DNA from: Bacillota bacterium
GTDB lineage: Bacteria; Bacillota; Proteinivoracia; UBA4975; VEMY01
Reading direction: 5' to 3'
Length of the DNA: 38,540 nucleotides
Assembly (NCBI GenBank): GCA_009711825.1
Contig: VEMY01000068.1
Span: 1 to 38,540, forward strand
The notes under the pieces are model-generated. The model was not told where the DNA came from and made no database searches. It saw only the letters and a program-made list of their open reading frames with translations. This document shows positions 1 to 38,540 of this stretch, in pieces. The position numbers were made by a program, and so were the translations under genes. Within the stretch, counting starts at the first letter, position 1. Each line of letters starts with the position of its first letter.

Positions 1-1714
1 AGCTTTGTTTAGACTCTGCCGCTGATGAGCGACCATGGCCAAAGCGCCGATCTTTCAACTCCCCGAGGGGAATTAGCTTTGTTTAGACGCCCTGCAGGTA
101 TTTGTCGTTACTGTAGATGTCGATGGGCTTTCAACTCCCCGAGGGGAATTAGCTTTGTTTAGACCTTCTCCCGGCACTCAGCCAGGGTTTTGCCGGTAAC
201 AACTTTCAACTCCCCGAGGGGAATTAGCTTTGTTTAGACACCTCAGCCGCCGAAGCTGGATTGGGCGGAACTGAAAACTTTCAACTCCCCGAGGGGAATT
301 AGCTTTGTTTAGACTACTGGATAATTAAACAAGCTGATCAGAGCTAATTTTCTTTCAACTCCCCGAGGGGAATTAGCTTTGTTTAGACGTTGATTTAACG
401 TTGCCCCTGGCGCGCATGTTAAACTTTCAACTCCCCGAGGGGAATTAGCTTTGTTTAGACAGCGGCAGTTCTACTCTGACACCCTTCAGGCTATCTTGAC
501 TTTCAACTCCCCGAGGGGAATTAGCTTTGTTTAGACACATTATCAACCATGTCAACGGCCAGGCGGATAAGTACCTTTCAACTCCCCGAGGGGAATTAGC
601 TTTGTTTAGACTCAATTATCCCAAGAATAACTGCACTGCAAAAAGCCTGCTTTCAACTCCCCGAGGGGAATTAGCTTTGTTTAGACAGGAAACAAAGAAC
701 ACGGTGCGTTATGCGGAGGTTGAGCGCTTTCAACTCCCCGAGGGGAATTAGCTTTGTTTAGACGACATAACTATTATCGAATAGCTGGGCATTTGCTCTT
801 TCAACTCCCCGAGGGGAATTAGCTTTGTTTAGACATATGGGGAAGGTGTTAGGGACTGGTGGTGTGTATGCTTTCAACTCCCCGAGGGGAATTAGCTTTG
901 TTTAGACATGGAGTTCAGGGCGACTAGAATACATTTATTTGGGCTTTCAACTCCCCGAGGGGAATTAGCTTTGTTTAGACAAGCTCACTGAGGCTGCAGA
1001 CATCGCAGCGCCGCCTTTCAACTCCCCGAGGGGAATTAGCTTTGTTTAGACTTTTATCCAGTTTTAAACCCTGGATCAACGGATAACCTTTCAACTCCCC
1101 GAGGGGAATTAGCTTTGTTTAGACGCCAAACGTAATGCCTCCGGCAAGCTTTGCGGAATTTCTTTCAACTCCCCGAGGGGAATTAGCTTTGTTTAGACGA
1201 GGAACAATTGCGGGCCGCTGGCCTGAACGTAACACTCTTTCAACTCCCCGAGGGGAATTAGCTTTGTTTAGACGCTGAAAATGATTTTCCGCTACCAGGC
1301 GTTCCGAGTACTTTCAACTCCCCGAGGGGAATTAGCTTTGTTTAGACTTAACACCGCGGGCGTGACAGCTTATGCAGCTGCCGACTTTCAACTCCCCGAG
1401 GGGAATTAGCTTTGTTTAGACACCCTGAGCCCGAGGGCGACAGGAGCGCAGAAAAGCTTTCAACTCCCCGAGGGGAATTAGCTTTGTTTAGACGTATGGG
1501 CTAAAGGCTGACCAGCTGGACGGAGAGATCTTTCAACTCCCCGAGGGGAATTAGCTTTGTTTAGACCCGCAAAGCCCACGACCCCACATACCTGGAAGCC
1601 CAGACTTTCAACTCCCCGAGGGGAATTAGCTTTGTTTAGACGCCAGCTTTTGCGAGTCGCGTTGCACCCCCTCACAACTTTCAACTCCCCGAGGGGAATT
1701 AGCTTTGTTTAGAC
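1..1714 (-). CRISPR. Type I-B CRISPR array, 23 full repeats, open at window start
   Basis: Twenty-three complete 37-nt repeats start at 52, 128, 203, 278, 352, 424, 500, 575, 650, 727, 798, 871, 944, 1015, 1088, 1162, 1237, 1311, 1385, 1457, 1530, 1605 and 1678. The last 14 nt of another repeat occupy 1-14. The 23 visible spacers are 34-40 nt long and all differ. Every repeat copy is identical by eye, including the one next to the leader. The transcribed strand is the minus strand: there the repeat begins GTCTAAAC and ends GTTGAAAG, the usual 8-nt crRNA handle left by Cas6, and the cas genes point the same way. An inner palindrome (TCCC-CTCG-GGGA) can form the small hairpin that Cas6 recognises. 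The leader lies at 1715-1942, so the newest spacer is 1642-1677 and the oldest ones lie outside the window. Short ORFs read across the array are artefacts. Confidence 0.99.
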
Positions 1715-1942
1715 GGCGGGGCCGAAACCCCTTGTGGTTCTAAGGAGCAAACCTTCATTTTCGAGCATCGCCTGTTTTCGTCTATCATTGGTGCTTTGAA
1801 AACCACTAAAATATCCTTCACCCCCTGAGTTTATTGATTCGAGCATCGCCGGGGTTTTTCCAACACCAGCGATGCTCGATTACTTCGAATGCCGAAATTC
1901 CTAAAATCATGCTACCACATTATACCATAACGGATGGTACAA
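1715..1942 (-). promoter_or_regulatory. CRISPR leader
   Basis: This AT-richer, non-coding stretch lies between the stop of cas2 and the first repeat. In the transcribed (minus) direction it holds an extended -10 promoter at its far end, an inverted pair and one further direct copy of an 11-bp word (1761-1772, 1839-1849, 1869-1879), and a GGGG-TTTCGG-CCCC palindrome that abuts the first repeat. Leaders direct both transcription and Cas1-Cas2 integration; assigning the repeated words to integration is inference. Confidence 0.85.
1761..1879 (-). repeat. Three-copy 11-bp word in the CRISPR leader
   Basis: TCGAGCATCGC occurs on the plus strand at 1761-1771 and 1839-1849, exactly 78 bp apart. Its perfect reverse complement is at 1869-1879. 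The second and third copies can form an 11-bp stem with a 19-nt loop. No T-run follows on either strand, so this is not an ordinary terminator. Binding sites for an integration-host or array regulator are the likeliest reading. Confidence 0.7.
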
Positions 1943-1947
1943 TTAAA
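1919..1947 (-). promoter_or_regulatory. Leader promoter with palindrome over the -10
   Basis: On the minus strand an extended -10, TATGGTATAAT, has its TATAAT hexamer at 1924-1919. A weak -35 (TTTAAT) lies 17 nt upstream at 1947-1942, inside the last codons of cas2. The palindrome TACCAT-N5-ATGGTA (1923-1939) covers the -10 and part of the spacer, so a bound protein would block RNA polymerase. The WYL regulator promoter has the same 11-bp extended -10. Confidence 0.6.
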
Positions 1948-2227
1948 CTATTATGTCCCGGTCTCCCGTTGCGTCAGGTATCATACCTACCCGACGTACT
2001 GTCTCTTTGCACTTGCTGCAAAGGTTAAAGAAAGCTATGCTATCTTCTTTGTGATTGATCATTTTTGATAAATGTGCTTCCAGCCAAACGATGTCTTCAT
2101 CTCTTAAGTTGCCCTCAAAGACGCTATACTGAATTCGGGTCGCATAATTCTTTAAAAGTTTAAAAACCTGGGTGCGACGTCTGTCATTAGCAATATCATA
2201 GACTATTACAATATTCTTCAGCTTCAT
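1943..2227 (-). CDS. cas2: CRISPR-associated endoribonuclease Cas2
   Basis: Cas2 is the structural partner of Cas1 in the spacer-integration complex. The 94-residue protein has the family's typical length and opens with the ferredoxin-fold strand ending in the conserved YDI (Asp11), followed by an RRR patch and the YSVFEG strand. The ATG at 2227 overlaps the TGA of cas4-cas1 by ATGA, so the two are translationally coupled. It is the last cas gene before the leader, and its final codons also carry the leader promoter's weak -35. The assignment is secure from family motifs, length and context. Confidence 0.97.
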   Translation of the reverse strand: MKLKNIVIVYDIANDRRRTQVFKLLKNYATRIQYSVFEGNLRDEDIVWLEAHLSKMINHKEDSIAFFNLCSKCKETVRRVGMIPDATGDRDIIV

Positions 2228-3825
2228 CGGACCAAAAACGCCTTGTAATCAGGCAACTCTCCCCTGATAACCTTAGCAAGGAATCGCGCCTGCAATTCAA
2301 TAGTTCGTCTATAGGGAAGCGTATATTCAAAAACCGGATGATTAATTTCTTGAGCCATTCGTTGTTGATACGCCATAAAAAACCGCTTCCTACCCGACTC
2401 CTTTAGTTGGATGCCCCCAAAATAGTCCTCAAAGTCCTCGATGGCTATAACGCCCTTGTTGATAACGGTCAAAACAACCGAGTCAACTATAATGCTGCGA
2501 AATTCCTCCATGAGATCCAGAGCCAACGCCGGGCGACCATAGTGTGCAACATGATAAATCCCCAGATATGGGTCTAAGCCTGCCTGCATTAAGGAGGAAG
2601 TAACATCCTTCGTAAGCATGGCATAACCAAAACTGAGCAGGGCGTTTACGGGATCTTTGGGGGGCCGTCGGTTACGGTTAGTAAAATCAAACGTTGTCTC
2701 TTCCTTAAGAAGCGAACCAAACACACTAAAGTAATTCCGTGCAGCGTTTCCCTCAAGTCCTCGTAGACTATCTAGCGACTCAACTTCTGTTGCCTTCTGA
2801 CCTATAATCCCAAGCTGCCGAGCGCTATCAGCAATTTTCTCATCATCGTTTCCCCGCTCATAACGCTTTAACATTGTCCGCATATTGCCAACTTTGCCTG
2901 AAACAATCTTTTTTGCTATAGCTAACCGCCAATCTTCATCCAGGGACATACGGAATTGGTCTTGCCGAAGCAGAATATTACGGTTCCAGCACGGATTAAG
3001 CCAGCCTTCTAGTCGACCGCCCCTTGTTATAAAAAAGGTGGGCACTCCTTTACGTAGCAAGTTAGTCAGCAAACTGGCAGATGCATTCACTCCATTGGCC
3101 ACCACAACCTGGTCCACATCTGTGAGCGGCACATCCGCTATTTTATCATTGTCCTGAGTTACCACTATTCGTTCGCCTCGTTTACGCAAATAAGCTCCTG
3201 GGGTATCAACATAAAGAGTGCGGCCCAGATTTATTCCGGGTAAAGGTCGCGCTGGTTTAGTTCCTGCATTAAGACTATCAACCTCTTCATGTAGGCAACG
3301 GGTCGCCAAGCTACACCCGTTACATCGGGAATCTGCAACAGGGTTTGGGACTTCCCCCGACTGGATTATTCGTCTCGCCTCACGAAGGGTTAACCGTGTT
3401 GTCTCCCTTAGTCCTTCATCGATCCAGATTTCCTGACGGCGCTTACTGGCAGCATAATAGACATAACCTTTCTCTATATCCTGCTGCAAATGTTCTTCCA
3501 ACAACATGGCCTGGCAACATAGCTGTACTGCATCATTTAGCTTGTTACCGCGGCTACCAGACTTGAACTCAACAGGATAATATTGTCCATCTTTCTCTTC
3601 CACCACATCGAGGATTCCTGACAGGCCTAGGTTTTCAGAACTGACATGAATACGCCTGTATTGCACATACTCGCCCCTGTCCACCTGACCATAGGCATCC
3701 CGTCTCTCTTCCTCAGCGACACCCTTCTCTACAAAATAGTTAGTGTCCTCAGCACCTTCCACAACCCGGTAGTAATAGTTGCGTGGGCAATAGAGCAGCT
3801 CAGCCACACCGGAAACCGGCAGCAA
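2224..3825 (-). CDS. cas4-cas1: Cas4-Cas1 fusion protein (adaptation)
   Basis: One 533-residue protein joins the Cas4 nuclease that trims prespacers to the Cas1 integrase. Residues 1-180 are Cas4: Cys13 plus Cys168, Cys171 and Cys177 for the Fe-S cluster, and the PD-(D/E)XK residues Asp73, Glu86 and Lys88. Residues from about 195 are Cas1, with catalytic Glu358 (in GLEGN), His425 (in GIYH) and Asp437 (in ALDLMEEFR). The fusion is well known in type I-G and V-B and less common in I-B. The start is uncertain: no ATG is in frame. The TTG at 3825 is usable, but a strong purine-rich site (GGGGGAGAG) sits about 6 nt before an in-frame ATA at 3840, which would add five residues. The gene follows cas3 by 11 nt and overlaps cas2. 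Confidence 0.95.
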   Translation of the reverse strand: MLPVSGVAELLYCPRNYYYRVVEGAEDTNYFVEKGVAEEERRDAYGQVDRGEYVQYRRIHVSSENLGLSGILDVVEEKDGQYYPVEFKSGSRGNKLNDAVQLCCQAMLLEEHLQQDIEKGYVYYAASKRRQEIWIDEGLRETTRLTLREARRIIQSGEVPNPVADSRCNGCSLATRCLHEEVDSLNAGTKPARPLPGINLGRTLYVDTPGAYLRKRGERIVVTQDNDKIADVPLTDVDQVVVANGVNASASLLTNLLRKGVPTFFITRGGRLEGWLNPCWNRNILLRQDQFRMSLDEDWRLAIAKKIVSGKVGNMRTMLKRYERGNDDEKIADSARQLGIIGQKATEVESLDSLRGLEGNAARNYFSVFGSLLKEETTFDFTNRNRRPPKDPVNALLSFGYAMLTKDVTSSLMQAGLDPYLGIYHVAHYGRPALALDLMEEFRSIIVDSVVLTVINKGVIAIEDFEDYFGGIQLKESGRKRFFMAYQQRMAQEINHPVFEYTLPYRRTIELQARFLAKVIRGELPDYKAFLVR

Positions 3826-3836
3826 TGGTGCTTCAG

Positions 3837-6152
3837 TTATTTTTCTCTCCCCCTCTCAAAACCAAACTCCGGAGAGTAGGGTAAATCCAAAAACCAGAGT
3901 TTGTTTTTATCGTAACCGTAATCCTGAAACAACCAGACGGCAACCCGGACCCCGTAGTCGGCAATAACATCTCGATTGTCTTTTGCTAACACTTCTCGCT
4001 CATAACAGGCGGGAATTACTGTTACTGTTGAATTGGGAATATCCCGAACCTGGAAACTTCCGGCAGAAGACTCCTCACCTTCATCTCCGTAGCGTTCTTT
4101 TGGCGTACGACCAAACACTATGTCTTCCAGAATCATCTCGCGCATAACCGAATCGCACAAATCCGGCGAATCAGTAAAGACCTGGTCAACCCAAGTTTGG
4201 GCTGTGGCGTAAGTATAATCACCCTGGACAACCTGCCAGCTGCGCAGCAGCCATTCCCGTTGAATCGGCAACCCGTAGGGCAAAAAGTCTTTTTCGTCCT
4301 GCCAGTCCAGCGGGAAAAGATGCAGGTGATAATCATGATTGGCCGGCAGATAATTGCGGGCTTGACAGCCCGGACAATCACAGCTGTTGTTGTCCGGCAA
4401 TTTTCCTTTGCGATGTAACCTGCCTCCGCGCTGAACGATACTATCCACCGGAGCAGCTTGGCTGTACATAACATCCGCGCTGATGTCCAGACTCAGTTCA
4501 CAAACCTGGGTACTGACTAAAAGCACGCCCTCACTATCGCTCAAGCCCCATTTTGCAATCAACTCTCTTTGTTCGGCGGTTCGCTCAGAAACAGGTTCAA
4601 ACAGTGCTTTGACCAAGCGCTCCTTATCCGAACGGTCACAACGACGGAACTGGGAGTGGTAACATACAATATTCACTTTCGGGAACTCTTCTGCCAACTT
4701 CTGGGCCAGTTTCTGGGCAAGCCCTACCCGGTTTACAACGAGCATCTGCTTGCTGCCCAGATAATGTTTGACTAGGGACAGTAGCTGTGTTGATAAATTA
4801 CCCTCTGCACTCATAATCGGCTGATCTTCTTTAATAACGGTGTACGGTCGTGCAGGTATTTGCTCATGTTGATTAATTACTTGGTATGAGCCTCCGGCTT
4901 GCTGTTGCAGACGGTCAAGCACTACCTGGGGCATGGTCGCTGTCATAACCATGTGGGGAATGTGCAGATCGCGCATCAGCTCCAGACATTGGCCGATTTT
5001 ATTGAGTGTAAAGTGGTCATAATAATGAACCTCATCAAAGATTACCGCGGCAGTGAAGATATTGCCGAAGGAACGATCGGCATATTTATAGCTGTGTAAC
5101 AACGAATACAGCAGATGATCCACTGTGGATACGGTCACAGGCAGGTTATAGAAAGTGTTTTGGTATTTCTGCTGTCGCTTCCAGGTATCCCGTTCTCCAT
5201 CCGGTTCCAGACGCAACACACTTTCAACTTCTGAATGATAAATTCCCCTTAACTTGTCAGGAATACCATATTTACCGGGCAGATCCCAGTACATCGAATT
5301 GGTAGTGAACTGAGTTGGCAAAGTGAAGATAATTCGGTCGGCCTCATCAGCCCGGATTTTATCCATGGCGAAGGTAAGAGCGGCCCCGGTCTTACCCACA
5401 CCGCAACCGGCCCGAAGGATCAAATTACCAGTTGTAGCTGCCACTTGTCGTTGAATTTCATTGGGACTTGTTGCGACTTCCGTCTGATTAAACCCTTTTA
5501 CGGCCCCCCAGTGGAAGCGAATCATGCCTCCCCCGCCAGTCAGGTTGGCGCTGGCTTCGTTATCGGCTAAGCGTAATTGGGTATGGAACAGGCAGTAGAG
5601 CGCTTTAAAGCGAAGCCGTTGTTCTGAGTCCAGCCCGGCAACCATTCTTTGCAGCTTATTGACGATTCTTTGTCCTTCAGCGCCAGTAAACTCCGCCTTG
5701 GAGATTGGAGGCAAATCTAAATCCGCAAGCACTGCGTTTATATGTTGAAGTTCTGCGCCAATCCGCCCCAAAGCTGTTGTCCTAGCATCTTGAAAACTGC
5801 CGTTGTGCAGTTGCCCATGGTGGGACAGTATGGCCAAGAGCATGGCTAAAGCAAAAAGGTCCTGCTTACCTTTATATGCTTCTTTAGCCATCAGCATCGA
5901 GAACAACGTATGTGTGATTTGCGGCCCCTGACCGCGCAAATAACGCTGCCAGGGGCCTGTGCCTTTGCCCAAATCATGGGCGGCCGCCATAAATTCCATT
6001 ATTTCTTCCAAGCCGTCAACCGGCAAGCCAAGTTGCTTCAAGCGTGCTTGCCAAACCGACAACGAACGACGAATAATTCTCAACATCTTTTCCCGGGTCA
6101 ACTCGCTATGCCCGGCCAAAGATTGTTCCGGTTTCGTCTTGGCCAAGAGCAT
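3837..6152 (-). CDS. cas3: CRISPR-associated helicase-nuclease Cas3
   Basis: Cas3 is recruited by Cascade to a bound target, then unwinds and degrades it. The N-terminal HD nuclease shows His15 (AGHSEL), His59-Asp60 (AHDLGKG) and the SHHG motif near 111. The superfamily-2 helicase follows, with Walker A GCGVGKT near 250, DEVH at about 373-376, the TAT motif, and motif VI QRGGRLHR near 574-581. A small CDCPGC pair follows motif VI. The chosen ATG at 6152 shares one base with the cas5 stop (TGATG) and has a GGGTGG-like site upstream. An in-frame ATG at 6185 would add 11 residues but has its GGAGG only one base away, too close to work. At 771 residues, the length is normal for a fused HD-helicase Cas3. 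Confidence 0.97.
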   Translation of the reverse strand: MLLAKTKPEQSLAGHSELTREKMLRIIRRSLSVWQARLKQLGLPVDGLEEIMEFMAAAHDLGKGTGPWQRYLRGQGPQITHTLFSMLMAKEAYKGKQDLFALAMLLAILSHHGQLHNGSFQDARTTALGRIGAELQHINAVLADLDLPPISKAEFTGAEGQRIVNKLQRMVAGLDSEQRLRFKALYCLFHTQLRLADNEASANLTGGGGMIRFHWGAVKGFNQTEVATSPNEIQRQVAATTGNLILRAGCGVGKTGAALTFAMDKIRADEADRIIFTLPTQFTTNSMYWDLPGKYGIPDKLRGIYHSEVESVLRLEPDGERDTWKRQQKYQNTFYNLPVTVSTVDHLLYSLLHSYKYADRSFGNIFTAAVIFDEVHYYDHFTLNKIGQCLELMRDLHIPHMVMTATMPQVVLDRLQQQAGGSYQVINQHEQIPARPYTVIKEDQPIMSAEGNLSTQLLSLVKHYLGSKQMLVVNRVGLAQKLAQKLAEEFPKVNIVCYHSQFRRCDRSDKERLVKALFEPVSERTAEQRELIAKWGLSDSEGVLLVSTQVCELSLDISADVMYSQAAPVDSIVQRGGRLHRKGKLPDNNSCDCPGCQARNYLPANHDYHLHLFPLDWQDEKDFLPYGLPIQREWLLRSWQVVQGDYTYATAQTWVDQVFTDSPDLCDSVMREMILEDIVFGRTPKERYGDEGEESSAGSFQVRDIPNSTVTVIPACYEREVLAKDNRDVIADYGVRVAVWLFQDYGYDKNKLWFLDLPYSPEFGFERGREK

Positions 6153-6811
6153 CAGAACACCACCCGCCTGTTCCCGGCGACCCATGCCTCCAACGGCTGA
6201 TCAAGCTCCAGTTTGGGTGCCAAGTAAAACGTCCTGTATTCGACGCCAGTCCATGAGCGCTTGCCCTTTGCCATCTTGAAACCAATGGGCAGGTAAACGG
6301 TTTGGCTCTCATTCGTTGGCTTAACACCTGTCTCCACGGGCAGGGCGCCGTGGAGAACGGTCGCCTGTTCTTTAGATTCGGCGTGCATTTCCACCTGGTC
6401 AATCTCGACCAAATCATCACTTTCCCCCAAAGACAGTGGGTAGACAGGGTTAATGAGGGCGGCTGCAATCTGTTGGGCCAACCTGTCCTCCGCCAATAAG
6501 TACATTCGAAACTGGGGTTGGAGCAATTTCTGCCGAATTAACAAGGTCCGCCGATCCGGGTTACGACTGTCCCGCTTAATAATCCGGGAATAGGTTTCAA
6601 TTATGTCACCTTCTGCCTCCAAACCTACATTAATCTGGAGTTGTGACATCAGGTCATAATGGTCTGCGGGGATGCCCAAGGCACAACCAACCAGCCCGAA
6701 CAGCGTAGTCGGCGGCGGCACAGGATAACTGAAATTAACATTGATGGTGTATGGCATCCGAAATGAGCACCAAAAGGGCACGTTGAGTCGAGCCGTGACA
6801 AGCGATTTCAT
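6152..6811 (-). CDS. cas5: Cascade subunit Cas5 (type I-B)
   Basis: Cas5 caps the 5' handle of the crRNA in the Cascade complex. The 219-residue protein has the RAMP-type beginning of Cas5: an N-terminal strand (SLVTARLNVPF), then YPVPPPTTLFGLVGCALGI, which matches the conserved proline-threonine-glycine turn of the family. The ATG at 6811 is preferred because a GGCGGTGG site lies at proper spacing; a GTG nine bases upstream is possible. It sits 12 bp after the stop of cas7 and is coupled to cas3. The subfamily is assigned mainly from its neighbours Cas7/Cst2 and Cas8b1/Cst1. Confidence 0.93.
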   Translation of the reverse strand: MKSLVTARLNVPFWCSFRMPYTINVNFSYPVPPPTTLFGLVGCALGIPADHYDLMSQLQINVGLEAEGDIIETYSRIIKRDSRNPDRRTLLIRQKLLQPQFRMYLLAEDRLAQQIAAALINPVYPLSLGESDDLVEIDQVEMHAESKEQATVLHGALPVETGVKPTNESQTVYLPIGFKMAKGKRSWTGVEYRTFYLAPKLELDQPLEAWVAGNRRVVF

Positions 6812-6823
6812 CGCCGCCACCGC

Positions 6824-7732
6824 CTATAGCAACGCTTTGAGAGACTGGATGACCTTGTGAACCGGCATTACCTCCACCCGATGATGACCCAAAGTCTCAC
6901 GCACTGCAGGCCAGTTTGCTACCAGACCAGGAATACCGCCAAAAAACACCTTGTGACCTAAATCCTTGTTTTCTTGTAATGCCACATTTAGAGTATCGAC
7001 TTGGATAGTGCCATCATCGTTTAACTCCAGCGCTTTCAAACCCCGCTGATTATATGTGTCTTGTACAATCGCTAGCAACATATCCGGGGCCAAGGAAGCG
7101 GCTGCCCGGGCCTGTTTGGCAAATCCGCTGAGGTTAAACACCCCATCCAGGACAGCAGATATCCGTGCTTTGCGTTCCTCCTCGCCGATTTCTACTGCAA
7201 CATCCCAACCAGTGACCCGTTGCTCCTTGTTCTTCCCCTCAATGACGGGCCTGCGCATCAGGCCGACATTGGCCACATCCAAGACCAGCGCGAAGCGATA
7301 GATATTTTCTGCCATCTGCACGTTGGCAATACGCATGTCTTTGCTAGCCCGTTCATCCTTATCCATTACACTTGAACGGGTTAAAAGATCCGTTACTATC
7401 TCTGCTGGAATCTGACCGAGCCCGGGGGTCACCTTCAGCGGCGACCAGCGCCGGTCTCCGCCTTCACCTTCCTTGGTGGCCAGAAAACCACGGAGGTCGC
7501 AGCCCCAACAATTTTCCACATCAGCACAAGGGCGTTCACTGACACATTTGAACTTGTCCGGATAGGTGCGTGCAATTGTGTCAAAAAGGGCTGTACGGGT
7601 TGCCTGCCCGGAAACATACGGCTTGGAGCCGTTGGCATATGTCTTCAGTTCGGTAAGGTTTCCACTGCCTTGACCGGAGTTGAGATTACTCAAGTCCGCC
7701 TTGGTCAGCCACACTAAGGTTATCGCCTTCAT
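6824..7732 (-). CDS. cas7: Cascade backbone subunit Cas7 (Cst2/DevR family)
   Basis: Cas7 polymerises along the crRNA to form the Cascade filament. The 302-residue protein begins KAITLVWLTKADLSNLN and has the glycine-rich YVSGQATRTAL segment typical of Cst2/DevR, an early cysteine-rich insert (CADVENCWGC, around residues 69-78), and the GDRRWSPLKV stretch. The start ATG overlaps the cas8 stop by ATGA, so stoichiometry is probably set by coupled translation. It ends with TAG. Length and motifs match type I-B Cas7. Confidence 0.95.
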   Translation of the reverse strand: MKAITLVWLTKADLSNLNSGQGSGNLTELKTYANGSKPYVSGQATRTALFDTIARTYPDKFKCVSERPCADVENCWGCDLRGFLATKEGEGGDRRWSPLKVTPGLGQIPAEIVTDLLTRSSVMDKDERASKDMRIANVQMAENIYRFALVLDVANVGLMRRPVIEGKNKEQRVTGWDVAVEIGEEERKARISAVLDGVFNLSGFAKQARAAASLAPDMLLAIVQDTYNQRGLKALELNDDGTIQVDTLNVALQENKDLGHKVFFGGIPGLVANWPAVRETLGHHRVEVMPVHKVIQSLKALL

Positions 7733-9387
7733 TTAGCTTCGCCTCCCTGTTCTTTTTTCTCATTGCGTAGGTTATGCATAGCTGCTAAGCTGGCATAGAT
7801 CAGCATCGTGTCCCGTATCTCCGCGACGTTTTCTTTGTTTACCGACGACAAAATATTTTCCACCCGGCTCTCCTTGGGAGCCCATACATCCTCGCCGCCG
7901 AACTTTTTGGTGGTAGCGGCAATCTTGTGCATTTTGAGGAATGCATCCTTAAGTACTCGACGTAAAGTTGTCTCGTCGTGGGCATTATTGATGCTAGTCA
8001 TTAGACCAACGTCAGAAGCAAATACCCGCCCGATTATACCGGACACAGTCCTTACATCTTCCAGCAATTGTTTTTCCAACACATTATCCACCTCCAGGGC
8101 ATAATCAAAGAATGGTCGGGCAAAACCCGTCGCAAGGGGCCTTCCCTCTTTATACAGGTCAAACAATGCTGTCGAGACGTGGCGCCAGTTTCTGCTCACC
8201 AGACCCTCACTGAACAATTCACGACTTCTGCGGTTGCCTGCAGACATAAACCGCAGTAAATGACGATACAAGTCTCCTTCCTTCCCATCCCCGTACTGAA
8301 GCGACTCCACCAACTTGAACAGACGGCTGTTCACTTGTAGAAAGTTGAAATGGGCGAAAATTACGTTGGTCCCCTTGCTGTACCGATAAACAACCCAACG
8401 CCCGACCTTTGTTTGCTTCGCCGGCTCGAGACCAAAATCCCAATCTTCCAATCCCGTTTCCTCGTGATACGTATAACGGTGACGCAAATTCCAGTAGACG
8501 CCGATAAGCGAAGTGTAGAGATCAGCGTCCCCACCAGGCAGCTCCCGAATGTTGGTCCGGTAACTTAGAAGCAAAGGGGAAGCCATATCAAGACTGTTGT
8601 TGCGAATTAAATGTCGCACTTCAGCTAATAGGGTCAGGTCATCCACCTGAGGCACCAATAAATGCGTCCGCCCCTCAACGAAATAGGGCAAATCTGCACA
8701 AGCAGCTGCAAAGGTGTTAAGCAAGTTGCAAGTGGGGCACATTGATGCTACGACCACAGAACCCCGGTGGCCACGCACCACGTTGTTATGATGCTGATTA
8801 TAGAACGGGTTTTTGTTCTGACGCATCTCATACTCCACTGCCGCCTCCCTGCCACATAAGCTGCAAGGCTTGTCCCCGCCGGACCGCCACTGGTCAAAAA
8901 ACGCTCGTACATCCTCATCCACTGCCTTACCTAGCTTCTCCCAGTCCTTCTTTATGCCCGGATAGTTGCGCTTCAATGATGCCGTCACTTTTGCTCCTGG
9001 TTTTATTTTTGGCACCCGTAAATCCTCGGCATCGACGTTTTTGCGTTGTCGTTTTGCCTCAAAATGACGCAGACGCTCCACTGCATATTGCCGTTCCTTG
9101 TCGCTTAACTTCCACTCCTGGCCTGGGTCCAAAAATCCTGTTTCCAACCTTTTTGCTCCGTAACCCAACAACTTAACTTCAAGTGGACGCAAAACACAGC
9201 GATTTAGCTGCTCGACCAGGTAGTTCCGCAGCAAGTTTGAAGCAACTTCAACGTTGGTAACAGAAAGCCTCAACATACCACTCTCCAACTCCCCGTCAAG
9301 TTCAGGGTTATCCTCAGCGACTTGAGCGAGAGCAACTAAACCCCAGTCCATCCAAGGATCTCCGGTACGAGTAATGACTATCTCCAT
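7729..9387 (-). CDS. cas8b1: Cascade large subunit Cas8b1 (Cst1, CXXC-CXXC)
   Basis: This large subunit recognises the PAM and recruits Cas3. The 552-residue protein carries the paired zinc motif that names the Cst1 family: CSLC at 175-178 and CPTC at 217-220, separated by a His-rich segment. The N-terminus (MEIVITRTGDPWMDWG) is also typical. The ATG at 9387 is chosen because an ideal GGAGGTG lies six bases upstream; reading further upstream would run through the promoter and operator. It is the first gene of the second cas transcription unit, with cas7 following by a four-base overlap. The family identity fixes the locus as subtype I-B of the Tneap kind. Confidence 0.95.
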   Translation of the reverse strand: MEIVITRTGDPWMDWGLVALAQVAEDNPELDGELESGMLRLSVTNVEVASNLLRNYLVEQLNRCVLRPLEVKLLGYGAKRLETGFLDPGQEWKLSDKERQYAVERLRHFEAKRQRKNVDAEDLRVPKIKPGAKVTASLKRNYPGIKKDWEKLGKAVDEDVRAFFDQWRSGGDKPCSLCGREAAVEYEMRQNKNPFYNQHHNNVVRGHRGSVVVASMCPTCNLLNTFAAACADLPYFVEGRTHLLVPQVDDLTLLAEVRHLIRNNSLDMASPLLLSYRTNIRELPGGDADLYTSLIGVYWNLRHRYTYHEETGLEDWDFGLEPAKQTKVGRWVVYRYSKGTNVIFAHFNFLQVNSRLFKLVESLQYGDGKEGDLYRHLLRFMSAGNRRSRELFSEGLVSRNWRHVSTALFDLYKEGRPLATGFARPFFDYALEVDNVLEKQLLEDVRTVSGIIGRVFASDVGLMTSINNAHDETTLRRVLKDAFLKMHKIAATTKKFGGEDVWAPKESRVENILSSVNKENVAEIRDTMLIYASLAAMHNLRNEKKEQGGEAK

Positions 9388-9729
9388 CAATTCACCTCCC
9401 TGTAAAAGATGATTAAATTGATTATACAGAGTAGCAGTGACAAGTTGTGTCACGAGGATGTATTTTCTGAATTCTACAGCCTAAAAGTTTTTCCTGCAAA
9501 AAATGGAAAGAGCAAGTCGAATTGACTAGCTTTTTTTAATCTGGTTGCAATTTTAATTATGCCAATAGTAGCAAACTCTACGTAAAATAATTTCTCTATG
9601 GTCAGCAACTTCCGCTTGAAATACTGTCCAGTTTTTCGGAGTTCAGCTTATAGCCGTCAAAATCATAAAGCCCGAGCTCAACTGCCCTAACCATCAAATG
9701 CAACTGTCAAGAGCATTTGAGAACATTAT
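9388..9729. other. Intergenic gap between cas6 and cas8b1 (342 bp)
   Basis: This gap breaks an otherwise tightly packed operon. It contains the cas8b1 promoter/operator near 9421-9453 and, on the minus strand, one short ORF at 9602-9694 (ATG GTT AGG..., 30 codons, acidic, no signal peptide, no good ribosome binding site). The peptide does not match a family I recognise and may be a remnant of a lost gene or chance. The rest is AT-rich with no tRNA-like or terminator structure that I can see. Confidence 0.6.
9421..9453 (-). promoter_or_regulatory. Promoter and palindromic operator of the cas8b1-cas2 unit
   Basis: On the minus strand a consensus TATAAT (9426-9421) has only a weak -35 (CACAAC) 17 nt upstream. 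A perfect palindrome GTGACA-N5-TGTCAC (9437-9453) covers the -35 region and is centred about 31 bp before the predicted start of transcription. That position suits a repressor, or an activator that replaces the poor -35. The start codon of cas8b1 lies 34 nt downstream of the -10. The WYL regulator is the obvious candidate ligand, but this is inferred. Confidence 0.6.
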
Positions 9730-10497
9730 TTACTGCAAACTAGCCTCGCCCATACCCATGCCGGTCTTGTAACCAATGCCGGCAAAGGCAGCGTAATGAG
9801 CCAATGCAATTATTGTCTTTTTTACATCCGGTTCGATGTAGGGGGCAAAAGTATATTCCACACTGCCGGTAAAACCCAACTGGCCATATTTGCTGAACTT
9901 AATAAAGCTTGTCTCCAACTGATAGCGGCTGACCATAAGCCGTGTATCCAACTCCGGTAGATTCAAGCACTCCGGGGCACACCGGTTCCACCGTTCTTTA
10001 AGACTGTTAAAAACTAGCTGCGGCTCAGGAAAAAGCAACTGCTGGCCCTGACTGCGAAACGATGTAGGTGAACTGAAACGAATGGTCAGGTGTTTCGCTT
10101 CCCCGGGCCTTGTTTTCAATTTCTGATAATCACTTTCTAGCAATAGAGTCCATTTCAGCCAGCGACATGTGGCGCTGCCAAGACGCAGGTTGTGCTCGGG
10201 CCGAACCTGTTCCAACATTGGGATAAGAGCTTCCGACATTTCCCTGTTCAGAGCTGCAACAGTAAAGAAATATCTCTGCCCTGACTCTAAGTGAAATCTG
10301 CCCTTAGAGCGCTGTCCACTTCCTCGCAGAGGGGAAAGCGAAAAAGGGTTGCTGTCAGTGTCGTGGATTTTGGTGGCGACGGCGTTATTGGCCAACATGG
10401 CGAAGAAAAGTCCATGACATTCGGTGCCACCCAGTCCATAGACAAAGCCTGGCTCAAGGCACTCTAACTCTAACCGATATTTTTTCAGAACACTCAT
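9730..10497 (-). CDS. cas6: pre-crRNA processing endonuclease Cas6
   Basis: Cas6 cuts the long array transcript within each repeat, 8 nt before the spacer. The 255-residue protein has the RAMP-superfamily layout and ends with the glycine-rich loop AGIGYKTGMGMGEA characteristic of Cas6. A second typical piece is the QLGFTGSVEYTF strand before it. The ATG at 10497 shares a base with the TGA of the WYL gene (TGATG), with GGGGGA nine bases upstream. It is therefore expressed from the WYL promoter, apart from the rest of Cascade. The catalytic histidine cannot be assigned with certainty. The matching repeat handle GTTGAAAG is seen in the array. Confidence 0.93.
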   Translation of the reverse strand: MSVLKKYRLELECLEPGFVYGLGGTECHGLFFAMLANNAVATKIHDTDSNPFSLSPLRGSGQRSKGRFHLESGQRYFFTVAALNREMSEALIPMLEQVRPEHNLRLGSATCRWLKWTLLLESDYQKLKTRPGEAKHLTIRFSSPTSFRSQGQQLLFPEPQLVFNSLKERWNRCAPECLNLPELDTRLMVSRYQLETSFIKFSKYGQLGFTGSVEYTFAPYIEPDVKKTIIALAHYAAFAGIGYKTGMGMGEASLQ

Positions 10498-11453
10498 CAG
10501 TACATATCCCCCATGGCCGCAATCTCGTTTCGCATCGCGTCCCGAAAATCCTGGGGAGACACGACCTCCACATTGGTTCCTTGGCTGAGCAACCACATTT
10601 TAATCCCGCCACCATATACCTCGGCCTCTACCATGTAGACATCGCCAGACTGACTGATAACGCGAGCAGTGGGCAGTCGGTCCAGTGTCGCCTCAAGGGC
10701 CGGTAGCTTAACCCGGATGCGGAGCGTCATTAAATCACCCTTTTGCATAAACTGGATGCGTTTACGGAACTCGCCTTCACTAAACCGTCCATACTGGGCG
10801 CGAAAGTGCCGATCAGTGACTGTATAGCCCTGAATGCGGTCCAGACGGTATACTGTGGGCACAGGGTAAGCTGTACCAACGATATTGGCAATCAGGTAGA
10901 AGTAATAATCGGAAAAAAGCAAGGCCACCGGCTCAATAATTCGCTGCACAGGCATGTTCTCGGTCGCCTTGGTATACGTCAGCTCAACCAACAGACTGCG
11001 CCTGATAGCGTCATTCAAGTCCCACAACGAACGTAGAAGCGCTTTGTCATGGCTAACTGGGGTATAGTGGTGCATTTCGTCCCCGATTGCCTCGCGGACA
11101 ACCTTCTCATCATCGGGGTCGCAAAGCCTGGTTAACTTATTTAGAAGCTTGATTTCCTCCTTATTAAGCGATCTGCTGGCAAGCATGATCTTGGCAATGG
11201 CCAGAATTTCCTCCATGCTCAGCCAAATCTCCATGTCGCGTGGCAGAGCATAGGTGCCCTTGGCACGATCAAACTCTAGCTCTATTCCTGGTATTTCATC
11301 GGCTAGAAAACACTGTATTTCCTCGATATCGCGGTCGAATGTCCTGGTTGACCTGTTGCTGCTGTTGGCCTGTTGCTGCCTGCTGACGGCCTGGCCCCGG
11401 AGCAACTTATAGAATATCGAGAGTACCCGCTGCGCTTTTTCCTGCTTACTCAT
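10497..11453 (-). CDS. WYL-domain transcriptional regulator of the cas locus
   Basis: This 318-residue protein has an N-terminal DeoR-like winged helix (residues about 5-65), a WYL sensor domain from about 140 to 215 (IEPVALLFSDYYFYLIAN, then YRLDRI) and a C-terminal WCX extension. WYL regulators often sit in CRISPR and other defence loci and may sense nucleic-acid ligands. The ATG at 11453 has GGGGGTG seven bases upstream. It is the first gene of a two-gene unit with cas6, and its own extended -10 resembles that of the leader. It could repress or activate the cas8b1 promoter; the direction is not visible in the sequence. Confidence 0.92.
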   Translation of the reverse strand: MSKQEKAQRVLSIFYKLLRGQAVSRQQQANSSNRSTRTFDRDIEEIQCFLADEIPGIELEFDRAKGTYALPRDMEIWLSMEEILAIAKIMLASRSLNKEEIKLLNKLTRLCDPDDEKVVREAIGDEMHHYTPVSHDKALLRSLWDLNDAIRRSLLVELTYTKATENMPVQRIIEPVALLFSDYYFYLIANIVGTAYPVPTVYRLDRIQGYTVTDRHFRAQYGRFSEGEFRKRIQFMQKGDLMTLRIRVKLPALEATLDRLPTARVISQSGDVYMVEAEVYGGGIKMWLLSQGTNVEVVSPQDFRDAMRNEIAAMGDMY

Positions 11454-11479
11454 TATTTCACCCCCGTGCTTTCAGGGAA

Positions 11480-11508
11480 ATTATACCATACCCTTGTCCT
11501 ATTGCATA
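11480..11508 (-). promoter_or_regulatory. Promoter of the WYL-cas6 unit
   Basis: An extended -10 on the minus strand, TATGGTATAAT (hexamer at 11485-11480), lies 27 bp before the ATG of the regulator. The -35 (TATGCA, 11508-11503) is poor, as is usual when a TGn extension is present. It overlaps the divergent tetR promoter, so the two may compete for RNA polymerase. Confidence 0.55.
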
Positions 11509-11530
11509 CAATTGTGAACAGGCGTATACT
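11502..11530 (+). promoter_or_regulatory. Promoter of the tetR-efflux operon
   Basis: TTGCAT (11502-11507) and TATACT (11525-11530) are separated by exactly 17 nt. The predicted transcript starts near 11537, about 29 nt before the tetR ATG. The -35 overlaps that of the divergent WYL promoter. Half-sites such as TTGTGAACAGGCG and ATTGAACAGC nearby may be operator parts, but no clean palindrome is seen. Confidence 0.55.
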
Positions 11531-11565
11531 ATTGAACAGCACCAAAAATGAACGGGGGTTTACTT

Positions 11566-12183
11566 ATGGCCCAAGTCCTCAAGGATGAATATCGGCGGGC
11601 AATTATTGCTGCAGCTAAAAAGGAATTTTATGTCTATGGCCTGCAGGGCGCATCGATGCGCAATATCGCCAAGGCGGCTGAGATGAGTCCGGGTAATGTC
11701 TATCGCTACTTCAAAAATAAAGAGGCGCTGGCCCAGGAGATATTGGCCGGCACCCTGGAAAAACTGGAACAGACAATTAGTCCGCTGATCAAGACACAGC
11801 CCGAGGGGACTGAGGCGCGACTTGAACATTTTCAGGTCCGCATTGAACAAATGGCTGATCAGTTGGTGGAGGTTTTCATTGCGGATCAACAAGAATTCAT
11901 CATCCTTATGTATCACTCACACTACGCCGAACAGCTGATTTTGTGGTTCAAAAAAACCCTGACTGCGCTTGTAGACAATTGGTTCCCCGATTACGCTTCC
12001 AACCGCCAGGTGGAGCTACTTTGTCACATGCTCTCGGAGTCGATTATTGCCGGACTGACCCGAGGCTTTAAGGAATCCGTAAATTCGATGCAGCCTGCGG
12101 AAATTCGCTGGACGATTCGAACTTACTTACATTTATACACGCTGATGCTATCAGCCGGGGGGGACCATTATGAAAAAATATAA
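11566..12183 (+). CDS. TetR/AcrR family transcriptional regulator
   Basis: The N-terminal helix-turn-helix is clear: an AIIAAAKKEFYVYGLQGAS helix, then MRNIAKAAEMSPGNVYRYFKNKEAL in the recognition region (about residues 10-55). The remaining 150 residues form the helical ligand-binding domain. The ATG at 11566 is preferred over an in-frame ATG at 11548 because a GGGGG site lies seven bases before it. The gene overlaps the start of the membrane fusion protein gene by 14 bp, so it very likely controls the efflux operon it heads by responding to a pump substrate. The substrate is unknown. Confidence 0.93.
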   Translation: MAQVLKDEYRRAIIAAAKKEFYVYGLQGASMRNIAKAAEMSPGNVYRYFKNKEALAQEILAGTLEKLEQTISPLIKTQPEGTEARLEHFQVRIEQMADQLVEVFIADQQEFIILMYHSHYAEQLILWFKKTLTALVDNWFPDYASNRQVELLCHMLSESIIAGLTRGFKESVNSMQPAEIRWTIRTYLHLYTLMLSAGGDHYEKI

Positions 12184-13291
12184 GAAGTGGCTGATTGCCG
12201 GAGCAGTCCTGGCCGCCGTTATCGTCGTTGCTGTTGTATTTGTAAATGGAAAACCTGAGCCTGTTATCGAGCCCAAAGTAGCCCAGGTTAGAGTGCTGGC
12301 CATTAACAGCGCCATCAACGAGGAGTATGCCAAGTACATCGGCATCATCCAACCCCTGGAGTTACACCAGGCCACCTTTAGCACCATCGGCACAATAGAA
12401 GCGGTGCATGTCAAAGAAGGGCAACGGGTGAAAAAAGGGGATGTGCTGGCGACTCTGGAGACGGAATCGGCGCAAATATCCCTGAGTAATGCCCAAGAAT
12501 CGCTGGAGGCGGCACGTCACCAGCGAGCGGAAGCCTCCGCCCTGATGCGCGCAGAGGAATCTGCCTACCTGGATGTAAAGCGGAGAGCGAGCAGCTGATT
12601 ATTGACGCAAAAGAAGAGATGCTGGCCAGAGAAGTGCTCATGGAAGAGGCGGAAGCAGAGTTTGAGCAGTTGGCCGCGGAGCATGGGCCGGAAAGCGAGG
12701 AGGCGACCGAAGCCTACGCCGACTTTTTGGCTAAGCGGGTGGAATACGAGGTGGCTAAGGCCGCTTACGAGCGGGCAGAGAACAGCGGTGAGCCAGTGGA
12801 AGTGCAGATCGCCTACGCCCGCTACCAGGCCGCCAAGTCTGCCCATGACGCCGCCAACGTTCAATATAATATCGCGCGGAACAATTTGGACCTGGCCCGA
12901 GGAAACATCGAGCAAACAAAGCTGGTGGCGGCGCTGGACGGTACTGTGGTAAAGGTAGTCGCTGGGGCGGGCGACCTTGCCACCCCCCCCTGGCGCCGGT
13001 GGCGGTAGTGGCATCTCATACGGTGACAGCAGATATCGGGTTGTCCCAAGGTGATGTCAATTCAATCCAGACAGGGATGGAGGCAACAGTCACCGTTAAC
13101 CAAAAGGAATTCCAGGGGACGGTCATCGATGTGGCTCTGCTCCCCGATACAACCAGCCGCACATACCAAGCCCGCATCGCCATTGAGGAAGAGACCGGCC
13201 TGAACCTTGGTGAAACTGCGGCGGTGCAAATTAATACCGGTCCCAGAGAAGGGATCTGGCTCTCCTTACCGACAATCATGAATGACGGCGA
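12170..13291 (+). pseudogene. Broken RND-efflux membrane fusion protein (HlyD/AcrA-like)
   Basis: Three reading frames together encode one periplasmic adaptor. The ATG at 12170 has a G-rich site upstream and begins KKYKKWLIAGAVLAAV, a membrane anchor. A biotinyl-lipoyl half (HVKEGQRVKKGDVLATLE), a long alanine/glutamate-rich coiled-coil hairpin, the second lipoyl half (ALDGTVVKVVAGAGDLA) and the beta-barrel (QTGMEATVTV) follow. Frame is lost at about 12580 (AAG-CGG where AAG-GCG-GAG would restore it) and in the C8 run at 12983-12990 (C9 would restore it). Both are one-base losses. The protein then stops being adaptor-like at about 13290 (PTIMNDGE), roughly 70 residues short of a normal end, where the pump sequence begins in another frame. 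Confidence 0.85.
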
Positions 13292-16005
13292 GCGCTGGCC
13301 AGCGACATCCGCACCGACCTGGCCGATGTGCCCCAATTTATCCTCTCGTTGTCCAACGACCAGTACAGTCTCGACGATTTGGCCAGTTATGCCCTGGAAA
13401 TCCAGCAAGCAATTGAGAACGTGGATGGGGTCATCGGGGTAGACATCGATGGCAGCTTGACAAAACAGGTTGTTATCAACGTGGATATCGATGGCTTATA
13501 CTTATACCGGATATCCATGGAAACACTGGTTGCCCTCCTGCAGGCCCAGAATCTCAACATCCCCTCTGGTTCTATTGATTACGACGACAGCAGCATAAAT
13601 GTTAAAACCCCGGCGACCTTTGAGTCCCTACGGGATATCGAGAATATTGTCATCAGTGGCTCCGAGCAAGAAGTTGGGTTTGTGCGCCTGAGTGATGTGG
13701 CAACCGTCAGCATTGAACCCACCGACGATTACTATTTTCGCCACAACGACCAAAATGCCGTGCTTTTGACCGGGTATTTTGAGACCGACACCAACGCCGT
13801 CCTGATTGGCAGGGAGGTGCGCCAGGTAATTGAGGAGCAAAAACAATACCTGCCTCCGGATATCGTGTTTCATGAGTTGGTCTTTTCCCCCGAGGATATC
13901 GACCGCTCGATAAATAACTTCATTATTAATCTGCTGCAAAGCATCGGCCTGATTGTCGTCATCGTCATGATTGGTGTGCGCTTGCGCAACGCCCTGGTGG
14001 TTTCAATAGCGCTGCCCGTCTCAATTCTACTCTCCCTGATTTCTATGTATCTGCTGAATATCGAGTTCCACTTTATCTCCATCGCGGCACTAATTATTTC
14101 CCTGGGAATACTGGTGGATAATGCGATTGTTATCAGCGAGGCGATTCAGCAGCGTATAAACGCCGGCGAGGAAAACTCGCTGCGATTCAGGCGGCAGTTC
14201 AGGAAACGGCACGCCCGATATTTACTTCCACCCTGACGGCAATCATCGCCTTTGGCATCCTCTTGTTTGTTCCCGGAATTATCGGCAAAACAGTGGCCAC
14301 CATCCCGCTAGTGGTGATCGCAACCCTGCTGGCCTCTTATTTTGTGGCCATGTTAATCATTCCGGTATTTGCCTATATCTTCTTCAAGCCGGAATCTCAG
14401 CAACGGGTGGAGAAGGTTTCCCACTCACTACCGAAGCGGTTCTTCGAGACGTTGCTAAACTTTGGCCTCCAGTACCCCCGCCGGGTCATTGCCGGCGCCT
14501 TTGCCACTTTGCTAATCGCCGGGTTGCTCTTTGCCCAATTGGGCATGAGTTTCTTCCCCTACTCGGATAAGCCGATGATCTACATCAATGTGAACACCGA
14601 ATCTCTGAACCTGGCGAAAACCGGCGAAATCCATGACCAAGTCATGGAGGTGCTGGCGGAGTTCGAGGAGATAACCCATGTGGTGTCGGCAGTTGGGGCC
14701 GGCGTGCCCAAGTTTTTCATAACTGCACCGCTTGTTCCCCCCTCCCCGGACACGGCTCAGTTTGTGTTGCAATTGGATTACCGAAACAGTGAGTATCAGG
14801 ATAATGACGCGCTGGGCTTTGCGCTTCAGCAGGCAATGGATCAGCGCATCGTCGGCGCCCAGGTGGAGGTTAAGCACCTGGAGTATTCAATGCCCGCCGA
14901 TGCAAAGCTGGTATTTAATCTCAGCGGCCATGACCTGGATGACCTGATTGATGCCTCGCTCATCGTTCAGGAAGTGCTGGCGGAAATGCCCGGCACCATT
15001 CACGTGCGGGACAATTTCACCCCCAAGGAATACGAATATGTAGTGCGCATTGACGAAGATTACCTTGCCACCAGCGGAATATTAAAGTACAACATCGTCA
15101 AACAAATCAATACTGCTTTGATGGGCGCCACCCCCTCCAGTTACCGGGCCGGAGGCGCAGAGATGGATATTCTCGTGAAAGCAGATATCCGCTCCTTAGA
15201 TGATTTATACCGGCTGCCAATCCAATCTTCCGCCATCGATGCCTATATGCAGCTGAACCAATTGGCCTCAGTGGATATTCAGGCGAGACTGCCTTCAATC
15301 TACCGTCAGAACCGCCAACGGACAATCACTGTGCTCAGCGATGTTTTACCGGGCTACTCCCCTGCCAAACTGGAGTTGGATTTCCGGCGCCTGTACGGAG
15401 AGGAGATTTTGCCCGAAGGGGTGTCCATCGAGTATAGTGGCGAGTTGAAGAATATAACCGACCTGCTTTCCAACCTCGGCTATACGTCACTGGCAGCAAT
15501 TGGCCTAATCTACATGGTACTGCTGGTGCAGTTTAAGCGGTTCAGTAAACCCTGGATTATCCTGACCAGCATTCCACTCCCCCTGACCGGCGTGTTCCTC
15601 GGCCTGTTTATCTTCCAGATCGATATCCAGGCGATGGCACTATTTGGCGCCGTGAGTTTGTTTGGGATTGTCGTCAATAACGGTATCATCTTGACGGAGG
15701 TAATGGACGACGGAGTGCGGTCTGGACTAAGTGTGCAAGATGCCTGCCGTCGGGCTGTTGATATTCGCTACCGGCCAATCATGCTGACCGCCACAACCAC
15801 CTGCGCCGGCCTGGTGCCGCTGATTTTAGGCCGCGATCCGATGACCGCCCCCATGGCTCTGGTCCTCTTTTTCGGACTGATCATGTCCACCGTTCTGACA
15901 ATGGTGATTGTTCCTGTGCTATATTACTTGACTGTCCGGACAGGGGGACAGGTCCCTCGTCCGGCTGCAACTAACTCTGAATTGGTTATCCAGCGGGAAA
16001 TATGA
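13292..16005 (+). pseudogene. Broken RND-family efflux permease (AcrB-like)
   Basis: The inner-membrane pump of the same operon is recognisable over about 905 codons, from TDLADVPQFILSLS in the first porter domain to VIVPVLYYLTV in the last membrane helix. Conserved pieces include GILVDNAIVISEAI in the TM4 region and its pseudo-repeat FGIVVNNGIILTEV. The first 110-120 residues, including TM1, are missing: the reading begins at a fusion point with the adaptor gene near 13292. At 14182 one base is lost (CTG-CGA where CTG-GCG-ATT restores the frame), so the ORF fragments are 13328-14236 and 14263-16005. The last 20 residues run through a dispersed palindrome. A functional pump cannot be made from this sequence as read. 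Confidence 0.88.
15936..15964 (+). repeat. GGGGACAGGTCC palindrome, copy 1
   Basis: The arms CCGGAC and GTCCGG enclose GGGGGACAGGTCCC. It lies inside the last codons of the RND gene and reads as an inverted near-copy of the element at 17099, so the two flank the MoxR gene. Confidence 0.7.
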
Positions 16006-16042
16006 TAAAATCTGGATATCCGCTTAACGAGGGGGAGTTAGC

Positions 16043-16972
16043 TTGACGAAGATGCAACGAGTTCTGGATAATCTTAACCAGGTTCTAATAGATAAGGGGT
16101 CCGTGGTCGAGTTATTGTGCGTGGCACTGCTCTGCCAGGGACACGTCCTGTTGGAAGATGTGCCGGGTCTGGGCAAGACGATGCTGGTCAAGGGCCTCGC
16201 CCGCTCCCTGGGCGGCAAGTTCAGCCGTATCCAGTTCACCCCGGACCTCTTGCCCTCTGATGTAATTGGGGTGACGATTTACAACCAAAAGACCATGGAG
16301 TTTCTATACCGGCCCGGCCCGGTGATGGCAAATATCGTGCTTGCCGATGAAATCAACCGTACTTCGCCCAAGACCCAGTCCAGTCTGCTGGAAGCGATGG
16401 AAGAGCGGCAGCTGACGGTAGACGGCGAGACATGGTCCCTGCCCTCCCCGTTTATGGTGGTGGCAACCCAAAACCCGATTGAATACGAAGGCACCTTCCC
16501 ATTGCCGGAGGCTCAGCTGGACCGCTTCCTGCTGCGGCTGGAGATCGGTTACCCCGAGGAGCATACAGAAATGACAATTGTCCGCTCCCAAGAGGATGGC
16601 AGTCACCCGCTTACAGGTATCGGGCAAGTTATGGACACCGATGAGCTAATGACGGCTCAAAAGCTTGCGGGCAGTATCAAACTCAGTGACGGCCTGCTCC
16701 ACTATATTGTTGAGCTCTGCTCGGCGACCCGCAAACACCCCGCCCTCTACCTGGGGGTCAGCCCCCGGGGCTCACTGGCTCTCGCCCGCTCCGCCAAGGC
16801 CCTGGCTTGGCTCCGGGGCAGGGATTACGTGCTCCCCGATGACATCAAGGAAATGGCGATACCGACCCTCAGCCACCGGCTGATTCTTAACCCCGAAGAT
16901 AAACTGCAGGGACTCAGGCAACAGGATATTGTTGATGAGTTGGTTAACTCGATTTCTGTGCCAACGGAATAA
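16043..16972 (+). CDS. MoxR-family AAA+ ATPase
   Basis: MoxR ATPases act as chaperones that help insert cofactors or assemble complexes. The 309-residue protein shows Walker A PGLGKT at 41-46, Walker B IVLADEIN near 98-105, sensor 1 VVATQNPIEYEGTFPLPEAQLDRF (positions roughly 138-162) and an arginine-rich lid. The TTG at 16043 is the likely start because GGGGGAG lies five bases upstream; the next ATG is too far from that site. MoxR genes are normally followed by a DUF58 gene and a transglutaminase gene. Here the next gene is an unrelated one on the opposite strand, so this copy is an orphan. The family call is secure; the client is unknown. Confidence 0.93.
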   Translation: MTKMQRVLDNLNQVLIDKGSVVELLCVALLCQGHVLLEDVPGLGKTMLVKGLARSLGGKFSRIQFTPDLLPSDVIGVTIYNQKTMEFLYRPGPVMANIVLADEINRTSPKTQSSLLEAMEERQLTVDGETWSLPSPFMVVATQNPIEYEGTFPLPEAQLDRFLLRLEIGYPEEHTEMTIVRSQEDGSHPLTGIGQVMDTDELMTAQKLAGSIKLSDGLLHYIVELCSATRKHPALYLGVSPRGSLALARSAKALAWLRGRDYVLPDDIKEMAIPTLSHRLILNPEDKLQGLRQQDIVDELVNSISVPTE

Positions 16973-16976
16973 AAAT

Positions 16977-17007
16977 GGGCTGTTCCCTCAACTGACGGGA
17001 ACAGCCC
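16977..17007. terminator. Hairpin terminator between moxR and the DUF3810 gene
   Basis: Perfect 11-bp stem GGGCTGTTCCC / GGGAACAGCCC with a 9-nt loop. On the minus strand it is followed by ATTTTTATT, so it best serves leftward transcription from the DUF3810 gene. It may also slow rightward transcripts of moxR. Confidence 0.75.
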
Positions 17008-17092
17008 TTACTACTACAGAGCTACCCTGGGGCGGCTCTGTTATGGAAATGTGTAGATCTCACAGTTTGCGTACCTTCGCCAGTTGGTTCAC

Positions 17093-18199
17093 TCAGTCCC
17101 GGACAAGGGACCTGTCCCCCTGTCCGCGGAATTCGGCGAGAAGCAAATCGACCATGCGGCCGTAGCTTTGAACTCCGTCGCTTTGGCGGTTGGCCCGGAG
17201 ATAGGTATCATTCATGCGGGTGGAGACCCGTTCCACCGGGCCTTCGAATTGGGCCCAGTATGCGCTCCAGTCCCGTAAATCCCGGGCCACACCCGGGCTG
17301 TACAGCTCCCGGATTTCCATGTTCCGCTCCGGGTCATGCTGGTAGAGGGCGCGCATGGTATGGATCATTGCCAACATTGTCCCGGAATATTGAAAGTCAG
17401 GGTCCGGGTGCAGCCTGCTGGCCAGCCAACCGATATAGTTGGCCTCGTCTTCCCGGGCAAAACCCCGCTGATGGGCCATTTCGTGAATGGTGGTGGCAGG
17501 AAGCAGCATATGGGGAATATCGATATTCACATTCGCCTCTCCGGTAAAGGGTATATAGATGCCGCTGATGCCTGACAGGGATAAAAATCTGGAGAAATAG
17601 ACCCCCTTAGGACGGCCAAAGTTCCCGCCCAGTTCGGGATAGAGCTTCGCAGCGTTGTCGAAACCCGCCTGGGCCCGATTGAACATGCCACGGATATCTG
17701 TGGACAGGGTCATGACTCCTTGCTCATCCTCTGTTACTTGTTCCCGCAAAGCATTGGCCATGTGGACAAGTTCTTCTGCCAGAACCGCTAGTTCTTCGGT
17801 CGAGGCAGGTTCCACCGGCAGACCGGAAAGCTCGGCAAATGAGCTGCGATGATAGTTCAATCCCCACATCAAATTAAACACCACATAAACGACAAGTGCC
17901 CCAACGCCAAGTCGGGTCAGCTGCCTCCCAAGGGCGTACCAGTTCAGGCGCCGGGCCCTGTAAAGACTTATGGCTGCCCGCACCAGCTTATACAGAAGCC
18001 AGATTCCCAGCGCTATAGCCAGAACTTCAGCTACAGAAAAGGGAAATATGCCGGTAAATCTACTTAGGGGGCTGATGAGCCAACGATACAGACTCCTAGC
18101 ATAGACAGTTTCCACCAGCTGCGAAAACCTTGCTGCATTTAAAATTAAAAGCGTTGCTGCGCCAAGCGCAACCAGGCCGGCAATCCGCAATTTTGGCAC
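17093..18199 (-). CDS. DUF3810 membrane-anchored putative zinc metalloprotease
   Basis: The 368-residue protein has three predicted membrane helices in its first 112 residues (about 6-24, 55-75 and 95-112), then a soluble domain with the zinc-protease signature TTIHEMAHQRGFAREDEAN (His239, Glu240, His243, and a downstream acidic residue). This layout matches DUF3810, whose substrate is unknown. The active site should face outside the membrane. The GTG at 18199 has AGGTGA seven bases upstream. The last dozen residues come from an inserted palindromic repeat, so the C-terminus may differ from relatives. It is transcribed alone from its own extended -10 promoter. Confidence 0.85.
   Translation of the reverse strand: MPKLRIAGLVALGAATLLILNAARFSQLVETVYARSLYRWLISPLSRFTGIFPFSVAEVLAIALGIWLLYKLVRAAISLYRARRLNWYALGRQLTRLGVGALVVYVVFNLMWGLNYHRSSFAELSGLPVEPASTEELAVLAEELVHMANALREQVTEDEQGVMTLSTDIRGMFNRAQAGFDNAAKLYPELGGNFGRPKGVYFSRFLSLSGISGIYIPFTGEANVNIDIPHMLLPATTIHEMAHQRGFAREDEANYIGWLASRLHPDPDFQYSGTMLAMIHTMRALYQHDPERNMEIRELYSPGVARDLRDWSAYWAQFEGPVERVSTRMNDTYLRANRQSDGVQSYGRMVDLLLAEFRGQGDRSLVRD
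17099..17129 (-). repeat. GGGGACAGGTCC palindrome, copy 2
   Basis: On the minus strand GCGGACAGG-GGGACAGG-TCCCTTGTCCGG is nearly the same as the element at 15936 on the plus strand. It encodes the last residues of the DUF3810 protein. Confidence 0.7.
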
Positions 18200-18274
18200 A
18201 GTCTCTCACCTCTAATTCATTGCTGCCATTCTCTCGTAAACTTTAGCAACCAGACCACACGGTTTTATACTTCG

Positions 18275-18303
18275 ATTATACCACAGCAAAAACGCCTTGA
18301 GTT
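18275..18303 (-). promoter_or_regulatory. Promoter of the DUF3810 gene
   Basis: Extended -10 TGTGGTATAAT on the minus strand (TATAAT at 18280-18275), with no good -35. The start codon is 76 nt downstream. This is the third extended -10 in the window after the leader and WYL promoters. Confidence 0.5.
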
Positions 18304-18365
18304 CTAGGGCGGTCGGGAATTAATTGCCTTTTGTTGCCTCACAACGATAAAACTAAATACAATAA

Positions 18366-18383
18366 GCCCCGCGCGAGCGGGGC
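18366..18383 (-). terminator. Terminator of the PAP2 gene
   Basis: GC-rich 7-bp stem GCCCCGC / GCGGGGC with a GCGA tetraloop, followed on the minus strand by TTATTGTATTT. It lies 33 bp after the PAP2 stop. The plus-strand flank ATTGTTTTA would also allow weak rightward termination. Confidence 0.7.
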
Positions 18384-18415
18384 ATTGTTTTACATTCGTA
18401 GCAGAAAGTCACCGG

Positions 18416-19310
18416 CTAGGCGGCTTTATCGATTGTCAGGTCCCGGCGCTCCAGGCGCATGAGCCGGAACAACCAGGGAGCAATTAATGTTACCCACAGC
18501 CCCATGATCAGATAGCGTAGGAATGTGGCGGCATGGAGTGCAAGTCCCTCCTCGGGGGAGCCAAAGAGCATCACTTCAAACAACTCTTTTAAGATAATAC
18601 GCAGGCCAAAAAGCACAGCCAGACCAATTACGGTCTTGATAATCCCCTGCCACCAGGTTCCCCGCTCTTTAAACCCGACAAATTCCAGCTCCAGGCGGTA
18701 GCCCCAAAGGGCCCCCAGGGCGAAACCAGTGGTCAGGGGTCCGTCGCCTGTGGGATGAATCAGGAAAAGCACAGCGACAAAGGCGATACTGGCCAACATC
18801 CACTGATTCAAAGTGAGTTCCAGCTTTATTTTACGCCAGAGAAACTCATAAAGGGCAATCCAGGCAATACCAATGAGAATACCAAAAATAATATCGATGG
18901 GAAAATGTACTCCCAGCCAGACCCGGGAAAAGGCAACGAGGGTAAAGAGCACCGCGGCGGCAACATACGCCCAGCGCTTCCTAAGCTGATGTGCCAGATA
19001 ACCCCAAAAGGCGGTATTGCCCTGGGCGTGGCCGCTGGGGAAGGAATAGCCGCCCTGCTCAATTTTATGCAATTCCAGGGGCGGACGCTGGGTGGTAAAG
19101 ATATGTTTTATGAAGGAATTGATATATGCGTTAAGCAGGAAGAAGAGGCCAAATCGGAAGGCAAACTTTTTGTTGTAAAGCCAAAACAATAGGGGGATGG
19201 CGAGGATATAAATACTCCTCATCGCCGAGAAAGGTAACAGCTATAAAGAATGAGTCCAGAAACGGGGTAGAAAACTGTTGCAGCCAAATAATGAAACTGG
19301 CATCGGACAT
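18416..19310 (-). CDS. PAP2-family membrane phosphatase (frameshift near the start)
   Basis: PAP2 enzymes remove phosphate from lipid phosphates such as undecaprenyl pyrophosphate or phosphatidic acid. The three motifs are present: KHIFTTQRP, FPSGHA and SRVWLGVHFPIDI, within six to eight membrane helices. The long frame begins only at 19222, but the expected N-terminus (SDASFIIWLQQFSTPFLDSF, then FLGDEE) is encoded upstream in another frame. It starts with an ATG at 19310 that has a perfect AAGGAGG site. Dropping one base from the AAA at 19210-19212 joins the frames as DEEYYILAIPLLFW, the family pattern. So the gene is 18416-19310 with a one-base insertion, either real or a sequencing error. 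Confidence 0.85.
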
Positions 19311-19422
19311 TCCACTACCTCCTTGTATTTCAGGTATAAACTAGTTCGGCATCAGGCACTGTTTTCCTGCTGTTCCCGGGAAATAAAGAACTGCCCTTGG
19401 GGGCAGAAAGGGGAGCGTAATG

Positions 19423-19701
19423 CTACCAACCGCAGACAGAGCGGCGGGGCTTATTCAGGCAGGCACGGCAATGGCGCCAGTAAAGCCCTCCCAAGTCTGC
19501 GGCGATTTTTTCTAACTCAAACAGATCTCCTGAACAAATACGTTCAGTCCCAGGCCGGGCGCCGGCAAGATGTCGACAAGCCGCCTTGTGGATGGTGACC
19601 ATTTCGGCGCTACTATTGCCAACTTGGTTTAGCACATAGCCCCGGGGATGCTCCCGACACCAATTTTGAAAGCCAGCCTCGTCATTGGTAAACCGCTGCA
19701 T
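19423..19701 (-). CDS. Small conserved His/Cys domain protein, unknown function
   Basis: A 92-residue soluble protein. Its core reads FQNWCREHPRGYVLN, then MVTIHKAACRHLAG, then GDLFELEKIAADLG, and ends WRHCRACLN. The pattern W-x3-HPxGYVLN followed by HxxxCxxL resembles a small domain I have seen attached to HNH nucleases and other proteins in bacteria, but I cannot name it. The histidines and cysteines could bind zinc. The ATG at 19701 has GAGGTGA six bases upstream; the GTG nine bases earlier has none. It is transcribed alone, between the PAP2 gene and a terminator. Confidence 0.6.
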   Translation of the reverse strand: MQRFTNDEAGFQNWCREHPRGYVLNQVGNSSAEMVTIHKAACRHLAGARPGTERICSGDLFELEKIAADLGGLYWRHCRACLNKPRRSVCGW

Positions 19702-19855
19702 CAACTTCACCTCAGTTCATCACGCTTTGCGCTCTCTAAGGGTGAACAGCAACAAGGGAACGAACTTCTCCCCTTTGGCAATATTCTGTTTTTATACACT
19801 GGTTTCCTGCCTTAAATCAAAAAACAACGCCCGAAACTTCAACAAATACCGACAA

Positions 19856-19879
19856 AAAATACCCCTCACGGGGTATTTT
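19856..19879. terminator. Bidirectional terminator
   Basis: Perfect 10-bp stem AAAATACCCC / GGGGTATTTT with a TCAC loop, with T-runs on both strands. It closes the leftward gene that ends at 19925. Confidence 0.85.
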
Positions 19880-19924
19880 GATCGATTTAATTTCAATCAT
19901 ACTTAATGGTAGGAATAACGGGAT

Positions 19925-20467
19925 TTATTTTTTTCGCTTCTTGATATTTTTTGACAGGATACTTCTTACCTTTTTCGTCTCTTCATCACTGAGCGTCCAC
20001 TTTATTTGTTTTTGCACGCCGGAAAAAGTCTTCCTTGTCGAGTTGATAGTTATTTGGTTGCCGTTAACAGTGTACCCATCAAGCTCTTCCCATTTATAGA
20101 GGTTGAAACCGGCACAGAGACCCTTTTCTCTGATCATATCATCGGTCCAATGCTTAATAACCAATACCAGATTAATTATTGCAGCTGCACCGGTCAAGAT
20201 TGCCATGCGCCCTTCATGAATTTCGTAGATAACAGCTAATTCATTCCCCGAAAAAAACTGAACTGCATAGCGTATACACAAGGCTGCAAACAGCAGTAGG
20301 CCAGCGCCATGCAAGACTAAGAACACTGTTCTTACCGGATTTTTAACCTGTGTTATCCTTCCCCCCAAGTCTTTTTTGATATGCAATAGCTGCCAGATCA
20401 GCTGGACTACAACCCCGGCTGCCAGTAATATTGCAAGATACTCCCAGTTAATATTCTCTATTCCCAT
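19925..20467 (-). CDS. Membrane protein with DUF5673-like C-terminus
   Basis: A 180-residue protein with three hydrophobic helices (about residues 10-27, 45-67 and 85-105) followed by a cytoplasmic domain (GLCAGFNLYKWEELDGYTV...ITINSTRKTF...KIKW-like strands) and a lysine-rich end. The G-I/L-KWxxIxxY pattern resembles DUF5673/PH-like tails of small Bacillota membrane proteins; no biochemical role is known. The ATG at 20467 is preferred because GGAG lies nine bases upstream; the frame is open further up but lacks a site there. Single-gene unit. Confidence 0.65.
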   Translation of the reverse strand: MGIENINWEYLAILLAAGVVVQLIWQLLHIKKDLGGRITQVKNPVRTVFLVLHGAGLLLFAALCIRYAVQFFSGNELAVIYEIHEGRMAILTGAAAIINLVLVIKHWTDDMIREKGLCAGFNLYKWEELDGYTVNGNQITINSTRKTFSGVQKQIKWTLSDEETKKVRSILSKNIKKRKK

Positions 20468-20788
20468 TCGGCACACTCCTTTACTTGGCTTAGGAAACAA
20501 CAGCCACAAGCACAAGGATATATTTCTAGACATAAAGATGATTTCCTGCCATGTCTCTCGCACAATCGGACAGCTCTCTTGTGTCCTGATTGTTCCATCC
20601 TATGTTACCCGTTTCCCGATGCCGGGGCAAGTGCAGCGCAGAGAACAAAGCAAATTACAGGGACTAGGTGTTGGGCAAGCGTCGAATTGGCGCAATTAAC
20701 CTCCGTCCCCGGGTGGGCAGGTATTTGCCAGCGAGTTGACGAATATTTTTATATAAGCTTTGAAATATAATCTGTCTGAGGTGATATA
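20468..20788. other. Divergent intergenic region (321 bp)
   Basis: It separates two divergently transcribed genes. It holds a candidate rightward promoter (20744-20771), a small palindrome AATTG-GCG-CAATT at 20685-20697, and no ORF with a ribosome binding site. Nothing else stands out. Confidence 0.5.
20744..20771 (+). promoter_or_regulatory. Probable promoter of the 20789 gene
   Basis: Consensus TATAAT at 20766-20771 with an A/T-rich but poor -35 (ATTTTT) 16 nt upstream. A better -35 (TTGACG, 20736) is too far away. The start codon lies 17 nt after the -10. Confidence 0.35.
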
Positions 20789-21457
20789 ATGTCCCACGAA
20801 ACGGAGACAGCGAAAACCCGTTCTTGCTGTGCGCAACCAGGATGGCTTAAATTCGGTGGACTACTTATCGTCATTGTCCTGGCTGCACTTTTGTTATTCC
20901 AGCCCTTTGCTAAAGAGGCGCCAGATGCAGAAACCTGGGAGACCGAGATGCTTGGCCACAGCCTGAATGCGCTGCATAATTTTGGCGAAGAGGGCTTGGC
21001 TGCTTTTCAGCCCCTGCTGGACGAAGAGTTTAGCGAAGAGGAGTGGCAACAGTCCTGGCAGCGTGTTCACGGCATGCGCAAGTATCTATTGGGTCCGGCG
21101 ACGAGTATTTTCACCCATCCCCAGGTTGCGGCGGCCCTGGACAGCGAACTGACGGAAGCGCTGGAGTCTGTGCTCTGGGATCTGCCCGGCTCCATGCACT
21201 ACTGGGAAGAATGGTATCTTTATGACCTGGGCGCCGAGTTTGAGCTCACCCGCTGGGCAATTATCCGCACTGCTGAAGTGACTGTTCCATTGCTGGAGAG
21301 CATCAACGAGATAACCACGGAACTGGTTGCTCTGGAAGCAGAAGAGTTTCTCGACTTGGTGTCCAAAAATGACCGCAACACCATGGCTAGACTTGAAGAG
21401 CTACTGGGACAACTGGCTGAACTGGGCCCGGCCCTGCTCAGCGAATGCTTCACGTGA
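20789..21457 (+). CDS. Single-pass membrane protein of unknown function
   Basis: A 222-residue protein: a short polar N-terminus with a CC pair (residues 13-14), one membrane helix (about 21-40, FGGLLIVIVLAALLLF), then an acidic, helix-rich outer domain with many Trp and Leu residues (ETEMLGHSLNAL, WEEWYLYDLG, LLESINEI). I do not recognise the family. The heptad-like leucines of the last 80 residues suggest a coiled coil or helical bundle. The ATG has an ideal GAGGTGATATA site. It is a monocistronic gene closed by a strong terminator. Confidence 0.75.
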   Translation: MSHETETAKTRSCCAQPGWLKFGGLLIVIVLAALLLFQPFAKEAPDAETWETEMLGHSLNALHNFGEEGLAAFQPLLDEEFSEEEWQQSWQRVHGMRKYLLGPATSIFTHPQVAAALDSELTEALESVLWDLPGSMHYWEEWYLYDLGAEFELTRWAIIRTAEVTVPLLESINEITTELVALEAEEFLDLVSKNDRNTMARLEELLGQLAELGPALLSECFT

Positions 21458-21471
21458 TTTTAGTTTTTTCG

Positions 21472-21497
21472 CGCCCCCGGCGGGGGCGTTTTATTTT
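21472..21497 (+). terminator. Terminator of the 20789 gene
   Basis: 7-bp GC stem CGCCCCC / GGGGGCG with a GGC loop at 21472-21488, followed by TTTTATTTT. A typical intrinsic terminator 14 nt after the stop codon. Confidence 0.9.
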
Positions 21498-21504
21498 CTC
21501 TAGC

Positions 21505-21532
21505 AAACCTGCTCCTCGGGGCAGGTTTTGTT
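21505..21532 (+). terminator. Second hairpin before the CsoR-type promoter
   Basis: 8-bp stem AAACCTGC / GCAGGTTT with an 8-nt loop and a short T-rich tail. It backs up the terminator just upstream and insulates the promoter at 21536. Confidence 0.6.
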
Positions 21533-21535
21533 CTA

Positions 21536-21564
21536 TTGACATCGTGATTAGATATACATATAAT
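21536..21564 (+). promoter_or_regulatory. Consensus housekeeping promoter
   Basis: Perfect TTGACA (21536-21541), 17-nt spacer and perfect TATAAT (21559-21564). It is the strongest promoter in the window. A matching repressor site follows at once, so the gene is probably strong but tightly repressed. Confidence 0.88.
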
Positions 21565-21581
21565 ATACCCCATACGGGTAT
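21565..21581 (+). promoter_or_regulatory. CsoR/CstR-type operator
   Basis: The perfect inverted repeat ATACCC-N5-GGGTAT directly follows the -10 and covers the start of transcription. The known Bacillota sites for CsoR (copper) and CstR (persulfide) have the same ATACCC...GGGTAT form. No CsoR-family gene is in the window, so the repressor would act in trans. The choice between copper and sulfur signals is inference. Confidence 0.65.
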
Positions 21582-21611
21582 TAGGTATATAAAATTTTAG
21601 GAGGGTGTTTA

Positions 21612-23000
21612 ATGTCATATTATTTAAAGACAAATCGAGTGTTTACGTCCCTCAAACGTTATGCATGGCTTTTCCTGCCGGTGGTTGTGTTGGGCGGGCT
21701 TTGGTTCCCTGTTTTGGGCCTGCTCCTGATTCCGGTGATGCTCACCCTGGCGGTGCTGGGCTTTTTTGGCGGCAATGTTTGGTGCGGCAAAATCTGCCCC
21801 CACGGCAGCCTGTTTGACCAATATGCTGCTCTCTTAAGCCGCAACCGCCCGATTCCCAAGGTGCTGCGTTCCCTCTGGGTGCGGATTCCTGCCTTTGCCT
21901 GGTTTGGCTATATGCTGGGCATGCGCCTGATGCGGGTGGCCCAACTCTGGGGCGAGCTGAACTTTTGGGACCGCCTGGGCTATATCTTTGTCATGAATTA
22001 CCTGGTGGTGACCATTGTCGGCACCACATTGGCGCTGGTCATCAGTCCCCGGGCCTGGTGCAATTTCTGCCCCATGGGCACACTGCAGCGTATTTCCCTG
22101 TGGTTGGGGCGAATAACAGGCGGCAATAAAAAGACCGAGCAGATGGTGACAATTGAAAGCACTGATAAATGTCATACATGCGCCACCTGCGCCCGAGTCT
22201 GCCCGATGCATTTGGAGCCCTACCGCAAGTTCAATGAGAATAACCAGTTTGACAGCTATGACTGCATTCGCTGCTCCACCTGTGTCGCCTATTGCCCGGC
22301 GGACATCCTCTCCCTGAAAACCCGGGGGGCGGCGCAAGCACAAAAGCAGGCTGCAGGCAACCGGGGTTACGAAAGTGCTCGGACAATCCAGTCCGGCAGC
22401 GCTGGTAGCCGTGATGTAGTCTACGAAGTTAAATTGATCAACGGACAGGAAGTGAGCCGTAAACAGACCGATGTGGAAGTTACCCAGCAACCGGAAGAGA
22501 GAATTATTATGCCGGGCAGTGGACGATGGCCGCTGACGCCAACTAGTTCATTCCGCTTCCCGATGAACAGCGGCAGAATTTCCAGTCGTTTTGGGGACTC
22601 CCGGCCTGGCCAACGCACCCATATGGGCTTGGACATAGCCGCTTCTAGAGGCACTCCGATTTTTGCTGCTGACGATGGGGTCGTCACACGCAGGTCTTAT
22701 GGATCAGGCTACGGCTATTACTTGATTATTGATCATGGCAATGGTTATTCCACACTCTATGCCCATATCAGCCGCTTCCCATCGAATATCTGGTCTGGTT
22801 CCCGGGTAGTGCGGGGTCAGGTAATTGCCTATGTCGGCAACACCGGAGTCAGCACCGGGCCGCATCTGCACTGGGAAGTGCGGCAAAACGGCAATCCACT
22901 CAATCCGCTTAACTTCTTCCGCTACCTCTCTAGTTGTGTAAGCGGATTTTGCCGCCACAGTTTTTTAGGTGTCCTTGACAAAGGGTCCACTTTACTTTAA
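21612..23000 (+). CDS. NapH-type 4Fe-4S membrane protein fused to an M23 peptidase (probable deletion chimera)
   Basis: Residues 1-235 are a NapH/YccM-like electron-transfer protein: several membrane helices, the CxxxCP pairs at 58/62 and 150/153, and two 4Fe-4S motifs (Cys187, 190, 193, 197 and Cys218, 221, 224, 228). After a linker, residues 268-300 match the end of a G5 domain (YEVKLINGQEVSRK). Residues 318-435 are a LytM/M23 zinc peptidase with His337, Asp341 and HLHW (418-421). The ferredoxin part of NapH faces the cytoplasm, whereas M23 acts on peptidoglycan outside, so the fusion is topologically implausible. The G5 domain is cut in half, pointing to a deletion or misassembly near 22390-22410. 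The unusual C-terminal tail (last about 25 residues) also extends past the normal M23 end. The ATG has AGGAGG eight bases upstream. Confidence 0.8.
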   Translation: MSYYLKTNRVFTSLKRYAWLFLPVVVLGGLWFPVLGLLLIPVMLTLAVLGFFGGNVWCGKICPHGSLFDQYAALLSRNRPIPKVLRSLWVRIPAFAWFGYMLGMRLMRVAQLWGELNFWDRLGYIFVMNYLVVTIVGTTLALVISPRAWCNFCPMGTLQRISLWLGRITGGNKKTEQMVTIESTDKCHTCATCARVCPMHLEPYRKFNENNQFDSYDCIRCSTCVAYCPADILSLKTRGAAQAQKQAAGNRGYESARTIQSGSAGSRDVVYEVKLINGQEVSRKQTDVEVTQQPEERIIMPGSGRWPLTPTSSFRFPMNSGRISSRFGDSRPGQRTHMGLDIAASRGTPIFAADDGVVTRRSYGSGYGYYLIIDHGNGYSTLYAHISRFPSNIWSGSRVVRGQVIAYVGNTGVSTGPHLHWEVRQNGNPLNPLNFFRYLSSCVSGFCRHSFLGVLDKGSTLL

Positions 23001-23052
23001 TTTGAGACAGCCCTTTTTTTGGGGATGCGGTTCCGTTCTGGCAATATTTCTT

Positions 23053-23081
23053 TTGACTAAATAAACTGAATACGTTACAAT
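23053..23081 (+). promoter_or_regulatory. Promoter of the AT-rich two-gene cassette
   Basis: TTGACT (23053-23058), 17-nt spacer, TACAAT (23076-23081). The transcript would start near 23088, just before a GGGGGGG ribosome binding site and the ATG at 23112. Confidence 0.7.
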
Positions 23082-23111
23082 AATACAAATATTATATTTG
23101 GGGGGGACTAG

Positions 23112-24032
23112 ATGAAAAGATTTCTCAGATTAGTTTTGGTTACATTAATAGTTTTTGTCATTTCTGCTCCATCGGCAAATGCAGACACTGAAAATGTACA
23201 TGAAATTGACGTGGATATCCAAATTATAGAACATACAGAACTCAAAACTCATCTTATCGTTAATGATGTCACTATTATTCTTGAGACAAATGACGAGCTA
23301 ACACAAGGGGTTTTAACTATTAACGAAGGGAATTTGTTTAACTCTGAGAGTCATCAAATATTCAACTCTAAACATGGCGATGAATATTTAGTGTCTATAG
23401 TTAGCACAGCCGATAATGGTCTGGAAAAAACGATTGCCAATTTTTCCTCAGAGATAAATTTACTACAAGCTGATGCTTTGAGTGGAAACATCGCGGTTGA
23501 TGAAGCTCCTCAGTCCTCAAGCAACTTTTTTTGGGATAGAGTAAGGTTTGTTCCTCAGTCCCATAATATCCCATATCCTCGGCCGGATGTGGACCATTAC
23601 GGAATGAGCTATTGGCTAAGTTACCGGATTGATGGTTTAAGATTGCACCATTATATGATAGGGAGTCCTGTCGCCCAAACTTTAATGGGCCTTGCTCCAG
23701 CAGCATTAGGTGCGGCTTTAGGGGCTTATATTGGTGGAGTAGGCGGTGCTGTGGTTGGGACATTGCTTGGGTTTGTTGTTTCTACGGTTACACCTGCTAT
23801 GTTTCTAGATGACCGTAATTGTTTATGGTTCTGGGTAGGACAGACCGTAAATTACAGGGAGTTAGGCGGGGTATTGGCCCACCACCCCGATTATTTTAGG
23901 GTGGCCAGGTACACATTGTGGAATTATTACGGAACTTTGTATAATTCGCCTGTTGCCTCGGGTGGAGGTGGTGGCGGAGGAGGAGTTCCTCCGGTGATAC
24001 AAGGCAGTAATATAATCTTGTTTACAGAATAG
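23112..24032 (+). CDS. Secreted glycine-zipper protein, bacteriocin-like layout
   Basis: A 306-residue protein with a clear signal peptide (KRFLRLVLVTLIVFVISAPSANA, cleavage near residue 24). An acidic beta-rich region of about 110 residues follows, perhaps a propeptide. The mature part has a Trp/His/Tyr-rich segment (FFWDRVRFV; YPRPDVDHYG), a glycine zipper able to insert into membranes (ALGAALGAYIGGVGGAVVG), LDDRNCLWFWVG, and a tail with eight consecutive glycines. The AT content is visibly higher than in neighbouring genes, suggesting transfer. The gene is followed eight bases later by a small membrane-protein gene. I do not recognise an exact family; export and membrane activity are inferred from composition. 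Confidence 0.7.
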   Translation: MKRFLRLVLVTLIVFVISAPSANADTENVHEIDVDIQIIEHTELKTHLIVNDVTIILETNDELTQGVLTINEGNLFNSESHQIFNSKHGDEYLVSIVSTADNGLEKTIANFSSEINLLQADALSGNIAVDEAPQSSSNFFWDRVRFVPQSHNIPYPRPDVDHYGMSYWLSYRIDGLRLHHYMIGSPVAQTLMGLAPAALGAALGAYIGGVGGAVVGTLLGFVVSTVTPAMFLDDRNCLWFWVGQTVNYRELGGVLAHHPDYFRVARYTLWNYYGTLYNSPVASGGGGGGGGVPPVIQGSNIILFTE

Positions 24033-24039
24033 AGAAATA

Positions 24040-24468
24040 ATGTTTGTCAAGTCGTGGGCGTCGGTGGTTGGTCTTTATCTAGTACTGTCAATCCTTTATA
24101 TAATAATGTCAGTAAATCGGATACTAAGTTCTTATGAAGTTGAATCGTCATGGAGTTTGATTGCACTGGGTGTCATTTTTTTTGGACTGGGCATGATTTA
24201 TTGCACTGTGGGCCAACGGATTAATCTTGTTCCCAAGCTGAAACGGGTAGCTAATCGATTCACCGAGTGTGACGGGAAGCCGGGCATGCATTTGCGGACG
24301 GTTTGGATTATACTCGCAAGCTTTATTCTGCTCTTAGGTCTGCTTATCCTCTTGCGGGTTTTTACCTCTGTCAATGCTGAGCACATAGATTGGCTATTTA
24401 TTGGCACTGCCGCGTATACCGGTTTTTTCGCTGGCCTGGTTATTAGGGCGGAAAAAGTTGCATCATAA
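24040..24468 (+). CDS. Four-helix membrane protein, possible immunity partner
   Basis: A 142-residue protein with four hydrophobic helices (about residues 7-25, 40-58, 87-106 and 117-134) and a basic cytoplasmic loop between the second and third. It begins seven bases after the stop of the secreted glycine-zipper gene and shares its promoter; its ribosome binding site (AGAG) is weak, so coupled translation is likely. Size, topology and position are like those of bacteriocin immunity proteins, but no family match is known to me. A palindromic repeat directly follows its stop and can serve as terminator. Confidence 0.65.
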   Translation: MFVKSWASVVGLYLVLSILYIIMSVNRILSSYEVESSWSLIALGVIFFGLGMIYCTVGQRINLVPKLKRVANRFTECDGKPGMHLRTVWIILASFILLLGLLILLRVFTSVNAEHIDWLFIGTAAYTGFFAGLVIRAEKVAS

Positions 24469-24472
24469 CTTT

Positions 24473-24507
24473 GGGACGCGGGGACAGGTCAATTGTCCCC
24501 CCGTCCC
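24473..24507. repeat. GGGGACAGGTCC palindrome, copy 3
   Basis: GGGACG and CGTCCC arms flank GGGGACA...TGTCCCC around a short AT-rich centre. It sits between two convergent genes where a terminator is expected and may act as one, though it lacks a T-run. Confidence 0.75.
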
Positions 24508-24514
24508 TGCCCTT

Positions 24515-25732
24515 TTAGTTGGCATTGCCTGTGAAGTGGAAATCGTTGATTTTCAGTGCCGGCACGTAATAGTTGCCGAAGAAGAAGCTGGTGCGTTGGC
24601 GATCGCTAGACACTGCTTCAATCTTATTGAATGCTTGGAGCATACTTTCGGTAAAACGCATGTTTTTAACGGAACCGGTGATCTTACCTTTTTCGACTGT
24701 AAACACACCGTCCCGGGTAAGGGCCGTTAACTGGGCAGTTCGGGGGTTGACGGGGTTCATGTAATGAAAGCGGGTGATAAGCAGCCACTGTTGGGTTCCG
24801 GCAATAATATCGGATAGGCTCTCCTTGCCGTTGGTCATTACCAGGTTTAAGGGCATGCCGCCATAGGCTGGCATATTTACCGAATGGCCGGTACTTGGGC
24901 AACCCGCTTTTTGGGCGCTGGCCATGTCATATGTCAGGTCTTTGGCCACTCCTTGCTGGATAATTGTTACTTGCTGCCGGGGAGTGCCTTCAAAGTCGAA
25001 GGGCAAGCGCATGGTATTTTCATTTGTATAATCATCGATGATTGTAATTCTAGGGTCAAAGACCGCTACCCCCTGCTTACCGGTGAGGAAGCTAATTTGA
25101 TTCTGGACGCTTTTACCGGAAAAGCCCAGGTAGGACAAGAAAGTCATCAAGCCGCCTACCGCCGGCTGCTCGAGAATTACTGTATATGCACCCGGTTTCA
25201 GGGTCCCTGGATTCTGATTAAGCCGGGCTTTCTCATAGGCCCGGGCGAATGCGCCGGGGAAATCAAAATCTTCAACTCGGCTAGACTGTGTCTCTCCGTA
25301 ACCCGAGCCATTTTCTCCGGCGACGATTGTGGAAAAGGAAGCATTATTGTTCCTTGAAAAACGGCGGATTCCCTGGGAATTTCCCACGCTGATTTGGCTT
25401 GTGGTAATTGTTAGGGCGCCATAGGCCAGATAGTTTTCACTGAGGGTGTCTAAACACTCCTTAACCAGTTTGGCCCGGGATTCCACGTCGTAGGCTGTAT
25501 CCAATTGGGGATTAAACTCATCCTGGGCAATCTCTGCCGGTGCATCAACTAGCGGCGGCTGGACTTCGCCCTCCGGCAGGAAAGCAAGTTTGGCAATCGC
25601 TTGCTGGGTGGCTTCTCTTAACCCCTCAGGGGTAAGGATATTTGTTTTAATTTCACTCCGCTTATTCTCGGTGGTGATGATAATCGTTATTTCCGTGTTG
25701 TCCTCATAATAGAGATAGGGAAATTTGGCCAC
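24515..25732 (-). pseudogene. tldE: 5'-truncated TldE/PmbA-family metallopeptidase
   Basis: TldD/TldE degrade unstructured or modified peptides. The 405-codon reading matches TldE from EDNTEITI onward: SPEGLREA-like helix, AYGALTITTSQISVGNSQG, SRVEDFDF, the central LEQPAVGGLMTFLSYLGFSGKSVQNQISFLTGK, and the C-terminal FFFGNYYVPALKI. TldE lacks the HExxxH of TldD, as here. About 45-50 N-terminal residues of a normal protein are missing. The only usable start, a GTG at 25732, lies inside an intrinsic terminator hairpin and has no proper ribosome binding site. No tldD is adjacent, although the pair usually forms one operon. The simplest reading is a deletion that removed tldD and the 5' end of tldE. 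Confidence 0.8.
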
Positions 25733-25757
25733 TGGAAGATCATCCGGTGGCCTTTTT
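25727..25757 (+). terminator. Orphan rightward terminator inside the truncated tldE start
   Basis: 10-bp stem GGCCACTGGA / TCCGGTGGCC (one G-U pair), loop AGATCA, then TTTTT on the plus strand. No plus-strand gene ends here, so its gene seems to have been lost in the deletion that cut tldE. Confidence 0.7.
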
Positions 25758-25840
25758 GCGTGACAGATTGTTAACAGCAGTTGCCAGGGCCGGGATTTGG
25801 GAATACAATCGTAGAAGCATTGAAATACGGAGTGAGTTAT

Positions 25841-27010
25841 ATGAGAAAGATCCTTATAATCCTAATACTGACGCTGACCGTAAGCGGCTGTTCAAGCGCC
25901 GCCGGTAATTATCTGAAAGAGAACAAAAGCACTCTGGACATGAACAGTCCGGATCTGGAGTTGCTAACGCCTGACCTGGCAGATACTGAAATAATCCTTG
26001 CTGGCGAATACCACGCCGTGGCCGGCAACTTTACCGCAAAATACGGACTCATGACCACCCTGCACAAAGAAGCAGGAATCAGGTATCTTCTCTGTGAGAT
26101 GGGCCACGGAATCGCCGGACTGTTGAATCAGTACATGGAAACCGGAAAAGCCGAAACATTGGACTTTATCTTTGAAGAATTGAAGGGCTCCGGTGCATGG
26201 TCTATTGAACATCGGGAATTCTGGGAAAGGCTTCGGGAATATAACCTGCAACAACCGAAAGATGAACGAATTATTGTTATAGGAATTGATGTTGAGCACC
26301 AGTTCCGAGCGGCCCTCTACTATCTGACCACCCTCAACGGGGCCGACGAGCTTCCATTGCTTCAGGATATCAAACTACAGGATTGGGACGATTTCACCAA
26401 CTTCGTTTTTGAACTGCAGAAGGAGCGGGCAAACAAGCCTGAGAAATACAGCGATGCCCTGGCGGAAGACCTGTTCTACTTCGACGATGTCGTCGAGAAC
26501 CTGGTCAACAGGATTGCTGTGGCCGAAGCTGACCAGCAGGCGATGTATATCCGGGAACAGGCGATGTATGAGAACTTCCTCAAGTTCCATGAACACCTGC
26601 CTGCGGGCAAATACTTTGGCCAGTTTGGCATGGCCCATGTCTTTCAAGAGCAGTGCGCCTCCGATATGGAAGGGGTAGAACGCCTGGCCATGTACCTGCA
26701 GCGAGATGACTCCCCGGTGCGAGATCAAGTCATTTCAATTGCCTATATCTACATCAATTCCAAGATGTCCTCGTGGCAGAATGATTACCGAGAGCTGGCT
26801 GTCCAAGACCAGTTTACCGACACCAGACCGGTGGAGCGGCAGGCCTCAGCTGACTTTACTCTGTTCAAGCTCAACAGCGCAGAATCCCCCTACGCTGAAG
26901 AACCGTTGCTTATTCCCGGACCCTACAGGGGAGTGACAACAGATTATTTTCAATATGTCCTGGCAATCAAGAACTCGCCGGCAACAACACCATACGGACC
27001 GTGGGAATAG
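25841..27010 (+). CDS. EreA/ChaN-like (Tiki/TraB-fold) lipoprotein
   Basis: A 389-residue lipoprotein: signal helix RKILIILILTLTVSGC with lipobox VSGC (Cys at about 17). The domain shows the GEYHAVAGN motif (Glu-x-x-His near residue 60), ILCEMGHG-like strand-turn, IIVIGIDVEHQ and GKYFGQFGMAHVF. This order of Glu/His motifs belongs to the erythromycin esterase/ChaN/TraB superfamily, in which hydrolases of several substrates and haem-binding proteins are found. The exact activity cannot be told. The ATG at 25841 has GGAG eight bases upstream; a longer open frame from 25781 lacks a site. Its stop is followed by palindrome copy 4. Confidence 0.7.
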   Translation: MRKILIILILTLTVSGCSSAAGNYLKENKSTLDMNSPDLELLTPDLADTEIILAGEYHAVAGNFTAKYGLMTTLHKEAGIRYLLCEMGHGIAGLLNQYMETGKAETLDFIFEELKGSGAWSIEHREFWERLREYNLQQPKDERIIVIGIDVEHQFRAALYYLTTLNGADELPLLQDIKLQDWDDFTNFVFELQKERANKPEKYSDALAEDLFYFDDVVENLVNRIAVAEADQQAMYIREQAMYENFLKFHEHLPAGKYFGQFGMAHVFQEQCASDMEGVERLAMYLQRDDSPVRDQVISIAYIYINSKMSSWQNDYRELAVQDQFTDTRPVERQASADFTLFKLNSAESPYAEEPLLIPGPYRGVTTDYFQYVLAIKNSPATTPYGPWE

Positions 27011-27012
27011 AT

Positions 27013-27041
27013 CCAGCCAGCGGGACCTGTCCCCGGTGGCT
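27013..27041 (-). repeat. GGGGACAGGTCC palindrome, copy 4
   Basis: AGCCAGCGGGAC and GTCCCCGGTGGCT form an imperfect 12-bp stem around CT. It lies between the lipoprotein stop and the kinase gene and closely resembles the copy at 29303. Confidence 0.7.
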
Positions 27042-27058
27042 GAGAAGGAGTATGAAAA

Positions 27059-28042
27059 ATACATAAAGATGAAACACAGGAGCTATTAACCCGGGACTTT
27101 CTCGACCAGGTTGCAGGGCTGTTTGCAATTGATAGCAACTCGATTAAGTATGTTGGCGGGTTTGAGAATGTAATCTATCAGGGGCAACGCAACGGGCAGC
27201 CGGTGATTTTGCGCATCGTCCATAATAAACACCGCACTGCGGCACAAGTCTATAGCGAATTGCACTGGCTGGAATTTTTGCGTCACCACGGGGCAACTGT
27301 TGCCGGTCCCTTTCCTTCACTGAATGATAATCTGGTGGAAACCATTGTCGTCGAGGACACGCCGTTACATGTCAGCGTGTTTGCCCGGGCCCGCGGGAAG
27401 CTGATTGACATCCGCCAGGAGCGCAATAACAAGCAGCTGTTTCAGGCCTGGGGACTGGCAATCGGCAGACTCCACCGCCTGACTGCAGACTATCGTCCCC
27501 CGGCGGATATTGTCCGGCGGGAAGATGATGTAAATATCTTTAAGAGTACCCTCGCTCAGTATATACCGGCGGAACCGGCGCTTCAGGAACGGGTTGCCGC
27601 CATCGTAGGCGCCACCGAACGTTTGCCCAAAACAAAAGACTGGTACGGCCTGATTCACTCTGATGTCCACCAGTATAACTTCTTCTACGACGGTGAAGCG
27701 GTGCAAATCTTCGACTTCGATGACGCCTGTTACCATCAGCTGGCCAGCGACCTGGCCATTCCCCTGTACTATGCAATCTGGGGCAACAACCTGAAATCCC
27801 AGGCAGAAAAAGATGCCTTTGGCCGCCTGTTTTTTGAGCACTTTCTAATCGGTTACCAGCGGGAATTTCATGTGTCCCGCGAACATTTGGCGACCATCCC
27901 CTTGCTGCTTCAGTTCAGGGATTGTGAGCTGCTGGCTGTGTTGCTGTCCGAGTTTGGCGCGACGCCCTCCGAGAAAGAAATCGCCCTGGTAGAGAGCTTT
28001 AAGAAGCGCTTGCTTGAAAATCAACTGATAGTGAATATCTAA
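27059..28042 (+). CDS. APH-fold kinase (CotS/homoserine kinase II-like), start unresolved
   Basis: A protein-kinase-like phosphotransferase with the Brenner motif HSDVHQYNFFYD and the metal-binding DFDDACYHQLASDLA. Relatives phosphorylate small hydroxyl or amino compounds. The family-like N-terminus (TQELLTRDFLDQVAGLF, then YVGGFENVIYQ) is in frame back to about 27059, yet no ATG, GTG or TTG lies in frame upstream of the GTG at 27203. An AAGGAG at 27045-27050 points either to the in-frame ATA at 27059 (eight-base spacing) or to an ATG at 27052 that would need one extra base after codon 4. Starting at 27203 would cut the first lobe. Single gene with a strong terminator. The substrate is unknown. 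Confidence 0.8.
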   Translation: MHKDETQELLTRDFLDQVAGLFAIDSNSIKYVGGFENVIYQGQRNGQPVILRIVHNKHRTAAQVYSELHWLEFLRHHGATVAGPFPSLNDNLVETIVVEDTPLHVSVFARARGKLIDIRQERNNKQLFQAWGLAIGRLHRLTADYRPPADIVRREDDVNIFKSTLAQYIPAEPALQERVAAIVGATERLPKTKDWYGLIHSDVHQYNFFYDGEAVQIFDFDDACYHQLASDLAIPLYYAIWGNNLKSQAEKDAFGRLFFEHFLIGYQREFHVSREHLATIPLLLQFRDCELLAVLLSEFGATPSEKEIALVESFKKRLLENQLIVNI

Positions 28043-28047
28043 CAAAT

Positions 28048-28096
28048 AAGACCGATTCGACTAAGCTTATCGCTGATGCGAATCGGTCTTGTTTTT
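28048..28096 (+). terminator. Terminator of the APH-fold kinase gene
   Basis: Perfect 12-bp stem AAGACCGATTCG / CGAATCGGTCTT, 19-nt loop, then GTTTTTG. It starts six bases after the stop. Confidence 0.9.
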
Positions 28097-28156
28097 GCTC
28101 GGGAACAATAGCTTACGGCAATCGACGGCCGCAAAGGGTGGATATCGCAACTACTA

Positions 28157-29245
28157 TTATAGGTAGTGCTTCAGGGAGTTAAGCAATAAATCTAGATCTT
28201 CCTTTGTGTGGTCGGCGAAAATCGAGCACCTGAGCACACCTTCCGGGCCGGCGCCAACATATTGAGAGTAAATTATGCAGATGCCGTTCTCCATTAACAC
28301 TGCTTGAACTTTCTTCATCTCGGCGGCAGTCCCCAAGGTAAAGGTAGCTGCTGGCGAATCATTCAATTCGACATCAATTCCCAGGGCCAGCAACCCTTCT
28401 TTAAGGTACTTGGTATTTTCCCGCAGCCTGGCCAAAAGCTCCGGGTGTTTTTTTACATAGCTTAGGCTGGCAGCAGTCATGGCAGCAGCTGCCGTCATAC
28501 CTGCAGTCGCCCCTTTGGCGGGAGGCGATGAGAGGATCGCGTCGATTGCCAGCCGGGAGCCCACAGCGATTGCCCCATAGGCGCAAAAGGCCTTGGCCAT
28601 CGAGCCGCCACCAATAACCCGCTCCCGCGGTAAGTCAAATTTCTCGATCGCCCCGCGTCCCCGTTCACCGATTGCACCAAAGGAATGGGACTCATCGACA
28701 ATCATCCAGCCCCTATGTTGGTTAATTATCTCATAGTATTTGTCCAAGGGCGCGAGGTTTCCATAGGTAGGGAACATACCATCAGTGGCAACCAGAGGTA
28801 TCTGGCCTGTTTTTAAGTTTGCCGACACTACACGCGCTAAATCATCCGGGTCAGTATGCTTGAATCTATAAACAGGTTTATTGGCAGTAGCTGCACCATC
28901 ACAAACGCTATAGTGGGCCTTTTCGTCCATGAAAATCACATCATATTCTGGCGCCAGTCCCTGTAAAGCCATTGAAGCAAAGAGATAGCCGGCGGAGAAA
29001 AACACCGCTGCTTCTGTGTCAAAGAATTCAATCGCTGCTTGTTCGGCTTCAGAATATGGCGGCGCCAAGAAATTATAGTGCCGGGGAATTTGTCCCACAG
29101 AGCCGTATGTTTCGAGCGCACTGATTGCAGCAGCCAGCAATTCTTTTTGGTCGCTAATGCCAAGATATGAGCAACCGGTGAAGTTGGTAATCTTGCGCCC
29201 ATCGATAATCATTTTTGCGCCGCTATGTGAGTTAATAACTCTCAT
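28157..29245 (-). CDS. PLP-dependent alpha-oxoamine synthase (BioF/KBL/serine palmitoyltransferase-like)
   Basis: The family condenses an amino acid with an acyl-CoA and releases CO2. The 362-residue protein has the expected fold-type I landmarks: FTGCSYLGI, the FMDEKAHYSV segment, MIVDESHSFGAIG (PLP-binding Asp) and GGSMAKAFCAYG, where the lysine should hold PLP. Pieces such as FKHTDPDDLARV and the PRHYNF turn recall serine palmitoyltransferase subunits more than BioF. No biotin, threonine-degradation or lipid genes are nearby, so the acyl-CoA and amino acid cannot be named. The ATG at 29245 has GGGGG nine bases upstream. The reading ends with three stop codons in a row (TAA TAG TAG). Confidence 0.85.
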   Translation of the reverse strand: MRVINSHSGAKMIIDGRKITNFTGCSYLGISDQKELLAAAISALETYGSVGQIPRHYNFLAPPYSEAEQAAIEFFDTEAAVFFSAGYLFASMALQGLAPEYDVIFMDEKAHYSVCDGAATANKPVYRFKHTDPDDLARVVSANLKTGQIPLVATDGMFPTYGNLAPLDKYYEIINQHRGWMIVDESHSFGAIGERGRGAIEKFDLPRERVIGGGSMAKAFCAYGAIAVGSRLAIDAILSSPPAKGATAGMTAAAAMTAASLSYVKKHPELLARLRENTKYLKEGLLALGIDVELNDSPAATFTLGTAAEMKKVQAVLMENGICIIYSQYVGAGPEGVLRCSIFADHTKEDLDLLLNSLKHYL

Positions 29246-29302
29246 ATGCCCGTCCCCCTCATTTTCTATTAGTAATAGTCTACCTTCTGACAGGTTAACT
29301 GT

Positions 29303-29341
29303 CCACCCAGCCAGCGGGAGCTGTCCCCGTTGGCCGGGTGG
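29303..29341 (-). repeat. GGGGACAG(G/C)TCC palindrome, copy 5
   Basis: A 39-nt imperfect palindrome with outer arms CCACCC / GGGTGG and inner GCGGGA...TCCCCG. It lies upstream of the alpha-oxoamine synthase gene and shares most of its inner part with the copy at 27013. Confidence 0.7.
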
Positions 29342-29416
29342 CATACACAGGAGCAGTATACATAATATTTCAAAACAGTATCAATGTTTATTTTTTCACT
29401 ATTAAGGAGTACCCTT

Positions 29417-30133
29417 ATGGGAGAATTATCTTCGGGAGGAATTATCAGGATTGTTTCTGTTCAAAATGTATACAAAAACTATCAGCTGGGCAAAACCACT
29501 GTGCCGGCTTTGCGTGGGGTGAACTTGGAAATCACGGAAGGGGAGTTTGTCTCGGTGGCCGGCGCCTCCGGCAGTGGCAAGTCAACCCTACTCAATCTGA
29601 TTGGTTGCCTAGATACTCCCAGCGAGGGCAAAATCCAGGTGGCCGGCAACCTGGTTAACAGCTTGACCGAAGGACAACGAAACTTGGTGCGCCTGACGGT
29701 GATTGGCTTCATCTTTCAGTCTTTCAACCTGATTCCCGTACTCAACCTCCGGGAAAATGTGGAGCTGCCGCTCTTGATTCGCAAGGATGTCTCGGCGACA
29801 GAACGCAAGAAACGAGTCGACTATTTTATTGATGCAGTCGGCCTCTCCGGGCAGGCTCAACAAAAGCCAGCCGAAGTCTCCGGCGGGCAGCGGCAACGGG
29901 TTGCAGTGGCAAGGGCGCTGGTAACCCATCCCAAACTGGTCCTAGCCGATGAGCCCACCGCCAATCTCGACTCCAAGACTGGCATTGAAATCATCGAACT
30001 GATGCAGCAGATTAACCGTGAGCATAAGACCACCTTCATCTTCTCTACCCATGATCCCAAGGTGATGCAGAGGGCAAGCAAGATTTACCACATGGAAGAC
30101 GGTGTTATCCGGAGGGAGCAAGCATGCGGTTAG
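29417..30133 (+). CDS. ABC transporter ATP-binding protein (MacB/LolD type)
   Basis: It powers the two FtsX-like permeases encoded next. The 238-residue protein has Walker A GASGSGKST (49-57), the Q-loop FIFQSFNLIPVLN, signature VSGGQRQR (154-161), Walker B LVLADEPTANLDS (175-187) and the H-loop STHDP. The set is typical of the LolD/MacB exporters that move lipoproteins, peptides or antibiotics by a mechanotransmission mechanism. The ATG at 29417 has AAGGAG eight bases upstream. The stop overlaps the first permease's start by ten bases (ATGCGGTTAG), showing one operon. The substrate is not visible. Confidence 0.93.
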   Translation: MGELSSGGIIRIVSVQNVYKNYQLGKTTVPALRGVNLEITEGEFVSVAGASGSGKSTLLNLIGCLDTPSEGKIQVAGNLVNSLTEGQRNLVRLTVIGFIFQSFNLIPVLNLRENVELPLLIRKDVSATERKKRVDYFIDAVGLSGQAQQKPAEVSGGQRQRVAVARALVTHPKLVLADEPTANLDSKTGIEIIELMQQINREHKTTFIFSTHDPKVMQRASKIYHMEDGVIRREQACG

Positions 30134-31326
30134 TAAATTTTGCGTGGAAAAATGCCAGTGGCAACCCCTGGCGAGCATTGGCCCTGGGGACGTTTATTTT
30201 CCTGGCCAGTTTCGTGCTCTTAGTCAGCAATGCCTTCTTCAGCACCGTCATGGGGAATATAGAGAATTCGCTGATTAATTCCCTGACCGGGCACATCCAG
30301 GTCCGTTCCGAACTTACCTAGGAGGAAGACATGCTGGCAGTCCAGACCAGCTGGGGCGATTTGCACTTCCTCAGTCCAGACCAGGTTGCAAACGCTGAAC
30401 AGGCTTTGTCGGAGCACAATCTGCAAACTGTCCCCAGGGTAAGGGTGAATGTCGCCCTGCAGCATGAACTGGACCAGGGCTTCGCCATGCTCATCGGTCT
30501 CGAGCCCAGCAGCAATCAGTATCAGCAGGCAGTGAGCTTAGACAGCGGCGCCTACGTGGCCCGCGCGGGTGAGATAGTCCTCTCCTCCCTCCTGGCCGAA
30601 TCCCTGGACGTGGGTGTGGGCGATCAGATAGAAGCCGCCACCGAACACACGACGCTGCCCCTGACGGTTGTCGGCGTTGGCGATGTCGACCTCTTGTCCT
30701 TGTTTGGATTTGCAGCTGTCTACTCCGATATCGAAAGCGCCAGACAGCTGGCAGGCCTGGCGCCAGAAACCGCAACTGATATCATTGGTTTTGCGACAAC
30801 AGACAACGCTGGCGTGGTTGCCGATTTACAGGCAAAGCTGTCCGGCTTTACCGTGAGCCACTGGGAAGACATGGGCGGTTTTGTAAAAGGCGGGCTCAGC
30901 ATGTACCGGGCAATGTTTATCCTGTTTATTTTGGTGATGATGGTCATCATCAGCATCTTGATTATCAACCTGATCTTTATGATGGGTATCGAGCGCCAGC
31001 AGGAGATTGGCACCCTGCGGGCCATCGGCTATAGCAAACTCCAGGTGGTGCGCATCTTCTTAGCGGAAATAATATCCATTGCCGCCCTGGCCTGCGCACT
31101 GGGGTTGGCAGCCGGTTCCGCCCTGGTTCTGGCCTTATCCAGAGTCACGATTGAAGCCGGCCCCCCGATTGATTTCATCTTGGGCAGGGAATTTACCATC
31201 CGTTACGATATCAGTCTAATCTATCCGGTGGCGGCGGTAATCTTAATATTTACACTGGTTGCGGCCCTGTGGCCAGCGTGGAAGGCTTCTTCCCTGGACC
31301 CGGCCGAAACCCTTAAGGAACAATAG
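30124..31326 (+). pseudogene. FtsX/MacB-type ABC permease 1, interrupted by an in-frame amber
   Basis: The first exporter permease: TM1 at about residues 18-40, a large outer domain, and three C-terminal helices with the FtsX motif MGIERQQEIGTLRAIGYSKLQVV. Codon 66 is TAG (30319-30321), exactly in frame, between GHIQVRSELT and EEDMLAVQTSWGD. The frame is otherwise open for 400 codons. Other genes here end in TAG (cas7, the ABC gene), so TAG is a normal stop and a Gln or Glu codon mutation is likeliest. An internal restart at the ATG 30331 would drop TM1. A GGAGG follows the TAG at once, so reinitiation is conceivable but would give a split protein. Confidence 0.82.
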
Positions 31327-31337
31327 GAGGGTCGAGG

Positions 31338-32671
31338 ATGATTATACTGAAAATTGCCCTACGCAATGTTCTGCAAAATAAACGCCGCTCGCTGCTGATC
31401 GGACTTACTCTGTTTATCATCTCGTTTATGCTCCTGACCAGCAATGCTGCTATGAACGGGGTTGAGAACCAGGTTATCAGCGGCTATGTCAACTACCAAT
31501 CCGGCCATGTGGCGGTACTGTGGAGCGAGATGAAAGATGTCAACACTTCCGAACCTACCCGGTTTACCGACAGTTTAATTGGCTACCAACAAGACAACCG
31601 GGGAGCAAAGGAGCGGTCAGTCGAGCGGCTCCTAGAGTTTTTAGCCGAAAACGAACACCAGGTGACCCACGCTTTTCCGGCGATTCTACGCCCAGTTCGC
31701 TTCAGCTATGGCAATCATCAGGATCAGCTGACAGTCTATGGCCTCACACCTGAGTCTGCCCGCTACCTCCAGGATGCCAAGACGCTGGAGATAGTTGCCG
31801 GGCGCCTGCCGGATGCCGACAATCCAGGGGTCACCGTCAGCCAGCGCCTTTCCGATGAACAGGGCGTTCAAATCGGCGATCGCTTAAACCTGCGGATTGC
31901 CTCTGCAGATAATGATGTGTTTATCCACGAAGCCAGGGTCCTGGGGATTTACGCCAATGGCGCCGGCTACGAAAACTCCTACGCATTTATGGATAACTCT
32001 CAGGCCCGGGAGCTCTTTGCCGTGCCCGAACCTTTCTTTGACATCTGCCGGATTTACCTGGGTTCGGCTGGCAATGCCAGCGATTTCGCTGCCCGGCTGG
32101 ATGCCCAACTGCTAACTGAAAACGAGACCCTGCGGGCGGAAGATTACCGCCAGGCCTCCCCATTTTATACCAATAACTCCCGGAATATGAAGCTGATGTT
32201 TAACATCTTTATCCTCTTTATGTTGATGGTAATCGCCCTGGGGGTCGTCAGCACAGTGCGAATGAACCTCTTCCAGCGCCTGCAGGAATTTGGCACTTTG
32301 CGGGCCATCGGTTACAGCCGCTGGCAGAGTTATAGCATCATCTTTGCCGAGATGTTTCTGTTGACTGCAATCACTATGGCGGCGGCCTTAGCCTGTACGC
32401 TGGTCTTGGTGACAATTTTTGGCCGCACGGGTATCTATGTGGGCTCCGCCCTGCCACCTATGCGCTGGGCGGCGAACGGTTCTGGCCGCAGTTGAAATTC
32501 GCTGATGTCCTGCTGGTCCTGGGCATAAACACAGCCTTCACTCTGCTGGCAACCGTAGGCCCGGGCCTGAAAATCTGTTACCAGCAAATAACCGACCTGA
32601 TTGCCAAACGGCAGCGCCGGTTTTCTGTCGCCGGACAAATAGTTCGTGAGCTTCTGGCGAAGTCCAGATAA
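31338..32671 (+). pseudogene. FtsX/MacB-type ABC permease 2, frameshifted near its end
   Basis: The second permease of the exporter starts 11 bp after the first, with GGAGG upstream. It has TM1 (about 18-37), an outer MacB-like domain and the FtsX motif FQRLQEFGTLRAIGYSRWQSY before the last helices. At about 32453 a base is missing (CTG-CCA where CTG-GCC-ACC restores the frame). The frame then continues as TYALGGERFWPQLKFADVLLVLG with the final membrane helix and ends at 32671. As read, the protein stops at 32495 and lacks its last helix. Loss of one G from a GG pair matches the other lesions in this window. Confidence 0.85.
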
Positions 32672-32675
32672 GTAA

Positions 32676-32706
32676 AAGAAGCTGTACCACGAGGGTGCAG
32701 CTTCTT
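32676..32706. terminator. Bidirectional terminator between convergent genes
   Basis: 13-bp stem AAGAAGCTGTACC / GGTGCAGCTTCTT with one G-U pair and a 5-nt loop. It begins five bases after the permease stop and ends one base before the stop of the leftward kinase gene. Confidence 0.8.
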
Positions 32707-33507
32707 CTATATTCTCCTTAATTGCTGCTCCACTGTCCGCATCAGGAACTCGGACTCTTCGGGAATGCCTTCCGCCAGGCGGGCAGCGGCCACCGGCAGC
32801 AGCCAAGCTTCGACCTGGCCGGCGGTGAGGGTGCCCCGGCGCAAATAGCTGCGTAGATAATTGCGTTGGAACCATTTGCGCACCGAGCGAATTATATACT
32901 GTTTGTACACGGCCATATCCGGGGGCAACGCACCGGATTGTAGCATCAGGCAAGAACGAGCCACATCGGCAGCCGGGTTGCCGCTGGCAGCGTTGGGCCA
33001 GTCGATGATAATCGGCCCCCGGGAAGATAAAATGATGTTGTCGGGGTGAAAATCTCCGTGGCATAAGGCGTTTTCGCTGGGCAGACGCTCCAGATACACG
33101 GAGATTACCTGTTTCTGTTGGGATGAGAGGCCGGTTGCCCGCTCGATTTGCCGGCTGAGATATTCTTTTTGATTTGGCAACCCCGTCAGCTGCACATTGT
33201 GAATGCGCAAATGGAGAGCCGCGAGCACCCCGCTCGCCCGCAACAAGATAAATGGATTTTTCATCATTGCCGAAAGCAAAGTCGGGCCAGTTATCTTTTC
33301 AGCCACAATCCCGGGACTACCATCCACTTCCAGGATTTCATACATTTTAAACACCGGCAGATCCGTCTCTTGAATCAACTTGCCAATCTGATATTCATGC
33401 TGCGCTGACTTACCGGCCAGTCCGGCGTGAAATAGCTTGAGAACTCTGTTCTCGCCAAGGTCTATTATGTCTGCAGTCCGGCCGCGGCCGATAATCTTTT
33501 TTTCCAA
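32707..33507 (-). CDS. Aminoglycoside-phosphotransferase-family kinase
   Basis: A 266-residue APH-fold kinase. It begins with a nucleotide-binding beta-hairpin (IGRGRTADIIDLGENRVLKLF, with Lys29 probably the ATP-anchoring lysine). The catalytic loop LCHGDFHPDNIIL and the metal motif IIIDWPNAASGNPAADVA follow. The Asp-Trp-Pro variant is common in proteins annotated as choline or methylthioribose kinase relatives, but the substrate is not defined. The TTG at 33507 is the likely start since GGGGAGG lies six bases upstream. Monocistronic, sharing a terminator with the ABC operon. Confidence 0.85.
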   Translation of the reverse strand: MEKKIIGRGRTADIIDLGENRVLKLFHAGLAGKSAQHEYQIGKLIQETDLPVFKMYEILEVDGSPGIVAEKITGPTLLSAMMKNPFILLRASGVLAALHLRIHNVQLTGLPNQKEYLSRQIERATGLSSQQKQVISVYLERLPSENALCHGDFHPDNIILSSRGPIIIDWPNAASGNPAADVARSCLMLQSGALPPDMAVYKQYIIRSVRKWFQRNYLRSYLRRGTLTAGQVEAWLLPVAAARLAEGIPEESEFLMRTVEQQLRRI

Positions 33508-33622
33508 GGGAATCCTCCCCTCTTTACTCTAAGCCGGGACCCGCTGATGACTCTGCATCCCCGGTTATCCCCTAATAGTTTCCACATCCGATTTGTTTTT
33601 CCTGCCAGGTGTCTCCAGACAA

Positions 33623-33644
33623 CAAAAAAGCCCCTATAGGGGCT
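33623..33644 (-). terminator. Terminator of the Cys-rich protein gene
   Basis: AGCCCC / GGGGCT with a TATA loop (33629-33644), followed by TTTTTT on the minus strand. It lies 75 bp downstream of the leftward stop at 33719. Confidence 0.8.
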
Positions 33645-33718
33645 GTGCCAGTTAATTCTTTAGGAAATAGAAGACCACAAGTTTAAGAAAGCATATTTCT
33701 ATATTCTGTAACACAACA

Positions 33719-34015
33719 CTAGGCTACCTGCAGGCGCTCCAAGTACAGCCTGACTGCGCTGAGAATTTGCTCTTTATACCGGGGCAAATTCTGAACCTCC
33801 AAAGCCTCTGCCAGTGACAAATCTTCCGCTGTCCCCCGGACAATCAGGGCCTGGCGGATAAACTCCACACCGCCATTACACTCGCTACCTCCCAAGCACT
33901 CGCAACGCTCACACCCATGCAGCTCCAAACCCAGACATTCGTCATTTCCGAACGGGACCGCACCACAATCGATTTTCCGGGCAAAATCCTCAACGAAAGC
34001 ATGAATTTGTTGCAT
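33719..34015 (-). CDS. Small cysteine-rich protein, unknown function
   Basis: A 98-residue soluble protein with a central cluster of cysteines (CGAVPFGNDEC, then GCERCECLGGSEC; six Cys in 34 residues), an N-terminal amphipathic helix (QQIHAFVEDFARKI) and a C-terminal helix (KEQILSAVRLYLERLQ). The spacing CxxCxC with outlying Cys suggests a zinc or iron-sulfur site. I do not recognise the family. The ATG at 34015 has AAGGAGG five bases upstream; an earlier in-frame ATG at 34030 overlaps that site. Its terminator is at 33623. Confidence 0.7.
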   Translation of the reverse strand: MQQIHAFVEDFARKIDCGAVPFGNDECLGLELHGCERCECLGGSECNGGVEFIRQALIVRGTAEDLSLAEALEVQNLPRYKEQILSAVRLYLERLQVA

Positions 34016-34143
34016 AACGTCCTCCTTCATAAAAATAGTAGTGTTTTTAATGCACTTGTGGAGTTAAGACATGTTATGCTGCCGACAACAGGATTATTAC
34101 TGCCGCACTTCTGCTCCTCTCGCCTAGTCTAAATTATTAATTC

Positions 34144-34172
34144 TTGACAGTTGGACGATTTCCTCCTATAAA
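34144..34172 (+). promoter_or_regulatory. Consensus promoter pointing against the 5'-nucleotidase gene
   Basis: TTGACA (34144-34149), 17-nt spacer, TATAAA (34167-34172). No plus-strand gene follows; the transcript would run into the 3' end of the leftward 5'-nucleotidase gene and begin inside the hairpin at 34172-34194. It is either a source of an antisense RNA or a relic of a lost gene. Confidence 0.6.
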
Positions 34173-34194
34173 ATAGCTGTCCACGGCAGCTATT
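34172..34194 (-). terminator. Terminator of the 5'-nucleotidase gene
   Basis: 8-bp stem AATAGCTG / CAGCTATT with a 7-nt loop that includes bases of the stop codon. On the minus strand it is followed by TTATAGG, a weak T-run. On the plus strand ATTTCTGTTCTTGATTTTTT follows. Confidence 0.6.
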
Positions 34195-35104
34195 ATTTCT
34201 GTTCTTGATTTTTTACACCACCCGGCACATGGCCGGTGGGCACAAATTTGGAGGCCGGTTCACAAAAACCCTTTTGGTCGTCAAAGAATATATGGGGACG
34301 GAAATACTTGAGAAACGGGGACTTGTCCAAGCCGCCGAGGAAAAATGCCTCATCGATATGGACACCCCAGTGACGCAAGGTAGTGATTGCCCGCTTATGG
34401 GAAGGGGCGTTCCTGGCTGTAACCAGTGCGATGCGGATGGGCGCTTCCACCTGCCCTTTATAAGCGGCCTGAATCCGGTTCAACGACTCCAGGAAACCCT
34501 TGAATGGTCCAGGAGCCATGGGAATGTGGCTGTTTTCTGCCTCATGGCGCTTAAACTCGTCCAGGCCCCGCTCCTGGAAAATTTGCTCCGATTCATCGCT
34601 AAACAGCACCGCATCACCATCAAAAGCAATGCGGATTTCCGGGGTCTCGTCATCCTGGAAATCCAGTCCGGTGAGAATGTTGGCAGCGGCAAATCCCCGG
34701 CCAAGCGCAAGCCCGACATCATCGGGGTCTGCGGATAGGAAGAGGTCTGTCTTAAACGCCTCCAGGTATTTATATGGTGACCGATTACAGGTGAAGGCGG
34801 CCCGGGTAATATTCAGCTGGTAATGTTCGATAGAGTTAAACACCCGCAAGCCGGTATTGGCGTCGTTTTTTGAGACTAGTACTACCTCAACCGCCGGACT
34901 GCCATCGGCAGCTTGCAAAGCTAACAACCGTCGAATCAGCGGAAAGGCGACGCCGGGTCGCAGCACTTCGTTTTCATGTTCAATCTGGTAACAGATATAT
35001 GCTTCAAGACCCTGGGTCTCGTAAATCCGATTGCTTTCCTCTAAATCAAACAGCGCCCGGGACGAAATAGAGACCACCAGTTTGTCATTTAATGTTTCTG
35101 CCAT
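34193..35104 (-). CDS. Cytosolic 5'-nucleotidase (NT5C1 family)
   Basis: The family (PF06189) hydrolyses nucleoside 5'-monophosphates. The 303-residue protein contains the characteristic blocks LVVSISSRALFDLEESNRIYE, GLEAYICYQIEHENE, VEVVLVSKNDANTGLRVFNS, IEHYQLNITRAAFTC and IAFDGDAVLFSDESE, the last with the HAD-type aspartates. The final region HIFFDDQKGFCEPA supplies the C-terminal acidic residues. The ATG at 35104 is preferred because GGGGGTG lies seven bases upstream; the GTG at 35113 lies within that site. It is a stand-alone gene, with an antisense promoter beyond its 3' end. Confidence 0.92.
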   Translation of the reverse strand: MAETLNDKLVVSISSRALFDLEESNRIYETQGLEAYICYQIEHENEVLRPGVAFPLIRRLLALQAADGSPAVEVVLVSKNDANTGLRVFNSIEHYQLNITRAAFTCNRSPYKYLEAFKTDLFLSADPDDVGLALGRGFAAANILTGLDFQDDETPEIRIAFDGDAVLFSDESEQIFQERGLDEFKRHEAENSHIPMAPGPFKGFLESLNRIQAAYKGQVEAPIRIALVTARNAPSHKRAITTLRHWGVHIDEAFFLGGLDKSPFLKYFRPHIFFDDQKGFCEPASKFVPTGHVPGGVKNQEQK

Positions 35105-35311
35105 TGGCAACACCCCCTTTGGGAGGATTATAGCATAATAATCAAATAAATGGCTTCCGGGCCTGGGTTATTAACAAGCATTAACATCACTGTACCTCTA
35201 TTCCAGCTATTACAAGTGAATATCGCCCTAACTGAAACCAGAACAGATGTTCCTTTCGCGTCCGGGCTGTGGTATGCTAGACACATCTGGAAATAAGGGG
35301 AGGGAGATAAG

Positions 35312-35689
35312 TTGGCAAAGGAGATAGTTACGCTATTTTGGCAGCTAATCAGTAAGGGGGAGTTTGAGCAGGCAGGCCAGCTGATGCATGAGGCCGCAAC
35401 TGTATGGTTACCCAATACCAGGGAGGTGTTCAGGGGCAGGGACAAGTATGTGGACTTTAATAAGAAGTATCCCGGCCGTTGGTTGATAACCATTGAGCAA
35501 CTGCTCCCAACAGAGAAGATAGTTGTTTCTGCAGTTAAGGTCGAAGAACAAGGGGGAAGCACCAGTTTCTATGCTACGTCCTTTTTTACCATTCAGAACA
35601 ACCTCATCACAGAGATTATCGAGTACTGGGGAGATAATAGTGAGCCGCCCCAGTGGAGATTAAGCAAGTCGCTGTCCGAGAGATACTAA
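35312..35689 (+). CDS. NTF2-like/SnoaL-fold protein
   Basis: A 125-residue protein with the pattern of the nuclear-transport-factor-2-like fold: N-terminal helices (IVTLFWQLISKGEFEQAGQL), AATVWLPNTREVFRGRDKYVDFNKKY, and curved strands ending ITEIIEYWGD. Members range from polyketide cyclases and isomerases to plain binding proteins, so no function is given. The TTG at 35312 is the likely start, with GGAG five to six bases upstream. Single gene with a strong terminator. Confidence 0.8.
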   Translation: MAKEIVTLFWQLISKGEFEQAGQLMHEAATVWLPNTREVFRGRDKYVDFNKKYPGRWLITIEQLLPTEKIVVSAVKVEEQGGSTSFYATSFFTIQNNLITEIIEYWGDNSEPPQWRLSKSLSERY

Positions 35690-35755
35690 ACCTACTCCAA
35701 ATCCATCAGAAACCTGTTTGTGTTTTATTAGCTCTGGAAGAAATCCAAAACAAAC

Positions 35756-35780
35756 AAAAAGACGCCTTGGGCGTCTTTTT
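35756..35780. terminator. Bidirectional terminator
   Basis: AAAAAGACGCC / GGCGTCTTTTT with a TTG loop. It ends the NTF2-like gene and overlaps the stop codon of the leftward gene at 35779. Confidence 0.92.
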
Positions 35781-36179
35781 AGCTGAATGCAATAGCTAGG
35801 AAAGCAATTATTGCAACAAAAGCAAAGGTGATTCCTAGAACCAAGACAACAATTTTGGCTTCCGACGCGCCAAACTGAGTTCGGTACGGGTCAATTTCGC
35901 TGTAGCCATCCTGCTGGCGACGTTCAACAGGACGTTTAAAGCGCACCCGGTAATCGTCGAATTTCTTCACAAGTTCCCAGCCGTTTTCTGCTTCCTCTTG
36001 ACAGAGCTGTTGGAACTTTTCACCGCGAATCTTGGCGCTAGAACGCACAATCTTAAACTCCCAACCCGTCAAATCGTCCTTGCTGTAAGTAGTCAAACGC
36101 TCTTCCTCCTCACGCAGTTTTGCCTGATGGGCAGCTGCGGCAGCAGCTGTAGCGCCGGACCAGCAGCACCTGTACTCAT
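35779..36179 (-). CDS. Tail-anchored protein with DUF4177-like domain (frameshift near the start)
   Basis: The body reads LTGWEFKIVRSSAKIRGEKF, then EEAENGWELVKKFDDYRVRFKRP, like small DUF4177-type domains of unknown role. A C-terminal membrane helix (IVVLVLGITFAFVAIIAFLA) follows. The open frame runs up to 36231, but the best start is the ATG at 36179, which has a GGGGGGAAGG site and reads STGAAGP. It meets the body only if one G is restored near 36153 (GCG-CTA to GCG-GCT-ACA, giving an alanine run). So the N-terminus is uncertain: either this one-base loss or a start at 36231 or 36201. Confidence 0.6.
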
Positions 36180-36240
36180 ATCCTTCCCCCCGCGCAAACA
36201 TCGTATAGTTTATTTTACCACTCGCAGGCAATTCCGCAAG

Positions 36241-36903
36241 CTAATGGATAGCGCCGGAGATAAAAAGCTTCCGCTGTCGTTCCGAGAGGATGGAGTCGTA
36301 TCCCTGGGCGAGGGCAGTCAAATCGCTAAACAGCAATTCCGTATCAACACCGGGCATCGCTGCCATTGCTTGCTGGGCAAGAGCACTGTCAGTTTCCGCG
36401 CCCAGGGGCTGAGTCCAGGGGATAACCATAAATTCCAGGGGTAGTGGCTGGGCGCCACGGGCCCCCAGGGCTAGGTCAATTTTAGCTTCTGGTCCGGGGA
36501 AGACCAGCCAGGTCAATTTCACCCGGTCTCCGTTCAGCGTTAAGGTGGCATCGCCGAAGTCCAGCAGCATATAGCGGTCGGTTTCCAACTCAACACTCAC
36601 TTGCACAGCCAGCGGCACCCAGGCGACTTCACCTAATTGGGGCAGTCTGGCAGTCAACTGATTGCTGAAATGCATCTCCACATCCACACGGCCGCATTTG
36701 TCATCTATCTGCCCACCAGAGACAGGATTGCCGTCGAGATAATAGTTGAGACTCACCGCCACCGGCAAATCCTCTTTTTCTCCCAGCACGCTTCCGTCCC
36801 AGTTCAAATGCACTCCTGCTTGCCGGGCCAAAAGCGGCGATGTGTATTTAAGCGCTGTCATCGCCAGCAAAATAACCAAGACCAGGGTTGTGAGATGTTT
36901 CAT
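36241..36903 (-). CDS. Exported protein of unknown function
   Basis: A 220-residue protein with an N-terminal export signal (KHLTTLVLVILLAMTALKYTSPL) and no lipobox. The rest is beta-rich: WDGSVLGEKEDLPVAVSLNYYLDG, VDVEMHFSNQLTARLP, VSVELETDRYMLLDFGDATLTL, and a short C-terminal helix. No conserved catalytic motif is seen and I do not recognise the family. The ATG at 36903 has GGAGG seven bases upstream, better than the in-frame ATG at 36927. Nine bases separate its stop from the start frame of the next leftward gene, so the two may share a transcript. Confidence 0.7.
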   Translation of the reverse strand: MKHLTTLVLVILLAMTALKYTSPLLARQAGVHLNWDGSVLGEKEDLPVAVSLNYYLDGNPVSGGQIDDKCGRVDVEMHFSNQLTARLPQLGEVAWVPLAVQVSVELETDRYMLLDFGDATLTLNGDRVKLTWLVFPGPEAKIDLALGARGAQPLPLEFMVIPWTQPLGAETDSALAQQAMAAMPGVDTELLFSDLTALAQGYDSILSERQRKLFISGAIH

Positions 36904-36972
36904 GGCAAGCCCTCCATTTTCCAGCAAGTTCTGCTGGTTTAGTGTATGCAGGGCTTGTCCATCCTATGCAAG

Positions 36973-36995
36973 AAAAAAGACCCGCTTAACGGGCC
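36973..36995 (-). terminator. Terminator of the yhfC-like gene
   Basis: A short GC stem (CCCG / CGGG with flanking pairs) just after the stop at 36996, followed on the minus strand by TTTTTT. It is weaker than the other terminators in stem length. Confidence 0.6.
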
Positions 36996-37748
36996 TTAAA
37001 TGTCTTCGGGAAAAAACGGCCGGCTGCGGACAGTCCAGATTAACGCCCCCACTGCCCAGAGCAACAACCAGAACTCTACGGCCACAATTCCGGCAGCCGA
37101 ATCTACCATGGCTACGGGCAGGTTTAACAGAGTATGGGCAAGAATTGCCAACAGCACTAAACTGAATTTGCGCCGCACAGCCCCCAGGACCACCAACACA
37201 GAAGCGCCAACATGAAAACTGAGGGCCAATACCCGCTCAATTCCCCCGACCAGGAACATCCAGGGAGCAGCATCGAGCAGTTCTCCATAGACCTCTTGAG
37301 GTACATCCAGGGACAGCTCCAAATTCAACGAAAAGAGGATTATAAAATTCGCGGCCATATTCAGTCCAACCAAAAGGAGGGACTCAATGCCGCCGTGGCC
37401 GATCCCCATCGCAACTGCTGTTTTCCAATTGCCCTGATCCTTGAGCAGTAACCGAAAAGCGCCGTACCGCCCCAGCTCTTCGAACAAACCGGCGGTAAGG
37501 GCCAGAAACAGCCCCACCAGCAGTACCCCCCCGCCCCCCTCAAGGTATGGATGAATAATCGGCGAAAAAATCTGCAGCAAAGGAATGCGAAGAATTATCT
37601 GGGTTATGAAGAATGTAAGGGCGCCAACCAGCACCGGAACGGCGCCAACCTTATAACGCCGGCAAAACCAAATCGCCAGGGCCACTGGAGCCCCTATGGC
37701 CAGGACGGCTGAAACACCAGCAAAAATTACTGAGGACCAGGATACCAT
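36996..37748 (-). CDS. yhfC: YhfC-family intramembrane protease
   Basis: A 250-residue polytopic protein (about seven membrane helices) of the YhfC/PF10086 family, relatives of glutamic-type CAAX intramembrane proteases. The family motifs are FEELGRYGAFRLLL (Glu-Glu-x-x-Arg-Tyr), then MGIGHGGIESLLLVGL, and a later helix with FHVGASVLV and LAHTLLNLP that supplies further polar residues. The ATG at 37748 is chosen for its AAAGGAG eight bases upstream; the longer frame to 37982 reads through the promoter and terminator region. The substrate is unknown. Confidence 0.88.
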   Translation of the reverse strand: MVSWSSVIFAGVSAVLAIGAPVALAIWFCRRYKVGAVPVLVGALTFFITQIILRIPLLQIFSPIIHPYLEGGGGVLLVGLFLALTAGLFEELGRYGAFRLLLKDQGNWKTAVAMGIGHGGIESLLLVGLNMAANFIILFSLNLELSLDVPQEVYGELLDAAPWMFLVGGIERVLALSFHVGASVLVVLGAVRRKFSLVLLAILAHTLLNLPVAMVDSAAGIVAVEFWLLLWAVGALIWTVRSRPFFPEDI

Positions 37749-37772
37749 AGTCGTTCTCCTTTCAAAGACTGC

Positions 37773-37800
37773 ATTATGTACATAATACACCTTACCCCAA
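37773..37800 (-). promoter_or_regulatory. Promoter of the yhfC-like gene with palindrome over the -10
   Basis: On the minus strand TTGGGG (37800-37795) and CATAAT (37778-37773) lie 16 nt apart. A perfect 14-bp palindrome ATTATGTACATAAT (37773-37786) covers the -10 and may be an operator. Confidence 0.45.
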
Positions 37801-37828
37801 CTAACTGTCTTCTGCAAATGTGTAATAA

Positions 37829-37852
37829 AAAAAGCGGCGCTGGCCGCTTTTT
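37829..37852. terminator. Bidirectional terminator
   Basis: AAAGCGGC / GCCGCTTT with a GCTG loop and A/T tracts on both sides. It follows the leftward stop at 37852 directly. Confidence 0.88.
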
Positions 37853-38214
37853 CAGTAAAAACACTCCCGGAATGTTCCGGCGAGCACGACAGGACCCCAA
37901 TCACCACTCTCTGCCTTCCAGGGGCGAATCCTGATTCTGGTGTTTGCAGCCCGTGCATCCACTTGGAGAGCACCACTGCCATAGTAGTTTAGGGGAATTT
38001 CCCGGCCGGGGGACAAGGGAAAATAAATTGTCTCCCTGCCGGGAACTATCACCTGCATTTGGTAACCATCAAAATCACCCAGCGCTGAAGGCACCGGCAG
38101 GTTGATTGTCCTGACGCTGATAGTTTTGGCCGCTAAATCCAGGGTGGCATTGCCCCTGGCTTTACCGGAGGGCGGTTCAGCCGCTTCTGTTGGAGCTAAG
38201 AGCTCAATCTTCAT
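37852..38214 (-). CDS. Protein of unknown function following the LysM gene
   Basis: A 120-residue, beta-rich soluble protein: GNATLDLAAKTISVRTINLP, FDGYQMQVIVPGRETIYFPL, LNYYGSGALQVDARAANTRIRIRP. The repeating strands and short motifs suggest a small beta-sandwich, perhaps a carbohydrate- or wall-binding module or an anti-sigma-like output domain, but no family is recognised. The ATG at 38214 overlaps the end of the LysM gene by 11 bases, so it is coupled to it and probably works with it. Confidence 0.65.
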   Translation of the reverse strand: MKIELLAPTEAAEPPSGKARGNATLDLAAKTISVRTINLPVPSALGDFDGYQMQVIVPGRETIYFPLSPGREIPLNYYGSGALQVDARAANTRIRIRPWKAESGDWGPVVLAGTFRECFY

Positions 38215-38540
38215 CCTGTTCCCCGTAGCTCTCATCCTCACGTTTATGACCCGGATTGGGTACACATAAAACGTCGCAAGGGAAGATTACGTTGGGATTG
38301 GGGATGTGGGGGTTGGCGGCAATCAGCGCGTTAAGGCTGACACCAAACCGTTGGGCAATCAGGAACATGGTGTCGCCCGGCTGAACGGTGTACCTACCCT
38401 GGAATCCGGGGGGACAGGTCGCCGGGACACGGCAGTCTTGAGCCGGCGGTCCTGGGACACACAGCACATCGCAGGGGAAAATCACGTTGGGATTGGGGAT
38501 GTGGGGGTTGGCGGCGATCAGCGCATTGAGGCTGACACCA
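38204..38540 (-). CDS. LysM-domain protein, 5' end outside the window
   Basis: The visible 111 codons contain the end of one LysM module (GVSLNALIAANPHIPNPNVI) and a complete second one (GRYTVQPGDTMFLIAQRFGVS...), each followed by FPCDVLCVP. LysM modules bind peptidoglycan or spore-coat glycans; Clostridia use tandem sets of this NPNVI-x-PGD type in coat and wall proteins. A Cys/Pro-rich linker (CRVPATCPPGFQ) joins them and is partly encoded by a GGGGACAGGTC repeat core. The C-terminus is acidic (EDESYGEQDED). Upstream modules lie beyond 38540. Confidence 0.85.
   Translation of the reverse strand, partial: GVSLNALIAANPHIPNPNVIFPCDVLCVPGPPAQDCRVPATCPPGFQGRYTVQPGDTMFLIAQRFGVSLNALIAANPHIPNPNVIFPCDVLCVPNPGHKREDESYGEQDED
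38262..38540 (-). repeat. Direct DNA repeat encoding tandem LysM modules
   Basis: Segments 38262-38345 and 38457-38540 are nearly identical over about 84 bp, differing at a few mostly synonymous positions. The high identity at the DNA level suggests recent duplication or gene conversion between modules. Confidence 0.7.
38408..38420 (+). repeat. GGGGACAGGTC core, copy 6 (partial)
   Basis: Only the core of the dispersed palindrome is present, inside the LysM linker, without clear arms. Confidence 0.4.

Follow-up and report, generated by a model that had tools for sequence, protein, structure and literature searches.

Organization of the locus

The stretch of DNA that we analysed (38,540 nt, hereafter the window) carries two plus-strand genes, ORF1 (23112–24032, 306 aa), a candidate toxin with the features of a secreted glycine-zipper protein, and ORF2 (24040–24468, 142 aa), a candidate immunity protein, which starts 7 nt past the end of ORF1, the spacing given in an earlier note on this DNA. 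The 306-codon frame of ORF1 is intact, with no frameshift, and a G-rich stretch lies at the ribosome-binding position ahead of it. By inspection, the protein begins with a Sec-type signal peptide (MKRFLRLVLVTLIVFVISAPSANA; residues 1–24, 23112–23183, hydrophobic window 4–22) that ends in an AxA-type site, SANA/D, followed by an acidic, prodomain-like region (residues 26–130, 23187–23501) with 19 acidic and 3 basic residues, for which a family-model search gave no match. The toxin-like domain then begins with an N-terminal flank (residues 131–185, 23502–23666) that aligns with a homologue in genome G450, is conserved there and carries the motifs P-Y-x-x-P-D and Y-G-x-S; it continues with an uncharged glycine-zipper hairpin (residues 186–232, 23667–23807), which has GxxxG spacing and two hydrophobic windows, and ends with a C-terminal flank (residues 233–281, 23808–23954) in which the motif D-x-x-x-C-x-W-F is common to the G450 protein. 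Signal peptide, acidic region and zipper had all been named in the earlier note and are borne out here; the poly-Gly end that it described does exist as a run of eight glycines (residues 284–291, 23961–23984), but this run stops 15 residues short of the C-terminus. ORF1 contains a single Cys, and an AlphaFold prediction of the protein alone (pLDDT 37) was useless as a model.

ORF2 has four hydrophobic windows, in agreement with the four-helix membrane protein proposed earlier, and AlphaFold gave an all-helical fold at low confidence (pLDDT 58). The palindrome reported after ORF2 was recovered as a stable hairpin at 24473–24507 (+; −26.8 kcal/mol, z −4.1), between ORF2 and a convergent PmbA/TldD-like gene at 24515–25732. 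This hairpin is a probable transcription end, but it did not score as a T-tailed terminator of the classical type. Its core has one exact copy in the genome, plus one site with three mismatches, and a dispersed repeat was ruled out on the basis of this single exact copy.

Other parts of the window hold genes that deserve separate mention. A type I-B-like CRISPR-Cas locus occupies 1–11453, with 23 repeats (CTTTCAACTCCCCGAGGGGAATTAGCTTTGTTTAGAC; period of about 74 nt), after which minus-strand genes encode a fused Cas4-Cas1, Cas3, Cas5, Cas7, a weakly matching Cas8b, Cas6 and a WYL regulator. By inspection, an RND-type transporter gene seems to be split into two adjacent ORFs (13328–14236 and 14263–16005), perhaps by a frameshift. 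A single plus-strand ORF at 21612–23000 combines a 4Fe-4S membrane-type (NapH-like) part with G5 and M23 peptidase domains, and joining an iron-sulfur protein to a cell-wall peptidase in this way is an unusual fusion.

Promoter and base composition

A candidate sigma-A-type promoter (TTGACT, 17-nt spacer, TACAAT; 23053–23081, +) is well placed ahead of ORF1 and agrees with the consensus at 10 of 12 positions. Sites of this type occur four times in the region, however, against 3.7 expected by chance, and the claim that the pair has its own promoter is therefore not upheld. Base composition was compared with that of 125 ORFs, each with a minimum length of 250 codons, in 237 kb of this genome. 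The GC3 of ORF1 (0.346) is the lowest of the 125 (mean 0.574, sd 0.072), and a single ORF of the sample falls below its GC content of 0.417, which argues that ORF1 is likely an acquired gene of foreign composition. ORF2 is milder (GC 0.444, GC3 0.451), so that the two genes do not have one common base composition; the AT-richness noticed earlier thus applies fully to ORF1 and only mildly to ORF2.

Relatives of the ORF1 domain in other genomes

Searches of Pfam, NCBIfam, PHROGs and PADLOC gave no match for ORF1 or ORF2, and ORF1 also had none among solved structures. Neither protein matched defence-system models, no named record or curated family was found for either, and the ORF1 zipper reached curated glycine-zipper models only weakly and below threshold. 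Relatives of the two proteins were likewise not found in genome contigs, viral contigs, plasmids and phages, by scans that are sensitive to close relatives only. Weak matches of full-length ORF1 in G011 and G074 were set aside as chance after examination, and the matches of full-length ORF2 in a whole-genome search, all weak, were set aside as chance collectively.

Relatives of the ORF1 domain were sought in about 800 draft genomes, among which the family of the window's organism is represented by one genome. This yielded one clear homologue, in G450, and one degenerate relative of that homologue, in G592, a genome of the same genus. In a set of 399 genomes of another class of the same phylum, a query of ORF1 residues 135–283 matched G450 over nearly the whole domain, with an E-value of 7.6e-8. 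Because a shared zipper composition could produce such a match, the N-terminal flank, the zipper and the C-terminal flank were compared separately with 5000 shuffles each. The N-terminal flank scored 71 (shuffle maximum 53), the zipper 55 (a score that 6 of the 5000 shuffles reached) and the C-terminal flank 45 (which 29 shuffles reached), and the motifs P-Y-x-x-P-D, Y-G-x-S and D-x-x-x-C-x-W-F are all common to ORF1 and G450. Matches with E above 0.005 were set aside as chance, as were G628 and G794, which have a short zipper ORF with the flanks absent; in G491, G597, G615, G633 and G660 the match covered only the zipper part, and D-x-x-x-C-x-W-F was missing from these loci.

In G450 the zipper domain stands in-frame behind the truncated N-terminal part of an IS4-family transposase (fusion at L042:6435–7367), and hence the zipper gene has lost its own 5′ half. 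The fusion is followed after 64 nt by an intact membrane ORF of 73 aa; a second copy of the locus, 12 kb away, retains of the zipper gene only its 3′ end, together with the same membrane ORF, 99% identical. The zipper gene of G592 is truncated and frameshifted (scores against G450 of 91 and 65, with shuffle maxima of 62 and 44) and too degraded to show all the motifs of ORF1 and G450; behind it comes a membrane ORF of 75 aa, a homologue of the one in G450 (score 74, shuffle maximum 56). In G421, a 73-aa membrane ORF that is 70% identical stands without a zipper gene. Thus every relative of ORF1 outside this genome is broken, and the downstream membrane ORF stays open. On these alignments, ORF1 belongs with a small domain group formed by G450 and G592, and a small multi-pass membrane gene follows the domain directly in the window (7 nt), in G450 (64 nt) and in G592, a recurrence to be read with the small number of loci and the shared ancestry of G450 and G592. 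A comparison of ORF2 with the 73-aa membrane family of G450 and G592 gave no relationship, which suggests that the partner is exchangeable.

ORF2 and its paralogue

This genome contains a paralogue of ORF2 (G000:C3, L012:7008–7454, minus strand) with 81% protein and 83% DNA identity, and no ORF1 was found beside it when the locus was checked. The duplicated segment (24022–24460, + strand; 83% DNA identity to L012:7037–7454) begins in the last codons of ORF1 and otherwise covers ORF2 alone. Homology starts at 24022, within those last codons, at the position that corresponds to the start codon of the paralogue, which has its own ribosome-binding site and a TTG start. This position hence marks where the two genes came together or, alternatively, separated, and ORF2 may be no more than a gene copy that came to lie after ORF1. 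The idea of a self-contained cassette does not survive this result. Co-occurrence of the two genes, which the earlier note had put forward as a check, gave a divided answer: the pair of ORF1 and ORF2 was found nowhere else in the searched collections and the paralogue of ORF2 stands without ORF1, but in another class the ORF1 domain again stands ahead of a small membrane gene, one unrelated to ORF2.

By inspection of translations, the paralogue is flanked by a gene resembling cyclic-2,3-diphosphoglycerate synthetase and by a ferritin-like/encapsulin-like pair; in the latter, which adjoins the paralogue at L012:5649–6793, the ferritin-like cargo gene lies directly upstream of the encapsulin-like shell gene. 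An apparent tldD-pmbA pair is located about 2 kb from the paralogue (L012:2353–5165). TldD/PmbA proteases mature some bacteriocins; the presence of PmbA/TldD-type genes near both copies of ORF2 could be coincidence.

These observations bear on two readings in which the genes do not form a functional pair. ORF1 might be another exported protein of the surface or envelope (an adhesin, a coat protein or a membrane-anchored structural protein), with an unrelated ORF2 that arrived by duplication. Glycine zippers are frequent in harmless membrane and lipoprotein families, and both the solitary paralogue and the start of the duplicated segment at the former start of ORF2 agree with such an origin. 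Against it, a relative of the ORF1 domain directly precedes a membrane gene in two genomes, and a patchy, broken and low-GC distribution is unlike that of a housekeeping envelope protein; we consider this explanation improbable, if still the strongest of the competing ones. A decaying, acquired ORFan that is functionless at present, next to an ORF2 that is kept or drifts for reasons of its own, seems very unlikely to us. No close relative of ORF1 appeared in anything searched and the distant ones are pseudogenes, the ribosome-binding site of ORF2 looks weak on inspection, and ORF2 and its paralogue, both with open frames, show a dN/dS of 0.45, all of which would suit decay, but the unbroken frame of ORF1, its signal peptide, its domain motifs and the G-rich stretch ahead of it do not.

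Comparison with known systems

The glycine-zipper toxins CdzC and CdzD of Caulobacter are accompanied by a small immunity protein with three transmembrane segments, CdzI (PMC5380434). The locus described here resembles this arrangement in that a secreted, membrane-active glycine-zipper protein and a small multi-pass membrane immunity protein, the candidate roles of ORF1 and ORF2, are encoded together. CdzC and CdzD are only 84–86 aa long and act as a pair, whereas ORF1 is single and has 306 aa. Moreover, Cdz encodes a type I secretion system at its locus, whereas ORF1 has a Sec signal, and a Pfam scan of the pair and the six surrounding genes found no type I exporter components. No sequence relation to Cdz was found. 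Killing by Cdz needs cell contact; nothing in our results points to the contact dependence that the earlier note had named as one option.

SdpC and YitM of Bacillus subtilis are related toxins with a Sec signal and a C-terminal hydrophobic toxin region, whereas the membrane proteins that give immunity to them, SdpI and YitQ, are unrelated (PMC6818787). ORF1 shares the Sec signal, the N-terminal part and the C-terminal hydrophobic region, and one could take it for a precursor of the same kind, in which the toxin is a peptide cut from about residues 186–240 by extracellular or membrane proteases. The plan of SdpC, with signal, N-terminal part and C-terminal hydrophobic domain (PMC6818787), speaks for this; however, a Pfam scan of the neighbouring genes detected neither the processing genes SdpA and SdpB nor a relative of SdpI, neither ORF1 nor ORF2 matches a family model (for ORF1, in NCBIfam or Pfam), and the flanks before and after the hairpin are kept in G450, a conservation for which an excised peptide offers no obvious reason. 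Such a precursor is therefore an unlikely description of ORF1.

TelE of Streptococcus gallolyticus, an LXG effector of type VIIb, depends on a C-terminal glycine zipper for membrane damage, and the adjacent protein with six transmembrane segments does not protect, whereas the soluble TipE, which has no transmembrane segment, does (PMC10434224). The C-terminal position of the zipper is the same in ORF1, but TelE has an LXG domain and type VII export, in place of the Sec signal of ORF1, and Pfam found no LXG domain in ORF1. A GxxxG-rich hydrophobic helix is also a feature of class II bacteriocins with a double-glycine leader (PF10439); the match of ORF1 to this model remained below threshold (7.3 bits, cut-off 27.1), and leader and size differ. 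Judged by these comparisons, ORF1 and ORF2 may work like Cdz or SDP but are members of neither, nor of the LXG group.

A possible toxin and immunity pair

The reading that we prefer, to which we give a probability of about 0.5, is that ORF1 is a Sec-exported, membrane-damaging antibacterial protein of the bacteriocin-like kind and ORF2 its immunity protein. The signal peptide would carry ORF1 out of the cell, and the acidic N-terminal half may keep the protein inert or aid its folding until proteolysis releases the active part. The C-terminal domain, with the zipper hairpin and the D-x-x-x-C-x-W-F end, would then insert into the membrane of a competitor, presumably the cytoplasmic one, and ORF2, translated just after ORF1, would protect the producer as a membrane-embedded immunity protein. 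Membrane partners that are recurrent, exchangeable and orphaned fit with toxin and immunity genes, and membrane genes that persist without a zipper gene are found both in G421 and, as the ORF2 paralogue, in this genome. The G450 homologue with its conserved flanks, the extreme GC3 of ORF1 and the open frames of both ORF2 copies at a dN/dS of 0.45 also count in favour, and Cdz and SDP provide precedents. The recurrence strengthens the toxin and immunity pair suggested in the earlier note and stops short of proving it. Because the membrane protein next to TelE was a bystander, adjacency of a membrane gene is weakened as proof of immunity, and ORF2 might be behind ORF1 by chance neighbourhood.

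More tentatively, and with the odds somewhat against it, ORF1 may represent a new Gram-positive family of Sec-exported glycine-zipper bacteriocins, in which a conserved C-terminal membrane-inserting domain is combined with interchangeable small membrane immunity proteins that become orphaned after the toxin gene breaks. If this is untrue, ORF1 would be an ORFan adjoining a duplicated membrane gene. If it is true, the motif set described here would serve to find further members, and glycine-zipper antibacterials, whose known export routes are of types I, VI and VII, would extend to Sec secretion in Gram-positive bacteria.
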